Assembly (NCBI GenBank): GCA_017474045.1
Contig: JAFUHX010000056.1
Span: 1-64,000 of the forward strand
DNA: 64,000 bases
Origin: Clostridia bacterium
GTDB lineage: Bacteria > Bacillota > Clostridia > Oscillospirales > Acutalibacteraceae
Reading direction: 5' to 3'
Shown: in pieces, positions 1 to 64,000 of the stretch
Layout: every line of letters starts with the position of its first letter
Position numbering within the stretch: position 1 is the first letter of the stretch
Position numbers and translations under genes: made by a program
Notes under the pieces: generated by a model
Database searches by the model: none
Told to the model about the DNA's origin: nothing
Seen by the model: the letters and a program-made list of their open reading frames with translations, nothing else

Positions 1-343
1 GAGCCTGTAAAAACCCTAACTTCCTTACGAAGTGTCGCCCAATAAAGCGTTCAGCTTTATTTTGGTTTACCCGACGGCGTACAAAGGTACTCCGAGGGCG
101 AGGTTTGTTTATAGCATAAAACGCAAAAACCTTGTTTTTGCATGCTTTTGCTGATTTTTACAGTTTTAAAGGGTTTCTTTGGTAGTTCAATACCGAAAAA
201 AACCTTTAGTTATCTTGTTTTATGCGGTCTGCACTTTTTTTACAGCCCCTTTTTTTGTGATGCTTAATTGAAAAAAGCCAATAAATACTTTAACATCTTT
301 GTGAAGTGACACCTAAATAGCGTCTTTTATTTTTCTTTTTCTA
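1..343. other. Intergenic stretch without a recognisable gene
   Basis: No convincing coding frame is visible. Bases 41-61 form a small hairpin (AATAAAGC, loop GTTCA, GCTTTATT). Bases 168-207 hold a copy of a hairpin that recurs at 6964 and 9088. The stretch may be the 3' end of a transcript whose gene lies to the left of the window. Nothing else was recognised. Confidence 0.5.
168..207. repeat. Dispersed hairpin, copy 1
   Basis: GGGTTTCTTTGGTAG, a short loop, then CCGAAAAAAACC. The left arm and the AGTTTTAAA before it are identical to the copy at 6955-7000. Its position between genes, with T-rich sequence following, suggests a terminator-like element. Confidence 0.5.
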
Positions 344-373
344 TTGACTAATAAGTGAATTTTTTTGTATAAT
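344..373 (+). promoter_or_regulatory. Promoter of sulfatase-maturase operon
   Basis: TTGACT at 344-349 and TATAAT at 368-373 with an 18-base spacer. A TTG-started reading frame overlapping this promoter (365) cannot be the real start of the sulfatase, which supports the ATG at 422. Confidence 0.7.
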
Positions 374-421
374 AAACAAAATATGTATTCTGCGGAATAC
401 GGTGAAAATATGAGGTGTAAA

Positions 422-2455
422 ATGAAAAAGACTCTGAAATTGGATACTTCCAAAAAAGTTTTTCCAATCATTTTGATGGCCCTTGGAATTGCTATTATGG
501 CAGTTCAGCTTATAACAAGACTTAATCTGATAACTCTTGTTTCAGCTCTTTATTGCTGCATTATGTCGGCTGTAATTTTTCTTTCAATCATTATCAAAAA
601 AACTGTTTATGCTCCAATGATTTTTGGCTATGCGGCTTCAAGCTTAGGAATGGTAATTTTTCATGTTATCTGGGGTGCAGACGCAGGCTTCGGTGCTTTT
701 TCAACAGGAAAAACCGGTTGGTCAACTGTTGAGAATGTTCTTTTCGCCGGTGAAGGAAATCTCTTAACACGATTGGGCGGCAATCTTCTTCTTGTTTTAC
801 CTGTTGCTGTAACATTATGGGGACTTTTCTTTATTGCTAAAAAATCCTTTAAAAATTCAAGTGCAAAGAAAGTTCTTTCAGGAATGATGAGTTTTCTTCT
901 TATGGGAACTTCTGTTCTCTATGTTTTAACAATGAATATGAGAACAAAGCCGGTTACCGAAAGACTTTGGGAGGGTCATGACGACTATCTTAACGGTGTT
1001 GACAAAAACACCGAAGGAAAGCCCAATGTTCTTGTTATTCTTATGGATGACTTAGGCTACGGCGACGTTTCAATTAACGGTTCAATCTATGAAACTCCCA
1101 ATATTGACTCGATCGGTGAGAACGGAATTAATTTTGAAAACTTCTATTCATGCTATTCTGTTTGTTCACCTGCCCGTTTTGGCTGCCTTACCGGAAGATA
1201 TCCTTACAGAGGCTATGCCGATAATGTAATTTATCCCACAATAAGCACGTTTGCTCCCTTTGCTATGACCAGGGTTTATAACAGCTTTGAAATGATCAAC
1301 AACGTTGACGGAATGTTGGGTGATGAAATAACAATTGCCGAAACCTTCAAAGCAGCAGGCTATAACACCGGTGCTTTCGGAAAATGGCATCTTGGTGACT
1401 ATGGCGAATATCTTCCAACAAATCAGGGCTTTGATTATTTCTATGGCAGTCATCATGTTAATGATATGACACCTTTCTATCACGCTAAAGAAACAGACGG
1501 TGAATACACAATCGTTCACGGCGTTGAAGAAATGAAGGATGAAAACGGCAAAAAAGACCAGAGCAAGCTTACCGAGTGGATTCATGATGAAATTTCAACA
1601 TGGATTACCGATGTTGCAACAAATAGTGATGAGCCCTTCTTTGCCTATTATGCTTCTCCCTGGCCTCACGGACCTGTTTTTGCCGGTGATGATTTTGACG
1701 GAACCACCGGAATGGGTACCTATGTTGACTGCGTAACAGAATTTGATACCTATCTCGGAAAGCTCTTTAACACAATGGAAGAGCTGGGAGTTCTTGAAGA
1801 CACAATAATTGTTTTCACCTCAGATAACGGACCTGCGCTTGAAGGCTCAGTAGGTGAGCTTCGCGGAGGTAAATATCTCGCTTATGAAGGCGGCCAGAAG
1901 GTTCCCTTCATGCTCAGATGGGATAACAATGGTGGAATTTTCGAAAACGGTGAAAGAGAGCAAAGTGCAACTTTGGTTGACCTCTATCCGACTCTTGTTG
2001 ATCTTTGCGGAATAACCGGTAACGGCGGTCAGAAATCCTATCTGCCCACAGATCGTGAAATTGATGGTGTTTCAATGCTTCCGCTTATCAAAAACGACAG
2101 CGTAATTCATACTGAAGAGTCTCCGATTCTTCACATGAAGAGAAGAAATGTTAAGGCTATTCAATACACTGTTTCAACTCAAAGCGTTCTTGAAAAAGAA
2201 GAATATAAAGATTATAAATATCCCGTTCTTCTTGATAATGACTACATAACCTTCAAATACTTTAAGAGAATTCAGAACGATAATTCTGCCTTCTTTGATA
2301 AATACAGAAAGAATTGGCTTCATATTCTTACTGATGATGTTGGTGAAAATTACAACAGAACACCTGTTTATCCCACCGTTTCTGATGAAATGAAAGAACA
2401 GTTTGATAAAATTCAGGCTGATTTTGAGGCCAACCCCAGAGGTGTAATTAAGTAA
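422..2455 (+). CDS. Membrane-anchored Cys-type sulfatase
   Basis: Sulfatase of about 677 residues that hydrolyses sulfate esters, in gut bacteria usually on host glycans; the substrate is unknown here. The N-terminal ~180 residues contain about five hydrophobic segments. The alkaline-phosphatase-like sulfatase fold begins near MDDLGYGD. The signature C-S-P-A-R places the catalytic cysteine at residue 248; this Cys form must be oxidised to formylglycine, and the maturase is the next gene. Further sulfatase landmarks are GKWHLGDYGEY and TSDNGP. ATG 422 is chosen because GAGGTG lies just upstream and the longer frame runs into the promoter. The catalytic domain probably faces outside, tethered by the membrane bundle. 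The family is certain; specificity is not. Confidence 0.93.
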   Translation: MKKTLKLDTSKKVFPIILMALGIAIMAVQLITRLNLITLVSALYCCIMSAVIFLSIIIKKTVYAPMIFGYAASSLGMVIFHVIWGADAGFGAFSTGKTGWSTVENVLFAGEGNLLTRLGGNLLLVLPVAVTLWGLFFIAKKSFKNSSAKKVLSGMMSFLLMGTSVLYVLTMNMRTKPVTERLWEGHDDYLNGVDKNTEGKPNVLVILMDDLGYGDVSINGSIYETPNIDSIGENGINFENFYSCYSVCSPARFGCLTGRYPYRGYADNVIYPTISTFAPFAMTRVYNSFEMINNVDGMLGDEITIAETFKAAGYNTGAFGKWHLGDYGEYLPTNQGFDYFYGSHHVNDMTPFYHAKETDGEYTIVHGVEEMKDENGKKDQSKLTEWIHDEISTWITDVATNSDEPFFAYYASPWPHGPVFAGDDFDGTTGMGTYVDCVTEFDTYLGKLFNTMEELGVLEDTIIVFTSDNGPALEGSVGELRGGKYLAYEGGQKVPFMLRWDNNGGIFENGEREQSATLVDLYPTLVDLCGITGNGGQKSYLPTDREIDGVSMLPLIKNDSVIHTEESPILHMKRRNVKAIQYTVSTQSVLEKEEYKDYKYPVLLDNDYITFKYFKRIQNDNSAFFDKYRKNWLHILTDDVGENYNRTPVYPTVSDEMKEQFDKIQADFEANPRGVIK

Positions 2456-3543
2456 TGCCGCCGCTTTCAATAATGATTAAGCCCGCTTCGTCTAACTGCA
2501 ACCTTCGTTGCAAATATTGCTTTTATTGCGATGTTGCGTCTCAAAGAGAAGATTTCTCTTTCGGTGTAATGAATAACGAAACAGCGGAGAATTTAATAAA
2601 GTCTGCTTTGTCTTTTGCTAACGGAGAAATGATTGCTTTTGCTTTTCAGGGCGGAGAGCCGTTGATAGCGGGAATTGATTATTTCAGAAATTTTGTTAAT
2701 TGCGTAAATCAGAATAACAGCAAAAATTCAAGAATTTTCTATTCTGTTCAAACTAACGGAACCTTTGTTGATGATGAATGGGCAGAGTTTTTCAGAGAAA
2801 ACGAGTTTCTTGTGGGGCTCAGCCTTGATGGTGACTATGCCTCTAATAAATTCCGTGTCGATGCTCAGGGTCAGAATTCCTTTTATAAAATTCTGAAAGC
2901 AGCCGAAAAATTCAAAAAGCATGGTGTTGAATTTAATATTCTGACTGTTTTAACGGGCTTTTGCGCTGATAATTGTGAAAAAATATATAAGTATTTTCGT
3001 GATAACGGCTTTAAATATCTTCAATTTATTCCTTGTCTTCGACCCTTTGGCGATAAAAGCGAAAGCGAACTTTATATGACAAATGAGCAATACACCCGGT
3101 TTCTTATAAAAATCTTTAATCTATATGTAAAAGATTTCGTCAGAGGAAACTATGTCAGTGTCAGAATGTTTGATAATCTTGTTCAGATGTATCTTGGAAA
3201 CAAGCCTGAGCAATGTGGTGTTTGCGGTCATTGCAGCTTTCAGTTTGTTGCTGAAGGTAATGGAAACATTTATCCTTGCGACTTCTATTGTGTTGATGAG
3301 TGGCTTCTGGGAAATATTAATCAAAAGTCTCTTTCTTCAATGGCAAATAGTGAGAAAGCAAAACGCTTTATTGTTGAAAGTCTTAATGTTCCCGAAGAAT
3401 GCAAAAACTGCAAGTTTTATCCTATTTGCAGGGCAGGGGGCTGTAAAAGGCAACGAGCCGACCGTGACTATTGCCAAGCATACAAAACCTTTTATTCTTC
3501 TTGTCTTCCGCTTTTCAGAGCTTTCAGCAAAACACCAAAATAA
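2455..3543 (+). CDS. Anaerobic sulfatase-maturating enzyme (radical SAM)
   Basis: Radical-SAM enzyme that converts the active-site cysteine of sulfatases to C-alpha-formylglycine. The N-terminus carries the radical-SAM cluster motif with C15, C19 and C22 (SNCNLRCKYCFYCD). The FQGGEPL segment matches the SAM-binding GGEP motif. The C-terminal half is rich in cysteines (CGVCGHC, CKNCKFYPICRAGGCKR), as in the SPASM domain that binds two auxiliary 4Fe-4S clusters. Its ATG overlaps the sulfatase stop codon (TAATG), so translation is coupled and its likely substrate is the neighbouring sulfatase. It acts in the cytoplasm, presumably before export of the sulfatase domain. Length (362 aa) is usual for anSME proteins. 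Confidence 0.93.
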   Translation: MPPLSIMIKPASSNCNLRCKYCFYCDVASQREDFSFGVMNNETAENLIKSALSFANGEMIAFAFQGGEPLIAGIDYFRNFVNCVNQNNSKNSRIFYSVQTNGTFVDDEWAEFFRENEFLVGLSLDGDYASNKFRVDAQGQNSFYKILKAAEKFKKHGVEFNILTVLTGFCADNCEKIYKYFRDNGFKYLQFIPCLRPFGDKSESELYMTNEQYTRFLIKIFNLYVKDFVRGNYVSVRMFDNLVQMYLGNKPEQCGVCGHCSFQFVAEGNGNIYPCDFYCVDEWLLGNINQKSLSSMANSEKAKRFIVESLNVPEECKNCKFYPICRAGGCKRQRADRDYCQAYKTFYSSCLPLFRAFSKTPK

Positions 3544-3549
3544 AAATTT

Positions 3550-3574
3550 CTACCCTCGATTTCCTCGAGGGTAG
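3550..3574 (+). terminator. Terminator after the sulfatase maturase
   Basis: Perfect stem CTACCCTCGA / TCGAGGGTAG with loop TTTCC, followed by CTTTCTTTG, just downstream of the maturase stop codon. Confidence 0.75.
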
Positions 3575-3597
3575 CTTTCTTTGTTAGCAGATAAAAA

Positions 3598-3634
3598 AGG
3601 GTTACTTCAGCATTTTTGCATCCTGAAGTAACCC
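3598..3634 (-). terminator. Terminator of the E2-like gene
   Basis: Stem AGGGTTACTTCAG / CTGAAGTAACCCT. Read on the minus strand it is followed by a run of Ts, and it lies about 50 bases beyond the stop of the minus-strand acyltransferase gene. Confidence 0.75.
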
Positions 3635-3683
3635 TTTGCTTGACTTAGATATAGGGTCTGCGCTTTAAAACAGCCACATGAAA

Positions 3684-4667
3684 TTAATAGCTGACTCTCT
3701 TTGAAGTCTTCTTGCTGTGAGAACTTGCATGAGCTGCTTTTTCAAGATAAACAAGCCATTCGTGAATAATTTCAGGCTTTTCAAAGATTTCGTCAAGTTT
3801 CTGCATGAAAGGAACAATGTCTCCGAAATCAAGAACTCTGTGGTCAAAAGCAATGCAGATAGGAAGAATTTTTCTGATTTCAATTGTTTTTTCGCCGTTT
3901 TCATGAGTAACAACGGTGGGCTTTTCCTGAACTGAACCAACAGCGAAAGCTGTAACCATCGGAGGAACAATTTCAAGAATAGCTGTTGCGCCTCTTTGCT
4001 TAAGATAGGTTGAGCCAACGTTTGAAATAACAACAGTACCGGGCTCAAGGTCTTTGATTGTGAGTCTTTCTGTTTCGGGAATTGACTCATATTCTTTCTT
4101 TTCTTTACCTCTGAAGTGGTTGATCTTGCAGTTGCCGAAGTTTGCACCGTAAAGCTTCATCAAGGCTCTGATAAAGTGACCGTCTTTAAGAGAGTTAATA
4201 GTGTTGTCATAAGAAACTGAATACATAGCCTCGTTGAGATTGGTTTTTTCAGCTCTTCTCTTAACGTCTTTAATGTAATCGTGCATTTCTTCAAGGCTTT
4301 TGCTTCCGAAGTCACGAAGATTAATTGTCATCATTTCTCCGTTGGGAAGAATTGTGGGCATTGAAATGTTAATGTCTTCAAATGTGTCAATTCTTCCGGT
4401 AACAAACTTTCTGTTAAATTCAATATGTGAATTCATAATGGGTGCGGCTTTAAGACCTTTACATATTGTTTTAAGCATAAGAGTGTTAAAGGTGATTTTG
4501 CTTTCATCATCAAGCTTTTCATTCATTTTCTTGTATTCAGCAAAAAAATCTGTTACATCGGGCTCATACATATAAGTAACGTGAGGAACATTGCGCCAGG
4601 ATTCTGTAGTCATGTGGGAAACCATTTTTCTTTGGATGCCAAAGTGTTCTCTTTTGGTAATTCTCAT
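3684..4667 (-). CDS. Stand-alone 2-oxoacid dehydrogenase E2-type acyltransferase
   Basis: Resembles the catalytic domain of 2-oxoacid dehydrogenase E2 subunits and chloramphenicol acetyltransferase, which transfer acyl groups to or from CoA. At 327 residues there is only the catalytic domain: no lipoyl domain, no E1/E3-binding domain, and no E1 or E3 genes nearby. The catalytic histidine is H276 in AFDHRVLDFGD; the usual H-x3-D-G reads H-x3-D-F-G, with the Gly shifted by one. GTVVISNVGS and the basic C-terminal tail follow the family. An AAGGAG sequence precedes ATG 4667. Such orphan domains occur in anaerobic Firmicutes and Bacteroidetes, and their acyl acceptor is unknown. Single-gene transcription unit with its own terminator. 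Confidence 0.8.
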   Translation of the reverse strand: MRITKREHFGIQRKMVSHMTTESWRNVPHVTYMYEPDVTDFFAEYKKMNEKLDDESKITFNTLMLKTICKGLKAAPIMNSHIEFNRKFVTGRIDTFEDINISMPTILPNGEMMTINLRDFGSKSLEEMHDYIKDVKRRAEKTNLNEAMYSVSYDNTINSLKDGHFIRALMKLYGANFGNCKINHFRGKEKKEYESIPETERLTIKDLEPGTVVISNVGSTYLKQRGATAILEIVPPMVTAFAVGSVQEKPTVVTHENGEKTIEIRKILPICIAFDHRVLDFGDIVPFMQKLDEIFEKPEIIHEWLVYLEKAAHASSHSKKTSKRVSY

Positions 4668-5065
4668 AGTGAATACTCCTTTTTTAATTCTGAATTAATA
4701 TTTTTTATATTTATTTAAACATTTTGTTAATACATTCACAAGGCGTTAAAATACTATCATAATTATTGTAATATGTCTATGGCAAAATGCAACAAAGGTA
4801 AGTTGCAAAATTGTTAAAAAACTACAAAACAACAACAAAAAAGTGAGCAAACGCTCAGTTTATGTAACTTTTTGCATCGATCTTATTTCTAAATCAGAAA
4901 CAATTTAACAAAAAAAGCAAAATATATTCATAAATTAGCTAAATATTGTGAAAATTATGTCACAAAAAAATAAAAATTAGTTTAAAAAACAGCAAATTAC
5001 ACCGAAAAATTAAGGGAAATAAACAAATATTACGAAATTGTAACGCAATAATAAAGATTTCTATT
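4668..5065. other. AT-rich intergenic region
   Basis: About 400 bases between two minus-strand genes. Strongly A/T-rich with no coding frame or structured RNA that I can recognise. It should hold the promoter of the downstream E2-like gene, but no clear -35/-10 pair stands out. Confidence 0.5.
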
Positions 5066-5069
5066 GTAA

Positions 5070-5098
5070 AAAACCCAAAACAAAGCTGTTTCGGGTTC
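5070..5098 (-). terminator. Terminator of the acyl-CoA synthetase gene
   Basis: On the minus strand AACCC-GAAACA, loop, TGTTT-TGGGTT followed by TTTTTAC, about 35 bases after the stop codon. Confidence 0.7.
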
Positions 5099-5133
5099 AG
5101 TAAAAATATTATTATTAATAAAATAAATAATTA

Positions 5134-6822
5134 CTATTCTTTTTTATTGAAATCGCTGAATCTCTTGATTTTGTGAGTTGAAGTCATGTCAAAAGCTTCG
5201 TTTCTTATTATGAGTTTATTTATTGCTTTATAAGACGGCAGTTTATTGTTTGTGCTTTTTATTTCGTTTAAAACGGCATAATAAATTTCTTCATCAGTGA
5301 GAAGTTTCTTTTTTAACAGCTTTTTGATGCCTGTTTTGTCGGGAATGACTGAGGCAACAATGTTTTCGTTTTCTTTGTCTTCTGAAAAAACAAAGGCTTC
5401 TTCAATCAAAGAAGATTTCGTTAAAATATTTTCAATCTCTTCGGGATAAATATTTTTTCCGTTTTTTGTAACAATAACATTCTTGCTTCTTCCCGCAATA
5501 TAATAAAAGCCGTCTGTGTCCTTGTACCCAAGGTCACCGGTGTATAGCCAGGAGTCAATAATTGTTTTTGAAGTTTCAGCTTCGTCTTTGAAATATCCAA
5601 GCATAATCATGGGACCTTTAACGCAGATTTCACCAATGCCGTCTGAATTCGGATTTTCTATTTTAGCCTGAGCAAATTTAACGGGCTTTCCAATACTTCC
5701 TATGCGAGAGTTTTTCGGACTGTTGCAAATAACAATGGGGGAACACTCTGTAAGACCGTAGCCGTTAAAAACATTAAGTCCGAAGGTTTTCAGGTCATTC
5801 TCAGTTTCTCTGTTTAACAAAGCCGCGCCGGTTATAATGAATCTTATATTGCCGCCGAAATAGTTGTGAATTTCTTTGAAAATAAAGTGCTTAAGTTCTT
5901 TATTTTTGATTTTTTCGAAAAAATTCAAACATTTTTCTAAGGATTTTCCTTTAATAAATGGATATTTTTGATTTAAAGAGGAAATAATTTTATTGTGGAT
6001 TTTTTCTAATATTAACGGTACACAAATAAAAATGCTGGGCTTGAAAAAAGAAAGCTCATAAGAGAGATGTCGCAATCCTCTTGAAAAGCTGAAACAGCCA
6101 CCTATTGAAATAATAGTGTGCATAACCGTTGCCTGATAGGCGTGGTGAAGGGGAAGAATACAATGAGTGCTGTCAGAAAAGCTGAAGTCAAAAAGCTCTG
6201 ATATGCTCAGAATATCACTGCAGATATTGTTGTTTGAAAGCATAACACCCTTAGGCTCAGAACCTGTTCCTGAGGTGAAGAGCAAAACAGCAAGGTTGTT
6301 TTGGTTGATGTTGGAAAAAGAAGGCTTTTTCCCTTGAGTCAAAAGATTTTTACCGTGTTCAGATAAGCTTAAATAATCTTCACTGTCTTCGGTGTCAGAA
6401 AAAACATAAAACTTTATTTTCTCTGAATTTTTGTTTTTTAGGTCGTAAAGCATTTTTTTTGTTTTTTCATCAGTAACTATTACTTCGGCATCTGAAAAAA
6501 GAAGAATTTTCATAATTTCTTTTGCCGGCATTTCATAATCAAGCGGAATTATGACCCCGACATCAAAACAAACCGAATAATAGGTAACTGCCCACCAATA
6601 TGAGTTTTTTAAGCAAAGAGCAATTTTTTTGCCGTAATGCTTTTCTTTTAATGTGGCAGCAAGTGCTTTCACAGCTTCAAGAAATTTAATATATGAAATT
6701 TCAATAGCATTTTCGTTTTTGTCAATATATTTAAAGCATGGTCTGAAGGGGTAGTTTCTTGCGCTTTCTATGAGATTTTCAATTATAGTTCTGTTTTGAT
6801 TATAGGTGTTTTTTTCATTCAT
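5134..6822 (-). CDS. AMP-forming long-chain acyl-CoA synthetase
   Basis: Member of the ANL adenylating enzyme family, probably a fatty-acid:CoA ligase (ATP + fatty acid + CoA to acyl-CoA + AMP + PPi). Visible motifs: the P-loop-like LLFTSGTGSEPKGVMLSN, the GYGLTECSP motif, YTGDLGYKD (ATP ribose-binding Asp), the hinge GRSKNVIV and the catalytic-lysine region near the C-terminus. Length 562 aa fits the class, and no transmembrane segment is needed for the assignment. GGAGG precedes ATG 6822. It is transcribed alone with its own terminator. Chain length and whether it activates exogenous or recycled fatty acids cannot be read from sequence. Confidence 0.88.
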   Translation of the reverse strand: MNEKNTYNQNRTIIENLIESARNYPFRPCFKYIDKNENAIEISYIKFLEAVKALAATLKEKHYGKKIALCLKNSYWWAVTYYSVCFDVGVIIPLDYEMPAKEIMKILLFSDAEVIVTDEKTKKMLYDLKNKNSEKIKFYVFSDTEDSEDYLSLSEHGKNLLTQGKKPSFSNINQNNLAVLLFTSGTGSEPKGVMLSNNNICSDILSISELFDFSFSDSTHCILPLHHAYQATVMHTIISIGGCFSFSRGLRHLSYELSFFKPSIFICVPLILEKIHNKIISSLNQKYPFIKGKSLEKCLNFFEKIKNKELKHFIFKEIHNYFGGNIRFIITGAALLNRETENDLKTFGLNVFNGYGLTECSPIVICNSPKNSRIGSIGKPVKFAQAKIENPNSDGIGEICVKGPMIMLGYFKDEAETSKTIIDSWLYTGDLGYKDTDGFYYIAGRSKNVIVTKNGKNIYPEEIENILTKSSLIEEAFVFSEDKENENIVASVIPDKTGIKKLLKKKLLTDEEIYYAVLNEIKSTNNKLPSYKAINKLIIRNEAFDMTSTHKIKRFSDFNKKE

Positions 6823-6954
6823 GGCAGTACCTCCGTTTAAAATAATACTTTATGCCATGATGTTATTATGCCCCTTTAAAAAACGAAGACCTATAAGAAA
6901 TAATGGAAAAGAGAAGGATTTTGTCGCCCTTAGTATGTTATTGAGAGAATTTTA

Positions 6955-7000
6955 TAGTTTTAAAGGGTTTCTTTGGTAGTTTGAAAAACCGAAAGAAACC
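6955..7000. repeat. Dispersed hairpin, copy 2
   Basis: GGGTTTCTTTGG, loop, CCGAAAGAAACCC. It lies just downstream of the stop of the minus-strand LCP gene, so it probably terminates that gene. The left arm matches the copy at 163-188 over about 26 bases. Confidence 0.6.
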
Positions 7001-7031
7001 CTTGATTTGCTTTTAAATTTTTAAAAGATCC

Positions 7032-8513
7032 TTATTTTTTAGATTTTTTCGTCGTCTCTTCTTCTTTGTATTCAGAATAAATAAAGTCTTCAAGAAGCTG
7101 AGCGTTTTTGTCAAGATCCATTTTTAAAACTGCACCGACACCATAAATGCTTGCGTTTGACCAAGTACCCTTTGCCGGAACCTGATGCTGAAGAATGTCA
7201 TAATGCATATATCTTGTAATAGCACCGAGAGCGAGAGTAAGAAGCTCATTGCGCGAAATATCTGTTTTAATCATCGGCATAATTTCGCTGACAATGCTGA
7301 CAAGCTTTGCCGGGTTAGTGTGAGCAACTGTGTCAATAATTGCAGAAATAACCTTTCGTTGTCGCTGTGTTCTGTGGAAGTCATCGTCAAGATATCTTAT
7401 TCTGCAGTACCATAAGGTTGCACCGCCTGTAAAATGGTTGTCACCCTCTTTAACCTTGGGAACCTTAACAACCTCCTTCAGATATTTTGCTTCTGCGGCA
7501 GTAACATCGGGAACATCAAGACCGCCCAAAAGGTTAATAAACTTAGTAAAAGCCTCAAAATCAACAAGAACATAGTTGTCAATTTCGGTTTTGAAGTTAT
7601 ATTCAATAGTGTCAATAACCAGCTGTGCTCCACCTGAACTGCAAGCAGCGTTAAGCTTTTTATATTTCATCGTTGAAGGAATACAAACATAAGAGTCGCG
7701 AAGAAAAGAAGTCAGCTTGATTTTTTTGTTGGCAGTATCAATTGAAAAGAGCATCATGGTGTCTGATCTCATTCCGTCAATTTCGTTTCGCGCATCGCTG
7801 CCAATGAAAAGAATATTTTTAACCTTGCTGTCAGAAGCAAGTTGGCTGTTGTCAATATACTGATTTTCTTTTATAAGTTGGTCATCATAAGAAATCTTTC
7901 CCAAAATGCTGTAACCGTAGGCGAAAAGAGCAACAAAGGCAATCAGAAAAACGCTGATTACTGCAATTGCGGCTGTTTTGCCTTTTGAATGAGTGGGCTT
8001 TCTCTTCGGACCGGATTTATTACCCGAAGTCATCTTTCTTGATGGCGGAGGTGTTTTATATTGTGGCTTTTTCTTGTGGGAAGAAGCAGATGAAGAATGA
8101 GAAGGCGAAACTCTGCCGGAAGTTGCCGGATGAGAAGATGTTGCTTTTTTTGCTGCAGGCGAAGAAGAGGGTGCTTTTCGTGCTCCCTTGGGAGTTCTGT
8201 CAAAGCTGTCGTGAAAAGAGAGGTCATCCTGAGAAGGTCTCGGTGTTCCGAGTGGTTTTCCTTTTGGAGTGCGGTCTATGTTGCTTCTTCCTGAAGAAAT
8301 GTCATAAGAGTCAGCTGAATTTGAAGAAAAAACACTTTCATCAGATGGAAGTGTAACCTTGAATTTTTTATTCGAAGAGTTGTTGTTTGAAAAAAGGTCA
8401 AAATAATCGTCATCAGACGGTTGCATTTCAAATTTTGGCTCATTAGGCTTTCGGTTTGGACCGGAGCCGTTTTTTGATGAACGGTTATCGTTTGTAAAAA
8501 ATAAATCGTCCAT
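7032..8513 (-). CDS. LytR-CpsA-Psr (LCP) family cell-wall ligase
   Basis: LCP proteins transfer undecaprenyl-linked glycopolymers (teichoic acid or capsule precursors) onto peptidoglycan at the outer membrane face. The first ~175 residues are low-complexity, rich in Ser, Lys and Pro, and presumably cytoplasmic. One transmembrane helix follows (AAIAVISVFLIAFVALFAY). The LCP domain then begins near residue 230 with ILFIGSDAR, followed by MRSDTMMLFSID and LTSFLRDSYV, which hold the conserved Asp and Arg residues that bind the pyrophosphate lipid. The RYLDDDFHRTQRQRKVI segment is also typical. The long disordered N-terminal tail (RTPKG occurs twice) is unusual and could be a regulatory or division-protein-binding region. 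Transcribed alone on the minus strand. Confidence 0.9.
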   Translation of the reverse strand: MDDLFFTNDNRSSKNGSGPNRKPNEPKFEMQPSDDDYFDLFSNNNSSNKKFKVTLPSDESVFSSNSADSYDISSGRSNIDRTPKGKPLGTPRPSQDDLSFHDSFDRTPKGARKAPSSSPAAKKATSSHPATSGRVSPSHSSSASSHKKKPQYKTPPPSRKMTSGNKSGPKRKPTHSKGKTAAIAVISVFLIAFVALFAYGYSILGKISYDDQLIKENQYIDNSQLASDSKVKNILFIGSDARNEIDGMRSDTMMLFSIDTANKKIKLTSFLRDSYVCIPSTMKYKKLNAACSSGGAQLVIDTIEYNFKTEIDNYVLVDFEAFTKFINLLGGLDVPDVTAAEAKYLKEVVKVPKVKEGDNHFTGGATLWYCRIRYLDDDFHRTQRQRKVISAIIDTVAHTNPAKLVSIVSEIMPMIKTDISRNELLTLALGAITRYMHYDILQHQVPAKGTWSNASIYGVGAVLKMDLDKNAQLLEDFIYSEYKEEETTKKSKK

Positions 8514-8651
8514 TATATAACTCCTTGTGTTTTAAGAATACAGTTTTGTGATTTAAGTTTTAATCATGCTACTATATTTTACAATATATGCTTTTAAATC
8601 TCAAGTGCTTTTTTAAAACTTAAGAAAAGATTAAGATTAAAAATATAAAAC

Positions 8652-8679
8652 TTGACTTTTTGGTTTTTTTATGTAAAAT
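8652..8679 (+). promoter_or_regulatory. Promoter of rnpB
   Basis: TTGACT at 8652-8657 and TAAAAT at 8674-8679 with a 16-base spacer, placing the RNA start near 8686. Confidence 0.6.
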
Positions 8680-8685
8680 ATTTTT

Positions 8686-9040
8686 GAGAGTGAGTTGGGC
8701 AGTTGCGGTTTGCTTTTTGCAAAACGAGGAAAGTCCGAGCTCCACACAGCAGGGTAACGGCTAACGGCCGCCGAGGGTGACCTTAGGGAAAGTGCAACAG
8801 AAATAAACCGCCTGATTTCAGGTAAGGATGGAAAGGCGAGGTAAGAGCTCACCGGCGTGCAGGAGACTGCACGGCCATGTAAACCCTACCCGGAGCAACA
8901 TCAACAGAATTCAGGAATACCTGAGCGCCAGCTGGGCGAATATTCGAAAGATGGCTTGAGCCTTCGGGCAACTGAAGGCCTAGATAGATAATTGCCTTAA
9001 AAGACAGAACTCGGCTTACAGACTCAGTCGCAAACTTAAA
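8686..9040 (+). ncRNA. rnpB: RNase P RNA (class A)
   Basis: Catalytic RNA of ribonuclease P, which removes 5' leaders from pre-tRNAs. The conserved core is plain: CGAGGAAAGTCCGAGCTCC near 8724 (CR-I/P4 5' strand) and AGACAGAACTCGGCTTACAG near 9003 (P4 3' strand). GGTAAGAGCTCACCGGCG lies in the specificity domain. The order of helices and the ~355-base length fit the ancestral class A type. Both ends are estimated: the 5' end from the promoter spacing, the 3' end from the last pairing with the 5' strand. Open frames read on the opposite strand over this stretch are artefacts. Confidence 0.93.
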
Positions 9041-9087
9041 CAAAACGGGCTGTAAAAATTTCAGACCGAATAAAACAAGACAAATAA

Positions 9088-9126
9088 AGAGTTTCTTTTG
9101 GTAGATTAATCCGAAAGAAGCCCTTT
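9088..9126 (+). terminator. Dispersed hairpin, copy 3, rnpB terminator
   Basis: GAGTTTCTTTTGG, loop, CCGAAAGAAGCCC, then TTTATTTTTT. It is clearly related to the hairpins at 168 and 6955 and is placed where rnpB transcription should end. Confidence 0.7.
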
Positions 9127-9179
9127 ATTTTTTATTAGCTTTAAATCAGAATTAACATATTGTGTATTGAGGTGATTTA

Positions 9180-9527
9180 ATGCTAAGTTCAATAATTGAT
9201 GCTTTAGGAATTGTTTTTCTTCTCTGGTGTGTTTGTTTTTTGTGTTTTTTGATTTTTCAAGCTCTTTTTAAAAAAGAGAATCAGTTTGCCTTGGTTTTAG
9301 GTTTTCCCGAAGACAGCGATTTAGCCGAAACAGTTTTTGTTGCATATTTAAAAATGAATTTTTTCAGCTTTATAAAAAAAGATAAGGTAGTTGTTTTTGA
9401 TTTCGGTTTGTCACAGGAGATAAAAAATCAATGCATAAACGCTGTTTCACAAGACGGCGTAATTTTTATCAAAAAAGATGATTTTCAAAATATTGATAGA
9501 TTTTTGTTGAAAGAGACAGAAAATTAA
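9180..9527 (+). CDS. Small membrane protein of unknown function
   Basis: 115 residues with one N-terminal hydrophobic segment (about residues 8-30, IVFLLWCVCFLCFLIFQALF). A soluble alpha/beta-looking tail follows with alternating hydrophobic strands (KVVVFDFGLS, DGVIFIKKDD). A GAGGTG ribosome-binding site lies before ATG 9180. It is 41 bases upstream of the recD2-like gene and may be co-transcribed with it. No family was recognised. It is likely real because of the ribosome-binding site and position. Confidence 0.6.
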   Translation: MLSSIIDALGIVFLLWCVCFLCFLIFQALFKKENQFALVLGFPEDSDLAETVFVAYLKMNFFSFIKKDKVVVFDFGLSQEIKNQCINAVSQDGVIFIKKDDFQNIDRFLLKETEN

Positions 9528-9568
9528 TATATAATATAATTTCAGATAAAAGAAAGGAGTGAAGCGCA

Positions 9569-11767
9569 ATGGATACCTCTCAAACAAGAATCAAAGGCTA
9601 TGTTGAAGATATAATCTATCGAAATAACGAAAACGGCTATTGTGTTCTTGATCTGAGTGTTGGCGGTGAGCTGATTACCGCTGTGGGCAATCTTTCCGGT
9701 GTTAATGTGGGCGAAGAACTGGAAATGCAAGGGGAATGGACTTCTCACGCAATCTATGGTTCTCAGTTCAAAATAACAGATTATGAAAGAAGAATGCCAA
9801 AATCTGCCGACGATATGCTTCGCTATCTTTCTTCGGGTGCGATTAAAGGAATCGGCCCTGCAACAGCTGCAAAAATTGTTGAAAGGTTTGAAGACGAAAC
9901 CTTCGAGGTGTTAGAGAATAAGCCCGAGCTTCTTTCAACTATCAAAGGTATTTCCCAAGAAAAAGCTCAGCTTATCTGTGAGCAGTTCAAAAAACAGTTC
10001 GCTGTCAGAGAAGTAATGATTTATCTTGAAAAATTCGGAATGAAAAGCAGTGAATGTTTGGCGGCTTTCAAGGTTTTCGGAATGAATGCAACTTCAAGAA
10101 TTGCTGAAAATCCCTATGTTCTTTGCAATGAAAAAATCGGTCTGAGCTTTGAAAGAGCTGAGGAAATTGCTGAAAACTTCTCTTTCAGCGCTTCAAGCGC
10201 ATTTCGTCAGAGAGCCGGTGTTATTCATATTATTCAGCATAATCTTTTAAACGGTCATACCTGCCTTCCGCGAGAAAAAATAATCTCTCCCGCTTGTGAG
10301 CTTTTGGGTGCTTCAGGTGATGAAATAGAGGCAATTATTGACACCTTGATTGAAGATAAAGAGCTTGTTTTAAAGAGTATTGATTCAAGGGATTTTCTTT
10401 TTCTTCCTAATCTTTATCTTGAAGAGTCAAACATTGCCAAAAGAATAAAAGTCATGCTTGATTTTCCACCTGCTCAGGGTAGGCCGGTTGAAAAAGACAT
10501 TGATGAAATCGAAGAAAAAAACTCAATTCATTTTGAAGAAAAACAGCGACTTGCCATTATGACAGCCGCCAAAAAAGGTCTTCTTGTTTTAACAGGAGGT
10601 CCGGGAACGGGAAAAACAACCACCTTAAACGGAATAATCAGTCTCTATGAAAAACGAAAGCTCAAGGTTTTGCTTGCTGCGCCAACAGGAAGAGCCGCCA
10701 AGCGAATGAGTGACGTTACGGGGAGAGAGGCCAAAACAATACATCGTCTTTTAGAAGTAGTCTGGGGCGAAAACGATAAACAGAGTTTTTCAAGAAACAT
10801 CAGAAACCCTCTTGAAGCAGATGCGGTTATTATTGATGAGCTTTCTATGGTCGATGTTCATCTTTTTCATGCTCTTTTAGATGCGTTGCCACTTGGTTGC
10901 CGTCTTATAATGGTCGGAGACAGCAATCAGCTTCCGCCGGTCGGTGCAGGAAATATTCTTCATGATATAATTGATTCAGGACTTCTTCCGGTTGTTGCTT
11001 TAACCGAGGTCTTTCGTCAGTCTCTTGAAAGTCTGATTGTAACCAATGCTCATAAAATCGTTAACGGAGAATATCCTGACCTTTCAAAGAACGACAGAGA
11101 TTTCTTTTTCCTTTCAAGAGGTAATATTATTTCAGCCGCTTCAACAGTTGTTGATCTCTACACCAACCGTCTTCCTAAGGCTTACGGATATAATCCTATT
11201 GAAGATGTTCAGATAATCTGTCCCTCGAGAAAAGGCGAGCTCGGAACTGTCAGCTTAAACAGAAGCCTTCAAAAGCTTCTCAATCCTCCGTCTCCCGATA
11301 AAGAGGAGCTTGAGCTTTCAGGAAGAATATTCCGTCAGGGCGATAAGGTGATGCAGGTTAAAAATAACTATGACATAATGTGGACCAAAGGCCGTCAGAG
11401 CGGCTACGGAATTTTTAACGGTGATATCGGAATAATTCAGGCTGTTAACCATAACAGCAAAATCATGAAAATTCTTTTTGACGACAGAACGGCAATTTAT
11501 GCCTTTGAAAACGCCAAAGAGCTTGAGCACGCCTATGCTGTAACTGTTCACAAAAGTCAGGGGTGTGAGTTTGAGGCTGTCTTGATGCCTGTTTTTGCTG
11601 TTGTTCCTCAGCTAAGCTACAGAAATCTTCTCTATACAGCTGTAACCAGAGCAAAAAGCAGAATTATTCTTGTTGGAAGCAAAGATCAGGTTTTTTCAAT
11701 GGTTGATAACGACAAAAAAGCCAGACGCTATTCCGCTTTAAAACATTTTCTTCTTCAGGAGGATTAA
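9569..11767 (+). CDS. recD2: RecD2-like ATP-dependent DNA helicase
   Basis: Superfamily 1B 5'-3' DNA helicase of the RecD2/YrrC type found in bacteria that use AddAB rather than RecBCD. The N-terminal ~330 residues contain an OB-like fold and tandem helix-hairpin-helix segments (GPATAAKIVERF, GISQEKAQLICEQF). The motor domain carries Walker A LTGGPGTGKTTT, motif Ia APTGRAAKRM, Walker B VIIDELSMVD, motif III MVGDSNQLPPVGAG and the C-terminal AVTVHKSQGCEF and YTAVTRAKS motifs. Length (732 aa) fits the family. AAAGGAG precedes ATG 9569. The comF gene follows after 2 bases, so both are probably in one operon. The suggested role is DNA repair and replication-fork processing. Confidence 0.92.
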   Translation: MDTSQTRIKGYVEDIIYRNNENGYCVLDLSVGGELITAVGNLSGVNVGEELEMQGEWTSHAIYGSQFKITDYERRMPKSADDMLRYLSSGAIKGIGPATAAKIVERFEDETFEVLENKPELLSTIKGISQEKAQLICEQFKKQFAVREVMIYLEKFGMKSSECLAAFKVFGMNATSRIAENPYVLCNEKIGLSFERAEEIAENFSFSASSAFRQRAGVIHIIQHNLLNGHTCLPREKIISPACELLGASGDEIEAIIDTLIEDKELVLKSIDSRDFLFLPNLYLEESNIAKRIKVMLDFPPAQGRPVEKDIDEIEEKNSIHFEEKQRLAIMTAAKKGLLVLTGGPGTGKTTTLNGIISLYEKRKLKVLLAAPTGRAAKRMSDVTGREAKTIHRLLEVVWGENDKQSFSRNIRNPLEADAVIIDELSMVDVHLFHALLDALPLGCRLIMVGDSNQLPPVGAGNILHDIIDSGLLPVVALTEVFRQSLESLIVTNAHKIVNGEYPDLSKNDRDFFFLSRGNIISAASTVVDLYTNRLPKAYGYNPIEDVQIICPSRKGELGTVSLNRSLQKLLNPPSPDKEELELSGRIFRQGDKVMQVKNNYDIMWTKGRQSGYGIFNGDIGIIQAVNHNSKIMKILFDDRTAIYAFENAKELEHAYAVTVHKSQGCEFEAVLMPVFAVVPQLSYRNLLYTAVTRAKSRIILVGSKDQVFSMVDNDKKARRYSALKHFLLQED

Positions 11768-11769
11768 CT

Positions 11770-12486
11770 GTGTTAGAAACAATAAAGCGAATATTCTATC
11801 CGAAGCGTTGCAACTTGTGCAAAGAAATAATCCCGATTAACCAAAAAGAATGTAATTGTCAAAAAGATGATTTCAGAAGCTATGGCTTGAATTTTTGCAA
11901 CAGCTGCGGCGGAGAAAAGGGTGCCTGCCGTTGTCACGAGGCGGGTAACATCAGGCTTGAGAATGTTACAGCACCTTATGTCTATACCGACAGGGCCAGA
12001 AGAATGATAACCCGGCTGAAGTTTCATGGTGAAAAAGACTATGCTGACTTCTTTTCTTTAAAAATGAGTATTCATTTTGCTATGGCATATCCCTTTGCCG
12101 AACCGGATTTGATAACCTTCGTTCCAATAACTAAGGCGAGGAAAAAAGAAAGAGGCTATAATCAAAGTGAACTCATGGCTCAGGGAATCGGAAAACGCTT
12201 GTTGATTCCTTGCGTAGATGTTCTTGAAAAGACAAAAGAAACTCCACCTCAACATACGCTGACTCTTAAAGAGCGAAAAGAAAACCTTGTTGATGTTTTC
12301 TTTGTCACAAACGAAGAAGCTGTGAGAAACAAAACCGTAATTTTGTGTGATGACGTTAAAACAACGGGCGTTACTTTGATGCGCTGTTGTGAAGAGCTTT
12401 ATAAGGCAGGAGCAAAAGAAATTTTTTGCCTTTGTGCAACTGTTTCTGACTATAGTGATCCCTTTTCTCTTGACAACAGAAAATAA
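11770..12486 (+). CDS. comF: ComF family phosphoribosyltransferase-like protein
   Basis: ComF proteins are required for natural transformation in Bacillus and related genera and act in the cytoplasm on incoming single-stranded DNA. The N-terminus has a zinc-ribbon with CNLC, CNC, CNSCGG and CRCH cysteines. The C-terminus holds a type I phosphoribosyltransferase fold with the PRPP-binding loop VILCDDVKTTGVT and the KERGYNQSE motif. The start is GTG 11770, with AGGAGG just upstream. It directly follows recD2 by 2 bases. No competence DNA-uptake genes are visible here, so a housekeeping role in DNA metabolism is equally possible. Confidence 0.88.
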   Translation: MLETIKRIFYPKRCNLCKEIIPINQKECNCQKDDFRSYGLNFCNSCGGEKGACRCHEAGNIRLENVTAPYVYTDRARRMITRLKFHGEKDYADFFSLKMSIHFAMAYPFAEPDLITFVPITKARKKERGYNQSELMAQGIGKRLLIPCVDVLEKTKETPPQHTLTLKERKENLVDVFFVTNEEAVRNKTVILCDDVKTTGVTLMRCCEELYKAGAKEIFCLCATVSDYSDPFSLDNRK

Positions 12487-12525
12487 AATTTGTAAAATCT
12501 AAAAAAATAAAAAGGAAGTGAAATA

Positions 12526-13548
12526 ATGCCGGGACTCAATATTGCCGTTGATTTAGGTTCAGGAAGCATAAAAGTATATATTCAGGGCCGCGGCATTGTT
12601 TATTGCCAGGCGTACGCTGTTGCTTATGATGCTTATACAGACGAAGTAATTGCAATCGGAAACAGCGCAAAAGAAATGCTTGAAAAAACTCCGGAAACAA
12701 TCGATCTTGTTTTGCCGATAAAATCCGGTGTGATTGCCGACTTTTCTTCTATGAAGCATATTCTTTCAAATATCATTGAAAAAGTTTGCAGGTGGCGAAT
12801 TTTCAAGCCAAATGTAATAATCAGTGCTCCAAGCGGCTGTACTGCGCTTGAAAAGAAAACCATTATCGATGTTGTTTGTGCCGCCGGAGCAGGAAAGGTC
12901 AGCGTTATTGATGAGCCTGTTGCTTCTGCTCTGGGCTGTGCAATGAATATCAGCCGTCCTTATGGAGTGATGGTTATTGATATCGGTGCAGGAACAAGCG
13001 ATATTGCTGTTATAACAATGGGATGCGTCGCTTATTCAACGTCGCTTAAAATTGCCGGTGACGATATGAATGAGGCAATATGTCAATATATCAAGAGAGA
13101 AAAAGACATTGTTATCGGTTATCATACAGCCGAAGAAATCAAAAAGACCGTTGGCTGTGCTGTTGAAACCGAAGAAGAATTTGAAATGTCTGTTAACGGC
13201 AAAGATTTTGTAACCTCAATGCCGGTAATGTTCAGCGTAACATCAAAAGAAATTTGCGCCGCGCTTTCAGATTGCGTTAAAGCAATAATTAATGAAACCA
13301 GAAATGTTCTTGAAGAAATTCCTTATGAAATGTATTCTGATATTTGTAACGACGGAATAATTTTAACGGGAGGAAGCGCGAAGCTTAAAGGGCTTGATAT
13401 TGCCTTCAGAAATAAGTTTAACATTCCCGTAACCGTTGCTGCCGATAGCGAACATACTGCTGCCAAGGGTGCAGGTTACGCTTTGAAAGACTTAGCTGCC
13501 TATGAAGATAACGGCTATGTTTTTAAAATAAAACAACAGTTAAGATAG
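12526..13548 (+). CDS. MreB-like actin homologue
   Basis: Bacterial actin of the MreB/Mbl family that organises lateral peptidoglycan synthesis beneath the membrane. Actin-fold landmarks: phosphate-1 loop VDLGSGSIKVYI, connecting motif VIDEPVASALG, phosphate-2 loop VIDIGAGTSDIAV and the adenosine motif ILTGGSAKLKG. Length 340 aa is normal. The phosphate-1 loop and the first 60 residues look divergent from canonical MreB, so this may be a paralogue (Mbl or MreBH class) rather than the main MreB. No mreC or mreD follows, which also points to a paralogue. GGAAGTG precedes ATG 12526. Confidence 0.85.
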   Translation: MPGLNIAVDLGSGSIKVYIQGRGIVYCQAYAVAYDAYTDEVIAIGNSAKEMLEKTPETIDLVLPIKSGVIADFSSMKHILSNIIEKVCRWRIFKPNVIISAPSGCTALEKKTIIDVVCAAGAGKVSVIDEPVASALGCAMNISRPYGVMVIDIGAGTSDIAVITMGCVAYSTSLKIAGDDMNEAICQYIKREKDIVIGYHTAEEIKKTVGCAVETEEEFEMSVNGKDFVTSMPVMFSVTSKEICAALSDCVKAIINETRNVLEEIPYEMYSDICNDGIILTGGSAKLKGLDIAFRNKFNIPVTVAADSEHTAAKGAGYALKDLAAYEDNGYVFKIKQQLR

Positions 13549-13580
13549 TTCATTTTTTGAACCAATCTTAACTGTTTTCT
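13535..13580 (+). terminator. Terminator overlapping the mreB-like stop codon
   Basis: AACAGTTAAGAT, TAGTTC, a loop of Ts, GAAC and ATCTTAACTGTT, followed by TTCTTTG. The stop codon TAG sits inside the ascending arm. Confidence 0.75.
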
Positions 13581-13627
13581 TTGTTTCAAACCTCATTTTT
13601 TGTGTGATTTTTGTTAAAAATACCCAT

Positions 13628-13656
13628 TTGAAAAAAGCGATTTTTCTTGATATAAT
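13628..13656 (+). promoter_or_regulatory. Promoter of the carD-like gene
   Basis: TTGAAA at 13628-13633, 17-base spacer, extended -10 TGATATAAT with TATAAT at 13651-13656. Confidence 0.65.
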
Positions 13657-13689
13657 TGTTATAACATATAGAAAGAGTCAGGTAGAATC

Positions 13690-14190
13690 ATGTTATATAA
13701 CAAAGGTCAGGCGGTAGTTTGCAAGGGTACGGGTGTTTGTGAAATAGTTGATGTTAAAAACGAAAAATTCGGAGGAGCCCTTCAGAAGTATTATCTTCTA
13801 TTACCTGTGTATGAAAACTGTCCCACCAAAATTTATATTCCTGTATCAAACGAAGCAACTCGTTTAAGATCAGTCATTTCAAAGGATGAAATTTTTTCTG
13901 TTCTTGAAAAAGTCAAGGTCCGTGGCGATGTCTGGATTGAAGATGAAAAAGAAAGAGAAAAAGAATTTCATTCAATTCTTTCTTCAAATGACTATGAAGC
14001 TATTATAAAAATGATTTGTGAAATTCATCAGAAACAAAGCGATAAAAAGAAAAACGGCGGAAAGCTTCGCCAATCGGACGAAAACATTATGAAAGAAGCT
14101 GAAAAAACTGTTGGTCAGGAGTTTGCTTTTGCTCTTGATATCAGCGTTGAAGAGGTTAACCGCTTTATAGTTAAAACCTTAGCAAAATAA
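13690..14190 (+). CDS. CarD/CdnL-like transcription regulator
   Basis: Belongs to the CarD-CdnL-TRCF RNA-polymerase-interaction family, whose N-terminal Tudor-like domain binds the RNAP beta subunit. The N-terminus (KGQAVVCKGTGVCEIVDV, then YYLLLPVY and KIYIPVS) fits this domain. The C-terminal half is helical and charged (EIHQKQSDKKKNGGKLRQSDENI, shown here only in outline) and would contact DNA or sigma in CarD proteins. 166 residues is close to the family norm. It is transcribed alone from a good sigma-A type promoter and ends in a bidirectional terminator shared with the convergent redox operon. Confidence 0.82.
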   Translation: MLYNKGQAVVCKGTGVCEIVDVKNEKFGGALQKYYLLLPVYENCPTKIYIPVSNEATRLRSVISKDEIFSVLEKVKVRGDVWIEDEKEREKEFHSILSSNDYEAIIKMICEIHQKQSDKKKNGGKLRQSDENIMKEAEKTVGQEFAFALDISVEEVNRFIVKTLAK

Positions 14191-14193
14191 TAT

Positions 14194-14241
14194 AAACGAA
14201 GAGGAATGTAGCTCATCAGCTTTCACATCCCTCTTCGTTTT
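14194..14241. terminator. Bidirectional terminator
   Basis: AAACGAAGAGG, interior ATGT/ACAT pairing, CCTCTTCGTTT flanked by A and T runs on both sides. It serves the carD-like gene (+) and the polyferredoxin gene (-). Confidence 0.75.
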
Positions 14242-14242
14242 A

Positions 14243-15124
14243 TTATTCATCATTTTTCTTTTTCTTAAAATCATTCATGGTTGAGCATATAGCGCCATGA
14301 GGGCAGGCTTTAATACATTCGCCGCATCTGATACATTCAAGGCTGTTTGGATTTTCAAAAACAGCAATGTCAAAATTACATTTCTTTTGGCAAACTCCGC
14401 ATTTTGTGCATTTGCTTTCGTCGATTTTATAACGATAAAATGCAATAGGGTTAAACAGAGAATAAACAGCACCCAACGGACATAAATAGCGGCAGAAAGG
14501 TCTGTAAACCATAATCGAAAGAAGGACCAAAGCCGAAAGAATGGCAACTTTAAAAACGAAAAGTCCTCCAAGGCTGTCTCTCAGCTCTTCATAGGAAGCC
14601 AGAAGGGGAATTCCACCGAAAAGAGTTCCCGAGGGGCAGATATATTTGCAGAACCAAGGCTGACCCTGACCGGCAATATCTAAAACAAAAAGGGGAAGAA
14701 TAATAACAAAAATTAAAAGTATGGCAAACTTCATCCACTTAAGATATTTGTCTCCCGGCAGCTTCTTAAGCTTTTTGAAAAAAGGTATTTTATAGAGAAG
14801 GTCCTGAACAAGACCGAAGGGACAAAGCCAACCGCAAACAAATCTTCCGAAAATTGCACCGAAAAAAATCAAAAATCCTGCAACATAAAAAGAAAACTTA
14901 TAGTTTTTATCTGAAAGAACAGCTTGAAATGAACCGATAGGGCAAGAGCCTAAGGCACCCGGGCAGGAATAGCAATTCAGTCCGGGGAGGCAAATCAGCT
15001 TGCTTTTACCTCTGAAAATTTTTCCCTTAAAAAAGCCTGCTGCATATCCGTTTGAAAGGCAGAAATAAACAAACTGAAAAATATGGCGTGTGTTATTTTT
15101 CAGCTTTTCAAAAAACTTAGCCAA
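14243..15124 (-). CDS. Membrane polyferredoxin (4Fe-4S, NapH/YccM-like)
   Basis: Integral membrane electron carrier of 293 residues with four to five transmembrane helices. Two cysteine clusters sit in membrane loops (FVCGWLCPFGLVQD and YRPFCRYLCPLGAVY, the classic C-G-W-x-C-P-F pattern), plus an N-terminal CYSCPGALGSCPIG motif. Two classical 4Fe-4S ferredoxin motifs follow at the C-terminus (CTKCGVCQKKC, CIRCGECIKACP). The start is TTG 15124, overlapping the stop of the 48-aa gene before it, with GGAG upstream. It forms an operon with a TlpA-like thiol protein and a CXXC micro-protein, so it probably passes electrons from cytoplasmic carriers across the membrane to an extracytoplasmic thiol pathway. 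The exact acceptor is unknown. Confidence 0.82.
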   Translation of the reverse strand: MAKFFEKLKNNTRHIFQFVYFCLSNGYAAGFFKGKIFRGKSKLICLPGLNCYSCPGALGSCPIGSFQAVLSDKNYKFSFYVAGFLIFFGAIFGRFVCGWLCPFGLVQDLLYKIPFFKKLKKLPGDKYLKWMKFAILLIFVIILPLFVLDIAGQGQPWFCKYICPSGTLFGGIPLLASYEELRDSLGGLFVFKVAILSALVLLSIMVYRPFCRYLCPLGAVYSLFNPIAFYRYKIDESKCTKCGVCQKKCNFDIAVFENPNSLECIRCGECIKACPHGAICSTMNDFKKKKNDE

Positions 15125-15263
15125 GTCCTATACACTCCAAACAAATATTAACAGCTTTTTTGAAAACGACTTCAAACTCTTCTCTCCACACGCCGAGAAA
15201 AATGAAAATTATCGCAATAAAAAGAAGGATGAATGAAGCCCGGTTTCTTTTAAAGAAGCTCAT
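15117..15263 (-). CDS. CD1871A-type CXXC micro-protein (48 aa)
   Basis: Very short gene translated as 48 residues: a basic N-terminus MSFFKRNR, one transmembrane helix (about residues 9-26), an acidic linker and a C-terminal NICLECIGLG with a CxxC motif (C41, C44). The length, helix and CLECIG ending fit the CD1871A family of CXXC-containing proteins known from Clostridia. ATG 15263 overlaps the TGA of the TlpA-like gene (ATGA), GGAG lies 8 bases upstream, and its stop overlaps the start of the polyferredoxin gene. This tight coupling on both sides argues it is real and is a component of the same electron relay, perhaps handing electrons from Fe-S clusters to the thiol of TlpA. Confidence 0.8.
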   Translation of the reverse strand: MSFFKRNRASFILLFIAIIFIFLGVWREEFEVVFKKAVNICLECIGLG

Positions 15264-15868
15264 TTTGAAACTCCTTCAAGAACGCTGTCAATAATTGATT
15301 TCCACTCTTCCTTGTCTCTTGAACCGACAACACTTGAAGAAACAAGCTCACCCTCGCTGTTAACAAAAACAGTTGTGGGTACGCTGAAAAAGCTGTTTGA
15401 AAAAACTAAAAGCTCATTCATGGGAAGAATATGTGTGTAGTCTGCCTTGGTTTTTTCAGCAATACTTCTGGCGTCTTCAACAATAGAGTCGTCAATGTTA
15501 CCGTAGTAGTCAGCCGCGTCTATAACAAGGCCAACAAATTGAACATCAGCTTTGTTATATTCATCGCTGAGTTCAGCCAGGTAAGGCATTTCAGCAATGC
15601 AGGGAGAGCAAAATGTTCCCCAAACATTGATAACGGTCAATTTTGAGCTTTTAAAAATGCTGTCAGAAACCTTGTTGCCATAAATATCTTCTGATTCAAA
15701 AGAGAGTTTTTCTGCTTTTGAACCAACGGCGGCAGCGGTTGTTGTTTCATAAACAAAAGGCTCGGTTGTTGTTTCGCTTTTGTTTTCGCTGACATCATTG
15801 CCGTCAGAACAGGCGCAAAGAGCTAAGCAGAGCATTATGGACAAAAAAAGTGAAGTAAATTTTTTCAT
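15260..15868 (-). CDS. TlpA/ResA-like thiol-disulfide oxidoreductase lipoprotein
   Basis: Extracytoplasmic thioredoxin-fold protein of 202 residues. The N-terminus is a lipoprotein signal (MKKFTSLFLSIMLCLALCACS) with lipobox L-C-A-C, so it is anchored on the outer membrane face. After a Thr/Glu-rich linker comes the thioredoxin domain with active site VWGTFCSPCIAEMP (CSPC) and the cis-proline region FSVPTTVFVNSEG. It is the first gene of the operon with the CXXC micro-protein and the membrane polyferredoxin. The likely role is reduction of an extracellular disulfide, or of a partner such as a methionine sulfoxide reductase; no such partner is adjacent. Confidence 0.88.
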   Translation of the reverse strand: MKKFTSLFLSIMLCLALCACSDGNDVSENKSETTTEPFVYETTTAAAVGSKAEKLSFESEDIYGNKVSDSIFKSSKLTVINVWGTFCSPCIAEMPYLAELSDEYNKADVQFVGLVIDAADYYGNIDDSIVEDARSIAEKTKADYTHILPMNELLVFSNSFFSVPTTVFVNSEGELVSSSVVGSRDKEEWKSIIDSVLEGVSK

Positions 15869-16003
15869 AAAGAAACACTCCTGATTAATTATTTAATAAC
15901 GAAAGGATTTTATTGTGAATAACAACAATAAATCCAATCTGTCTTATCAATTATAATAAGTATATATGTTTGAAAAAATTTTTTCAATACTAAAATAAAA
16001 AAA

Positions 16004-16032
16004 TTGACTTAGTTTAACAGTAATGTTAAAAT
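16004..16032 (+). promoter_or_regulatory. Promoter and palindromic operator of the alcohol dehydrogenase gene
   Basis: TTGACT at 16004-16009 and TAAAAT at 16027-16032, 17-base spacer with an extended TG. A perfect inverted repeat, TTTAACA (16013-16019), GTAA, TGTTAAA (16024-16030), lies exactly between -35 and -10. That is a typical repressor-operator position. Confidence 0.6.
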
Positions 16033-16062
16033 ATCAAAAACATTATTTTGGAGGTATTTTTA

Positions 16063-17157
16063 ATGATAGATTCTTTTTTATATCAGCAGCCCGTCAAAAT
16101 TCGCTTCGGTAACGGAATGATCTCTCAGCTTGATGATGTTTTAAACGAAATTGAAGCTGAAAAATGTGTTCTTGTCAGCAGTAAATCATTTTCAGAGAAA
16201 TGCAATAAATTAATAGAAGAAAACGAGAAAATAAAAGCTGTTTATTCCTCCGTTCATCCGAATCCGCTTTTGTCAGACTGCGAAAAAATTGTTGAGCTGA
16301 TCAAAGCCAACGGCGCAGATACCGTTATAGCTTTAGGTGGCGGAAGCTCAATTGATGCCTCGAAATTTGCGGCTGCTTGTGCCTATAGCGAAATATCCCC
16401 GAAGGAGCATTATCTTTCACCTGCATTTCCCGGGAAAACTGCAAAAATTGTTGCCGTTCCGACAACATCGGGAACCGGCTCTGAAGTAACAAAGGTAGCC
16501 GTTATCAGCCACGAAAATGAGAAGAAGAGTATTCATAATCCGGCGTTTATGCCTGATATTTGTATTGTTGACCCTGAGCTTACCTTAACCGTTCCGCCAA
16601 AGTCAACAATGATTACGGGAATTGATGCGTTCACTCACGCAATAGAAGCCTATTGGAGCGTTAATCATCAGCCTCTGACAGATTTGTTTGCCGTTGAAAG
16701 CATCAGGCTCATTCTTGCAAATCTTGAAAATGCATATAAAACGGGCGATATTGAGTCAAGGTCAAATATGTCTTATGCCTCTTTGCTTGCCGGACTTGCT
16801 TTTTCAGTTGCCAAAACCGCGGCAAGTCACGCCTGCAGTTTTTCAATTTCAGCCTATTATCATCTTCCTCATGGCGAAGCCTGCGCCTTTACCCTTGATT
16901 CTCTGATGCTTTTAAATAACAGCGAAAGATTAGAGTCTCTTTCAAAAGCAGTCGGCTTTGAAAACACAGCTGATTTTGCTGAAAAAATCAGATATTTCAA
17001 AAAAATTGCCGGTCTTGCCTCAAAGCTTTCCGACCTTGGTGAAAATGTTGATATTGAAACTCTTGCCAAAGAAGGTGCAAATCATCCGCTTATGGCTAAT
17101 AATCCTGTTAAGCTTTCTGAAAAACAGCTTTATGAAATGTATGAAGCACTGCAATAA
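16063..17157 (+). CDS. Iron-containing alcohol dehydrogenase
   Basis: Group III (iron-dependent) NAD(P)-linked alcohol dehydrogenase, 364 residues, cytoplasmic. The N-terminal Rossmann-like domain has IALGGGSSIDASK (dinucleotide binding). PTTSGTGSEVTK follows. The metal site lies in GIDAFTHAIEAYWS (Asp, His) and HLPHGEACAF (His). ATG 16063 is preferred over an in-frame TTG at 16048 because the ribosome-binding site GGAGG overlaps the TTG. The substrate (ethanol, butanol, propanediol or another) cannot be read off. It is transcribed from its own promoter, which contains a palindromic operator, suggesting control by a repressor. Confidence 0.9.
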   Translation: MIDSFLYQQPVKIRFGNGMISQLDDVLNEIEAEKCVLVSSKSFSEKCNKLIEENEKIKAVYSSVHPNPLLSDCEKIVELIKANGADTVIALGGGSSIDASKFAAACAYSEISPKEHYLSPAFPGKTAKIVAVPTTSGTGSEVTKVAVISHENEKKSIHNPAFMPDICIVDPELTLTVPPKSTMITGIDAFTHAIEAYWSVNHQPLTDLFAVESIRLILANLENAYKTGDIESRSNMSYASLLAGLAFSVAKTAASHACSFSISAYYHLPHGEACAFTLDSLMLLNNSERLESLSKAVGFENTADFAEKIRYFKKIAGLASKLSDLGENVDIETLAKEGANHPLMANNPVKLSEKQLYEMYEALQ

Positions 17158-17158
17158 A

Positions 17159-17198
17159 AGAAAACAGCTCTGAAAATAATAATCAGAGCTGTTTCTTT
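17159..17198. terminator. Bidirectional terminator between convergent genes
   Basis: GAAACAGCTCTGA, short loop, TCAGAGCTGTTTC followed by TTTTTT. The distal end overlaps the stop of the minus-strand methyltransferase gene. Confidence 0.75.
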
Positions 17199-17779
17199 TT
17201 TACTCCTGAAACAATGTAAATGTCTTTTTCTGAAATTTTAACATCAGTTTCAAAATAGGGCTGAAACAATTTTTCCATTTCATCGGCTTCGGGCAGTCTT
17301 TTTGAAACATCAGCTTTAATGGTTGAGTGGTGTTTTTCAAGCTCTTCAATTCCCATGTTGTGAGCAACCGTCAGTCTTCCACCTGAAGATAGAAGTCCGG
17401 CAATGTTTTCAATAACATTTTCGGGGTTTGAAAAATGGGGAAAGGCATTATATATCATAACACGGTCAAATTTTTCTTCAAAAGCTGCCGATTCAATGTC
17501 ACCGCAGACAAAGCTGACGTCAGAAAAGGAAGAAAATTTTTCTTTGGCAATCTTAATCATTGCAGGGGAAATGTCAATTCCCGTAATGCTTTTAACTTTT
17601 CGGTCAATATAGTCTGAAATGAGAACACCTGTTCCGCAGGCAACATCTAATACTTTGCAGTTCTCTGAAATATCGCCCAGGTCAAAAATTTTTTTAATTT
17701 TATCTTTCTCTTTGATGGTGCCTGAATCCCATGTTGGTGCCAGAGCGTTGAAAAATGAAATGATGTCTTGTTTATTCAT
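17183..17779 (-). CDS. Class I SAM-dependent methyltransferase
   Basis: 198-residue Rossmann-fold methyltransferase. Motif I is CKVLDVACGTGVLI, the acidic motif II loop is ITGIDISPAMIKIAKEKF, and motif IV is FDRVMIYNAFPHFSNPENV. It resembles the UbiE/Methyltransf_11 group, which acts on small molecules, but the substrate is unknown. It starts at ATG 17779 and is transcribed alone, convergent with the alcohol dehydrogenase gene. Confidence 0.85.
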   Translation of the reverse strand: MNKQDIISFFNALAPTWDSGTIKEKDKIKKIFDLGDISENCKVLDVACGTGVLISDYIDRKVKSITGIDISPAMIKIAKEKFSSFSDVSFVCGDIESAAFEEKFDRVMIYNAFPHFSNPENVIENIAGLLSSGGRLTVAHNMGIEELEKHHSTIKADVSKRLPEADEMEKLFQPYFETDVKISEKDIYIVSGVKKKQL

Positions 17780-18041
17780 GATTTATCCTTAAAACTTCTT
17801 TTGTTTTTATATTAATCAATCTGATATTGCTTTCATAAAGTATATCATCAAGTCTTTTTAAAAGCAAGAAATATTGCATAATTTCAAAAACCGTTAAATA
17901 AGTTACAAATCAACACAATCTGTCTATTTGTCATTGCAAAATAATTAATAAAATGTTACTATATTAAAAAAATATATTTATATTTTTAAGAAAATTATTA
18001 GTTTTGAAATATTCATAGTGGAAAGAGATGAGATTTTTACC

Positions 18042-18593
18042 ATGGAAAACAACCTGTCGGCGAGAGACCGATTGGAAAAAGCATATTTTGAACTGCTTGA
18101 AGAAAAGCACTTCAGCCTGATAACTGTTTCTGAGCTGATTAGAAAGGCTCAGGTCAGCCGAACCACCTTTTATCGACATTATGTTGATATTTTTGATATG
18201 TATGAAAAAGTCGGCGACCACATGTTAGAAGCTTTTTCTTCTGTTCTTCTTTCTTATATGATTGAAACAAGCGACACTAACCTTAACGAAATTCTGGATT
18301 CATTTTTTCCGATTCTTGAAGCGCAAAATAAATATATAATTTCTCTTTGCGGAAAACACGGAAGCAGATCTTTTTTTGAAAAAATATTTAACGCTTTTCA
18401 AAATAAAATTTCGTTAATTCAGCTTCCTCTCAGCAAGGAAGAGCTTTTTAAAGTTAAATTCATAATTTATGCAGGAATTGGCTATTATGTTGAAGCAGTT
18501 ATGCTTGAAAGCAAAATTGACTATGAAATTGCCAAATTCAGCCATGAAATTTTGAGTCTTGAAAACATTGTTGAAGGAATGGAGGGTGTTTGA
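18042..18593 (+). CDS. TetR-like regulator A1
   Basis: TetR/AcrR-type helix-turn-helix protein of about 183 residues. The DNA-binding domain at the N-terminus reads ISVSELIRKAQ-like then QVSRTTFYRHYVDIFDMYEKV; the ligand-binding C-terminal domain is helical and divergent. ATG 18042 is taken because no ribosome-binding site precedes the upstream in-frame GTG 18018. First of four tandem regulators. It is much more similar to the third (QVSRTTFYRYYVDIFDLNEKV) than to the second, so it belongs to type A. Its stop overlaps the start of the next gene (TGATG). The ligand and target are unknown. Confidence 0.85.
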   Translation: MENNLSARDRLEKAYFELLEEKHFSLITVSELIRKAQVSRTTFYRHYVDIFDMYEKVGDHMLEAFSSVLLSYMIETSDTNLNEILDSFFPILEAQNKYIISLCGKHGSRSFFEKIFNAFQNKISLIQLPLSKEELFKVKFIIYAGIGYYVEAVMLESKIDYEIAKFSHEILSLENIVEGMEGV

Positions 18594-19123
18594 TGGATGA
18601 AATTAATAAAAAGCTGACAGAGGCTTTTTCAAAAATCCTCAATGAAAAAATATCTGTAACCCTTCTTTGCAAAAAGGCGGGGGTTGCCCGTGCAACCTTT
18701 TATCTTCGTTTTTCCGATATCAATGATTTTCTTGAAAAAAACAGACGCTATCTGGTTAAAAAGCTTTTTGAACAGATGAAACTGATTTTAACCTCAAGCG
18801 ACCAAGAGCTTTTCAGTCTTTGTAAAGAAGAAAATCTGCTTCTCGACAAAACAGACAGAAAGCTGCTTGATTATTTTGCCGGCGGAAATAAATATATAGA
18901 TTTTGCCTGGGATTGCATGGAAGACCTTATTCCTCTTTATGAAAAGCTTTGTCTTGATAGCTTCGGCGAAGAATTCTATGAAAAAAACAAAAAGCGCTTT
19001 AAATATTTTTTAAACGGAATCACCCCCACAATGTTTTTGGCTCTGGTTAACTATGATCAGGAAACCTTTCTTTATGAAATGAGAATGTGTCGGTCTATCG
19101 GCTCTAAAATTTTAAATTTCTGA
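18593..19123 (+). CDS. TetR-like regulator B1
   Basis: Second regulator of the array, about 176 residues. The recognition region is VTLLCKKAGVARATFYLRFSDINDFLEK, which differs from type A and closely matches the fourth gene (LCKKAGIARATFYLHFKDIEDFIEK). The first ~10 residues before the helix-turn-helix domain are short. ATG 18593 overlaps the TGA of regulator A1, with GGAGG upstream, so A1 and B1 are translationally coupled and may act together, perhaps as a heterodimer. The ligand is unknown. Confidence 0.82.
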   Translation: MDEINKKLTEAFSKILNEKISVTLLCKKAGVARATFYLRFSDINDFLEKNRRYLVKKLFEQMKLILTSSDQELFSLCKEENLLLDKTDRKLLDYFAGGNKYIDFAWDCMEDLIPLYEKLCLDSFGEEFYEKNKKRFKYFLNGITPTMFLALVNYDQETFLYEMRMCRSIGSKILNF

Positions 19124-19144
19124 TTTTTTGAAAGGTGCGCAATA

Positions 19145-19702
19145 ATGATTAAAAACAAACAGTCTTTTTCGGTTGAAAGAATAGAAGAGGCATATTTCCA
19201 TTTTCTTACTGAAAAACATTTCAGCAAAATTAAGGTTTCTGAAATAATTGAAAGAGCGCAGGTCAGCCGAACCACCTTCTATAGATATTATGTTGATATT
19301 TTTGATTTGAACGAAAAGGTTGTTAAGCGTTTTTTAACAGATATTCTATCTAAACTTGCCGCTGCTTTTAATGAGCCAAGCGGCAATCTTGCTCTTTCCT
19401 TTGAAAATTTTTGCAAAGATCTTGTTGGTAAGGAAGAATATATAAAGCTTCTTTGCAGCGAAAACAGCGATAAAAAGCTTACAGATTATCTTTTTCCTGT
19501 TGCTCTCAATATCGGTTCCGAAATTAGCCGATTAAACGACAATGAAATTTTTGCCCTTAAGTTTGTTGCTCTTTCCGGTTTAATGACCTATTTTAAAAAG
19601 CTTTCCGAAAATTCTGAGTTTACTTATGACTATCTTTTGATATATAAACAAATTTTAGATTATGCTCAGAAGTCAGGTGAAAAAAATGGAACAAAGAATT
19701 GA
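19145..19702 (+). CDS. TetR-like regulator A2
   Basis: Third regulator, 185 residues, type A. The N-terminal segment (EEAYFHFLTEKHFSKIKVSE, then RAQVSRTTFYRYYVDIFD) aligns with A1 through the whole DNA-binding domain, while the C-terminal ligand domains have diverged strongly. It starts 21 bases after regulator B1 and its end overlaps regulator B2 by 17 bases. Same operon. Confidence 0.83.
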   Translation: MIKNKQSFSVERIEEAYFHFLTEKHFSKIKVSEIIERAQVSRTTFYRYYVDIFDLNEKVVKRFLTDILSKLAAAFNEPSGNLALSFENFCKDLVGKEEYIKLLCSENSDKKLTDYLFPVALNIGSEISRLNDNEIFALKFVALSGLMTYFKKLSENSEFTYDYLLIYKQILDYAQKSGEKNGTKN

Positions 19703-20231
19703 ATTCAAGCTTCTTGAAACTTATAGCGAAATGACCCGAAAATATGGTGAAAAAGTCAGTGTAACCACTCTTTGCAAAAAGGCAGGAATTGCTCGCGCCA
19801 CATTTTATCTTCATTTCAAAGATATTGAAGATTTCATTGAGAAATCCAAATGTTCTCTTTGTGAAAAGCTTATTTTTCAGGCGTTCATTTTTCTTCGTTG
19901 CAGCGATAAGGATTTGTCAAAAGCGATTAAAGAAGAAAATTTATATATGAACAAAGAAGAAAGAGCTCTTCTCAAATATTTTTTATATGGTTCCAATTAT
20001 ATTGATTTTTCAACGATTTTTTTTAAAGTGGGTATTGAAAAAACAAAAGAGCTTAAAGAACTTAAAGATGTTTTCCAAAAGGGGTTAAGCGGTGAAAAAA
20101 TAAACTATGAAGTCTTTTTTAACGGATATTTTTCAATTCTTGTTCTTGGCTTATCTGATTATGAAGAAAAGAGATTAAAAAAAGAAATAGAAAACTGCCG
20201 TTTATATTTTAAATTTCTTCTTAATAATTAA
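19686..20231 (+). CDS. TetR-like regulator B2
   Basis: Fourth regulator, 181 residues, type B. The recognition region LCKKAGIARATFYLHFKDIEDF mirrors B1. ATG 19686 is chosen for its AGGTG ribosome-binding site; a longer frame from 19662 is possible. It overlaps the 3' end of A2. It is followed by a 178-base gap with TGTCAA/TTGACA boxes and then a large secreted-protein gene, which is the nearest candidate target. Confidence 0.82.
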   Translation: MEQRIEFKLLETYSEMTRKYGEKVSVTTLCKKAGIARATFYLHFKDIEDFIEKSKCSLCEKLIFQAFIFLRCSDKDLSKAIKEENLYMNKEERALLKYFLYGSNYIDFSTIFFKVGIEKTKELKELKDVFQKGLSGEKINYEVFFNGYFSILVLGLSDYEEKRLKKEIENCRLYFKFLLNN

Positions 20232-20244
20232 AAAGCCAATATTA

Positions 20245-20320
20245 TGTCAAATGTCAATAAAATATTCAAAACCTGATTTGTTTTTTTAGTTGGTAGTTGA
20301 CAGTTTTTAAGCTTTTGACA
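20245..20320 (+). promoter_or_regulatory. Inverted TGTCAA / TTGACA boxes upstream of the secreted-protein gene
   Basis: TGTCAA at 20245-20250 and 20252-20257, then the reverse complement TTGACA at 20297-20302 and 20315-20320. This gives two boxes in each orientation. One of the TTGACA copies may act as a -35 box, but no well-spaced -10 is obvious. The arrangement suggests operator sites for the adjacent TetR regulators. Confidence 0.4.
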
Positions 20321-20409
20321 CTTGTTTTAATTGTGAAAGTTTTATATTATATTTGTGAAAGGATTGTTAATTTATTAACATGACTTAAATTTAAAGGAGG
20401 AAAAAGAAC

Positions 20410-23400
20410 ATGAAAAAGACTTTAGCAATCATTCTTTCAATCGTTATGCTCCTCGGCGCAATGCCTTTTGCCGCAATCGCTGCTGATGGACCTGTTTATG
20501 ACAGAGCCGCTGTTGCTGCAAACGATGAAGCATACATTTCAGAAATGTCAGCCGAACAGATGGCAGCAGTCATTCTTGATTGGGTTGACAGAGAAATCAC
20601 AGCAGCTACTGCTGATTTCGAATCATTTGAAGTTGACGTTATGGGAACAACAGTTGCTGTTGACATTCCCGAAATCAAGACTCTTGACGATGTAATCGCT
20701 TATAAAGATTATCTTGCAGAGCTTGGCGGCGACTTCGCAAAACTCGACACAACAAATCTTGTTGCCAAAGGCGACGGAACAAACCTTGATTTCATCTATG
20801 GTGTTCTTCAGTTCATGGATGACAACAGCGAAACCTTCGGTAAGGTTTTCCGTTGGGACGACAAAGTGTTTGACTACGGCAAAGTAGGCGAATACATTCT
20901 TTCTCTCGACACAACTGTTGAAGAAAACAAAAAAATCGTTGATTTCTATAATGACTACCTCGTAGGCAACGATATTCAGGATAAGTTCATTAACTGGGTT
21001 GCTAAACAGATGAACTACGAAGTTAAGTATGATGAAAACGGCGACAGAGTTGAAACATTCGACGATATCCTTAACAACGGTATCATGGCTTGGTTCTCAG
21101 GTCTTTGCGAAACAAACGGAATTCTTTCTGAAGAAGCTCTTGCCACTCTCAGAACTTATGACCTCAGAACAACCGACATCTACACCCTCATTAAGAACTT
21201 TGTTGCTCTTGCAGAAGAAGACAACGAAGTTAAAATTGACACCTACTACAACTACATTATGGATACTGTAGTTCGTACTCTCATGAAAACAATGCTCGGT
21301 CAGAAGGCAGTTGTTGGCGCAGAAGTTGCAGTTCCCGGCGGTTTCTCAGCTATCTATACTGATCTCGCTCTCCTTGAAGAAATTTCAGGCGGAACAGCTT
21401 ACTACTATGACGGAACAGACTACTATCAGGTAACAATCGCTAACGGTGTGGCAACAGCTAACGCTCTTACATGGGAAGCCGGCATTGATATTAACTTTGA
21501 AGCTCCCAAAGTAGAAGTTCTTACAGGAACAAACGCAGACACAGTTGTTGCTGAATACAGACCCACAAATGAAAACTACAAACAGCTTATTTACTCAACC
21601 TATGCAGACCAGATTGCTGCTGAAGGCTTTGAAGTAGCAGGCACAACAGTTCCCGAAACTTACTCAGCTCTTATGGTTGATGCTAACAAAGGTCCCGCAA
21701 TGAGCGAATGCTTCGGCGTTAAGGTTACTCAGGGCGAAAACGTAATTTCTAACATAGTTATTGGCTTTGATGAAATTGAAGAATATGTAAACGGTATTGC
21801 TCTTACAAAAGCAAACGAAGCTGCTGCCGGTATGGTAGATGGCACTACAATTACAGCATGCACTGTTGATAAAGTTAATGTTAAAATGGCTTATGATGCA
21901 TGGGCAACAGAAGACGAATTTATCGTTCAGGTAAATGCATCTGCAACTGCATCAGTTAAGGTTACAGCTAATGCACCTGTTATCGGTGAAACAACTGTTT
22001 CTCAGGATCTTGATGCAACATCATGGATCACAAACCCTGTAGCAGTACTCGTTCTTGATGATCTTACCGGCAACCTCAACATCGACGATGCAAAGGCTCT
22101 CCTCGACTTCGTAAATGATGATTTCGTTGTTGACCAGACTCTCCTTGATTTCACAGCTAACTATGACGCATACAACGGTGTTGTAGGTCAGGTTAACAGA
22201 GTTCTCGTTGGTCTTGTTGATATGCTTGTAAACGAAGACCTCGGACTTAAAGAAGGCGGAAACGAATATCTTACTGATAACCTTCAGACACTTTGCGATA
22301 AAGCAAACTCAATGATGACAGCAGCAAAAGAAGTTATCAACAACGAAGAATATCAGGCAATGCTTGACACAATTGGTATCGACTTCGATGCTCTTACAGC
22401 TGATCTTCCTCTCGATCTTCTCTACTCACTCGACTTCTCATCAGTAGAAGCTCTCTGGGTAACAGTTATTACTCTTGGTCTTGATGTTATCGACGATGGT
22501 TCAAATGCAACAATCGCTGACATCCACGCTCTTATCGGCGACCTTGAAAACCTTGATGCAATGGCAGTTGCAGTTGCTGACTACGCTCTTGCAGAATGCA
22601 TCCCCGCACTTAACGACAAATTAGCAGAAAACAACATTGACTTCGCTCTCACAGTTCCTGAAAAGACAGACGCTGCAACAGTAGCAGAAGATGCAGGAAA
22701 AGACATCATCATGACAAAGCTTGTTGACCTTCTTTATGAAGCAGCAACAGACGGCGTTGCTTTAGCAAACAAACTTGCTAATGAAGCAATCGGTCATGTT
22801 GAAGGCGAAGCCGGTTTAGATCTTCCCACAGTTAACTTCCAGCTTAAAGTTAACAAGGGTGCTGATTGGAAAGCAACTCTTGCAGCACTCACAGACAGAG
22901 CATACGGTCTCCTTGACGGTATCGTAATTGCTTGCGATAATAACTACACAGACACAATCGATAAGATTTCTGCAGTAGCAAACGCAATTCTTCCTCTTGG
23001 CTCACTCGCTTCCAACTGCGCTAGTGAAAACTTCGCATTTGACGGAAATCTTGTAATGGGCTTCCTCTTCGACGACGGTCTTGACGGCGACCTTGAAGGC
23101 TTCCTTCGTCTCTTCGAAACAAAGACAAAGACAGAAGATGTTGCTGCTGATTGCTCAGTAACAGAAGCTCTCATTGTAGCTTCCGAACACATCGTTGACT
23201 CTATCTTCCCCAACACAGTTAATGCTGAAAACTATGTAAACGTTGATTATTCAACAGTAACATTCACAGAAACAACTGTTCAGGAATACTTCACATCAGC
23301 TGAAAACGATGCAGTTATCGCTTCCAACAATATGGACAGCATTAACGCTCGTAAGGCAGACCTTATCCCCGCAGCTCTTAACATTGCAAGAGAAGCAGGC

Positions 23401-23946
23401 GTTCTTCCTTATTTTGCAAAATGTAATCTTGATCATACCGATCCTAACATCGCAACAAAAGTTGTTGCCGGAAAAGATCCCACTTGCACAGAAAGCGGTA
23501 TCGCTGACGCAGTTGTTTGCGCTGAATGTGGCTACGTTATTTCCGGTGGAAATGAAGTTCCCTCTAATGGCCATAGCTTAGGCGATTGGGTAGAAACAAA
23601 GGCTCCCGGTTGCACAACTAAGGGTTCAGAAACTCGCAAGTGTGCAAACTGCAACTACTCAGAAACAAGAGATGTTGCTGCTACCGGTCATGCTCTTGGT
23701 GCTTGGTATGTTAAGACTCCTGCAACTTGCGAAGCTAACGGCGTTTCAGCTCGTGATTGCGCAAATTGCAACTATTCAGAAACCAAACCCATCGCTGCAA
23801 CAGGTCACGTAGATGCTAACGCCGACGAACTTTGTGACGGTTGTGGAACTGATCTCTCTGAAGAGGAAGTTGACAACAGCTTCTTCGGCAAGATTAAGGC
23901 CTTCTTCATGAGCATCATTAATTGGTTCAAAAACTTGTTTAGCTAA
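20410..23946 (+). CDS. Large secreted protein with C-terminal cysteine modules
   Basis: 1178 residues, acidic, beginning with a clear Sec signal peptide (MKKTLAIILSIVMLLGAMPF, then AAIAADG). I recognise no enzymatic domain in residues 30-1000. The region is rich in Asp, Glu, Ala and Thr and looks helical with a few beta-rich parts (about residues 300-520). The last ~170 residues carry repeated modules, each with a Cys pair in a CxxC pattern and a following GH (CAECGY, CANCNYSE twice, CDGCGTD; GHSLGDW, GHALGAW, GHVDAN). The protein ends in an amphipathic, hydrophobic tail (FFGKIKAFFMSIINWFKNLF) that may bind membrane or wall. AAAGGAGG precedes the ATG. The codon choice is more regular than in its neighbours, suggesting high expression. 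It lies directly after the TetR array. Confidence 0.85.
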   Translation: MKKTLAIILSIVMLLGAMPFAAIAADGPVYDRAAVAANDEAYISEMSAEQMAAVILDWVDREITAATADFESFEVDVMGTTVAVDIPEIKTLDDVIAYKDYLAELGGDFAKLDTTNLVAKGDGTNLDFIYGVLQFMDDNSETFGKVFRWDDKVFDYGKVGEYILSLDTTVEENKKIVDFYNDYLVGNDIQDKFINWVAKQMNYEVKYDENGDRVETFDDILNNGIMAWFSGLCETNGILSEEALATLRTYDLRTTDIYTLIKNFVALAEEDNEVKIDTYYNYIMDTVVRTLMKTMLGQKAVVGAEVAVPGGFSAIYTDLALLEEISGGTAYYYDGTDYYQVTIANGVATANALTWEAGIDINFEAPKVEVLTGTNADTVVAEYRPTNENYKQLIYSTYADQIAAEGFEVAGTTVPETYSALMVDANKGPAMSECFGVKVTQGENVISNIVIGFDEIEEYVNGIALTKANEAAAGMVDGTTITACTVDKVNVKMAYDAWATEDEFIVQVNASATASVKVTANAPVIGETTVSQDLDATSWITNPVAVLVLDDLTGNLNIDDAKALLDFVNDDFVVDQTLLDFTANYDAYNGVVGQVNRVLVGLVDMLVNEDLGLKEGGNEYLTDNLQTLCDKANSMMTAAKEVINNEEYQAMLDTIGIDFDALTADLPLDLLYSLDFSSVEALWVTVITLGLDVIDDGSNATIADIHALIGDLENLDAMAVAVADYALAECIPALNDKLAENNIDFALTVPEKTDAATVAEDAGKDIIMTKLVDLLYEAATDGVALANKLANEAIGHVEGEAGLDLPTVNFQLKVNKGADWKATLAALTDRAYGLLDGIVIACDNNYTDTIDKISAVANAILPLGSLASNCASENFAFDGNLVMGFLFDDGLDGDLEGFLRLFETKTKTEDVAADCSVTEALIVASEHIVDSIFPNTVNAENYVNVDYSTVTFTETTVQEYFTSAENDAVIASNNMDSINARKADLIPAALNIAREAGVLPYFAKCNLDHTDPNIATKVVAGKDPTCTESGIADAVVCAECGYVISGGNEVPSNGHSLGDWVETKAPGCTTKGSETRKCANCNYSETRDVAATGHALGAWYVKTPATCEANGVSARDCANCNYSETKPIAATGHVDANADELCDGCGTDLSEEEVDNSFFGKIKAFFMSIINWFKNLFS

Positions 23947-23961
23947 TAATCCTCACTCTAA

Positions 23962-24005
23962 CAAAACCACAAAGAAACTCCCTTCGGGGAGTTCTTTGTG
24001 GTTTT
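23962..24005 (+). terminator. Strong terminator with TTCG loop
   Basis: AAAACCACAAAGAA, ACTCCC, TTCG, GGGAGT, TCTTTGTGGTTTT. A near-perfect ~19-bp stem with a UUCG tetraloop, directly after the secreted-protein gene. It is symmetric enough to work for both strands. Confidence 0.85.
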
Positions 24006-24077
24006 AAAAGATAAAAAATGTTTTTTAAGATAAAAAAGACAGGAGACATCATGTCTTCTGCCTTTTTATTTAGCTGT

Positions 24078-24380
24078 TTATTCAATAACTTCAAGTAGAA
24101 AACTGACAGGACGAAAACCGTCATTACAAGAAATCATTGCTGATTTTTCATTTTTCATCCAACCGTCATAAAAGTTTCCGCCGCCATGGGCAAGGGTCAT
24201 AACAAAAGGCGAAATGCTGTCCCACGCGCTCTGACAAAATCCCTCCGGCTTTTCCCAGCCATTTGCAATATAAACGCTTCCTTCTTCAATATCGCAAGCG
24301 TGTTCAATGGGATTTTCATATTTTTCAATCAGGTCGTGATAAACAGTTTTTCTGATTGCTGTAATTCTGATTTTTCTCAT
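24078..24380 (-). CDS. TIGR04076 family protein
   Basis: About 100 residues with no membrane segment. Features fit the small TIGR04076 family: MRKIRITAIRKTVYHDLIEKY at the start (written here only as its outline), GSVYIANGWEKPEGFCQSAW, and the FVMTLAHGGGNFYDGW centre followed by ISCNDGFRPV. The function of this family is not known. ATG 24380 begins one base after the hydrolase stop; longer frames from further upstream would run into that gene. Probably co-transcribed with the alpha/beta hydrolase. Confidence 0.75.
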   Translation of the reverse strand: MRKIRITAIRKTVYHDLIEKYENPIEHACDIEEGSVYIANGWEKPEGFCQSAWDSISPFVMTLAHGGGNFYDGWMKNEKSAMISCNDGFRPVSFLLEVIE

Positions 24381-24381
24381 T

Positions 24382-25311
24382 TTAAAAACCCAAAATATCT
24401 TTCGACCAACGAAGAACATCGTTATAAACGGTTTCTTTGTTGTCTTCGTTAAGAATTTCATGTCTGTCGCCGGGATACATAATCACGGTTGGCTCATTTC
24501 CGGCTAATTCAAGGTTGTCGCTCAGTGCAATAATACCTTTTCCGTTGAAGCCGATAGGATCCTTTGCACCCGAAATGATGAGAATAGGGAAGGTGGGTGA
24601 AATGCAATAAGGCCAGGTTGTTGAGCAGGCTGAATTTGCTAAAGAAACGAGGTCTCTTATTCCGCCGAGCTTTAAGTTGGCGCCGCAAAGGGGATCATTT
24701 AAAAATTCCAAAACATTTTCTTCGTTTCTGCTCAACCAGTCTTTGTCGGTTTTTTTGTTTTTGATGCCGATAGTGCTGATTTTGTCAAAAAGAGCATTTG
24801 AAAATTCCTTTTGCGGACCGAACTTATCACAAAGAAATCTGAGCGGCTCTTCAAGAACAACTGCTGAAGCGGGAAGCTCTCCGGTTGCGCAAAGAATTGC
24901 ACCGTTGATGTCTTCCTGGAAGTTTCTTAAATAAACTCTTACGCAAAGAGATCCCATACTGTGACCAAAAAGAATAACAGGCAAATCGGGGTATTTCTTT
25001 TTCATAATCATGGTTAAATAGTGCATATCGTCAACGAGTCTGACATCACCGTCAAAGTCTGCGAAATAGCCCAATTCCTCTTCTGAGGCGGCGCTTTTTC
25101 CGTGCCCGAGATGATCATTGCCGCAGACAACAAAGCCGTTAGAGGCTAAAAAACGAGCAAAATCGTCATATCTTCCAATGTGTTCGGAAACACCGTGAGC
25201 AATTTGAAAAATAGCCTTCGGTTCTGAGTCCTTGTCTTCCCAAATGCAGCAGTGAATTTTGTTAACTGCTGTTGTTGAGATAAAATAAGCTTCTCTTTTT
25301 TCAATATTCAT
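24382..25311 (-). CDS. Alpha/beta hydrolase, monoacylglycerol-lipase-like
   Basis: 309-residue serine hydrolase of the Hydrolase_4 (lysophospholipase/monoglyceride lipase) group. Nucleophile elbow VILFGHSMGSLCVRV (G-H-S-M-G); oxyanion region IFQIAHGVSEHIGRY near the N-terminus; likely acid ILIISGAKDPIG and catalytic His in YPGDRHEILNE. No signal peptide, so cytoplasmic. It would cleave glycerol or phospholipid esters; the true substrate is unknown. First gene of a two-gene operon with the TIGR04076 gene. Confidence 0.87.
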   Translation of the reverse strand: MNIEKREAYFISTTAVNKIHCCIWEDKDSEPKAIFQIAHGVSEHIGRYDDFARFLASNGFVVCGNDHLGHGKSAASEEELGYFADFDGDVRLVDDMHYLTMIMKKKYPDLPVILFGHSMGSLCVRVYLRNFQEDINGAILCATGELPASAVVLEEPLRFLCDKFGPQKEFSNALFDKISTIGIKNKKTDKDWLSRNEENVLEFLNDPLCGANLKLGGIRDLVSLANSACSTTWPYCISPTFPILIISGAKDPIGFNGKGIIALSDNLELAGNEPTVIMYPGDRHEILNEDNKETVYNDVLRWSKDILGF

Positions 25312-25435
25312 AAAAAATACCGGCGCACAATAATAAAATGTGCTGTCCTTTCTTTATTTTTCCTTTAAATTATATTATATTATTAAAAGATAATCAACAA
25401 ATATTAGTTATTTTTTAGGTAATTAATTTAAAATA

Positions 25436-25464
25436 TTTACAATTTAAAAAAAATAGTCTATAAT
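25436..25464 (+). promoter_or_regulatory. Promoter of the DUF5685 / J-domain operon
   Basis: TTTACA at 25436-25441, 17-base spacer, TATAAT at 25459-25464, about 30 bases before the GAGGTGAG ribosome-binding site. Confidence 0.65.
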
Positions 25465-25496
25465 ATTCTATTAGTAATAATAGATGAGGTGAGTAA

Positions 25497-26360
25497 ATGT
25501 TAGGCTATGTCAGAGTTAACAAGCCTGAAATGAAAGTTAAGGAATATGAGACCTATAGAGGAATTTATTGCTCTTTGTGTAAAAGTTTAAAAAAAGAATA
25601 TGGTGTAATTTCAACCTTTATTCTTAATTATGACATAACTTTTCTTCTTCTTGTTCTGCTTTCTTCAGAAAAATGTGTACCCGAGTTTAAAAAGGGAAGA
25701 TGTATGTTTAATCCAAATAAACGCTGCTATTATTGTCAGAATGGCGGTGAGCATTTTTCCTATGCAGCTGCGGTAACGGTAATAATGTTTTATTTCAAGG
25801 TGAAAGATAATATTCAAGACGGTTCTTTTTTCAAGCGCTTACCAATGTATTTTGTTTTACCCTATGCATCAATGCTCAGAAAAAAAGCGATGAAAAAATA
25901 TCCTCATCTTTATGAAATTATTTCAGTTTCTATGGAACGCCATATTGAAATTGAAAAATCAGGAACAGACAGCACTGACAGGGCTGCTCATAATTCTGCC
26001 GAAGCTTTGGGAAGAATTTTTGACTATAATAATTCAGGTCTGATGTCTCCTCTTTATCGTTTCGGATATTTTGTCGGAAGATGGGTTTATCTCGTTGACG
26101 CTGCAGATGATCTTGAAAAAGACATCAGAAGAAAAAACTTCAATGTTTTTGTTAATCGCTATGAGCTAAAAGATTTTTCAGCCATAGATGATCAGATCAG
26201 AAGTGAAATTGAGGGAACACTTGATTTTACCCATAATCTTGCCCGTGATTCCTATGAAAAGCTTGACCTTGAAATTCTCAAGCCGATAATTGACAACATA
26301 ATTTATGATTCAATGAATTCAACAATTTCAAAAGTTATGAAAGGAACAAAAAGCCAATGA
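25497..26360 (+). CDS. DUF5685 family protein
   Basis: 287 residues. The conserved N-terminus [20 protein letters not shown] and a cluster of cysteines (YCSLCKSL, then [14 protein letters not shown]) are typical of this uncharacterised Clostridia family. The middle is hydrophobic/helical, and [15 protein letters not shown] resembles the Asp-rich segment of all-helical prenyl-synthase-like folds, although no enzymatic activity is claimed. The next gene (J-domain protein) overlaps by ATGA, so the two are coupled. Such a neighbour suggests the DUF protein is a client or partner of the J-protein. Confidence 0.75.
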
Positions 26361-27013
26361 GAGATCCTTATGAAGTTTTAGGCGTTCCCCGTGGCGCAAG
26401 TGAAGAACAGATTAAAACAGCATACAGAAATCTTGCTAAAAAATATCACCCCGACAATTATGCAAACAGTCCTCTTCAGGAAGTCGCAACTGAAAAAATG
26501 AAAGAGGTCAACGAAGCCTATGATGCTATTGTTTCGGGTAATTCCGGCAGTCAGCAAAGCTCCGGATATAACTATGGCTATGGATATAACGGTTCAAACA
26601 ACCGCGCTAATCAGGGCGGTTACTCTGAAAACTATTATTCCGGCCATACAACAAATGACTATACCTATGTTAAAAACCTGATAAACAGCAACCGTCTTGA
26701 CGATGCTGAAGTTCTTCTTGAAAATATGAATCGTCAGTCTCGCGACGCTGAGTGGTATTTCCTTAAAGGAAGGATTAACTATATACGCGGTTGGATTGAT
26801 GAAGCTTATTCCTATTTTTCAACTGCATACAGAATGAATCCTTCAAATCTTGAATATAAATCAAGCTTTGAAAACCTCAGAAACATGAAAAGTGGCGGCT
26901 TCAGAACAAGTCCTTCTGCTAATGACAGAGAGTGTTCTAACCTTTGTTGCGGTCTTCTTTGTGCCGATTCCTGCTGTGAATGTTGCGGCGGAGATATAAT
27001 TCCTTGCTGCTGA
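26357..27013 (+). CDS. J-domain (DnaJ-like) protein with Cys-rich tail
   Basis: 218 residues. An N-terminal J-domain ([20 protein letters not shown], with the diagnostic HPD in KYHPDNY) should stimulate an Hsp70 ATPase. A Gly/Tyr/Asn-rich linker follows, then a TPR-like helical pair ([20 protein letters not shown]). The C-terminus is crowded with cysteines ([20 protein letters not shown], ending IIPCC), unlike canonical DnaJ zinc fingers. It may bind metal or a lipid anchor. Co-transcribed and overlapping with the DUF5685 gene. Confidence 0.85.
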
Positions 27014-27027
27014 TAGGAGGATAAAAG

Positions 27028-27582
27028 GTGTCTAACGCTTCAAAAACTGCTTTTGGCGGAATAATGGTTGCTCTTGGTGTAGTTATAATGTTGCCGACTG
27101 CTCTTGAGATTTTTGTCTATGCTCTTCCGCTTTTTGCGGGACTTATAATTGTTCTTTGTGTTGTTGAGCTTGGAAAAAAATGGGCTTTTTCAGTTTATGC
27201 GGCAACATCTGTAATCGGATTTATTGTTGTTCCGAATAAAGAGGCTGTTTTGATGTATATTGCTTTCTTCGGCTATTATCCGATTCTGAAAGCAATACTT
27301 GAAAGCAAGGTTCCGAAATATCTTGAAATAATATTAAAATTCTTAGTTTTCAATGTTTCTGTTTGTCTTGCTACGGCTTTAATGATAAAATTTCTCGGTG
27401 TTCCCTTTGAACAGTTTATGGGTTTTGAGCAATCAAGCGCCTTGTCAAAATTTGCTCTTCCCAGTATGTTGATTTTAGGAAATGTTACTTTTGTTGTTTA
27501 TGATTTTTTTGTTTCCAACTTTGTTTCGGTCTATACTCTGAAATGGAGAAAGCGAATTAAATCAATTTTCAGATTCAAATAA
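27028..27582 (+). CDS. Integral membrane protein of unknown function
   Basis: 184 residues with about five transmembrane helices and few charged loops, ending in a basic C-terminus (LKWRKRIKSIFRFK) that would be cytoplasmic. GTG 27028 is the start, with AGGAGG upstream. Third gene of the operon with the DUF5685 and J-domain proteins. No family was recognised with confidence. Confidence 0.7.
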   Translation: MSNASKTAFGGIMVALGVVIMLPTALEIFVYALPLFAGLIIVLCVVELGKKWAFSVYAATSVIGFIVVPNKEAVLMYIAFFGYYPILKAILESKVPKYLEIILKFLVFNVSVCLATALMIKFLGVPFEQFMGFEQSSALSKFALPSMLILGNVTFVVYDFFVSNFVSVYTLKWRKRIKSIFRFK

Positions 27583-27604
27583 AAACTATGTTTATAATAA
27601 AAAG

Positions 27605-27632
27605 AAAAATCCACTTTATTGTGGATTTTTCT
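27605..27632. terminator. Bidirectional terminator
   Basis: AAAAATCCAC, loop TTTATT, GTGGATTTTT, then CTTTTTATT. It lies between the membrane-protein gene (+) and the histidine kinase gene (-). Confidence 0.8.
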
Positions 27633-27634
27633 TT

Positions 27635-29116
27635 TTATTGAATATCATAACCTGAAATATCAAACCAGAATTCAACGCCGTTTTCGTGGTTTACAACGCC
27701 ATATTTCTGATTGTGGAGATTCTGAGAAGAAGCAACCAATGCAAGACCAAGACCGAAACGTCCCTGACTTCTGGAACGTGCTTTGTCTGCTCTGTAAAAG
27801 CTTTCCCAAATGTTTTCAAGATCTTCGCTTTCAATGGGGAAACCGGTATTAAATACTGAGAGACGATAATTGTTGTCAATTAGTTTACAAGAAACCACAA
27901 TTTCTTTTTCGTTGTCAACATGAGAAACTGCGTTAGACATATAGTTGTCGAAAACATCTGCCAAAATATCAAAGTCACCGTAACCGATAAAGCTTTCATC
28001 AATATCAACACTTATTTTTATTCCTTGATTTTTAATATGCTGAAGCCTTGAAGATAAATATTTTTCAACAATAGAAATAATTTTGAAATTACTGCATTTT
28101 AAAATATAGCCATATTCATATTTCGTAATTTCCAGAAGTCTCATAACAAGGCTATTCATTTTCTCGGTTTCTTCAATAATAATGTTGCAGTATTCTTCCG
28201 GAGAACAGTCGTCAACATCAAGCATTATTGCCTCAGCATAACCTTGAATAATCGCTATAGGTGTTTTCAGTTCGTGAGAAGCGTTCGCGATAAAATATTT
28301 TCTGGTTTCCTCAATTCGCTTTTTCTTTTCAATGTCAAGCTCCAACTCTTCGTTTTTGGCTCTCAGGTCCTTGAGCGCTCTGTCTAAAGTAACCGAAAGG
28401 GAATTAACACTCGAAGAAAGCTCATCGAGCTCTCTGACAGCAAATTCAGGACATAGCTCACTAAAGTCTGTGTGAGTCATTTTTTTTGTAACTTTGATAA
28501 TTTTATTAAGAGGCTTCACAAAGGCTTCGAAAAAGACATAAACTGTGAGCATAAAAATGAGTGTCAGAAGAACACTGACAGAAACAATGGTCCAACTGGC
28601 AATGTTTGCGTTTCCGCTAATCGTTTCGGAGGAAGCGTAAATTTCAATGCTTTTGTTACTTCCGATCATCCCAAAAACATAATAGCATCCGTTGGCGAAA
28701 TATTCTTGCCTTTCTTCCATATAACTGTTTTGATCAAGGTCTCTGTGAGACAAAATTTTCATAATTCTCGGTTTGAGCTCACTGGTATCGTTGTTTAACT
28801 GAGAATTAAAAATCCAGTTATTAGTGTTTGTTGTATAAACCAAAACGTCTCTTGGTTTATAAATCTCAACATAAAATTGGTGCTCAGCCTCAATATCAGA
28901 AATAGTGCGCATGAAATTTTCATCTTCAAGGTCGAGGCTAATAATTTCTTCTGCGGCTTTGGTCATATTCTTTTTTGTTGAATAAATAAAAAGCTGCTCA
29001 AGAGTCAGAAACTGAAAAACATTTAAGGCTGTTACAATAATTATAATAATTGTAACAGAAAAGATATAACGCTTTTTTATACTGTTTTGATTTTTAATTT
29101 TTTCAGTCAGCTTCAT
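27635..29116 (-). CDS. Sensor histidine kinase
   Basis: 493 residues. Two transmembrane helices (about residues 18-40 and 170-195) flank an extracellular sensor of ~125 residues. A HAMP-like linker and a coiled-coil follow. The phospho-acceptor motif is IANASHELKTPIAIIQGY. The ATPase has N box NYMSNAVSHV and a G-rich G2 box in SQGRFGLGLALV. ATG 29116 overlaps the TGA of the response regulator gene (ATGA). Forms a two-component system with it. The signal is unknown. Confidence 0.9.
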   Translation of the reverse strand: MKLTEKIKNQNSIKKRYIFSVTIIIIIVTALNVFQFLTLEQLFIYSTKKNMTKAAEEIISLDLEDENFMRTISDIEAEHQFYVEIYKPRDVLVYTTNTNNWIFNSQLNNDTSELKPRIMKILSHRDLDQNSYMEERQEYFANGCYYVFGMIGSNKSIEIYASSETISGNANIASWTIVSVSVLLTLIFMLTVYVFFEAFVKPLNKIIKVTKKMTHTDFSELCPEFAVRELDELSSSVNSLSVTLDRALKDLRAKNEELELDIEKKKRIEETRKYFIANASHELKTPIAIIQGYAEAIMLDVDDCSPEEYCNIIIEETEKMNSLVMRLLEITKYEYGYILKCSNFKIISIVEKYLSSRLQHIKNQGIKISVDIDESFIGYGDFDILADVFDNYMSNAVSHVDNEKEIVVSCKLIDNNYRLSVFNTGFPIESEDLENIWESFYRADKARSRSQGRFGLGLALVASSQNLHNQKYGVVNHENGVEFWFDISGYDIQ

Positions 29117-29796
29117 TTGTGCCTCTCAATTTTATAGCCAACACCATAAACTGTTCTTAAATTTTTGTTTCCCCATTCACCAAGCTTTGTTCTAAGCCTT
29201 GCAACATGGGAATCAACAGTTCTGATGTCGCCAACATAGTCAAAGCCCCAAACGCTGTCAAGAAGCTGTTCACGGCTGAAGGCTTTTCCGGGGTTGTCAA
29301 GAAGTGTTTTAAGAATGTTATATTCTTTAAGAGTCAGATCAATTTCAACTCCGCCGATTCGAACCTCATGGGCATCATGGTCGAAAAATAAATCAGCGCT
29401 CTTTTGAGCAGAAGCCTCATCAGGTTTCGTTTCGGTTCTTCTGAGAAGAGCCTGAACCCTTTTAACAAGAACAGAAGGGCTGAAGGGCTTTGTAACGTAA
29501 TCGTCAGCGCCCGATTCATAACCCATAAGCTCATCAAATTCCTCGCTTCTTGCAGTAAGCATAATAACGGGAACAGTTGAGTGCTCTCTGATTTTTCGGC
29601 AAACTTCCCAACCGTTGAGTCCGGGCATCATAATGTCAAGAATAATCAGAGAAATGCTGTTTTTGTTTTCCTCAAAAAGAAAATATGCATCGTCGCCGTT
29701 TTCAGCTTCGATGGTTTCATAACCGGCTTTTTTCAAAAAGCTGGAGACCAATTTTGTAATTTTAGTTTCATCATCTGCAATTAGAATTTTGTTCAT
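29113..29796 (-). CDS. OmpR-family response regulator
   Basis: 227 residues. Receiver domain with the acidic pair DDE, phospho-acceptor Asp in LIILDIMMPGLNGW, then MLTARSEEFD and the Lys in YVTKPFSP. A winged-helix output domain follows (LTLKEYNILKTLLDNPGKAF, TVDSHVARLRTKLG). ATG 29796 is preferred with GGCGGTG as ribosome-binding site; an in-frame GTG lies three codons upstream. First gene of the pair with the kinase. Confidence 0.9.
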   Translation of the reverse strand: MNKILIADDETKITKLVSSFLKKAGYETIEAENGDDAYFLFEENKNSISLIILDIMMPGLNGWEVCRKIREHSTVPVIMLTARSEEFDELMGYESGADDYVTKPFSPSVLVKRVQALLRRTETKPDEASAQKSADLFFDHDAHEVRIGGVEIDLTLKEYNILKTLLDNPGKAFSREQLLDSVWGFDYVGDIRTVDSHVARLRTKLGEWGNKNLRTVYGVGYKIERHK

Positions 29797-29941
29797 TGTA
29801 ATCACCGCCTTTTATGATTATACAATAAAAATTTGTATAGTGCAATAAGTTGTTAAAAATTTGTTAATATTTTTAAATGGAAAATAGCAAAAGTCTCTTC
29901 AACATCATAGAATAAATTAGAAAATTTAAGGTGGTGTTAAT

Positions 29942-30166
29942 GTGATTTATATAAAATTTGCAAGTGTAACCTTGGCTGAGAAGGCAAAGAATCTTTTGCT
30001 TTCAAGGTCAATAAAGTCATATATTAAAAAAAATCCCAATCCAAATCATAAGGAAGGCTGCAATTATGCCTTGTTTGTCTATGGTGATATCTCAACTGCA
30101 TTCAGAATTATTGAGAAGAACTCTGTTTCAAATTTAGGAATTGAAAGCTTTGGCGAAAAGCCATGA
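29942..30166 (+). CDS. DUF3343 family (putative Se/S carrier-like) protein
   Basis: 74 residues, GTG start with AAGGTGG before it. The family, known from anaerobic Firmicutes, is described as a putative selenium/sulfur carrier-like protein and is often found beside class-V aminotransferases. Here it overlaps such a gene directly (ATGA). A single cysteine lies in GCNYALF (residue about 40), where a persulfide or selenide could be carried; this is inference. Confidence 0.75.
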
Positions 30167-31302
30167 TATATCTTGATAATGCAGCAACGTCTTTTCCAAA
30201 GCCGGAGGGAGTAATCAGGGCGGTTACTTATGCTCAGCGGTATGCCGCAAATCCGGGCAGAGCAGGTCATGAGCTTTCGCTTTCAGCGGAAAAAATTGTT
30301 TATTATACCCGCGAAAAATTGGCGCTTATGTTTAATTCATCTGTTGAAAATGTTGTTTTCACTAAAAACTGTACGGAAAGCTTAAACATTGCAATCAAAG
30401 GAACGGTTTCTCAGGGAGACCATGTTGTAGTTTCATCAATGGAGCATAACAGCGTTCTGAGACCTGTTGAATATCTTTCTTCAAAAGGGAAAATAACCTA
30501 TGATGTTGCAAGAGTGTATCCTGATAACGACGAAAAAACACTTTCTGAATTTCAGAAAGCTATTAAAAAGGAAACTTCTCTGGTTGTTTGCAGTCATGCC
30601 TCAAACGTTTTCGGAAGCGTATTGCCGATTGAAAAAATCGGAAGGCTTTGCAAGGAAAAAGGGATAGTTTTTGTTGTTGATGCGGCTCAATCGGCGGGAA
30701 TGATTGAAATTGATATTGAAAAAATGAATATAGACATTCTTTGCCTGCCCGGACACAAAGGACTTCTGGGACCAATGGGAACAGGCGTTATGATTATAAA
30801 AAATGCCGAAAAAACAGAAACGCTTATTCATGGCGGTACCGGAAGTATGTCTTTGAATCTGAAACAGCCCGAGTTTCTTCCGGATAAATTCGAAAGCGGA
30901 ACACTTAACCTTCCGGGAATAGCGGGTGTTTCGGCAGGAATTGATTTTCTTTTGACAAAAAGAAACAGCCTTGAGGCTGAAAGAGCCTTGATAAATCTTT
31001 TGAAAGAAGATTTGAAAAATATTAAAGGTATTACTGTTTACGACAATATGCATGGCAAAATCTTTTCTCCCGTCTTGTCGTTTAATCTTTTGAATTTTCA
31101 TAGCGAAGAGGTTGCAGAAAAGCTTTCTCAAAGCGGAATTGCTGTCAGGGCAGGATATCATTGCTCGCGGTTAGCTCATAAAACCTATGAAACCGACAAA
31201 AACGGAACGGTCAGAGTCAGTGTAGGTCTGTTTAACCAAAAAAAAGATATAAAAAATTTAGTTTTTTGCCTCAATAAAATTGCAATGAACAATAATATGT
31301 GA
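30163..31302 (+). CDS. Cysteine desulfurase-like aminotransferase class V
   Basis: 379-residue PLP enzyme of the CsdB/SufS group. The N-terminus is [14 protein letters not shown]. The PLP-binding lysine is in [15 protein letters not shown]. The likely catalytic cysteine is in [12 protein letters not shown] near the C-terminus. It should release sulfur (or selenium) from cysteine (or selenocysteine) as a persulfide. It is coupled to the DUF3343 gene, a possible acceptor. No selD, yedF or Fe-S scaffold genes are adjacent, so the sulfur/selenium destination is undefined. Confidence 0.88.
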
Positions 31303-31388
31303 TAAAATTATATAAAAGAAGCGCGATTTGATTTTTTTCTGTTCAAATCGCAATAAGAAGTTTAATTATTAGGTTGGTGCTTGATTTT

Positions 31389-32258
31389 ATGGTAATATTT
31401 TTCCAGTCACTTTTTGAAAATATTATTAAGCTTGTTTCTTCTGTCAAGTGGAATGATATTCTCGATATTGTTGTTGTGACCTTTGTTCTTTATTATTTTA
31501 TAAAGCTTTTCAGGCAGACCAGAGCAATTAACCTTGTTAAAGGTTTTGTTTTGCTTGGTGTTTGCTATCTTTTGGTCTCGGCACTCAATATGTCAACCAG
31601 CACCTATCTGTTCAGTCGAATTTTTAATGATATCGTAATTGTTGTAATCCTTCTGTTTCAGCCTGAGATCAGACACGCTGTTGAATCCGTGGGACGAGGT
31701 GACTTTAAAAAGCTTAATATTTTTTCAACTCATTCCACGAAAGTAACAAATGAACAGCTTCGCGCCTCTGCTTCTCATATTGCTAAAGCTGCTTGTGACA
31801 TGAGCGAAAAAAAAATCGGAGCTTTGATTGTTATTGAAGGAAAAAGCCCTGTCGGTGAAATCGTTTCAACGGGAAGTACGGTTGATAGCGTTGTTTCTGC
31901 CGAAGTTATTAAAAACATATTTTTCCCGAAGGCACCACTTCATGACGGAGCGATCGTAATAAGCAACAACAGAATTCATTCCGCAGGATGTATTCTTCCG
32001 CTGACCTCTAACGAAATCAGCAAGGATTTAGGCACTCGTCACCGTGCTGCGTTGGGAATGAGTGAGCATTACGATTCTTTAGTGGTTGTTGTTTCTGAAG
32101 AAACGGGAATGATTTCTGTAGCTCAGGATTCAAGACTTATGAAAAATATTTCAGACGGTGAGCTGATTGAAGCAATAACCAACTTCCTGATTGATGAGGA
32201 TGAAAAAGAAAAATCTATTTCAAGATCAAAACGGAGGAAATCTGCCGATGAAAAATAA
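31389..32258 (+). CDS. cdaA: Diadenylate cyclase CdaA
   Basis: About 289 residues. Three N-terminal transmembrane helices are followed by the DisA_N catalytic domain with LHDGAIVI (DGA motif) and LGTRHRAALGMSE (RHR motif), which converts two ATP into cyclic di-AMP. The gene order cdaA-cdaR is the standard one. Start: the longest frame begins TTG 31374, but ATG 31389 follows a G-rich GGTTGGTG and is more plausible; this is uncertain by 15 bases. c-di-AMP controls potassium, osmotic balance and cell-wall homeostasis. The cdaR gene overlaps by 11 bases. Confidence 0.93.
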   Translation: MVIFFQSLFENIIKLVSSVKWNDILDIVVVTFVLYYFIKLFRQTRAINLVKGFVLLGVCYLLVSALNMSTSTYLFSRIFNDIVIVVILLFQPEIRHAVESVGRGDFKKLNIFSTHSTKVTNEQLRASASHIAKAACDMSEKKIGALIVIEGKSPVGEIVSTGSTVDSVVSAEVIKNIFFPKAPLHDGAIVISNNRIHSAGCILPLTSNEISKDLGTRHRAALGMSEHYDSLVVVVSEETGMISVAQDSRLMKNISDGELIEAITNFLIDEDEKEKSISRSKRRKSADEK

Positions 32259-33567
32259 ATCCGGTTTGTTTGAAAAAATTATTTATAACAACAAGATTCT
32301 TTTTGTTTTTTCTCTTGTTTTTTCAATTGCTCTGTGGGCAGTTATCAAGGTTAATTTCAGTAGTGATTCAATAAGAAATCTTTCAGATATAAAAATTTCA
32401 ATTGACGCTTCTCTTGCTGAAGAAAACGGCTATAGAATTTTTGCTGAGGAAGATGACCTTACTGTTGATGTTGAAGTATCAGGAAAAAGCTATGATCTCA
32501 GCTCATATTCTCTTGATAAAAGTGATATTATTGTTGAAGCAACAGCCGGCTATGTTGATTCAGCAGGCTATAAAGTTCTTAACATTACGGCGAGATCTGT
32601 TTTGAGCGATGTAACCGTAACGGGAATTTATCCTTCAACAATAACTGTCTTTTTTGACAGAGAGGCAACCGATACCTTTAATGTTGAAGCCAGACTTAAA
32701 AACAAAGCTTCTGAGCTTGTTTCGGGCGATTATGTTGCCGGTCAGCCGGTAGCTTCGCTAAATACTGTTGAAGTCAGCGGACCTGCAAGTGTTGTTTCCT
32801 CAATCAACAAGGTTTATTTTGAAACTGAGTTTTCTTCTGAAGAGCTTCCTCTCGAGGCAACAAAAGAAAAAGCGGCAAGCTTGGTTTATGACACAGAAAA
32901 CGAAAGAGGAAATCAATTCCTTGTTTGCAAGAGCATTGATGACAAGTCTAATCCTGCAACCGTAACTGTTCCGGTTTCAATTAAGAAAACGATTAAAACT
33001 GATGTTAAGTTTGTTAATGAGCCCGCTTATTTTGAAACTGATCCTCCAAAAATTTCGATTTCTCCGTCAACGGTTGATATTCTGATGAATACTCAGGATG
33101 AAAAGGATATTCCGGACTCAATTATCGTGGGAACAATTGATTTCAAAGAACTTGAAAACAAGAATAATCAGCTCATCTTTGATGCGGACGAAAAAAGCCT
33201 TGCTCTTTTTGCTGATAAAACAAAAAACAGCTTTTCAGTCAATGTTGATCTTTCAGATTATTCTTCAAAAACCTTTGAGGAATTGCCGGGTAACATTGTT
33301 GTACTCAACCAGACTGAAGGATATAAATATGATGTTGACCTTAATAACAGCAGTTTTAAAACAATAACAGTTTACGGACCTTCAAAAAGCTTGAAAAAAA
33401 TCAAAGCCGAAGACCTTCAGGCTGAAATCAATGTGTATTCACTTGATTTAAATAATGCAGGACGACAAAAGGTTGAAATTTCAAATATTTCAATTCAAAG
33501 TGAAACGGTTGACGATTGCTGGGTTTACGGAACATATTATGCTTATGTTACTGTTTCTGAAAAATAA
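32248..33567 (+). CDS. cdaR: YbbR-domain protein CdaR
   Basis: 439 residues. One N-terminal transmembrane anchor (KILFVFSLVFSIALWAVI) and about four extracellular YbbR repeats of 80-90 residues, each with an YPSTITVFFD- or SPSTVDILM-like strand. CdaR binds and regulates CdaA in related Firmicutes. ATG 32248 is supported by CGGAGG upstream and lies inside the end of cdaA, so translation is coupled. glmM, which often follows in other Firmicutes, is absent here. Confidence 0.9.
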   Translation: MKNKSGLFEKIIYNNKILFVFSLVFSIALWAVIKVNFSSDSIRNLSDIKISIDASLAEENGYRIFAEEDDLTVDVEVSGKSYDLSSYSLDKSDIIVEATAGYVDSAGYKVLNITARSVLSDVTVTGIYPSTITVFFDREATDTFNVEARLKNKASELVSGDYVAGQPVASLNTVEVSGPASVVSSINKVYFETEFSSEELPLEATKEKAASLVYDTENERGNQFLVCKSIDDKSNPATVTVPVSIKKTIKTDVKFVNEPAYFETDPPKISISPSTVDILMNTQDEKDIPDSIIVGTIDFKELENKNNQLIFDADEKSLALFADKTKNSFSVNVDLSDYSSKTFEELPGNIVVLNQTEGYKYDVDLNNSSFKTITVYGPSKSLKKIKAEDLQAEINVYSLDLNNAGRQKVEISNISIQSETVDDCWVYGTYYAYVTVSEK

Positions 33568-33568
33568 A

Positions 33569-33603
33569 AAAACGCAGACTCTTTTCTTTATGAGTCTGCG
33601 TAA
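33569..33603. terminator. Bidirectional terminator
   Basis: ACGCAGACTC, loop TTTTCTTTAT, GAGTCTGCGT with A-run before and TAATTTTTATTTT after. It serves cdaAR (+) and the phosphoesterase gene (-). Confidence 0.8.
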
Positions 33604-33606
33604 TTT

Positions 33607-34728
33607 TTATTTTCTTTTTCTTGTCAGAAAATACATTGTAGCAGCTGTTGCAGCAGCGCAGAGAAAAATCTTAACATATTTTTCAACTTGTTTAACAGAT
33701 GAAGGCGCATGAGAAAGAATAAATTCCAAAGTCGGTTTGCTTGGCTTGTAGTCACAGAGCTGTTCCATTGTTACGGTATAATTTTTGTAATTTTCAGGAT
33801 TGTTTTCGTCAATTTCAAAAATTCTGACTCCACGCTTGCTTCCCGGGCCGTAGGTATTAAAGCCACAGCATTGAGTATAGCCCAAATCAATTCCTTCAAC
33901 CTTTTTAACAAAGCTGTTGATGTGGTCATGACCTACAAAAACGCCGAGAATGTCACCTTTTTCCTTGAAGGCTTCAAATTCACCGTTATTGATGTCGGGG
34001 GCAGCAGGTGATTCCTTCATAAAGCCACCTTTTGAAATCGTTTCGTCATCTAAAACATAAAATTCATTTTTGTGGCTGAAAAAGGCTTCAACACGGCCTT
34101 TTTTAAAAGGACTGCAGCGCTTGAGTGCTTTATAAAATTCCGGCAGGGGAATATGCTGAAAAACAATAGCCGGAATATAATTTCCGTTAACCTTCTTCAG
34201 TTCATCGCGCTTTTCTTTGTACCATTTGATTTGTTCTTTATAAACAGGAGAATAAACTCCGTCGGGTTCTTTGGCGTTTGAATCGATTATATAAAGAGCC
34301 AAAGCATCTTTTTTTCCGTCGCTGCTTTTTACAGTTAAACAAAACGTTGCTGTGTCAGCTGAACTTCGGCTTTCAGAATAAATAAAATAGGGAAGCTTTT
34401 TATAAATTTTTTCCATCTGCTCCGAGTTTGAAATTCCGCAGTCTCTGTCGTGGTTGCCGAAGGTAGCGGTATAGGGGATTGAGTAGGCTCTCATAACAGC
34501 AGTTAAATCTGAAATAACGTTTTTAACCTTTTCAAGAGTATTATCTTTAAAGCAAGGCGAATAACCGCTGATTTGGTCGCCTGAAAAAACAACAAGGTCA
34601 GGCATTTCTTTTTCAACAGCCAGCTTAATAAGTTTAAGTGTGTCAGGATTTAAAGGGAATTTTTCCTGCGTGTCAGCAATTTGCATTATTTTAAATTTGC
34701 CGTTTTTAAATTTGAGTTCATTGTTCAT
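33607..34728 (-). CDS. Metallophosphoesterase with C-terminal membrane tail
   Basis: 373 residues of the calcineurin-like phosphoesterase fold. Metal motifs: KIMQIADTQEKF, VFSGDQISG, TFGNHDRD, FQHIPLPEF and GVFVGHDHIN. The C-terminal helix (KIFLCAAATAATMYFLTRKRK) is hydrophobic then basic, so the enzyme appears tail-anchored with the catalytic domain in the cytoplasm. ATG 34728 has GGCGG upstream; a longer in-frame start adds hydrophobic residues but no ribosome-binding site. Substrate unknown. Convergent with cdaAR. Confidence 0.85.
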   Translation of the reverse strand: MNNELKFKNGKFKIMQIADTQEKFPLNPDTLKLIKLAVEKEMPDLVVFSGDQISGYSPCFKDNTLEKVKNVISDLTAVMRAYSIPYTATFGNHDRDCGISNSEQMEKIYKKLPYFIYSESRSSADTATFCLTVKSSDGKKDALALYIIDSNAKEPDGVYSPVYKEQIKWYKEKRDELKKVNGNYIPAIVFQHIPLPEFYKALKRCSPFKKGRVEAFFSHKNEFYVLDDETISKGGFMKESPAAPDINNGEFEAFKEKGDILGVFVGHDHINSFVKKVEGIDLGYTQCCGFNTYGPGSKRGVRIFEIDENNPENYKNYTVTMEQLCDYKPSKPTLEFILSHAPSSVKQVEKYVKIFLCAAATAATMYFLTRKRK

Positions 34729-34833
34729 AATAAAACCGCCTGTCAGAAATATTATTAGATATACTAACACTTTTTTTAAATAATAACAAGTGAAAAATCA
34801 GTGGTAATTTTCAATAAAATTTTTAAAAATCTA

Positions 34834-34862
34834 TTTACACTTTATGTGATATATGCTATAAT
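34834..34862 (+). promoter_or_regulatory. Promoter of hpf
   Basis: TTTACA at 34834-34839, 17-base spacer, extended -10 TGCTATAAT (TATAAT 34857-34862). The roughly 70-base leader contains a small hairpin ACGCTTTAAGCGT near 34898. Confidence 0.7.
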
Positions 34863-34938
34863 CAAGCTAAGAAAAGGGAGGCAATATCTCAGCAATCAAC
34901 GCTTTAAGCGTGATTTAATATAGAAAGGAGATGACGTT

Positions 34939-35466
34939 ATGAAAATAACAGTTATCGGCAAAAAATGCACACCCAGAGAATCTTTTAAGGAAAGAGCAGA
35001 AAAACGACTTGCCAAAATTGATAAATTCTTCGGCTCAGATGCCGAAGCAAAAATTAAGGCAACCGTTGAAAAAAATGAACAAATCGTTGAAGTTACGATT
35101 TTTCATGAAGGAATTTTCTTTCGTTCTCAGGAACGAGCTCAAACCTTAAACGATGCACTCGACCGTTGTGTTGATTCGCTGGTTCGTCAGATCCGCAAAA
35201 ACAAAACCAAGGTTGAAAAGCGTCTTTATAACGGAGCTTTTGAACAGTTTGATGCTATTGACACTTTCGACAGCGAGGATGAATATAACATTGTTCGCTC
35301 AAAAGAAATAACTCTTAAGCCTCAGAGTGTTGATGAAGCCGTGTTACAAATGAATCTTCTTGACCATCAGTTTTATGTGTTCCTCAACAGCGCAGACGAC
35401 AAAATCTGTGTGGTTTATTCCAGAAAAGATGGCGGTTATGGTCTGATTATTCCGACAATAGATTGA
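34939..35466 (+). CDS. hpf: Ribosome hibernation promoting factor, long form
   Basis: 175 residues. The N-terminal S30AE/YfiA domain (about 1-100) binds in the mRNA/tRNA channel of the 30S subunit. The C-terminal segment (about 120-175, VDEAVLQMNLLDHQFYVFLN region) is the dimerisation domain that joins two 70S ribosomes into 100S particles. The presence of both marks the long form typical of Firmicutes. GAAAGGAG lies before ATG 34939, and the upstream promoter is strong. Confidence 0.93.
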   Translation: MKITVIGKKCTPRESFKERAEKRLAKIDKFFGSDAEAKIKATVEKNEQIVEVTIFHEGIFFRSQERAQTLNDALDRCVDSLVRQIRKNKTKVEKRLYNGAFEQFDAIDTFDSEDEYNIVRSKEITLKPQSVDEAVLQMNLLDHQFYVFLNSADDKICVVYSRKDGGYGLIIPTID

Positions 35467-35494
35467 TTTAATCAAAACTTTATGATAAAATAAC

Positions 35495-35531
35495 TCTGGC
35501 GGTAGGGAAACCTGCCGTCAGTTTTAGTTTT
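35495..35531 (+). terminator. Terminator of hpf
   Basis: CTGGCGGTAGG, GAAA, CCTGCCGTCAG followed by TTTTAGTTTTC. GNRA loop and T-rich tail. Confidence 0.75.
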
Positions 35532-35560
35532 CATTTTAACGAAAGCGGGTTTAATTTAAT

Positions 35561-36676
35561 ATGAAGATAAATTTTGTAATTCCATGTCTTCTTGGTCTTG
35601 AAAAGCTGATTGCTGATGAAATGAAAGAGCTTGGCGCTGAAAACGTTCAGGCTGAAAACGGAAGGGTTCTTTTCAGCGGTGATGAATATATTCTTGCCAG
35701 AGCAAACATCTGCTCAAGATTTGCTGAAAGAGTTCAGATTTTAATGGGTAGCTTTGATGCTTTGAGCTTTGAAGATCTCTTTCAGGGAACAAAGGCTCTT
35801 CCTTGGGAAACCTGGATTGGCGAATATGATGCTTTTCCCGTCAAAGGCTACAGCATAAACTCTGCTCTTTTTTCTGTTAGCGACTGTCAGTCCATAATTA
35901 AAAAGGCTGTTGTTGAAAGACTTAAATCAAAATATAACACACAATGGTTTGAAGAAACAGGTCCCACATATCAGATTCAGTTTTCAATTATGAAAAATAA
36001 AGTCAGCCTTTTAATTGATACTTCCGGTGTCGGTCTTCATAAAAGAGGCTATCGACTTGAAGCCGGCGGTGCACCCATAAAGGAAACCATGGCAGCGTCT
36101 CTTTGTAAGCTTGCCCGACTCAGAGAATATCACACTCTCTATGATCCCATGTGCGGAAGCGGAACGATTTTAATCGAGGGCGCAATGATGGCAAATAATA
36201 TTGCTCCGGGCGTTAACCGACATTTTTCGGCTGAAAGGTGGAGCAATATTCCTCAGAGTGTTTGGGATGAAGAAAGAGCAAGAGCAAGGTCTCTTGAGGT
36301 CAAAGAAAGCCGCTTCTTTGCCTATGGAAGCGATATCGATGAAAAAAGTCTTTCAATAGCAAAGGAAAATGCTAAAAGGGCAGGGGTTGAAAAATTTATT
36401 TCTTTCGAGAAGAAAGATGTTAAAGATTTTTCTCCTTCAACTGAAAAAGGAACGGTTATCTGCAATCCGCCCTATGGCGAAAGACTTCTTGATGCTAACG
36501 AGGCAGACAAGCTTTATAAGATTATGGGTCAGCGTTTCAGGCAAGAAAGAGGCTGGGCATATTATGTAATTTGTCCTTCTGAAGATTTTGAACTTAATTT
36601 CGGAAGAAAGGCAGATAAACGCCGAAAACTCTATAACGGAATGATCAAGTGTCAGGTTTATATGTATTTCAAATAA
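35561..36676 (+). CDS. THUMP-domain rRNA methyltransferase (RlmL/YpsC-like)
   Basis: 371 residues. An N-terminal THUMP RNA-binding domain (about 1-160) is followed by a Rossmann methyltransferase with MCGSGTILIEGAMMA (SAM binding), FAYGSDIDEKSLSIAKENAKR-like motif II and the catalytic NPPYGERLL, typical of N2-guanine methylation of 23S rRNA. It matches the short YpsC type rather than the fused E. coli RlmKL. Monocistronic, followed by a hairpin terminator. Confidence 0.9.
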   Translation: MKINFVIPCLLGLEKLIADEMKELGAENVQAENGRVLFSGDEYILARANICSRFAERVQILMGSFDALSFEDLFQGTKALPWETWIGEYDAFPVKGYSINSALFSVSDCQSIIKKAVVERLKSKYNTQWFEETGPTYQIQFSIMKNKVSLLIDTSGVGLHKRGYRLEAGGAPIKETMAASLCKLARLREYHTLYDPMCGSGTILIEGAMMANNIAPGVNRHFSAERWSNIPQSVWDEERARARSLEVKESRFFAYGSDIDEKSLSIAKENAKRAGVEKFISFEKKDVKDFSPSTEKGTVICNPPYGERLLDANEADKLYKIMGQRFRQERGWAYYVICPSEDFELNFGRKADKRRKLYNGMIKCQVYMYFK

Positions 36677-36686
36677 CCAAATAATC

Positions 36687-36721
36687 AATACCCACTTTTA
36701 AAAAATAAAAGGTGGGTATTT
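36687..36721 (+). terminator. Terminator of the THUMP methyltransferase gene
   Basis: ATACCCACTTTT, A-rich loop, AAAAGGTGGGTAT then TTGTCTG. Confidence 0.7.
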
Positions 36722-36815
36722 GTCTGAAAAAGTTTATATAAATATCAAAAAAAGGTAGAAATAAAATAATATTTGTGATATCATATACTGAATTAATTGA
36801 AAGGGGTAATTTTTT

Positions 36816-37295
36816 ATGACAACAGAAGATATCAAGGTTCTTGACGATATCCTTTCTTCACATGACTATAATCCTTCTTTGGTGATTGCTGTTATGCAAG
36901 ATATCCAGAGATATTATCGCTATCTTCCTGAAGAAAGTCTCACTTATATTTCACAAAAGCTCGGTCTTCCCGAGGCCAAAATTTATGGCGTTGCAACCTT
37001 TTATGAAAATTTTTCTCTTGATGCAAAAGGTAAATACGTAATAAAAATTTGCGACGGAACTGCTTGCCATGTAAGAAACAGCGTTCCTATTCTTGAAGAA
37101 ATGAGAAAAATTCTTGGTCTCAGCGACTCAAAACACACAACTGATGACGGTCTTTTTACTGTTGAAACAGTTTCGTGTCTTGGTGCTTGCGGTCTTGCTC
37201 CTGCTTGCACTGTTAATGATGAAGTTTATCCTGCGATGACACCTGAAAAGGCACGCGAGCTTATTAAAAAATTAAAGGAGGCTGAGGGAGTATGA
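36816..37295 (+). CDS. NuoE-like [2Fe-2S] subunit of bifurcating hydrogenase
   Basis: 159 residues, thioredoxin-like ferredoxin of the NuoE/HydC/HndA family. The four cysteines for the 2Fe-2S cluster are in CDGTACHVRNS and SCLGACGLAPAC. First of three genes that form an NAD(P)-linked [FeFe] hydrogenase. Overlaps the next gene by ATGA-type coupling. Transports electrons between the FMN subunit and the hydrogenase subunit in the cytoplasm. Confidence 0.93.
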   Translation: MTTEDIKVLDDILSSHDYNPSLVIAVMQDIQRYYRYLPEESLTYISQKLGLPEAKIYGVATFYENFSLDAKGKYVIKICDGTACHVRNSVPILEEMRKILGLSDSKHTTDDGLFTVETVSCLGACGLAPACTVNDEVYPAMTPEKARELIKKLKEAEGV

Positions 37296-39184
37296 GCAGA
37301 ATCAGAACACGCGACGAATTAAATCAGAAGCGAAAAGAATATTTAAAAGCCCTTCAGGCTCAGAGCAAACAAATTCTTGTTTGCGGAGGAACAGGCTGTG
37401 TTGCCGGCGGTTCTCTGAAAATTTACGCTAAGCTCAACGAAATTCTTAAAGAAAAAAATATTCCTTGCGCTCTTAAAATCGGCCACGAAATTGAAGAAAA
37501 TTCAGTTGGTCTGAAAAAAAGTGGTTGCCACGGCTTCTGCGAAAAAGGTCCTCTTATCAGAATTGACCCATTGGGAATTCTTTATACCAAGGTAAAGGTT
37601 GAAGATTGCGAAGAAATTGTTGAAAAAACAATAATCGGAAATGAAGTTGTTGAAAGACTTCTCTATAAAGACTCTCAGGGTAAGGCTTATGAAAATCAGG
37701 ATTCAATTCCTTTCTATAAGAATCAGACCCGCGTTGCTCTTGAGCATTGCGGAAAGCTTAATGCTGAGTCAATTTCTGAGTATATTGCTGAAGGCGGATA
37801 TCAGGCTGTTGCTAAAGCTCTTTTCGATATGACTCCTGAAGAGATTATTGAAGAAATTACTGAATCTTCCCTTCGCGGAAGAGGCGGCGGCGGCTTCCCC
37901 ACCGGAAGAAAATGGGCTCAGGTTCTTCGTCAGGATGTTGAAGAAAAATATGTTGTTTGTAACGGTGACGAGGGCGACCCCGGTGCATTTATGGACAGAT
38001 CTATGATGGAAGGCGATCCCCACAAGGTTATTGAAGGAATGCTTATTGCCGGAATTGCAACAAAAGCCCACACCGGTTATATCTATGTTCGAGCAGAATA
38101 TCCTCTTGCCGTTGAAAGACTTAAAATTGCGATTGAAAAAGCAACCGACAGAGGACTTCTCGGAAAGAATATTCTCAATTCAGGCTTTGATTTTGTAATA
38201 CATATCAGCCAGGGTGCAGGTGCATTCGTTTGCGGTGAAGGTTCGGCCCTTACTTCTTCAATTGAAGGCAACAGAGGTATGCCCAGAGTTAAACCTCCCC
38301 GTACTGTTGAGCACGGTCTTTTTGACAAGCCCACTGTTTTAAACAATGTTGAAACCTTCTGTAATATTGCTCCCATTATTAATAACGGAGCTCAATGGTA
38401 TAAGACTCTCGGACCCGAGGGAAACCACGGAACAAAAGCTTTCGCTCTCACAGGTAATGTTGTTAACACAGGTCTTATTGAAGTTCCCATGGGAACAAAG
38501 CTTCGTGAAGTAATTTTTGATATCGGCGGCGGTGTCAGTGGCGGCGAATTCAAAGGTGTTCAGATCGGCGGTCCCTCTGGCGGCTGTCTTTGCCTCAACG
38601 AAGAAGAAAATCACCTTGATCTCAATATGGATTTCGACAGCCTTAAAAAAGTCGGAGCAATGATTGGCTCAGGTGGACTTGTTGTTATGAATGAACATAC
38701 CTGCATGGTTGAGGTTGCTCGTTTCTTTATGCAGTTTACTCAGAATGAAAGCTGCGGAAAATGTGTTCCTTGCCGTGAAGGAACAAAGCGTATGCTTGAG
38801 CTTTTAACTGATATAACAGAGGGAAGAGGTACTCTTCAGCATATCGAAATGCTTGAAGAACTGGCAGACACAATTTCAAATACTGCTCTTTGCGGTCTTG
38901 GAAAAACTGCTGCTTCACCGGTTGTTTCAACTCTTAAATATTTCAGAGACGAATATATTTCACACGTTGTTAACCATAAGTGTCCTGCAGGACAATGCAA
39001 AGCTCTTGTTAATCTTGTTATTGACTCTGATAAGTGTAAAGGCTGTACTAAGTGTGCAAGAATGTGTCCTGTCAGCGCAATCAGCGGAGAGCTTAAAAAG
39101 GCTCATGTTATCGATGTTGAAAAATGTATTAAGTGCGGAACCTGCATTGATGGTTGTAAGTTCGGCGCAATAAGATATGAATAA
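37292..39184 (+). CDS. NuoF-like flavoprotein subunit of bifurcating hydrogenase
   Basis: 630 residues. N-terminal [2Fe-2S] thioredoxin-like domain (CGGTGCVAGG, SGCHGFCEKGP). NuoF core with FMN/NADH-binding GRGGGGFPTGRKW (about 195) and GAGAFVCGEGSAL. The 4Fe-4S motif CGKCVPCREGT follows. The C-terminal two-cluster ferredoxin domain has CKGCTKCARMCP and CIKCGTCIDGC. This is the HydB/HndC-type subunit that contains the FMN thought to bifurcate electrons between NAD(P)H and ferredoxin. Middle gene of the operon. Confidence 0.94.
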   Translation: MSRIRTRDELNQKRKEYLKALQAQSKQILVCGGTGCVAGGSLKIYAKLNEILKEKNIPCALKIGHEIEENSVGLKKSGCHGFCEKGPLIRIDPLGILYTKVKVEDCEEIVEKTIIGNEVVERLLYKDSQGKAYENQDSIPFYKNQTRVALEHCGKLNAESISEYIAEGGYQAVAKALFDMTPEEIIEEITESSLRGRGGGGFPTGRKWAQVLRQDVEEKYVVCNGDEGDPGAFMDRSMMEGDPHKVIEGMLIAGIATKAHTGYIYVRAEYPLAVERLKIAIEKATDRGLLGKNILNSGFDFVIHISQGAGAFVCGEGSALTSSIEGNRGMPRVKPPRTVEHGLFDKPTVLNNVETFCNIAPIINNGAQWYKTLGPEGNHGTKAFALTGNVVNTGLIEVPMGTKLREVIFDIGGGVSGGEFKGVQIGGPSGGCLCLNEEENHLDLNMDFDSLKKVGAMIGSGGLVVMNEHTCMVEVARFFMQFTQNESCGKCVPCREGTKRMLELLTDITEGRGTLQHIEMLEELADTISNTALCGLGKTAASPVVSTLKYFRDEYISHVVNHKCPAGQCKALVNLVIDSDKCKGCTKCARMCPVSAISGELKKAHVIDVEKCIKCGTCIDGCKFGAIRYE

Positions 39185-39197
39185 GGAGGGAAAGAAA

Positions 39198-40904
39198 ATG
39201 GCTAAATATATGATTGTTGACGGTATTCGTGTTGAGTTTACCGATGAAAGAAACGTTCTTCAGGTTGTTCAAAAGGCCGGTATTCATCTTCCCACCTTCT
39301 GCTACTATACTGAGCTTTCAATTTACGGTGCTTGCCGTATGTGTATGGTTGAGGATTCAAGGGGAAGCGTTATGGCTGCTTGTTCAACTCCTCCCAGAGA
39401 TAAAATGGAAATCAGAACAAATACTTCACGTCTTCATGACTACAGAAAGATGATTCTTGAGCTTCTTTTAGCTTCTCATTGCCGTGATTGCACCATTTGC
39501 GAAAAAGACGGAAGATGTCGCCTTCAGATGCTCGCTACCCGTTTTGGTCTCAATCAGGTAAGATTTAAAGACACTCGCCCCGAAATGCCTATTGATGACT
39601 CTTCAATAGCAATAATAAGAAACCCCGGCAAGTGTATTCTTTGCGGTGACTGCGTAAGAATGTGTAACGAAGTTCAGCATGTTGGCGCAATTGACTTTGC
39701 ATATCGTGGTTCAAATGCTATTGTAACACCTGCTTTCGGAAGAACTCTTGCTCAGACTGATTGTGTTCATTGCGGTCAGTGTGCAGCTGTTTGTCCCACA
39801 GCGGCTATTGTTGTAAAAAGCGATCTCAAAAACGTTTGGAAGGCTCTTTATGCTCCTAACACAAGAACTGTTGTTCAGGTTGCTCCTGCGGTTCGAGTTG
39901 CTCTTGGTGAAGAATTCGGTCTTAAACCCGGCGATAACTCAATCGGAAAGATTTTCACAGCACTCAGAATGTGTGGCTTTAATACTGTTTTTGACACATC
40001 TTTTGCCGCTGATCTTACCATTATGGAAGAGTCGAAAGAGCTTGTTGAAAAGCTTAAAAAAGGTGACACACAAATGCCTCTTTTCACTTCTTGCTGTCCC
40101 GGTTGGATCAAGTTCGTTGAAACAAAGCATCCTGATTTAATGCCTTATGTTTCCACCTGCAAGTCTCCCATGGAAATGTTTGGTGCTGTTATTAAAGATT
40201 ACTATAAAAAGGCTGATGAAGAAAGCGGACTTAAAACCGTTTCTGTTGCAGTAATGCCTTGCAGCGCTAAGAAAGCTGAAGCCGCAAGAGATGAATTTAA
40301 AACAAACGGTGTTCCCGATGTTGACTATGTTATAACGACAACTGAGCTTATCAAAATGATTCGTGAGCTTGGAATTCAGTTTAACGAAATTGAACCTTCA
40401 GCTCCTGATATGCCGTTTTCTATCAGCTCAGGTGCCGGTATGATTTTCGGAACTACAGGCGGTGTAACAGAAGCTGCTCTTCGCCGTGTAGCCGAAAACA
40501 GCCAATATGCTATGAAAGAAATTGAATATAGCGGTGTCAGAGGTTTTGACGGCGTAAAGAGTGCCTACGTAACTCTTGGCGACACAGCCCTCAGAATTGC
40601 CGTTGTTTCAGGTCTTGGCAATGCAGATGAGCTTATCAAGAAAATCAAAAGCGGAGAAGAGCATTTTGATTTTGTCGAAGTTATGGCTTGTCCCGGCGGA
40701 TGCGTTTCAGGAGCAGGTCAACCTCATGCTTATGTTGAAAACAAGAAAAAGCGTGCTGCCGGTCTTTATACAACCGATAAATCTGCTCTTGTTAAGCGTT
40801 CAAACGACAACCCGGTTGTTATGCACATGTATGAAACAGGAGTTCTCAAAAACAGAGCTCATGAATTGCTTCATGTTCATTATCATACTTGTGACAAGAA
40901 ATAA
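39198..40904 (+). CDS. hydA: [FeFe] hydrogenase catalytic subunit
   Basis: 568 residues. N-terminal [2Fe-2S] domain (YGACRMC), His-Cys 4Fe-4S motif (HCRDCTICEKDGRC), two 4Fe-4S motifs (CILCGDCVRMCNEV, CVHCGQCAAVCPTA). The H-cluster domain has TSCCPGW, MPCSAKK and MACPGGCVSGAGQP. It catalyses reversible H2 formation. ATG 39198 is chosen: AAGGAGG lies before it, and the longer frame from 39177 overlaps the previous gene. The operon is complete as HydABC-type. An integrated mobile element starts 10 bases after the stop codon (position 40915). Confidence 0.95.
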   Translation: MAKYMIVDGIRVEFTDERNVLQVVQKAGIHLPTFCYYTELSIYGACRMCMVEDSRGSVMAACSTPPRDKMEIRTNTSRLHDYRKMILELLLASHCRDCTICEKDGRCRLQMLATRFGLNQVRFKDTRPEMPIDDSSIAIIRNPGKCILCGDCVRMCNEVQHVGAIDFAYRGSNAIVTPAFGRTLAQTDCVHCGQCAAVCPTAAIVVKSDLKNVWKALYAPNTRTVVQVAPAVRVALGEEFGLKPGDNSIGKIFTALRMCGFNTVFDTSFAADLTIMEESKELVEKLKKGDTQMPLFTSCCPGWIKFVETKHPDLMPYVSTCKSPMEMFGAVIKDYYKKADEESGLKTVSVAVMPCSAKKAEAARDEFKTNGVPDVDYVITTTELIKMIRELGIQFNEIEPSAPDMPFSISSGAGMIFGTTGGVTEAALRRVAENSQYAMKEIEYSGVRGFDGVKSAYVTLGDTALRIAVVSGLGNADELIKKIKSGEEHFDFVEVMACPGGCVSGAGQPHAYVENKKKRAAGLYTTDKSALVKRSNDNPVVMHMYETGVLKNRAHELLHVHYHTCDKK

Positions 40905-40914
40905 ATGCAAATTT

Positions 40915-40947
40915 AAGAGGTAACACTTTAGCCAAAGCCCCATAAGG
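40915..40947 (+). repeat. Left inverted arm (attL half)
   Basis: AAGAGGTAACAC (40915-40926), spacer TTTAGCCAAA, GCCCCATAAGG (40937-40947), preceded by TT. Inverted counterpart of 52628-52663. Confidence 0.85.
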
Positions 40948-40997
40948 CAGTAATTTCAAAAAGCACCAACTTACGGGCGTTGCAAGGAAAGAAAATC

Positions 40998-41029
40998 GGA
41001 GAGAAGTTTCGGCTTCTCTCTTTTCTTGT
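40998..41029 (+). terminator. Terminator just inside the left end
   Basis: GAGAGAAG, loop TTTCGG, CTTCTCTC followed by TTTTCTTG. It would stop read-through from the hydrogenase operon into the element. Confidence 0.65.
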
Positions 41030-41098
41030 ATCCGCACATTCGACAAAGCCTCTTTTAATTTGTACAATGAAGTTACAAAATTAAAGGAGGCAAATTTT

Positions 41099-41464
41099 AT
41101 GTCAAACAAAAATAGTATCAGTTATCACCGTGTTGGCGACTATCTCATCCCTAACCTCATTATCTCGCCTGAAGAAGCAAATATCACCCTTGGCAAATGG
41201 GGAATGATGCACAAATCTTATCTTGAGAAGCACAAAAAGGCACTATTTAACTCACTACTTATCCAAGGCAAACTTTATCAACACTGTGCAGATATTGAAA
41301 ATCAGGCAAAGGATATGTTTGATGCTCTTGTTGAGCAGATGAAAGAAGCTGAAGGTGTAACCGAAAAATTAAAAGAACACAACCAATGGGAATGGATTCA
41401 GAAGATAAATAACATTCAACAAAGAGCAAGCGAAATAGTTTGCAACGAACTCATCTATACATAA
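41099..41464 (+). CDS. tnpV: TnpV-like transposon-encoded protein
   Basis: 121 residues. The SYHRVGDYLIPNL N-terminus, GKWGMMHKSYLEKHK, LIQGKLYQHCADIE and the end QQRASEIVCNELIYT match the TnpV family found in Tn4451-like elements. The molecular role of TnpV is not established. ATG 41099 with AAAGGAGG. It is the first gene inside the left end and is followed by a GC-rich terminator. Confidence 0.87.
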   Translation: MSNKNSISYHRVGDYLIPNLIISPEEANITLGKWGMMHKSYLEKHKKALFNSLLIQGKLYQHCADIENQAKDMFDALVEQMKEAEGVTEKLKEHNQWEWIQKINNIQQRASEIVCNELIYT

Positions 41465-41473
41465 AGATAAATT

Positions 41474-41505
41474 CCCCGCAGGCCTTGCAGCCTGCGGGGT
41501 TCACT
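41474..41505. terminator. Terminator between tnpV and the permease gene
   Basis: CCCCGCAGGC, loop TTGCA region, GCCTGCGGGG then TTCACTTT. It separates convergent genes and may act on both strands. Confidence 0.75.
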
Positions 41506-44328
41506 TTATATATTCTCGTTTCTGAGAGTTTCAACCGTATTTTCTTTATTGACCTTTTTAATAGAGTATACCATACTAAGTGCAACAATTATAAATACAC
41601 TTGCAATTGCTATAATAAACTTATCCCAAGGAATATAGAATCCCATTGAGTAGCCACTGTCTGATGCTACGAGATATATCAGATATGTCATAGCTAATGA
41701 AACCGGAAGTGAGAATAAAAGGCTCTTTACACCGTAAAGTATGGATTCAAATATCATCATCTTTCGCATACCCTTACTTGTAAGACCGACAGATTTAAGC
41801 GTTGCGAACTCTCTTCTTCTGAGAGAAATGTTGGTTGAGATTGTGTTGAAAACATTTGCAGCCGCAATCATAGAGATGAGAACTATAAAACCATAGGCAA
41901 GAACCTTTGCAACAGTCACAAGGGCCCTTATGCTTTCAATTTCTGCAGCGTAATCATACACGCTTACATGATTGGTATCTCCGCCAATATCTCTGATAAG
42001 TCGGCTTACATCACTCGCTATTTTGCTGTGGTCTTCACCGATAATATATGCGTGAGTCTGCCAATAACCTTCAAGCATAACCTTCCCTTTTACCGATTCG
42101 GGATAAATAAGGTTCGTGTTGTATCCTGCAAAATACGGCTTTTCCGAAAGGAAGGCTCCGATAGAGATTTTCAAATGATTTACTACCTCTTTTTCCGTAA
42201 AATATTTTTTGTTTTCATCGGTAAATATCTCACCCTCATCGTATCCTACATCGTAAACATAATATGTGACACCGTCTTTTTCTTCTGTTCCGTCATAATA
42301 ATACAGTTCGCCGTTTTCCTCAAACCAGGGAAGGATTTCAGTGATTTCAAGAGTTGCAGGGAAAGCATCTTTATTAAGGAAAGGTACTATATAAACTCTT
42401 TCTTTATTATCTGTCTGATAAATATAAGTTCCTATGTCATAAACAAGAGCTTTTGGATTTTCCTCGTCAAAATATCCCTCTTCACTTATCCCTTCCTTTT
42501 TTAGAAGTCTTCTGAAAGCATCATCGTCAATAAAGTTATAAGTAAATATTCCATTCAGCTCATTTTTCTTATCTGCTGAATTATCACGTTCCTTATTAAT
42601 CATATTCAGATATTCTTCTGAAACAAATTTTTTATCCACGTTAAAGTCCGTACCCATCTCCTGAGTGAGAGTAAACTCGTCAATTCCGTCAACTGTCTTT
42701 AAACCGTTGTAAAGCTTAGTCCTGAATTCTTCTGTGTCTGTAAACGGTTCTTCGTCAAGTCTGTCCTCATAGTTGAATATGTTGATGGCAACATCGTAGT
42801 TCATATCCTGACTTTCAGCATCAACAATGTCGGTAAAATATGTGGCAAGCGAAGAAGCGGAAATAAACAGTACAACGGAAACAAAAAGCGAGAAAACTGT
42901 GGCACGGTATTTGCGCTTATTTCTCTTGAAATTCTTGGAAGAGAGTGTTGCTTCAAATCCGAAGAGCTTCTGAGTAAGGAGAGACACCCTGACACTGTGG
43001 CGTTTGATTTTAATCTCATTTGACTGTCTTACAGATTCGATAGGATTAATTCTTATGGCCTTTCTTGCAGGAATGTATGCTGAAATAACAACTGTCACAA
43101 AGCTTATTACGCTTGCAGCAATGATTGCCAAGGGTGAGAACACAAACTGCATTTTAAGGTCTGTGAGGTCAGCAAGGAAGGTTGAAATTGTATCACTTAA
43201 AAAATGGAAGGTTACCGCAATACCTAAACAACCGGAAACAAGACCTATAGGAATACCGACAACACAAAGAACGGCTGCTTCATAAAGAACGGATTTTCTT
43301 ATCTGCTTTTTGGTAGCACCTATACTTTTGAGAATACCGATCTGCTTTGTTCTTTCACCTACGGAGATTGAAAATGAATTATAAATAAGAGACACAGAAC
43401 CAAAAACAATAAGTCCAATCAGAATGGAGAGTAGACCAACTATCAACACTGGAAAAGCAGAATCAAAGCTGTTGAAGCTGTACATAAGTAAATCATGGTT
43501 TATTGAGCTTCCTATAATACCGCTTAAAGAATTAAGAATATCTGTGTTAAATTTATTGTATTCGATAGGCTTTTTCAGAACCGTATAAACACTCTGCATA
43601 TTAGTGTTGCCCGGCTCGTTTATCGTGAAAGCAGTGTATCCCGGTGCCGTATAGGGCTCAACGGAAGACCGGTCAGGTCTTACACAAAAGCCTACAACTG
43701 TATAGGTTTTCTCTTTTGTATTTATGAGCACCTCTTCAGCTTTTTCTCCGTCAGGCTGACAGAAGGGTCTTTGCTGTGTCAGCTTCTGCCAATTATCTCC
43801 GTCAAGGGCTTTATACTCTTCTTCGCTGATGTTTAAAAGGTCAGTCCACTGCCTTTGTCCGACCTGAAGAGTGATTTTTTGACCGAGCTTAAGCTGAACT
43901 CCGCCGTTCGAATAAAGATGGTCAGAAACTACAATTTCATTGCTGTTTTCAGGCAGTCTTCCTTCGGTCAGATGTATAGGCATTACATCCGTAAAATCAG
44001 TCGGTACGCCTGCGATATACAGATAAGGCTTACCTTCGTTCGATGAACCGATTTCAGCATAACCTATATCCTGAATGTAGGTGTATTTTTCTACTCTTTC
44101 ATCCTCGGTGATTTTTGAGACATCGTCAGTTTTTATGTCATAAAAACCTACATGATATTTACCGTTATATGTTTCAGCATAGTTTACAAGATAGCTTTGT
44201 ACCGTAACAAAAGCCTCCGTTGTTGCCGTAAACATTGCAACGGAAAGAATGATGCCGATTATGGTGACAATCGTTCTTGTTTTGTTTTCCTTAAGTGACC
44301 GATTGGTAAACTGTTTAAAGATATTCAT
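41506..44328 (-). CDS. ABC transporter permease with two FtsX domains
   Basis: 940 residues. One N-terminal transmembrane helix, a large extracellular part (about 50-290), an FtsX bundle of three helices, then a second helix/large extracellular part/FtsX bundle. This duplicated topology (SalY/LolC-MacB type) occurs in transporters for antimicrobial peptides or lipoproteins. ATG 44328 has GAGGTG just upstream; a longer frame reaching 44379 overlaps the ATPase gene. Only 10 bases separate it from the ATPase gene. No substrate is assigned; the adjacent intramembrane-sensing kinase favours peptide antibiotic resistance. Confidence 0.86.
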   Translation of the reverse strand: MNIFKQFTNRSLKENKTRTIVTIIGIILSVAMFTATTEAFVTVQSYLVNYAETYNGKYHVGFYDIKTDDVSKITEDERVEKYTYIQDIGYAEIGSSNEGKPYLYIAGVPTDFTDVMPIHLTEGRLPENSNEIVVSDHLYSNGGVQLKLGQKITLQVGQRQWTDLLNISEEEYKALDGDNWQKLTQQRPFCQPDGEKAEEVLINTKEKTYTVVGFCVRPDRSSVEPYTAPGYTAFTINEPGNTNMQSVYTVLKKPIEYNKFNTDILNSLSGIIGSSINHDLLMYSFNSFDSAFPVLIVGLLSILIGLIVFGSVSLIYNSFSISVGERTKQIGILKSIGATKKQIRKSVLYEAAVLCVVGIPIGLVSGCLGIAVTFHFLSDTISTFLADLTDLKMQFVFSPLAIIAASVISFVTVVISAYIPARKAIRINPIESVRQSNEIKIKRHSVRVSLLTQKLFGFEATLSSKNFKRNKRKYRATVFSLFVSVVLFISASSLATYFTDIVDAESQDMNYDVAINIFNYEDRLDEEPFTDTEEFRTKLYNGLKTVDGIDEFTLTQEMGTDFNVDKKFVSEEYLNMINKERDNSADKKNELNGIFTYNFIDDDAFRRLLKKEGISEEGYFDEENPKALVYDIGTYIYQTDNKERVYIVPFLNKDAFPATLEITEILPWFEENGELYYYDGTEEKDGVTYYVYDVGYDEGEIFTDENKKYFTEKEVVNHLKISIGAFLSEKPYFAGYNTNLIYPESVKGKVMLEGYWQTHAYIIGEDHSKIASDVSRLIRDIGGDTNHVSVYDYAAEIESIRALVTVAKVLAYGFIVLISMIAAANVFNTISTNISLRRREFATLKSVGLTSKGMRKMMIFESILYGVKSLLFSLPVSLAMTYLIYLVASDSGYSMGFYIPWDKFIIAIASVFIIVALSMVYSIKKVNKENTVETLRNENI

Positions 44329-44338
44329 TACGGTCACC

Positions 44339-45022
44339 TCACTTCTGAAGAAGTCTGTCACTCGCGATTTTACCGTCATTAATGGTGATGATTCTGTCTG
44401 CCTGTAATGCGATATTACTGTCGTGAGTGATAACGATAAGTGTCTGACCGTATTTTTTGTTGGAAAGCTTAAGGAGTTCTAAGATTTCGTGACTGTTTTT
44501 TGAGTCAAGGTTACCTGTCGGCTCATCGGCAAGCATAACAGCAGGATTATTGATGAGTGCTCTGCCGATAGAAACTCTCTGCTGCTGACCACCTGAAAGC
44601 TCGTTGGGAAGATGTTTTTCTCTGCCATTAAGAGAAAGCAAGCCTATGAGTTCATCAAGATAAGATTTATCAACCTTTTTACCGTCCATAAGCACGGGCA
44701 ATGTGATATTTTCAGTAACATTAAGTACAGGGATAAGATTATAGAATTGATAAATGAGTCCCACCTGTCTGCGACGGAAGATAGCAAGCTGATCTTCATT
44801 CTGTGCATAAACATCCTGTCCATCAAGATAAACCTTACCGCTTGTCGGTCTGTCAACACCGCCTAAAATATGTAAGAGTGTACTTTTACCCGAACCTGAT
44901 GGACCGATAATAGCAACAAACTGTCCTTTGGGCACGCTGAAGCTCACATTGTCGAGGGCTTTAACCTGATTTTCGCCCTCGCCGTAAATTTTTGAAAGGT
45001 TTTCAATTTTTAAAATATCCAT
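44339..45022 (-). CDS. ABC transporter ATP-binding protein
   Basis: 227 residues of the MacB/SalX ATPase type. Walker A GPSGSGKST, Q-loop LIYQFYNLIPVLNVTEN, signature LSGGQQQR, Walker B VMLADEPTGNLD, H-loop VITHDSNIA. AAAGGAG lies before ATG 45022. First gene of the transporter operon, transcribed from the regulated promoter near 45055-45108. Powers the two-FtsX permease. Confidence 0.94.
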   Translation of the reverse strand: MDILKIENLSKIYGEGENQVKALDNVSFSVPKGQFVAIIGPSGSGKSTLLHILGGVDRPTSGKVYLDGQDVYAQNEDQLAIFRRRQVGLIYQFYNLIPVLNVTENITLPVLMDGKKVDKSYLDELIGLLSLNGREKHLPNELSGGQQQRVSIGRALINNPAVMLADEPTGNLDSKNSHEILELLKLSNKKYGQTLIVITHDSNIALQADRIITINDGKIASDRLLQK

Positions 45023-45054
45023 ATTGAATTACTCCTTTTCTTTATTGTGGCTTC

Positions 45055-45108
45055 ATTGTACCAACTTAAAATTACAGTTAGGTGACTCTATTATTACAAA
45101 AACGTCAC
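45055..45108 (-). promoter_or_regulatory. Activator-type promoter with four 11-bp-phased repeats
   Basis: On the minus strand the -10 is TACAAT (45060-45055) with no -35 match at 45083-45078 (ACCTAA). Instead GTGA (45108-45105), GTAA (45097-45094), GTCA (45086-45083) and GTAA (45075-45072) lie exactly 11 bp apart. This is the spacing of OmpR/PhoB-type direct repeats, positioned where an activator replaces the -35 contact. The probable regulator is the response regulator at 46106-46783. Confidence 0.6.
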
Positions 45109-46109
45109 ACAACCTGTTTGTAAAATCTTATTATGAATTCTGCACCGCCAGACTGACAGTTTCCTGCTTTTACTGTTCCGTTGTGAGCTGTGATTATCAT
45201 TTTGGCAAGATTGAGACCTATACCGAAGCTCTCCTTTGAAGAGTTTTTACCTTTGTAAAATCTTTCAAATATATGAGGAATGTCTTCTTCATTGATACCC
45301 TTACCCGTGTCGGTTATGATTACTTCTGTATAGATCGGAGTATCTGTTGCTATTACTGTTATACTGCCGTTTTCGGGAGTGTGTTCGGTACAGTTTTTAA
45401 GGATATTGCCAAAGGCTTCAAGACACCAGGCAAAATCACAGTTCAGGGAAATGTCGTCAATATTCAGAACAAGACTCTGATTTTTTATATCCATCGGAAT
45501 CATAATCGGTTCTGCGGATTTTTGTATAAGAGTTTTCAAATTCGTTTCTTTCTTTTCAAACTGCACCGTTCCTGCATCAATTTTTGAAATCTTAAGAAGC
45601 ACAGACACAAGATATTCTGTTTTTGTAATAAGCGAAGAAAGTTCTCTTAAAAGTTCTTCTCTTCTTTCCTGTGTTATATCGTGGGCCTCAATAAGTGACA
45701 GAATAAGATTTATACTTGTAAGCGGAGTTCTCAGCTGATGTGAAATGTCGGCAATAGAATCTGCAAGGAAGGTTCTGTCTTTTTCGAGCTTATCCTTCTG
45801 GTCACGAAGACGAACAAGCATTTTCTGAACATCGCTTTCCAAGACGGAAAGCTCACCTTCACCGTAGGATTTAATGTTAATTGTATCGTTACCGTGAAGG
45901 ATTTTATCTATGCTTTCACCAAGATTATTAAGCCTGTTATATCTTTTCTTTGTAAACACAAGAAAACTGCCTATCAAAAATGTACTTAAAATCAAAATAC
46001 ATACAGCGGTAAATTTAGAATAAAAAGCTGTAATAAAGCATAGTAACAGTGAGGGTATCACTGTTACCAATAAAAATTTTCTTATTTCGGGATTATTTGA
46101 AAGTTTCAT
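45105..46109 (-). CDS. Intramembrane-sensing histidine kinase
   Basis: 334 residues. The only sensory region is a pair of transmembrane helices (about residues 12-28 and 30-50) with almost no loop between them, as in BceS/VncS-like intramembrane-sensing kinases. There is no HAMP domain of normal length. Phospho-acceptor ADISHQLRTPLTSINLIL. ATPase with N box FGNILKNCTEHTP and IFERFYKGKNSSKESFGIGL. Such kinases take their signal from a partner ABC transporter, consistent with the neighbouring genes. ATG overlaps the stop of the response regulator gene. Confidence 0.88.
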   Translation of the reverse strand: MKLSNNPEIRKFLLVTVIPSLLLCFITAFYSKFTAVCILILSTFLIGSFLVFTKKRYNRLNNLGESIDKILHGNDTINIKSYGEGELSVLESDVQKMLVRLRDQKDKLEKDRTFLADSIADISHQLRTPLTSINLILSLIEAHDITQERREELLRELSSLITKTEYLVSVLLKISKIDAGTVQFEKKETNLKTLIQKSAEPIMIPMDIKNQSLVLNIDDISLNCDFAWCLEAFGNILKNCTEHTPENGSITVIATDTPIYTEVIITDTGKGINEEDIPHIFERFYKGKNSSKESFGIGLNLAKMIITAHNGTVKAGNCQSGGAEFIIRFYKQVV

Positions 46110-46783
46110 TTCTGTTCTCCTAATTTATAACCGAGTCCTCTGACTGTAAGTATGATTTTCGGATTCTGTATATCGTCTTCAATCTTTTCTCTGAGTCTTT
46201 TTATATATACCGTAAGAGTGTTATCATTTACGAAGTCGCCTGCGATGTCCCATATTTCAGAAAGAAGCTTGTTTCTTGTAAGCGTAACACCGGGGTTGTT
46301 TAAAAAGACAAGAAAAAGTCTGTACTCCAAAGCAGAGAGGAAAACATCCTTGCCGTTTTTTGTGACAATTCCCTTATCCATATCAACACTTACATTGCCG
46401 AGTGTCAGCACGCTCTGACTTTTACCCGCTCTGCGAAGAACAGATTTTATGCGGGATATAAGCTCTCTCGGACGGTAAGGCTTTTCTATATAATCATCAG
46501 CACCGATATCAAGACCTGTCACAACACTGAACTCATCAGCAGAAGCGGTAAGAAATATAACGGGACAGTCAGTTACACTCTTGATTCTGTTACAAAGCGA
46601 AAATCCGTTTCCGTCGGGAAGAAGAACATCCAATAATACAAGGTCAAACTGTTTGCATTCGATTTTATTCTCCGCTTCCTTACAGCTGAGAGCGCTGTCA
46701 GTTTCAAAGCCTTCCTGACGGAGAAGCTCACTTAAGTTTTTAACGATGGTCACATCGTCTTCTATGATAAGTATTTTAATCAT
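46106..46783 (-). CDS. OmpR-family response regulator of the element
   Basis: 225 residues. Receiver: IIEDD, LVLLDVLLPDGNGFSL (phospho-Asp), FLTASADEF, DYIEKPYRP. Winged-helix output with SALEYRLFLVFLNNPG and NDNTLTVYIKRLREK. ATG 46783 is chosen with AGAGTGAT upstream; further in-frame codons reach into the promoter. First gene of the regulator-kinase pair, transcribed from a strong promoter at 46814-46842. Confidence 0.92.
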   Translation of the reverse strand: MIKILIIEDDVTIVKNLSELLRQEGFETDSALSCKEAENKIECKQFDLVLLDVLLPDGNGFSLCNRIKSVTDCPVIFLTASADEFSVVTGLDIGADDYIEKPYRPRELISRIKSVLRRAGKSQSVLTLGNVSVDMDKGIVTKNGKDVFLSALEYRLFLVFLNNPGVTLTRNKLLSEIWDIAGDFVNDNTLTVYIKRLREKIEDDIQNPKIILTVRGLGYKLGEQK

Positions 46784-46813
46784 AATATCACTCTTTCCGG
46801 TGGGTATGTAATG

Positions 46814-46842
46814 ATTATACATAAACTAAAGGGTAAAATCAA
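46814..46842 (-). promoter_or_regulatory. Promoter of the element's regulator-kinase operon
   Basis: Minus strand TTGATT (46842-46837), 17-base spacer, TATAAT (46819-46814). Near consensus, implying constitutive expression of the sensing genes. Confidence 0.7.
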
Positions 46843-47158
46843 CTTTTATGACGGATGAGTAATAAAGATGTCGGTCATTAAAAAGCAAGAATGTAATAAT
46901 TTAATAATACATAGAAGAGAATTTTAAAAACATTTCTGTGTTATTTTTGTTACGTGCAGAATTACCTATCAAGGTGAAAAGCGTTTAATCCCCTGCATAT
47001 AAAGCTTTATTGCTATGTTGCGTTTTTTTATTTTCGCTTGTTACTCTATAATGGGTGAATTTTCAAAAGTTCCCTATTATATAATAGAGGAGATTTTCAT
47101 TATATAATAACTGCCCCCACAAATAAAATTTTAAGAGCATAAAAAAAGCAAGATTTCA

Positions 47159-47523
47159 GTATATGAATACCGCATTAGATTTTTTTAACTTAATATTGTT
47201 TACATCACACTCGTCAATTTTGGACGGGTGTTTTTTTATGGCTAAAAAAATTTTCCAACTTTTTTTCAAAAACCAGGAACATTTTACCACTTCTTATGTC
47301 GGGGTATATATGGGAGGAAAAAGTTTTCTTCTCGTGTATAAGTGAATGACCGTCCGAACGAAACAAACCGCCACGACCTTTTTTTGAAGAAAGCGAGCGC
47401 AATTTATTGAAATATGAGTTGACTGCACAGCGCCATAGAGATATGTAGTAATGCCTGTAGGAACTGTTTCGGGTAAAACGGCGAACCCCAAATTCCGGTA
47501 TATGAATACTGCGTCACATTTTT
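47159..47523 (+). repeat. Two-copy repeat GTATATGAATAC(C/T)GC
   Basis: Copies at about 47159-47186 and 47499-47524 share GTATATGAATAC, then GC, T, A and a T tract, about 340 bases apart in direct orientation. The core is itself an imperfect palindrome (GTAT...ATAC). Confidence 0.5.
47208..47238 (+). terminator. Terminator-like hairpin
   Basis: CACTCGTC, loop AATTTTG, GACGGGTG followed by seven Ts. No gene precedes it on the plus strand nearby, so it may be an attenuator or a relic. Confidence 0.5.
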
Positions 47524-47573
47524 CACAGTTGAATATAAACACTCAAAAATAATTTTAGAAAGGAGCTTTACAA

Positions 47574-47669
47574 ATGACTTAGCACAAAGCACAACTTGAG
47601 CCAAATTTGGCTCAACACAAAAACAAACTGAGCCACATTGGCTCAAAAGCGGTGCCGCTTTTGGCGTAA
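47574..47669 (+). pseudogene. Short frame with amber codon at position 3
   Basis: AGAAAGGAG (47558-47565) is followed by ATG 47574, ACT and TAG (47580-47582), and then an open run of 28 codons (HKAQLEPNLAQHKNKLSHIG..., shown partly) to TAA 47667-47669. A K-to-amber change in a former 31-codon gene or leader peptide would explain this. Alternatively the frame is accidental and the DNA is there for its palindromes, which cover most of it. Confidence 0.35.
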
Positions 47670-47709
47670 CTTTTTAAACGAAGAAAAATATGGCATCACT
47701 TACGGTGCC
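47596..47709 (+). repeat. Cluster of four palindromes
   Basis: A perfect 20-bp palindrome TTGAGCCAAATTTGGCTCAA (47596-47615); a related hairpin TGAGCCA...TGGCTCA (47629-47645); AAAAGCGG tg CCGCTTTT (47645-47662); GGCATC...GGTGCC (47692-47709). Confidence 0.65.
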
Positions 47710-47734
47710 ACAAAAACACTTGATTACGGGCGCC

Positions 47735-47870
47735 CTTATCTGCGGTGAAGGAAGACAGACGAAGAGTTTAATTATCCTATGGATGTCTGTCCTACACCGT
47801 AGCGAGCAGGGCATTTGTGTGCCAAATGCCACCCGTTAAGGGAGTGCCCTTAATATCCCCTATGAAGAAA
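47735..47870 (+). other. Candidate origin of transfer (oriT)
   Basis: Directly upstream of mobC. Contains an imperfect long inverted repeat (CGGTG 47743-47747 and GACAGAC 47754-47760 against GTCTGTC 47785-47791 and CACCG 47795-47799) and a perfect hairpin GGCATTTG / CAAATGCC (47810-47830), followed by the asymmetric GTTAAGGGAGTGCCCTTAA. MobP-type oriTs have an inverted repeat beside the nic site just before mobC; the nic site itself was not identified. Confidence 0.45.
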
Positions 47871-47879
47871 GAGAAGTGA

Positions 47880-48194
47880 AAACTTATCAAAGACATCAGA
47901 ATTGTAGCAAGAGTTACAGAAAAAGAGAAAAAGAAGATTGAGCGTAATGCTTCAAAATGCGGATTATCAACAAGTGAATATGTCAAACAAAGGGCATTGG
48001 GCTTTGAACCGAAAGCGGTTCCGCCTGACGCCTTTTTTCATTTTTGTGAAAAGTTCGATGCACTTATTGATATGGGTATTTCAAAAGATATTGAAACCGA
48101 GGCATTTAATCTTCTTGCTGAAATCAGCGATGTACTCATTAAACCAAGAAAGGAGAAGATTGAAAATTGGCAACCACCGGATTTTGGCCCGTAA
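47880..48194 (+). CDS. mobC: MobC-like relaxosome protein with unclear start
   Basis: About 104 residues. The N-terminal part (KDIRIVARVTEKEKKKIERN, then CGLSTSEYVKQRALG) is a ribbon-helix-helix DNA-binding domain of MobC-type accessory proteins, and the end has KIENWQPPDFGP. No ATG, GTG or TTG begins this frame: it opens directly after TGA 47877-47879. A GTG at 47876 with an A run (GTGAAAACTT) would be in frame if one A were removed. So the gene is either frameshifted by one base, started from a rare codon, or affected by a sequencing indel. The overlap with the relaxase start (28 bases) shows the 3' part is intact. Confidence 0.6.
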   Translation, partial: KLIKDIRIVARVTEKEKKKIERNASKCGLSTSEYVKQRALGFEPKAVPPDAFFHFCEKFDALIDMGISKDIETEAFNLLAEISDVLIKPRKEKIENWQPPDFGP

Positions 48195-49531
48195 AGGGTG
48201 ATTTAAAGTCTGTTATTGTTTACGCTGAAAATCCCGACAAAACTATGAATCCAAAATTCTTCGACTCGGATTTGTATGCTACCTTACAGTACGCAGAAAA
48301 CAGCAACAAAACTGACCAAGAGCTTTTCGTCAGCGGTATTAACTGCTCAAAGCATAACGCTTATGCACAAATGGTAGCGGTTAAAAAGAAGTTTGGTGAA
48401 AGAGGTACTATTGTAGCTTATCACGGTTATCAGAGCTTTAAAGAAAATGAGGTCACGCCCGAAGAATGTCATGAAATGGGAATAGAAACTGCAAGAAAAA
48501 TGTGGGGTGACAAATATCAGGTGATAGTTACTACTCACCTTGATAAACAGCATCACCTGCATAACCATTTCGTAATTAATAGCACATCCTTTAAGGACGG
48601 TCTTAAATTCCGAAATAAAATCGGTGACCATTATGAGCTGAGAAAAATTTCTGATGCTATCTGCAAAGAACGGGGCAAATCCGTTCTTGAAAATGCACCC
48701 TTTTACGGCGGTGAGAAAGCAACATATTGGCTTCATAAGCAAGGCAAGAAAACTCACAGAGATATGCTCAAAGAAGATATTGAAATCTGTCTTACCGTTG
48801 CAACAAGTTGGGACGAATTCAGAAGAGTTCTTTTCACTATGGGATATGAGGTTGATTACAGGCGATTTACCATTAAGGCAAAGGATTGGGAAAGAGGTGT
48901 CAGGGTTGAGGGCCTTGGTTATACAGTAGAAGGTATAGAGAAAAGATTCAACGAGACCTATTACAGCGGACATCATCTTGCTGATTGGAACAATTTCTTC
49001 TATGCAAGACGCAGATATTTTCCTCTTGAATCAGTCAGAAAGAAATTGGAGTTCGGTATTGAGCACGGTAAACGACCTGAAGTTATTTATGTAAACACAA
49101 TGTTCCTTTTAATAATCCTGGTGTTTCAGTTGTTAAAGGAGGTTGCAGATGCAATGCTCATATCTCCTGAAATGAGGCACGCCGCAAAGGACTTCAAGCA
49201 GTATGTGGCTGATTATCATTTTCTGACCGACAATCAGATTCAGACTACTGATGATTTAACAGTTACCATTGAAGAAACACAGCTTAAAATTGCCGAGTTT
49301 GAAGAAAAGCGAAGCAAGGCAGACAACAAAAAACGCAGAGCAAGTACCCCTGAAGATAAAGAGAGATATAAAGCCCTGCGTAGGGAGATTACGCAAGAAA
49401 TCACGCCTTTGAGAAAGAAACTCAAACAGGCAGAGGATATTCTTGATAAATCTCCGCATTTATATGAGCTCTTACAAAAAGAGCATCAGGCAGAAATTAA
49501 TAAAATTAGAAAAATAGAAAGGAATAGATAA
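48167..49531 (+). CDS. Relaxase / mobilization nuclease
   Basis: 454 residues, Relaxase domain of the MobP/Tn1549-like class, which nicks oriT and leads the strand into the recipient. N-terminus MATTGFWPVKGDLKSVIVYAE and histidine motif THLDKQHHLHNHFVINS (HxHNH-like three-His motif). It follows with LRKISDAICKERG and KATYWLHKQGKKTHRDML, similar to relaxases of Tn1549/CTn-type elements. The C-terminal third is a charged coiled coil. TTG start 48167, inside the end of mobC, with AGGAG upstream; this start preserves the family's MATT beginning. Confidence 0.88.
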   Translation: MATTGFWPVKGDLKSVIVYAENPDKTMNPKFFDSDLYATLQYAENSNKTDQELFVSGINCSKHNAYAQMVAVKKKFGERGTIVAYHGYQSFKENEVTPEECHEMGIETARKMWGDKYQVIVTTHLDKQHHLHNHFVINSTSFKDGLKFRNKIGDHYELRKISDAICKERGKSVLENAPFYGGEKATYWLHKQGKKTHRDMLKEDIEICLTVATSWDEFRRVLFTMGYEVDYRRFTIKAKDWERGVRVEGLGYTVEGIEKRFNETYYSGHHLADWNNFFYARRRYFPLESVRKKLEFGIEHGKRPEVIYVNTMFLLIILVFQLLKEVADAMLISPEMRHAAKDFKQYVADYHFLTDNQIQTTDDLTVTIEETQLKIAEFEEKRSKADNKKRRASTPEDKERYKALRREITQEITPLRKKLKQAEDILDKSPHLYELLQKEHQAEINKIRKIERNR

Positions 49532-49532
49532 T

Positions 49533-50471
49533 ATGGCTATTAAACCAAAATCAAAAGTATATCCCCGTGATATTGAAGAAAACGATCCCACAAAAGAAAC
49601 CTTATATGACAAAGTACAGAAAGCCCGCACAGAATATGTGTGGGCTAATAAAATACCCATTGAGTATTTGCGTCCCTTTGAAAATCACCCTTACAAGGTA
49701 ATTGACAATGAAGAAATGCAAAACCTTGTTGACAGTATCAATGAGCGTGGCATTCTTACTCCTCTTACTGTTCGTAAAATTTCCGGCACGGAATATGAAA
49801 TTATTTCAGGACACAGGAGATTTTATGCGGCAAAGAAATTAGGCTTTGAATTGATACCTGCTTTCATTTATGAGCTAAGTTATGAAGAAGCCGTCATTGC
49901 AATGGTAGATGCTAATTTACAGAGAGAGCATGTATTACCAAGTGAAAAAGCTCGTGCATACAAGATGAAACTTGATGCACTTAAACACCAAGGTCAAACT
50001 TCTGCCCAAGTTGGGCAGAAGTGGTCTGTTGAACAGGTTGCAGAAGATTCACCCGACAGCAGAAGTCAGGTTCAGAGATATATCAGATTGAATGATCTCA
50101 TCCCCGAACTCCTTGACCTTGTTGATGAAGGGCGAATTGCGTTTACCCCTGCGGTTGAGCTTTCATATTTAAATGAGGTAGAACAGGCTGATTTAGTCGA
50201 AGAAATCCGTGTCTGCGATGCTACTCCGAATTTATCTCAGGCACAAAGGCTTCGTGCAATCAGCAAAGAAGAAGGGCTTACACCTAAGTATATAGGTGAT
50301 ATCTTAGCAGAGGAAAAGGCTAATCAAAGACCGACTATAAAGTTTTCTGTTGAACGCTTACAGAAAGTCGCACCCAAAGTTAAAGAAAGTGACCTTGAAA
50401 ACTTTGTTATGAAGGCCTGTGAACACTATTACAGATATCTTCAGCGACAGCGAAACAGAGATGCGAGGTGA
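49533..50471 (+). CDS. ParB/Spo0J-like partition protein
   Basis: 312 residues. ParB N-terminal nuclease-like domain (PFENHPYKVIDNEEMQNLVDSI region, ISGHRRFYAAKKLGF) followed by a helix-turn-helix (WSVEQVAEDSPDSRSQVQRYIRL). Starts 1 base after the relaxase stop and overlaps the next gene. No ParA partner is present. In mobile elements such lone ParB-like proteins probably regulate or help maintain the excised form. Confidence 0.87.
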   Translation: MAIKPKSKVYPRDIEENDPTKETLYDKVQKARTEYVWANKIPIEYLRPFENHPYKVIDNEEMQNLVDSINERGILTPLTVRKISGTEYEIISGHRRFYAAKKLGFELIPAFIYELSYEEAVIAMVDANLQREHVLPSEKARAYKMKLDALKHQGQTSAQVGQKWSVEQVAEDSPDSRSQVQRYIRLNDLIPELLDLVDEGRIAFTPAVELSYLNEVEQADLVEEIRVCDATPNLSQAQRLRAISKEEGLTPKYIGDILAEEKANQRPTIKFSVERLQKVAPKVKESDLENFVMKACEHYYRYLQRQRNRDAR

Positions 50472-50476
50472 GTAAA

Positions 50477-50749
50477 TTGAAAAATATATTTCCCGATAAC
50501 AATAGCTTATTTGTAGTACCCCCTGAGCCTATTGATGAAAATGAGTTTACAAGTCTTTCTGATATTATGGCATCTCGCAGTGTCGAAGCTGTTGTTGACC
50601 GTAGTAAAACACGTCGATTCGGTGAAGAAATCTTCCAAATGAAAATCGGCGGAACAACCTATGAGGTTTCCACTCATTTTAATCCAAAAGGCAGACAGTG
50701 TATATTTGAGCAGTTCAAGGAACTGATTTTATCTGAAAATTTATTGTAA
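50477..50749 (+). CDS. tnpW: TnpW-like small transposon protein
   Basis: About 90 residues. The conserved part is at the C-terminus (FQMKIGGTTYEVSTHFNPKGR, then LILSENLL), typical of TnpW-type proteins of Tn4451-like elements; N-terminus less conserved. TTG 50477 follows GAGGTGA; a GTG at 50468 in the same frame is the alternative. Role unknown; sits between the parB-like gene and tnpX. Confidence 0.7.
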   Translation: MKNIFPDNNSLFVVPPEPIDENEFTSLSDIMASRSVEAVVDRSKTRRFGEEIFQMKIGGTTYEVSTHFNPKGRQCIFEQFKELILSENLL

Positions 50750-50768
50750 TATCACACATTTGAAAAAA

Positions 50769-50817
50769 GACAACCGGACATTGTAAAATGTGAATATCCT
50801 TGCGATGTCCGGTTGTC
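50769..50817 (+). promoter_or_regulatory. 13-bp inverted repeat before tnpX
   Basis: GACAACCGGACAT (50769-50781), 23-base centre, ATGTCCGGTTGTC (50805-50817), immediately before the ribosome-binding site AAAGGAG of the recombinase. It can be an operator or an mRNA hairpin controlling recombinase synthesis; on the minus strand it is followed by six Ts and might also terminate. Confidence 0.6.
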
Positions 50818-50834
50818 GGAAAGGAGAATATTTA

Positions 50835-52568
50835 ATGACAACTGCAACAAATATTTCAGGACAAACAATAAATGATGAATTAATTACGGCCCTTTACTGC
50901 CGTCTTTCCGTTGAAGATATAAAGGATGATAAATCCAAGAAAAAGAACGGGAGAGTAGATGAGTCAAACAGTATATCCAATCAGAAACAGATTTTGCTTG
51001 ACTATTGTAAAAAACACGGATACAAAAATACAATGTTTTTCATTGATGACGGTATTTCGGGTACAAGCTTTGACAGAAGCGGTTTTAACCAAATGCAGCA
51101 AATGGTTGAAGAAGGCAAGATTTGCAGAATAATAGTAAAAGACCTGTCACGATTTGGTCGTGAGCAGGTCGAAGCAGGCAGATTAACACAAATTGTATAT
51201 CCGTCGCTCGGTGTAACCTTCATTTCAATTCAGGAAAATGTAAACAGTTCCACAGGTGACGGTATGGAGATGTTACCATTCTACAACATCTTTAATGAAT
51301 GGTATGCCGCACAAACCTCAAAGAAAATCCGTGCCGTATGGCAATCAAAGGCTAACAATGGAAAAAGAGTATCTTCTACTGTACCTTACGGTTATGTAAA
51401 AGATGAAAATGACAAAGAAAAATGGCTCATTGATGAACCTGCAGCGGAAGTTGTACGAAAAATATATGATTTATGTCTTGCAGGGCGAGGCCCTTTACAG
51501 ATTGCTCGTGATTTGGAAAAAGAGAAAATCCCGGTTCCGTCAGCTTATTATGAGTCTGTAGGCAGAAAGCACAGACATAAGGTTCCTCTAAATCCATACA
51601 GATGGGACAAGGCTACCATAGTTGTAATTTTAGAAAACAGGCAATATACCGGTTGTGCAGTAAACTTCAAAAGCACAACTGTCAGTTACAAGGTGCATAA
51701 GGTAATCCATAATCCAAAAGAGGACTATCAGATAATCCCTAACATGCAAGAACCTATTATCAGTGAAGAAAAATGGTTAAGGGTTCAGGAGCTTCGTGAA
51801 AACCGTCGCAGACCTACGGCAACAGGAAGAACAAGCTTATTTTCCGGATTGGTTTATTGTTATGATTGTGGTTCAAAATTACACTTTAGTGCTGCAAAAA
51901 GCTTGAACAGAAATCAAGAGTTTTTCAGATGTGCAAACTACAAATCAGGTCGAGGCGAATGTACGGTTCATTATATCCGTGATGTTGTTCTTGAAAAAAT
52001 TGTACTTGACGCTATACGAAACTTAGCAGATTTCATTCGTTACAATGAAAAAGTCTTTTTGTATATGATAGCAAAGCAGAACGATGCTATGAGAAAAGCA
52101 GAATATGAGAAACTGAAAAAGACAGTTGCTGACGGTGAAATCCGCATAAAAGAGTTAGACCGCATTATTGAAAAGGTTTATGAAGATAATGCTCTTGGCA
52201 GAATGGATGATGAACGATGTCGAAAACTGATGGCTAAGTATGAGCGTGAGCAAAAAGAACTTGCCATAACGGTTTTAGAGGGGCAAGAAACATTGAAATC
52301 AGCTGAGCAGAAATCTATTGATTTAAGGTTGCTTCTTCGCACCTTCAGAGAGATGACGGATATACAGGAACTTACACCCACACTTGTTAATTCACTTATT
52401 GAACGTATTGAAGTTCACAACAATGATAAATCAAGCGGACACTGTTTTGTAAAGGTGGATATTTATTTTACAGCAGTCGGAATGATTTGTATTCCGACTG
52501 AGGAAGAAATTATGGCTATGATGGATGAAGCAAGAAACAATCCTCAGGAATATAGCATTGTAGCTTAA
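50835..52568 (+). CDS. tnpX: Large serine recombinase (TnpX type)
   Basis: 577 residues. N-terminal resolvase domain with catalytic Ser25 in ALYCRLSVED and KDLSRFGREQVEAG containing the conserved Arg residues. A recombinase domain follows (YGYVKDENDKEKWLIDEPAA, IYDLCLAGRGPLQIARDLEK). A zinc ribbon (YCYDCGSKLHF ... FFRCANYKSGRGEC) and a long coiled coil (about 400-500) complete the typical large serine recombinase architecture. It would catalyse both excision and integration between attL/attR and attB/attP. ATG 50835 with GAAAGGAG. Sits at the right end, as expected. Confidence 0.93.
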   Translation: MTTATNISGQTINDELITALYCRLSVEDIKDDKSKKKNGRVDESNSISNQKQILLDYCKKHGYKNTMFFIDDGISGTSFDRSGFNQMQQMVEEGKICRIIVKDLSRFGREQVEAGRLTQIVYPSLGVTFISIQENVNSSTGDGMEMLPFYNIFNEWYAAQTSKKIRAVWQSKANNGKRVSSTVPYGYVKDENDKEKWLIDEPAAEVVRKIYDLCLAGRGPLQIARDLEKEKIPVPSAYYESVGRKHRHKVPLNPYRWDKATIVVILENRQYTGCAVNFKSTTVSYKVHKVIHNPKEDYQIIPNMQEPIISEEKWLRVQELRENRRRPTATGRTSLFSGLVYCYDCGSKLHFSAAKSLNRNQEFFRCANYKSGRGECTVHYIRDVVLEKIVLDAIRNLADFIRYNEKVFLYMIAKQNDAMRKAEYEKLKKTVADGEIRIKELDRIIEKVYEDNALGRMDDERCRKLMAKYEREQKELAITVLEGQETLKSAEQKSIDLRLLLRTFREMTDIQELTPTLVNSLIERIEVHNNDKSSGHCFVKVDIYFTAVGMICIPTEEEIMAMMDEARNNPQEYSIVA

Positions 52569-52578
52569 AACAGAAAAG

Positions 52579-52611
52579 ACGGTGCAACCCCAAAAAACGG
52601 GGTTACACCGT
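52579..52611 (+). terminator. Terminator of tnpX
   Basis: ACGGTGCAACCCC, A-rich loop, GGGGTTACACCGT then ATCTTTC. Confidence 0.75.
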
Positions 52612-52627
52612 ATCTTTCAAAAAACTT

Positions 52628-52663
52628 CCTTATGGGGCTGTGCCATTTTTCGTGTTACCTCTT
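52628..52663 (-). repeat. Right inverted arm (attR half)
   Basis: Minus-strand reading from 52663: AAGAGGTAACAC, spacer of 13, GCCCCATAAGG ending at 52628. Same as the left arm with a spacer three bases longer. TT follows at 52664-52665 on the plus strand. Confidence 0.85.
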
Positions 52664-52686
52664 TTTCTGTGCTGTTAAAAACTAAG

Positions 52687-52715
52687 GGTCGAGATTATAA
52701 TCTATAATCTCGACC
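52687..52715 (-). terminator. Terminator of the metG-tatD operon
   Basis: GGTCGAGATTATA, loop ATC, TATAATCTCGACC. On the minus strand CTTAGTTTTTAAC follows. It lies right outside the mobile element and before insertion may have served the hydrogenase operon from the other side. Confidence 0.75.
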
Positions 52716-52722
52716 ACTTAAA

Positions 52723-53493
52723 TTATTCAATGTTAAAAAGCTTCTTTGCGTTGCTGTTGCAGATATCAATGAGTTCTTGTGTTGAAATACCTCTTAATTT
52801 TGCAATAAACTCAGCTGTGTGAGCTATTAAAGAAGAGTCACATCTTTTTCCTCTGAAGGGAACAGGAGCCATATAAGGACAGTCGGTTTCAAGAAGAAGT
52901 CTGTCTAAGGGAATCATTTCAGCAACCTCAACGCTTTTTCTGGCGTTCTTAAATGTAACAACACCGCCAAGACCGATATACATATCGAGCTTAAGAATAT
53001 CCTTAGCCATTTCAACGCTGCCGCCAAAGCAATGAAGAACACCTTTTGGTTTGTGTCTTGATAAGATTTCCAAAGTGTCAGCATGTGCTTCTCTGTCGTG
53101 AACGATAATGGGGAGGTCAAGTTGCTTTGCAAGAATAATCTGTTTTTCAAAAATATCCTTCTGCATTTTTCTCGGCATAGTGTCCCAATGATAGTCAAGA
53201 CCGATTTCACCAACGGCAACAACCTTTTTTCTGCAATAAAGACCTTTAATTTTTTCAAAATCGCTATATGCAATTTCGGGGTCAGTTTCAGGATGAACAC
53301 CTAAAGCGGAAAAAATAAAGTCATATTTTTCGCTTAAGGCAAGGGTGGTTAAAGAAGAATTGAAGTCACAAGCGCAATTAACGATTGCCGAAACACCGCT
53401 TTCTTTAACAGAGGACAGAGTTTCAGCTCTGTCCTCGTCAAACCATTTGTCATCATAGTGGGCGTGAGTGTCAAAAATATTGCAATAACTCAT
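52723..53493 (-). CDS. tatD: TatD family hydrolase
   Basis: 256 residues, TIM-barrel metal-dependent hydrolase (3'-5' DNA/RNA exonuclease family). Motifs FDTHAHYDDKWFDEDR (metal His pair), VGEIGLDYHW, IVHDREAH and LETDCPYMAPVP. Overlaps metG by ATGA and forms an operon with it, the usual arrangement in Firmicutes. Confidence 0.92.
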   Translation of the reverse strand: MSYCNIFDTHAHYDDKWFDEDRAETLSSVKESGVSAIVNCACDFNSSLTTLALSEKYDFIFSALGVHPETDPEIAYSDFEKIKGLYCRKKVVAVGEIGLDYHWDTMPRKMQKDIFEKQIILAKQLDLPIIVHDREAHADTLEILSRHKPKGVLHCFGGSVEMAKDILKLDMYIGLGGVVTFKNARKSVEVAEMIPLDRLLLETDCPYMAPVPFRGKRCDSSLIAHTAEFIAKLRGISTQELIDICNSNAKKLFNIE

Positions 53494-55427
53494 CTTATTG
53501 TTGCTCCGTTAGGCATTCCGTCAACAAAAACAACCTTAACATCGTCTTCGGCGCAATCAGCGGCAAGAATCATTCCGCAACTTTCCACACCGCAAAGAAC
53601 AGCAGGCTTAAGGTTAGCAACAACAATAACCTTTTTGCCGATAAGGTCTTCAGGCTTATACCATTTTGCAATTCCGGAGGCAACTGTTCTGCTTTTTCCT
53701 GAACCGTCATCAAGAGTAAGCTGAAGAAGCTTTTTAGCTCTCTTAACGGGAACGCAATCAACAATCTGAGCGACCTTCAAAGAAACCTTGGCAAAATCGT
53801 CAATTGAAATTTGAGCAACACCTTCAATTTCTTCAATTGATTTAGCGTTAGCCGCGGCTTCCTTCTGTTTTTCTTCAATTTCAGCAATCATTTTTTCAGC
53901 GTCAATTCTGGCGAAAAGGGGAGTAGCGGTTCCAACAACAGTTCCTGCCTTAAGAGCGCCAAAAGATTCGAGACTGTCATAAGAATTAATGTCACAATTC
54001 ATCTGCTCAAGAATTTTAACTGAAGTTTCAGGCATAAAGGGAGAAATAAGAACAGAAATAAATCTGATACCTTCAAGAAGGTTATAAAGAACAGTTCCGA
54101 GTCTTTCTTTCTGAGCCTCGTCTTTTGCAAGAGCCCATGGAGCTGTTTCGTCAATATATTTGTTACAACGCTTTGCGAAATTCATAACAGCTTCAACAGC
54201 GTCTGCAATATGGTAGCTTGAAATATTCTTTTCAACGCCATTAACAGCTTCGTATGCCGCAGCTTTAAGCTCTTCGTCAAGCTCTTCAGAAGCTGTCGGA
54301 GCCATAACGGTTCCGCCGAAATATTTGTTTGTCATGGCAATTGTTCTGTTAACAAGGTTGCCAAGCGTGTTTGCAAGGTCAGAATTAAAGCGCTCAATAA
54401 TTGTTTCATAGGTTATTGAGCCGTCGTTAGCGTGGGGCATTTCTGAAAGAAGATAATATCTTGTTGCATCAACACCAATAAGCTTTGCCAGGTCATCAGC
54501 ATAAATAACGTTGCCTGTTGATTTCGACATTTTTCCTGTTCCGAAAAGAAGCCACGGATGACCGTAAACCTGCTTCGGAAGAGGTTCGCCGAGAGCCATG
54601 AGCATTGTTGGCCAATAAATTGTGTGGAAACGAACAATGTCTTTTCCAATAATATGAACATCTGCAGGCCAATATTTTTTGTATTGTTCGCCGCTGCCAT
54701 CGGGATCATAGCCCAACGCGGTTATATAGTTTGAAAGAGCGTCGATCCAAACATAAATAACATGTCTGTCATCAAATGAAACGGGAACGCCCCATTTGAA
54801 AGAGGATCTTGAAACGCAAAGGTCCTGAAGACCCGGCTTAATAAAGTTGTTGAGCATTTCTTTTTTTCTGCTCTCAGGATAAATAAAGTTTTCGTTAGCT
54901 TCAATATATTCTTCAAGCTGCTTCTGATATTTTGAAAGTCTGAAGAAATATGCCTCTTCCTTGGCTTTCTTAACTTCACGGCCGCAATCAGGGCATTTTC
55001 CGTCAACGAGCTGAGATTCGGTCCAGAAAGACTCACAAGGAGTGCAATAAAGACCTTCATATTCACTCTTATAAATGTCACCCTGGTCATAGAGCTTTTT
55101 GAAAATCTTCTGAACAGTTTTTTCGTGGTAATCATCAGTTGTTCTTATGAATTTGTCATAGGTAGTGTTGAGAGTATCGCAGATGTCCTTGATTTCGCCT
55201 GCGACCTTGTCAACATATTCCTTTGGTGTAACTCCGGCGTCTCTTGCATATTCCTCAATTTTTTGTCCGTGTTCATCGGTTCCGGTGAGGAAGAAAACGT
55301 CATATCCCTGAAGTCTCTTATATCTTGCAATTGCATCTGTTAAAACAATCTCATAGCTGTTTCCGATATGAGGCTTTCTTGAGGTGTATGCAATAGCTGT
55401 TGTAATATAAAATTTGCCTTTACTCAT
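53490..55427 (-). CDS. metG: Methionyl-tRNA synthetase
   Basis: 645 residues, class I synthetase charging tRNA-Met. HIGH-like motif PHIGNSYEIVLTDAIARYKR, zinc knuckle with CTPCESFW and CPDCGRE, KMSKS-type loop GKMSKSTGN, and C-terminal tRNA-binding domain (KVSLKVAQIVDCVPV ... VVANLKPAVLCGVES). The fusion of that domain to the enzyme is normal for bacterial MetRS. First gene of the metG-tatD operon. Confidence 0.96.
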   Translation of the reverse strand: MSKGKFYITTAIAYTSRKPHIGNSYEIVLTDAIARYKRLQGYDVFFLTGTDEHGQKIEEYARDAGVTPKEYVDKVAGEIKDICDTLNTTYDKFIRTTDDYHEKTVQKIFKKLYDQGDIYKSEYEGLYCTPCESFWTESQLVDGKCPDCGREVKKAKEEAYFFRLSKYQKQLEEYIEANENFIYPESRKKEMLNNFIKPGLQDLCVSRSSFKWGVPVSFDDRHVIYVWIDALSNYITALGYDPDGSGEQYKKYWPADVHIIGKDIVRFHTIYWPTMLMALGEPLPKQVYGHPWLLFGTGKMSKSTGNVIYADDLAKLIGVDATRYYLLSEMPHANDGSITYETIIERFNSDLANTLGNLVNRTIAMTNKYFGGTVMAPTASEELDEELKAAAYEAVNGVEKNISSYHIADAVEAVMNFAKRCNKYIDETAPWALAKDEAQKERLGTVLYNLLEGIRFISVLISPFMPETSVKILEQMNCDINSYDSLESFGALKAGTVVGTATPLFARIDAEKMIAEIEEKQKEAAANAKSIEEIEGVAQISIDDFAKVSLKVAQIVDCVPVKRAKKLLQLTLDDGSGKSRTVASGIAKWYKPEDLIGKKVIVVANLKPAVLCGVESCGMILAADCAEDDVKVVFVDGMPNGATIR

Positions 55428-55515
55428 AGATTTTTTCTCTGCCTTTCATAAATAATAACCTATATATTTTAACAGCATCAGCGCCGCTTTGTCAATGAAA
55501 AACCAATGTTTGATT

Positions 55516-58500
55516 TTATTTTTTCAAAGTTTTGGCAGAAACGGCAGCTGATTTTGAACCGTAAACCTTTGCGTTATCAGAAACGGAAAGGCTTTTAATA
55601 ACATAGGTGTGTTTGGTGTTGGACTTAAGACCCTTTAAGGTAATATATTTTTTTGTTGTTGAAGTAACCTTAACATATTTTCCGGTTGATTTATTAAGAC
55701 GGTAAATAACATATTTTTCTGCTCCGGTTGCGGCTTTCCATGAAAGCTTATAGGAGCTTGAGGTTGCTTTTGAAACAGTAATTCCGGTAACCTTTGAGGG
55801 CTTTGTTGTTGCTTCAAATGCATCTGAAGAAGTTGCAAAAAATGTTTTTGAACCAACCTTGCGATAGGCTTTAACCTTGAATTTTCTTTCTTCACCGGAT
55901 GAAAGCCCTGTGATTTTATATTTAGTTGAAGAAACATCCTTCAGCTTTTTATATGATTTAGATTTTGTGTTGTAATAATAGATTCTGTAGCCGGTTGCGC
56001 CTGAAACGCCCTTCCATGAAAGAGTCAGGGATGTTGAAGAAACGCTTGATTGCTTAAGTGAACCAACTTTTGCAGGGGCAGTATATGCTGTTACAACTGA
56101 GCTGAAAGAGCCACCGAAATCTTTACCGTAAACAGTTAAATATGCGCGGACCTTGAATTTGTAGCTTGAAGAATATTTAAGTCCGGAAAAGGTAATAGAG
56201 GTGTTGCTTGTTCTCTTATATAACTCATATTTCTTTTTCTCAGAGTTATAAAGATAAACGGAATATCCGCTGACTCCGTCAATTTTTTTCCAGCTGAGCT
56301 TAACCTTGCCGGAGCCGGAGTCACTTTGCTTCAATCCGGTTACTTTTTGAGGCTTAATTGTCGGAGGAGTATATTTGCAAACAGGGGAGTATTCAGAAAC
56401 AATTTCCTCATTGCCGACTGTTCTGAAAGCAACAACGCTGTAGCCGGTGTTTTTGATAACACTGTTTGATGCATCATAATAAACATTCTCTGTGGCTTCT
56501 GTTTGCGCAATCATTGTGTAAGTTTTGTTTTTTTCGTCATAAACAAAAACTCTGTAGCCGTCGGCGGCGTCAACTGCTTTCCATGAGATTTTTACTGCAA
56601 TATAACCATCGTTCACAGCAACGGGCAATGTTGGGGCAGGGATCGTTCCTGAGTCGGTTGTAACAACCTTTAAAGCACTTGTGAAGGGTGAAAATCTTTT
56701 TGAGTTGTTAAAGCCCCTTAAATATACATAATAGGTTTCCCCCGGCTTAAGTCCCGTGATATTAATCGAGGCCTCCGTTGTTGAAAATCTTTTAATAATT
56801 TCACCAACAGAATTTGTTAAATTAAGCTCAAAGGTTTTATAGTATGAACCGGTGTCAAAGCTGACAGTTGCTGTGGTGTCGTCAATTGAAGAAATAACAG
56901 GCTGAGAAATACCTTTTTCTCCAAGAACTTCAAGAACGCTGTATCTTGCTTTGCCATAATATCCCATGGAGTTATAAGCGGTGATATCAACTGTTCCTTT
57001 TTTCAGGAAGACAATTTTGTCTGCGCAATAATCAAGATATCCGCTGAAAACATAACCGGTATAGGTCTTGTTGTTATAGCTAAATCTGATTCTATGCCAG
57101 ATGGGGTAGGCGGCGCTTGAGGTAGAAGAAGAGTTGATAATTTCAACATAAGTGCCCTGCGGAAGCTGGAATTCAAGCTTTCCGTAAGTTGTTGAAGGGC
57201 CGAGACGAATATTGCAGGTAGTGTTTACCGTAGCGTTGCAGATTCTTGCAACTGTTGAATCTGAAGAAACATAAGAAAACTCTGTTTCAGGAGTGTTTTT
57301 AGAAACAAAAGGCTCAAAATCGCCAATTTGAGCATAAGTGTTGATCAGAAAATCAAAATAGTTGCTGTAAACATATCCGGTATAAGTATTACCGTTTTTT
57401 ACGCAGGATATTTTTGACCAATAGGGATAGCTGCTTACGCTGTTAGGATTTTTGTTGTCGGTAAAAACCGTTTCAAGAATTTGAACCTTGTCTCCGAGAA
57501 CAATACTGAAGCCTGCTTTTGAATAAAGAGTTGAAGGCCCGGTTCTGACATTGCAGTTTGTCCATGCCTTCGCTGAAAGGTTTGCGCTGTCTTCATAGCT
57601 GATTTTTCCGGAAGTAAGGTTTTCCTGGGGCATATTTTTATAAATGGGAATTTCAAAAACAAATGAGCTTTGCAAAACGCCGCTTTTTTCATAGGAAAGA
57701 TATGTTGAATAAGCAGGAGCTGCAGCACCCGCAAGATTTGTCATATATTGATGAGTAAACTTTGTTTTTTTTGCTGAGGGTGAAACATTGAAGCGCTGAA
57801 AATAAGATGTGTTCTGTCCGAGGTCTATATATTGTTCTCCAACAAAGTTGGCGCCGTTAATAATTGATTTTCTTGGCGAAATCCAAGGTCTTCCATAGGT
57901 GGAATCAGCGTATGTTCCGTTTGAAGCTGCCCATTTCAAGCCTTTTTCAATGGGGTTACCGCCGTCATAAGCACCAATATTATAGAAATTATAAATTCCG
58001 GGATAGGTGGCTTGCTGCCCTGTTACACTTGCGCTGCCCTTGGCTCCCACTTCATTTAAGATTTTTGAAGCAAGATAGCAAGGGTTGATGTTATATTTTT
58101 TTCCGGCGTGATAAATAACCTCAGCGTAGGTTTCGTCTGTTGAGGTTTTTTTCTCGTTTAAAACATAGGTGAATGTTCCGTCGCTTTTTTCTTTAACCTT
58201 TCCTCCCCAATAGCTGATTTTTGTGTCATACATAAAGCTTCCCTTGAGAACACCCTCAACTGTTTCAACGGTAAGAGCAGAGTTAAAGGAAAGTCTTTCA
58301 AATTGAAAAATACCCTCTTCGTTAAGAAAGTTTCTCGGATCCATATAGTATTCAATGGCTAATCGGTTGGCTTTAACAAAGCCTGAATCTTTAGAAATAT
58401 ATGTGTCTGTTTCAGCGTTGTAGTCGTCAGATTCTCTGCTTTTGAACAAGTCAGAAGAAGATGATGAAACAAGGCTCATGTCGTCTCTGTATTGCATTTC

Positions 58501-58725
58501 AGTGCTGAGATTCCAGTCAAGCCCCGTGTCAACAGCAACAAATTTCCAGTTTGGATATTTTTTGTGAAGGGTTCTGAGATAAGGCTTGTAGCTTTCAGGA
58601 AAAGACGAAATTTCCTCTTCAAAACTGTCAATGGCCGTTGCGTTGACGCTTGTTGCCGAAACTAAGGAAATAACGCATAAAATAAGAGAAATGAAAATAA
58701 TAAACAATTTTTTTGTTTTCTTCAT
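55516..58725 (-). CDS. Secreted N-acetylglucosaminidase with SH3 and Fn3-like repeats
   Basis: 1069 residues. Signal peptide (MKKTKKLFIIFISLILCVIS...). A glucosaminidase domain (about 120-330; YNINPCYLASKILNEVGAKG, GIYNFYNIGAYDGG) cleaves peptidoglycan glycan strands. Two bacterial SH3 domains (about 390-465 and 490-570; NVRTGPSTLYSKAG, NIRLGPSTTYGKLE) probably bind the wall. Then five fibronectin-III-like repeats (about 600-1065) with recurring LSWKAV and TGYxVY/SGYSVYLYN patterns. No LPXTG or transmembrane end. Likely an autolysin/cell-wall remodelling enzyme. Transcribed 56 bases after the DivIVA-like gene. Confidence 0.9.
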   Translation of the reverse strand: MKKTKKLFIIFISLILCVISLVSATSVNATAIDSFEEEISSFPESYKPYLRTLHKKYPNWKFVAVDTGLDWNLSTEMQYRDDMSLVSSSSSDLFKSRESDDYNAETDTYISKDSGFVKANRLAIEYYMDPRNFLNEEGIFQFERLSFNSALTVETVEGVLKGSFMYDTKISYWGGKVKEKSDGTFTYVLNEKKTSTDETYAEVIYHAGKKYNINPCYLASKILNEVGAKGSASVTGQQATYPGIYNFYNIGAYDGGNPIEKGLKWAASNGTYADSTYGRPWISPRKSIINGANFVGEQYIDLGQNTSYFQRFNVSPSAKKTKFTHQYMTNLAGAAAPAYSTYLSYEKSGVLQSSFVFEIPIYKNMPQENLTSGKISYEDSANLSAKAWTNCNVRTGPSTLYSKAGFSIVLGDKVQILETVFTDNKNPNSVSSYPYWSKISCVKNGNTYTGYVYSNYFDFLINTYAQIGDFEPFVSKNTPETEFSYVSSDSTVARICNATVNTTCNIRLGPSTTYGKLEFQLPQGTYVEIINSSSTSSAAYPIWHRIRFSYNNKTYTGYVFSGYLDYCADKIVFLKKGTVDITAYNSMGYYGKARYSVLEVLGEKGISQPVISSIDDTTATVSFDTGSYYKTFELNLTNSVGEIIKRFSTTEASINITGLKPGETYYVYLRGFNNSKRFSPFTSALKVVTTDSGTIPAPTLPVAVNDGYIAVKISWKAVDAADGYRVFVYDEKNKTYTMIAQTEATENVYYDASNSVIKNTGYSVVAFRTVGNEEIVSEYSPVCKYTPPTIKPQKVTGLKQSDSGSGKVKLSWKKIDGVSGYSVYLYNSEKKKYELYKRTSNTSITFSGLKYSSSYKFKVRAYLTVYGKDFGGSFSSVVTAYTAPAKVGSLKQSSVSSTSLTLSWKGVSGATGYRIYYYNTKSKSYKKLKDVSSTKYKITGLSSGEERKFKVKAYRKVGSKTFFATSSDAFEATTKPSKVTGITVSKATSSSYKLSWKAATGAEKYVIYRLNKSTGKYVKVTSTTKKYITLKGLKSNTKHTYVIKSLSVSDNAKVYGSKSAAVSAKTLKK

Positions 58726-58781
58726 ATAAAAATCCTTTCTTTTAAAAACAGCCCGATTAAATGAAATCGGGCATAATTATG

Positions 58782-59417
58782 TCAGTTTGAAACAAAAGCA
58801 GAAGATAAAATTCCGTCTAAAATCGAGCCGGAGCCTGATGGGGCGTCGGCAGCTTTTTCAGTATTTTTTTCAGAAACCTTTGCCTGAGAAATAATGTCGT
58901 CAAAAAAGCTCTTAGGCTCAGAAGCTTCTTCTGTCGGAGCTTCTTCAGCTTCAATTTTTTCTTCGTCTTTTAAAATGTTTTCAACAAGTGCTTCATGAAG
59001 GTCAGAAGCTAAAACGTCGTTGTTATCCTCTTCTGTTTCTGAAAAAGCAACATTAACGCTAAGGCTGTTTTCGCTGATCTTTGAAATAAAGTCACCGAGA
59101 CTTGAACAAAGAAGGTCAGCCGTTTTTCTCAGCTGTTCAGTAGCTTCATTAATTTCAGAAACAGAGCTTAGAATCTGTTTGCTTGATGAGTCAATTGCTT
59201 CAGTGGGAATTTCAAAGCTCTGGCTGTCGTTTTCAATCGGAAGAGAGAGTCCGATTGATTCGAGGTCTCTGATTTTCTTTTTCAGACCTGAAATGGTTTC
59301 TTCAACCTGCTGACGATATGAATGAAAGTCGTTTCTCATAGTTTCAATGTAATCAATAACATCGTCTTTATTGAAACCGCCGAAAACAACGGTTCTGAAT
59401 AAGTGGTTATTTTCCAT
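58782..59417 (-). CDS. DivIVA-like coiled-coil protein
   Basis: 211 residues. The N-terminus (RTVVFGGFNKDDVIDYIETM) resembles the membrane-binding DivIVA domain; a coiled coil follows (YRQQVEETISGLKKKIRDLE). The second half is acidic and low-complexity (EEAPTEEASEPKSFFDDIIS). ATG 59417 with AGGATG upstream. Probably localises to curved membrane or septum; it precedes the glucosaminidase gene, so it may couple wall hydrolysis to division. Confidence 0.65.
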   Translation of the reverse strand: MENNHLFRTVVFGGFNKDDVIDYIETMRNDFHSYRQQVEETISGLKKKIRDLESIGLSLPIENDSQSFEIPTEAIDSSSKQILSSVSEINEATEQLRKTADLLCSSLGDFISKISENSLSVNVAFSETEEDNNDVLASDLHEALVENILKDEEKIEAEEAPTEEASEPKSFFDDIISQAKVSEKNTEKAADAPSGSGSILDGILSSAFVSN

Positions 59418-59547
59418 AAATTTCATCCTGAGATACTAAGAATCGGCTCTTTAATATCTTTCCTTTCATGTTATGTTAAACTTTATAGAATCTAATTAAA
59501 ATATACAATAAAATTCTATCATTTTTCTCAGCAAATTTCAACTGATA

Positions 59548-59576
59548 TTGCAAAAAAAGTTAGTCTTTGATATAAT
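59548..59576 (+). promoter_or_regulatory. Promoter of the cca operon
   Basis: TTGCAA at 59548-59553, 17-base spacer, extended -10 TGATATAAT (59571-59576). Confidence 0.65.
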
Positions 59577-59602
59577 AACGAAGAAATAAAGAGGTGAAAG
59601 AA

Positions 59603-60925
59603 ATGATTGAACTGACATCTCAGGCTGAAAAAGCGTTAGAATTATTGGAAAACAGCGGTTTTGAAGCTTTTGTTGTCGGCGGCTTTGTCAGAGATTGTGT
59701 AATGCAGCGGCATTGCAATGATGTTGATATAACAACCAATGCTTTTCCGGAAGAAATAAAAGAGTGTTTTTCTTCATTTAAAACGATTGATACCGGAATT
59801 AAGCATGGAACCGTTACTGTTTTAATTGATGAAATACCAATAGAAATAACAACCTACAGATCAGACGGAGTTTACAGCGACAACCGCCATCCTGAAAGTA
59901 TTTCTTTTTGCAAAAGCCTGAAGGAAGATGTTTCACGCCGCGATTTTACAATTAATGCCCTTGCATATAGCCGAAAAGCAGGAATTGTTGACTATTTCGG
60001 CGGAGTTAAAGATATTGAAAACAAAACAATCAGAGCAATAGGAGATCCTGAAAAGCGTTTTCGCGAAGATGCACTAAGAATACTTCGTGCAATAAGATTC
60101 TCCTCTGTTTTGGGATTTGAAATTGAAGAAAAAACAAAATGCGCTATTCATCAACTGAAAAATTTGATATGCAATATTTCCGTTGAGAGAATTGCTGTGG
60201 AAATGAAAAGACTTTTGTGCGGAAAAAATGTTAAAAATGTAATGCTTGAATATTTTGATGTTTTTCAGCTTGTGTGTCCTGAACTTTCCGGAATGAAAGG
60301 CTTTGATCAAAGAAATTTTCACCATAAATTTGATATCTGGGAGCATACCGCTGTTGTTGTTGAAAACGCCCCTTCAGTTGATTATCTTCGACTTACAGCT
60401 TTGTTCCATGACTGCGGAAAGGTTGATACTTTTTCTCTTGATAAAAACGGTGTCGGCCATTTTTATTCTCATGCATCTGTCAGCGCTGAAAAAGCAGAAA
60501 CGGCGCTCAGACGATTGAAGTTTGATAATTTTACTGTTTCAAGAGTTAAAACTCTTGTCAAGATTCATGACACACCTCTTGAAGAAAGCGAAACCTATTT
60601 GAAAAAGCGTCTTTCTAAGTTGGGATATAATGTTTTAAAAGAGCTTATTTCTGTTCAGCGCGCTGATACTCTTGGACTTGCCGATGAATTTCACAGCAGA
60701 AAAGAGCATTTTGACTGCTTGGAAGAAATGATTGAAAAAATTATTCTTCAGGGTCAATGCTTTTCAATAAAGGATTTGGCTGTTGACGGAAACGATCTGA
60801 TAGAAATCGGCTTTAGAGGAAAAGCTATTGGAGAAGCTCTCGCGTTTCTTCTTGAAGCTGTAATCGGTGAGAAGGTTGAAAATCAAAAAGAGAGCCTGAT
60901 AAATTATTTGAAAAGAGAGGAATAA
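59603..60925 (+). CDS. cca: CCA tRNA nucleotidyltransferase
   Basis: 440 residues. Class II polymerase-beta nucleotidyltransferase that adds or repairs the 3' CCA of tRNAs. Motif A FVVGGFVRDCVM with CNDVDITT (catalytic Asp pair), template motif RRDFTINALAYS, then REDALRILRAIRFSS; a C-terminal HD domain FHDCGKVDTF. ATG 59603 follows GAGGTG. Next gene begins 2 bases after. Confidence 0.93.
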   Translation: MIELTSQAEKALELLENSGFEAFVVGGFVRDCVMQRHCNDVDITTNAFPEEIKECFSSFKTIDTGIKHGTVTVLIDEIPIEITTYRSDGVYSDNRHPESISFCKSLKEDVSRRDFTINALAYSRKAGIVDYFGGVKDIENKTIRAIGDPEKRFREDALRILRAIRFSSVLGFEIEEKTKCAIHQLKNLICNISVERIAVEMKRLLCGKNVKNVMLEYFDVFQLVCPELSGMKGFDQRNFHHKFDIWEHTAVVVENAPSVDYLRLTALFHDCGKVDTFSLDKNGVGHFYSHASVSAEKAETALRRLKFDNFTVSRVKTLVKIHDTPLEESETYLKKRLSKLGYNVLKELISVQRADTLGLADEFHSRKEHFDCLEEMIEKIILQGQCFSIKDLAVDGNDLIEIGFRGKAIGEALAFLLEAVIGEKVENQKESLINYLKREE

Positions 60926-60927
60926 CC

Positions 60928-61761
60928 ATGACCAAAAGAATTAAACTATTGATTGTTGCAGTAATAATAGCGGCTGTTGTATCGTCAGCAATAATTGTTC
61001 CGCAATATCTTTCTGAAACTGTTAAAAGCGATATTTCCTTTTCGGCAAGAACAAATAATGAACCGCTTTATGTTGCCCACAGAGGCCTTTCTTCGTTGTG
61101 TCCTCAGAATACACTTCCTGCCTTTGAAGCGGCGGCTGAATATGGCTTTTACGGCTATGAACTCGATGTTCACACTACCGCTGACGGAAAATGGGTGGTT
61201 ATTCATAACGACACCGTTGATTCAATGACAAACGGTGAAGGCGAGGTTGAAAAGTTCACTTTTGATGAAATAAGAAAACTGAAAATAGACTCCGGTAATG
61301 GAATTGAAAACCACCGGAATCTTCAGATTCCTACTTTGGAAGAAAGCCTTGAAATTTGCAAAAGAAGCAATATAATTCCCTTCATTGAAATCAAAAAATG
61401 CGATGTTAAATATATGCAAGGGTTTATTGAGATACTCAATAAATTCGGAATAAGAGAAAAGTGTGTTGTTATTTCTTTCAACTTTGATTATCTTCTTGAG
61501 GTTCAGAAATATTCACCCGAAACCGAGCTTATGTATTTAATCAGCAAGCCTACCATGGAAGCGGTTGATAGGTGCGCTGAAAACGGAAAAATAGGCTTTG
61601 ATTTTAACTATAAAAAGGCATATATGCGCCCTGGTGTTATAAAATATGCCAAAGAAAAAGGATTGAAGCTGGGCGCCTGGACGGTTGACAACACAATCGA
61701 CTGCGATTTAATGAGGGCCTTCGGCGTTGAAATAATAACAACAAACAGAATTCTTCCCTGA
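60928..61761 (+). CDS. Glycerophosphodiester phosphodiesterase
   Basis: 277 residues, GDPD TIM barrel. An N-terminal hydrophobic signal/anchor (about 5-25) places it outside the membrane. Catalytic motif VAHRGLSSLCPQNT (HR and N), ELDVHTTADG (Glu-Asp metal ligands), IHNDTVD (second His). It releases glycerol-3-phosphate from deacylated phospholipids. Operon with cca. Confidence 0.92.
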   Translation: MTKRIKLLIVAVIIAAVVSSAIIVPQYLSETVKSDISFSARTNNEPLYVAHRGLSSLCPQNTLPAFEAAAEYGFYGYELDVHTTADGKWVVIHNDTVDSMTNGEGEVEKFTFDEIRKLKIDSGNGIENHRNLQIPTLEESLEICKRSNIIPFIEIKKCDVKYMQGFIEILNKFGIREKCVVISFNFDYLLEVQKYSPETELMYLISKPTMEAVDRCAENGKIGFDFNYKKAYMRPGVIKYAKEKGLKLGAWTVDNTIDCDLMRAFGVEIITTNRILP

Positions 61762-61815
61762 AATAATTTCGAGAAATTTTGCAATAAAATTTGCAATAAA
61801 AATTGAAAAAAAGAC

Positions 61816-61844
61816 TTTACTTTTTGTTTTTCTTATGATATAAT
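61816..61844 (+). promoter_or_regulatory. Promoter of rpsO
   Basis: TTTACT at 61816-61821, 17-base spacer, extended -10 TGATATAAT (TATAAT 61839-61844). Confidence 0.7.
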
Positions 61845-61850
61845 CTTTCA

Positions 61851-61935
61851 GCATTATGCCGATTACACGGGTTGCGGACCAAGCCCAAAGGGTATTTCAC
61901 CAACCGTTTCCTGAGTGTCTGGCAAGTGACTATTT
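61851..61935 (+). promoter_or_regulatory. Structured rpsO leader, candidate S15 autoregulatory element
   Basis: About 100 untranslated bases. GCC at 61858 and GGC at 61921-61923 can close a structure, with ACAC/GTGT, GGTTG/CAACC and CCC-AAA-GGG pairings inside. Ribosomal protein S15 is known to regulate its own mRNA by binding such leaders; this case is assigned by context and foldability only. Confidence 0.45.
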
Positions 61936-61952
61936 TTAATGAGGTGAAAACA

Positions 61953-62219
61953 ATGATCACAAAAGAAGAAAAGACAGCAATCATCGCTGAGTATGCTACT
62001 CACGAAGGTGACACAGGTTCTCCCGAGGTTCAGATCGCAATCCTCACTCACAGAATCAACACCCTTACTGAGCATCTCAAGTCAAACAAAAAAGATCACC
62101 ACTCACGCCGTGGTCTTCTTAAGATGGTTGGTCACAGAAGAAACCTTCTTGCTTATCTTCAGAAGAATGATATCGAAAGATACCGTTCAATCGTTGCAAG
62201 ACTCGGTCTTCGTAAATAA
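61953..62219 (+). CDS. rpsO: 30S ribosomal protein S15
   Basis: 88 residues, exact family length. Characteristic [33 protein letters not shown] and [10 protein letters not shown] segments. Binds the central domain of 16S rRNA. ATG 61953 with GAGGTG upstream; a longer frame from 61872 is non-homologous leader. pnp follows, the common rpsO-pnp order. Confidence 0.96.
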
Positions 62220-62230
62220 TCACGCAATTG

Positions 62231-62258
62231 AAGGCAGACATGTTTTATATCGTGTCTG
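62231..62258 (+). terminator. Terminator of rpsO
   Basis: AAGGCAGACA, loop of 12, TGTCTGCCTTTT. Good stem and U-run. Confidence 0.75.
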
Positions 62259-62299
62259 CCTTTTGCACGATTATTTCAGTTAAATCATTTTAAAATTTA

Positions 62300-62376
62300 C
62301 ACGAGGTCGATTAATGGGGTTAGCACTAAATTGAGCGCTTTCAGAGCGTTGAATTTATTGCTAAACCTGCCTCGTG
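62300..62376 (+). promoter_or_regulatory. Long stem-loop in the pnp leader
   Basis: Nested pairings: CACGAGG (62300-62306) with CCTCGTG (62370-62376), GGTTAGCA (62318-62325) with TGCTAAACC (62359-62367), TAAATT (62327-62332) with AATTTA (62352-62357), and CGCT/AGCG at the top. The ribosome-binding site is 25 bases downstream. In E. coli a comparable pnp leader stem is cut by RNase III and PNPase for feedback control; whether that holds here is inference. Confidence 0.55.
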
Positions 62377-62412
62377 TGGATATATATCAAATTTATAAAG
62401 AGAGGTATTATT

Positions 62413-64000
62413 ATGTTTTCAGATTTCAGAAAATTTGAAACCACCCTTGCCGGAAGACCCCTTGTTGTTGAAACCGGTAAGATGGCAGGACTCGCCGGCG
62501 GCTCATGTCTTATCCGCTATGGTGAAACAGAAGTTCTTTGCACAGCTACAATGGCTGCCAAACCCAGAGAGGGCGTTGACTTTTTCCCTCTTTCAGTTGA
62601 TTTTGAAGAAAAGCTTTATTCAGTTGGCCGAATTCCCGGTTCATTCCAGAGAAGAGAAGGCAAGGCAAGCGAAAAAGCAACTCTTTCTTCAAGAGTAATC
62701 GACAGACCCATTCGTCCTCTTTTCCCAAAGGATATGAGAAACGATGTTGGTGTTGTTGCAACAGTAATGTCTGTTGATCAGGATTGCCTTCCTGAAATAA
62801 CAGCAATGATCGGTGTTTCTGTTGCAATTTCAATTTCAGAAATTCCTTGGGACGGCCCCATCAGCGGTGTCAGCGTTGGCCTTGTTGACGGTAAGTTTGT
62901 AATTAACCCCACCGAAGCTGAAAGAGCCAAGTCTGAAATGGCAGTAACAGTTGCTTCAACTGCTGACCTTGTTGCAATGATCGAGGCAGGCGCAAATGAA
63001 GTTGATAACGAAACAATGTATGACGGAATTATGTATGCTCACAAGGTAAACCAGGAAATTGTTGAGTTTATCAAGGGTATTCAGGCTGAAATCGGAAAAG
63101 AAAAAATTGCTTTCGAATCTCAGGATGTTCCCGAAGAAATGTTTGAAGCAGTTAAGGCTTTCGCTATTGATGATGTAAAATTTGCTCTTGATACTGACGA
63201 CAAGAGAATTCGCGACGAAAGACTCAAGCCCGTTTATGAAAAGGTTCACGCTCAGTTTGATGAAACCTATGCTGAATGTGTTGAAAAAATCGACGAGTGT
63301 CTCTATAAGCTTCAGAAATATGTTGTTCGCCGTTGGCTTCTTGATGAAAACAAGCGTGTTGACGGAAGAGGAATCAACGATATGCGTCCTCTTGACGCCC
63401 AGATTGACCTTCTTTCAAGAGTTCACGGTTCAGGTATGTTCACAAGAGGTCAGACTCAGGTTCTCACAGTAACAACTCTCGGACCTATGAGCGACGCTCA
63501 GCTCCTTGACGGACTTGACAACGAAGAAAGCAAGAGATATCTTCATCACTATAATTTCCCCTCATATTCTGTTGGTGAAACAAGACCTTCAAGAGGTCCC
63601 GGAAGAAGAGAAATCGGCCACGGTGCTCTTGCTGAAAGATCACTCGTTCCCGTTCTCCCCTCAGTTGAAGAGTTCCCCTATACAATCCGCCTTGTTTCTG
63701 AGGTTCTTTCATCAAACGGTTCAACCTCACAGGCTTCAGTTTGCGGCTCAACACTTTCTCTTATGGCTGCCGGTGTTCCCATTAAAGCTCCCGTTGCCGG
63801 AATTTCATGCGGTCTTATTTCTGAAGGTGATCGTTTCATGACAATGGTTGACATTCAGGGTCTTGAAGACTTCTTCGGCGATATGGACTTCAAGGTTGCC
63901 GGTACCAAAAAGGGTATTACATCTATTCAGATGGACCTCAAAGTTCATGGTCTTACTCCCGCAATCATCAAAGAAGCTCTTGAGAAAACCTATGCTGCTC
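62413..64000 (+). CDS. pnp: Polyribonucleotide nucleotidyltransferase (5' part)
   Basis: The reading frame from ATG 62413 (AGAGGT upstream) runs open to the window edge, 529 codons seen of about 700. Two RNase PH-like domains: first with GRIPGSFQRREGKASEKATL, second beginning KRVDGRGINDMRPLDAQIDL-like with FTRGQTQVLTV and the catalytic region DFFGDMDFKVAGT. KH and S1 domains lie beyond the window. It phosphorolytically degrades RNA 3'-5' and forms part of the degradosome. Confidence 0.96.
   Translation, partial: MFSDFRKFETTLAGRPLVVETGKMAGLAGGSCLIRYGETEVLCTATMAAKPREGVDFFPLSVDFEEKLYSVGRIPGSFQRREGKASEKATLSSRVIDRPIRPLFPKDMRNDVGVVATVMSVDQDCLPEITAMIGVSVAISISEIPWDGPISGVSVGLVDGKFVINPTEAERAKSEMAVTVASTADLVAMIEAGANEVDNETMYDGIMYAHKVNQEIVEFIKGIQAEIGKEKIAFESQDVPEEMFEAVKAFAIDDVKFALDTDDKRIRDERLKPVYEKVHAQFDETYAECVEKIDECLYKLQKYVVRRWLLDENKRVDGRGINDMRPLDAQIDLLSRVHGSGMFTRGQTQVLTVTTLGPMSDAQLLDGLDNEESKRYLHHYNFPSYSVGETRPSRGPGRREIGHGALAERSLVPVLPSVEEFPYTIRLVSEVLSSNGSTSQASVCGSTLSLMAAGVPIKAPVAGISCGLISEGDRFMTMVDIQGLEDFFGDMDFKVAGTKKGITSIQMDLKVHGLTPAIIKEALEKTYAA

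Follow-up and report, generated by a model that had tools for sequence, protein, structure and literature searches.

The window analysed here, a stretch of 64,000 nucleotides from contig JAFUHX010000056.1 of a Clostridia bacterium, contains a mobile element between the hydA and tatD genes, and matches to Pfam assigned its coding sequences as follows.

41099 to 41464, plus strand: TnpV-like protein (TnpV, 1.2e-43).
41506 to 44379, minus strand: FtsX/MacB-type ABC permease, cargo (FtsX, 1.1e-40).
44339 to 45022, minus strand: ABC transporter ATPase, cargo (ABC_tran, 2.1e-34).
45105 to 46109, minus strand: sensor histidine kinase, cargo (HATPase_c, 1.2e-19).
46106 to 46822, minus strand: OmpR-type response regulator, cargo (Response_reg, 6.1e-28).
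48167 to 49531, plus strand: MobA/VirD2-type relaxase (Relaxase, 1.7e-34).
49533 to 50471, plus strand: ParB-like protein (ParB_N, 6.3e-21).
50468 to 50749, plus strand: TnpW-like protein (TnpW, 28.3 bits against a cut-off of 25, 1.4e-06).
50790 to 52568, plus strand: TnpX-like large serine recombinase (resolvase, recombinase, zinc ribbon and DUF4368 domains, all above cut-off; open reading frame listed with a GTG start).

All four domains of the recombinase were found, in agreement with an earlier note on this DNA which had proposed a large serine recombinase element, and the combination of recombinase, TnpV, TnpW (both above cut-off), MobA-type relaxase and 2-bp core marks this as a Tn4451-type integrative mobilizable element. 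No match was obtained in NCBIfam for the TnpV-like or TnpW-like protein, nor in Rfam across positions 40000–54000. The cargo combines an ABC transporter, a large FtsX-type permease and a two-component system; sets of this kind are frequently associated with sensing of, and resistance to, peptide antibiotics. With Tn4451/Tn4453 (TnpX) and Tn6104, as described in the available part of PMC3158075, the element has in common the DUF4368-clade recombinase, TnpV, the MobA-type relaxase and a 2-bp target, while TnpW is common to the Tn4451 type by Pfam name; Tn6104 also carries a two-component system and an ABC transporter, like the element in the window (PMC3158075, same part). A related left-end motif (up to two mismatches) was present in 23 of 398 family genomes, the own genome among them, and no recombinase relatives were confirmed in the viral_contigs collection. 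One 2.7-Mb genome (G426, locus L053) gave 24 tnpV matches, the most of thirteen genomes searched (next 15), which suggests an expansion of the element family in this genome. A second left-end-like motif in the own genome (L293, G000:C24:75205-75225), with two mismatches, lies beside an A-tract and is perhaps a remnant.

The two ends of the element are marked by the 12-mers AAGAGGTAACAC (40915–40926) and GTGTTACCTCTT (52652–52663), which are exact reverse complements with TT outside each, and by second blocks located 10 and 13 bases further in (GCCCCATAAGG, 40937–40947, and CCTTATGGGGC, 52628–52638); these features had all been listed in the earlier note and are present where it placed them. 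The 12-mer occurs exactly three times in the whole own genome, at both element ends and once elsewhere, and chance would not account for perfect arms at both ends of a single element, separated by 11.7 kb, though the cause differs from that proposed earlier. In the earlier proposal the arms are attP half-sites around a TT core at 40913–40914 and 52664–52665, a reading that draws on the perfect inverted repeat and on the TT beside both arms, but which we now regard as extremely improbable. When relatives identified through protein searches were compared downstream of their recombinase genes, seven distinct right ends (L052, L053, L132, L055, L182, L058 and L081, with recombinases 89–93% identical) were seen to keep CCTTATGGGGC followed by GTGCCC (GTGTGC in L081), whereas the DNA beyond, arm included, differs; in place of the arm each of the seven has a different short sequence, usually G+C-rich, followed by a T-rich tract, and relatives carry other stems in this position. 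With a core at 40913–40914, moreover, the symmetry ends after 12 bp and the inner blocks fall out of register. The exact arm-plus-block pattern was unmatched in the genome_contigs and viral_contigs collections (from which the own genome was possibly left out), and these searches, together with the differing right ends, rule out the 12-bp arms as a feature conserved across the element family.

An inner inverted pair (40933–40960 and 52615–52642, 82% complementary) was listed first of 149 by the repeat finder, and the position of the core relative to these inner repeats was derived from ten elements with both ends available, namely the one in the window plus nine relatives whose recombinases reach at least 70% identity. 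A search for two-ended elements by motif only found 16, nine of which had a recombinase at least 70% identical; L182 was added to the set after its left end surfaced through a tnpV search, the left end of L184 was set by eye, the motif-search match having fallen on the flank itself, and several of the elements had originally come to light in alignments extending into the flanks, a source of bias. At a single offset, which pairs the two bases left of the conserved left end with bases two and three beyond the conserved right-end block (CC or GC), both ends have the same dinucleotide in 9/10 elements (five TT, three AA and one TA), the mismatch being L184 with AA on the left and AG on the right. 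The offset was both chosen and counted on these ten elements; the best alternative offset gave 6/10, and random re-pairings reached nine in 11 of 20000 cases. More widely, TT or AA occupies the core position at 28 of 34 right ends and 22 of 27 left ends, as against the GA core of TnpX. In the window the core is a direct repeat, TT at 40928–40929 and 52646–52647, and the end features are as follows.

40915 to 40926, plus strand: predicted 5′ arm of the host intrinsic terminator behind hydA (AAGAGGTAACAC), not common to relatives; the rejoined site folds to a 12-bp hairpin.
40928 to 40929, plus strand: TT core, left copy, from the offset in 9/10 elements and as palindrome centre.
40930 to 40947, plus strand: left element end, predicted to form one attP half-site (AGCCAAAGCCCCATAAGG), from the palindrome and the left-end motif in family genomes.
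52628 to 52645, plus strand: right element end, predicted to form the other attP half-site (CCTTATGGGGCTGTGCCA), from the palindrome and related sequence beside the recombinase in relatives.
52646 to 52647, plus strand: TT core, right copy, from the core offset and the palindrome.
52648 to 52666, plus strand: predicted host remainder of loop, 3′ arm GTGTTACCTCTT (52652–52663) and T-tract (52662–52666), from sequence and the rejoined-site fold.

Joining these ends gives CCTTATGGGGCTGTGCCA-TT-AGCCAAAGCCCCATAAGG, an 18-2-18 palindrome with 15/18 symmetric positions, and over the ten elements the symmetry averages 14.2/18, falling to 3.0–6.1 when the right end is shifted by one to four bases. The true attP is thus predicted to be built from the second blocks, symmetric around TT 40928–40929 = 52646–52647, and the element with one core copy measures 11,718 bp (40930–52645 plus TT). 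A symmetric attP with a TT core, as proposed earlier, is retained, with other repeats forming it and another core position; likewise an element of about 11.7 kb stands, and the limits of about 11.75 kb given to the base do not, since the true ends lie inside the arms.

The host DNA on either side of the core was examined by joining, in a script, the 20 host bases from each side of it and folding the rejoined site, with 90 mismatched flank pairs as controls. A strong hairpin with the core in its loop was obtained for 8 of the 10 sites (7/9 without L184), each being equalled by at most 3 of the 90 mismatched pairs, and the mean fold energy of −18.5 kcal/mol, compared with −8.6 kcal/mol for mismatched pairs, was reached in none of 20000 re-pairings. 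The rejoined window site folds into a 12-bp hairpin of −17.1 kcal/mol (−18.5 on the other strand) with TTTTT after it, and so has the structure of an intrinsic terminator, a G+C-containing hairpin followed by a T-tract. L185 (−7.5) and L182 (−8.4) did not stand apart from the controls, since 51 and 44 of the 90 mismatched pairs, respectively, reached energies as low. A stricter test, based on flank alignment without G-U pairs, left 6/10 sites that beat every mismatched pair, while L062 was reached by 14/90 and L186 by 45/90 mismatched pairs, their stems pairing on one strand with G-U. In the two-ended relatives the left flank mostly consists of an A-tract and then the reverse complement of the right-flank sequence, with a different stem for each insertion, and such matching sequences behind an A-tract and before a T-tract appear to be an intrinsic terminator cut in two. 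Most close relatives with checkable ends also split terminator-like hairpins, at other genes. In L281 a whole hairpin lies in the left flank directly outside the element, and its second arm doubles as the expected terminator arm.

By the same reasoning, the 12-bp arms in the window are predicted to be the split stem of the host intrinsic terminator behind hydA and not the element's own ends. As the arms would then be host DNA with the core inside them, the empty site AAATTT-TCTGTGCTG put forward earlier is not expected, and the relatives point instead to the whole-hairpin site AAATTTAAGAGGTAACACTTTTTTCGTGTTACCTCTTTTTCTG; the unequal spacings of 10 and 13 bases arise because those stretches contain host loop bases.

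The stems are accompanied by tracts at a distance of about 12–18 bases from the core. At right ends, in a count that omits nine without a clear motif (pGTC3, L232, among them), a T-tract was present in 30/34 cases with recombinases at least 70% identical, compared with 21/102 control windows in the same flanks; the corresponding figures were 6/12 and 12/36 at 62–70% identity, 20/21 and 12/63 at 55–62%, and 9/12 and 6/36 at 45–55%. Among left ends, 24 of 26 (a set that includes the window) showed an A-tract, compared with a fraction of 0.24 of 78 control windows. The window site itself fits the A/T-tract profile poorly, with a score of 2.6.

A view of a target before insertion came from a relative on the Enterococcus faecalis plasmid pGTC3 (recombinase 58% identical), which ends beside GCTAAAGTTGACGGTTATTTTTTTTG at L232:6980. 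This flank matches 341 plasmid records, and among the 20 matches listed, 18 of the 19 others begin at that very base and the remaining one eight bases further on. In four fetched plasmids the flank runs on into an intact hairpin next to a gene that carries the annotation holin-like toxin or type I toxin PepG1; the break point lies in, or at the edge of, the terminal loop of the hairpin that these four keep whole. The pGTC3 relative thus interrupts a toxin-antitoxin terminator, with a hairpin that predates the insertion; two stretches of the plasmid, together about 31 of its 135 kb, were read for the left end of this copy and did not contain it. Of three congeners matching the L183 locus, one has the flanking genes side by side with no element and a different terminator-like hairpin in the gap; there was no base-level empty-site match in the congeners. 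For hydA, where the earlier note had suggested relatives without the element at hydA-tatD as a check, a DNA search in the genus returned short weak matches only, and a TatD-anchored search covering 31 of 34 genus genomes showed no hydA next to tatD at any of the 29 further loci read; no empty site of this locus was found. Flank searches for empty sites of L065 and L075 likewise found none, and the left flank of L113 matched none of the fetched hits.

Taken together, we consider it very likely that this Tn4451-type element lies in the loop of the intrinsic terminator behind hydA, and that the near branch of DUF4368 serine recombinases mostly picks such targets. What the enzyme would read there is a separate matter. 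The recombinase may respond only to the core and to A- and T-tracts at a fixed distance, terminators simply matching this composition and the stem playing no part, which we hold to be quite plausible if somewhat short of probable: the tracts do peak at a fixed distance from the core, L182 and L185, which are without a strong hairpin, score 14.2 and 9.8 on the held-out profile, and TT or AA cores together with A/T-rich ends are documented for some multi-targeting recombinases (PMC10083194 and PMC13137831, available parts). When a profile trained without the ten real sites was run over TT/AA sites in 1.08 Mb of sequence, elements included, 6 of the 10 genomic sites with top scores (at least 14) were hairpins anyway. 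Over the range of scores, however, hairpins as strong as the weakest of the eight strong ones (cut-off −14.9) formed at 63/227 sites scoring at least 8, 36/85 at least 10 and 12/30 at least 12, as against 8/10 real sites, these being only ten in number, and the window and L062, which have the poorest tract scores among the real sites, both form hairpins. Random TT/AA sites formed hairpins in 12 of 585 cases. Composition alone may therefore not account for the hairpins, and the ten sites point to a role for the dyad without proof. A tentative alternative, which we think plausible but less likely than not, is that the recombinases recognise the terminator dyad or hairpin itself, as symmetric DNA or as an extruded cruciform, in which case a large branch of mobilizable elements would have terminators throughout the genome as landing sites, irrespective of their sequence. 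Nearly random insertion, with survival of harmless insertions at gene ends only, would fit the intergenic location of the sites inspected (the window and L183), but selection for intergenic sites would not place the core in a hairpin loop with tracts at fixed spacing, and we judge this explanation very unlikely.

The preference for terminators has its limits, and as a rule for the whole DUF4368 clade it is ruled out by L133/L134, L234 and L235. The recombinases of L133 and L134 are 67% identical and come from two genomes of one genus; their right flanks are similar by eye and have no T-tract, and the pair is perhaps a more site-specific side branch. L234, a 39% relative, is by eye not at a terminator, and L235, a 34% relative on a Klebsiella plasmid, seemingly lies within a gene judged by eye to encode a topoisomerase. 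Matching flank stems were seen in L142, L144, L147, L212, L213 and L216 (36–44% identical), five of them with a clear T-run after the stem, although these were picked by eye and have no control.

From the ends, core, insertion-specific stems and tracts that can be read in the DNA, we infer an insertion cycle for the preferred reading, in which the element lies in the terminator loop. The recombinase would excise a circle, the joint of which (attP) would be the 18-2-18 palindrome around TT, and attP would recombine with chromosomal sites that the enzyme reads as a TT or AA core, preceded by an A-tract and followed by a T-tract at about 12–18 bases. Such a target would usually have a near-perfect stem between the tracts and thus be an intrinsic terminator, and insertion would split the hairpin and leave one arm at each element end. 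The element carries two candidate replacements for the split hairpin.

40998 to 41021, plus strand: element-borne terminator-like hairpin just inside the left end, called by the scan on both strands.
52579 to 52611, no strand assigned: element-borne hairpin behind the recombinase gene, called as a terminator by the scan on the minus strand only.

While the insertion is predicted to split the terminator behind hydA, these hairpins just inside both ends may replace it and restore termination. A further hairpin, at 52687–52715, faces out of tatD.

Transcription terminators are known as landing sites of group IIC introns and of Tn7 at glmS, which are a retroelement and a DDE transposon, with chemistry unrelated to that of serine recombinases. 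IS1272, a relative of IS1182, offers another parallel. In the available part of PMC5678879 it is described as targeting an inverted repeat or stem-loop by structure and not by sequence, as here, but as an insertion sequence that replaces the stem-loop without duplication, whereas the present elements retain the stem in split form and have a 2-bp core. The integration specificity of Tn4451/Tn4453 has been described as low (PMC5704250, available part), in contrast to the target class of intrinsic terminators found here, and IME_Rho_tet often integrates in small genes (PMC12904643, available part). The multi-targeting large serine recombinases resemble this branch in their many targets and in the presence of DUF4368 in most of the clade; some have TT/AA cores and A/T-rich outer ends as here, while others have GG or non-conserved cores, and their specificity is described as relaxed, with terminator and hairpin absent from the main texts as far as available (PMC10083194, and PMC13137831 on MTI tools). 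The word terminator was likewise absent from the available main texts of PMC5704250, PMC3158075, PMC5678879 and PMC12904643, and among the literature matches listed, judged by title or the start of the abstract and with subscription papers and supplements outside the scope, none reports serine recombinases inserting into terminators. We therefore provisionally regard terminator targeting by Tn4451-type recombinases as new.

The analysis offers an exact and testable rule for attP and attB, which bears on insertion tools built on DUF4368 recombinases, and it carries the caution that the inverted repeats on either side of such an element may belong to a host stem and not to the element ends, which misplaces the boundaries. 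For the elements themselves, it gives the branch known for low specificity or multi-targeting a clear target class, and suggests a way in which they could spread without disrupting genes.
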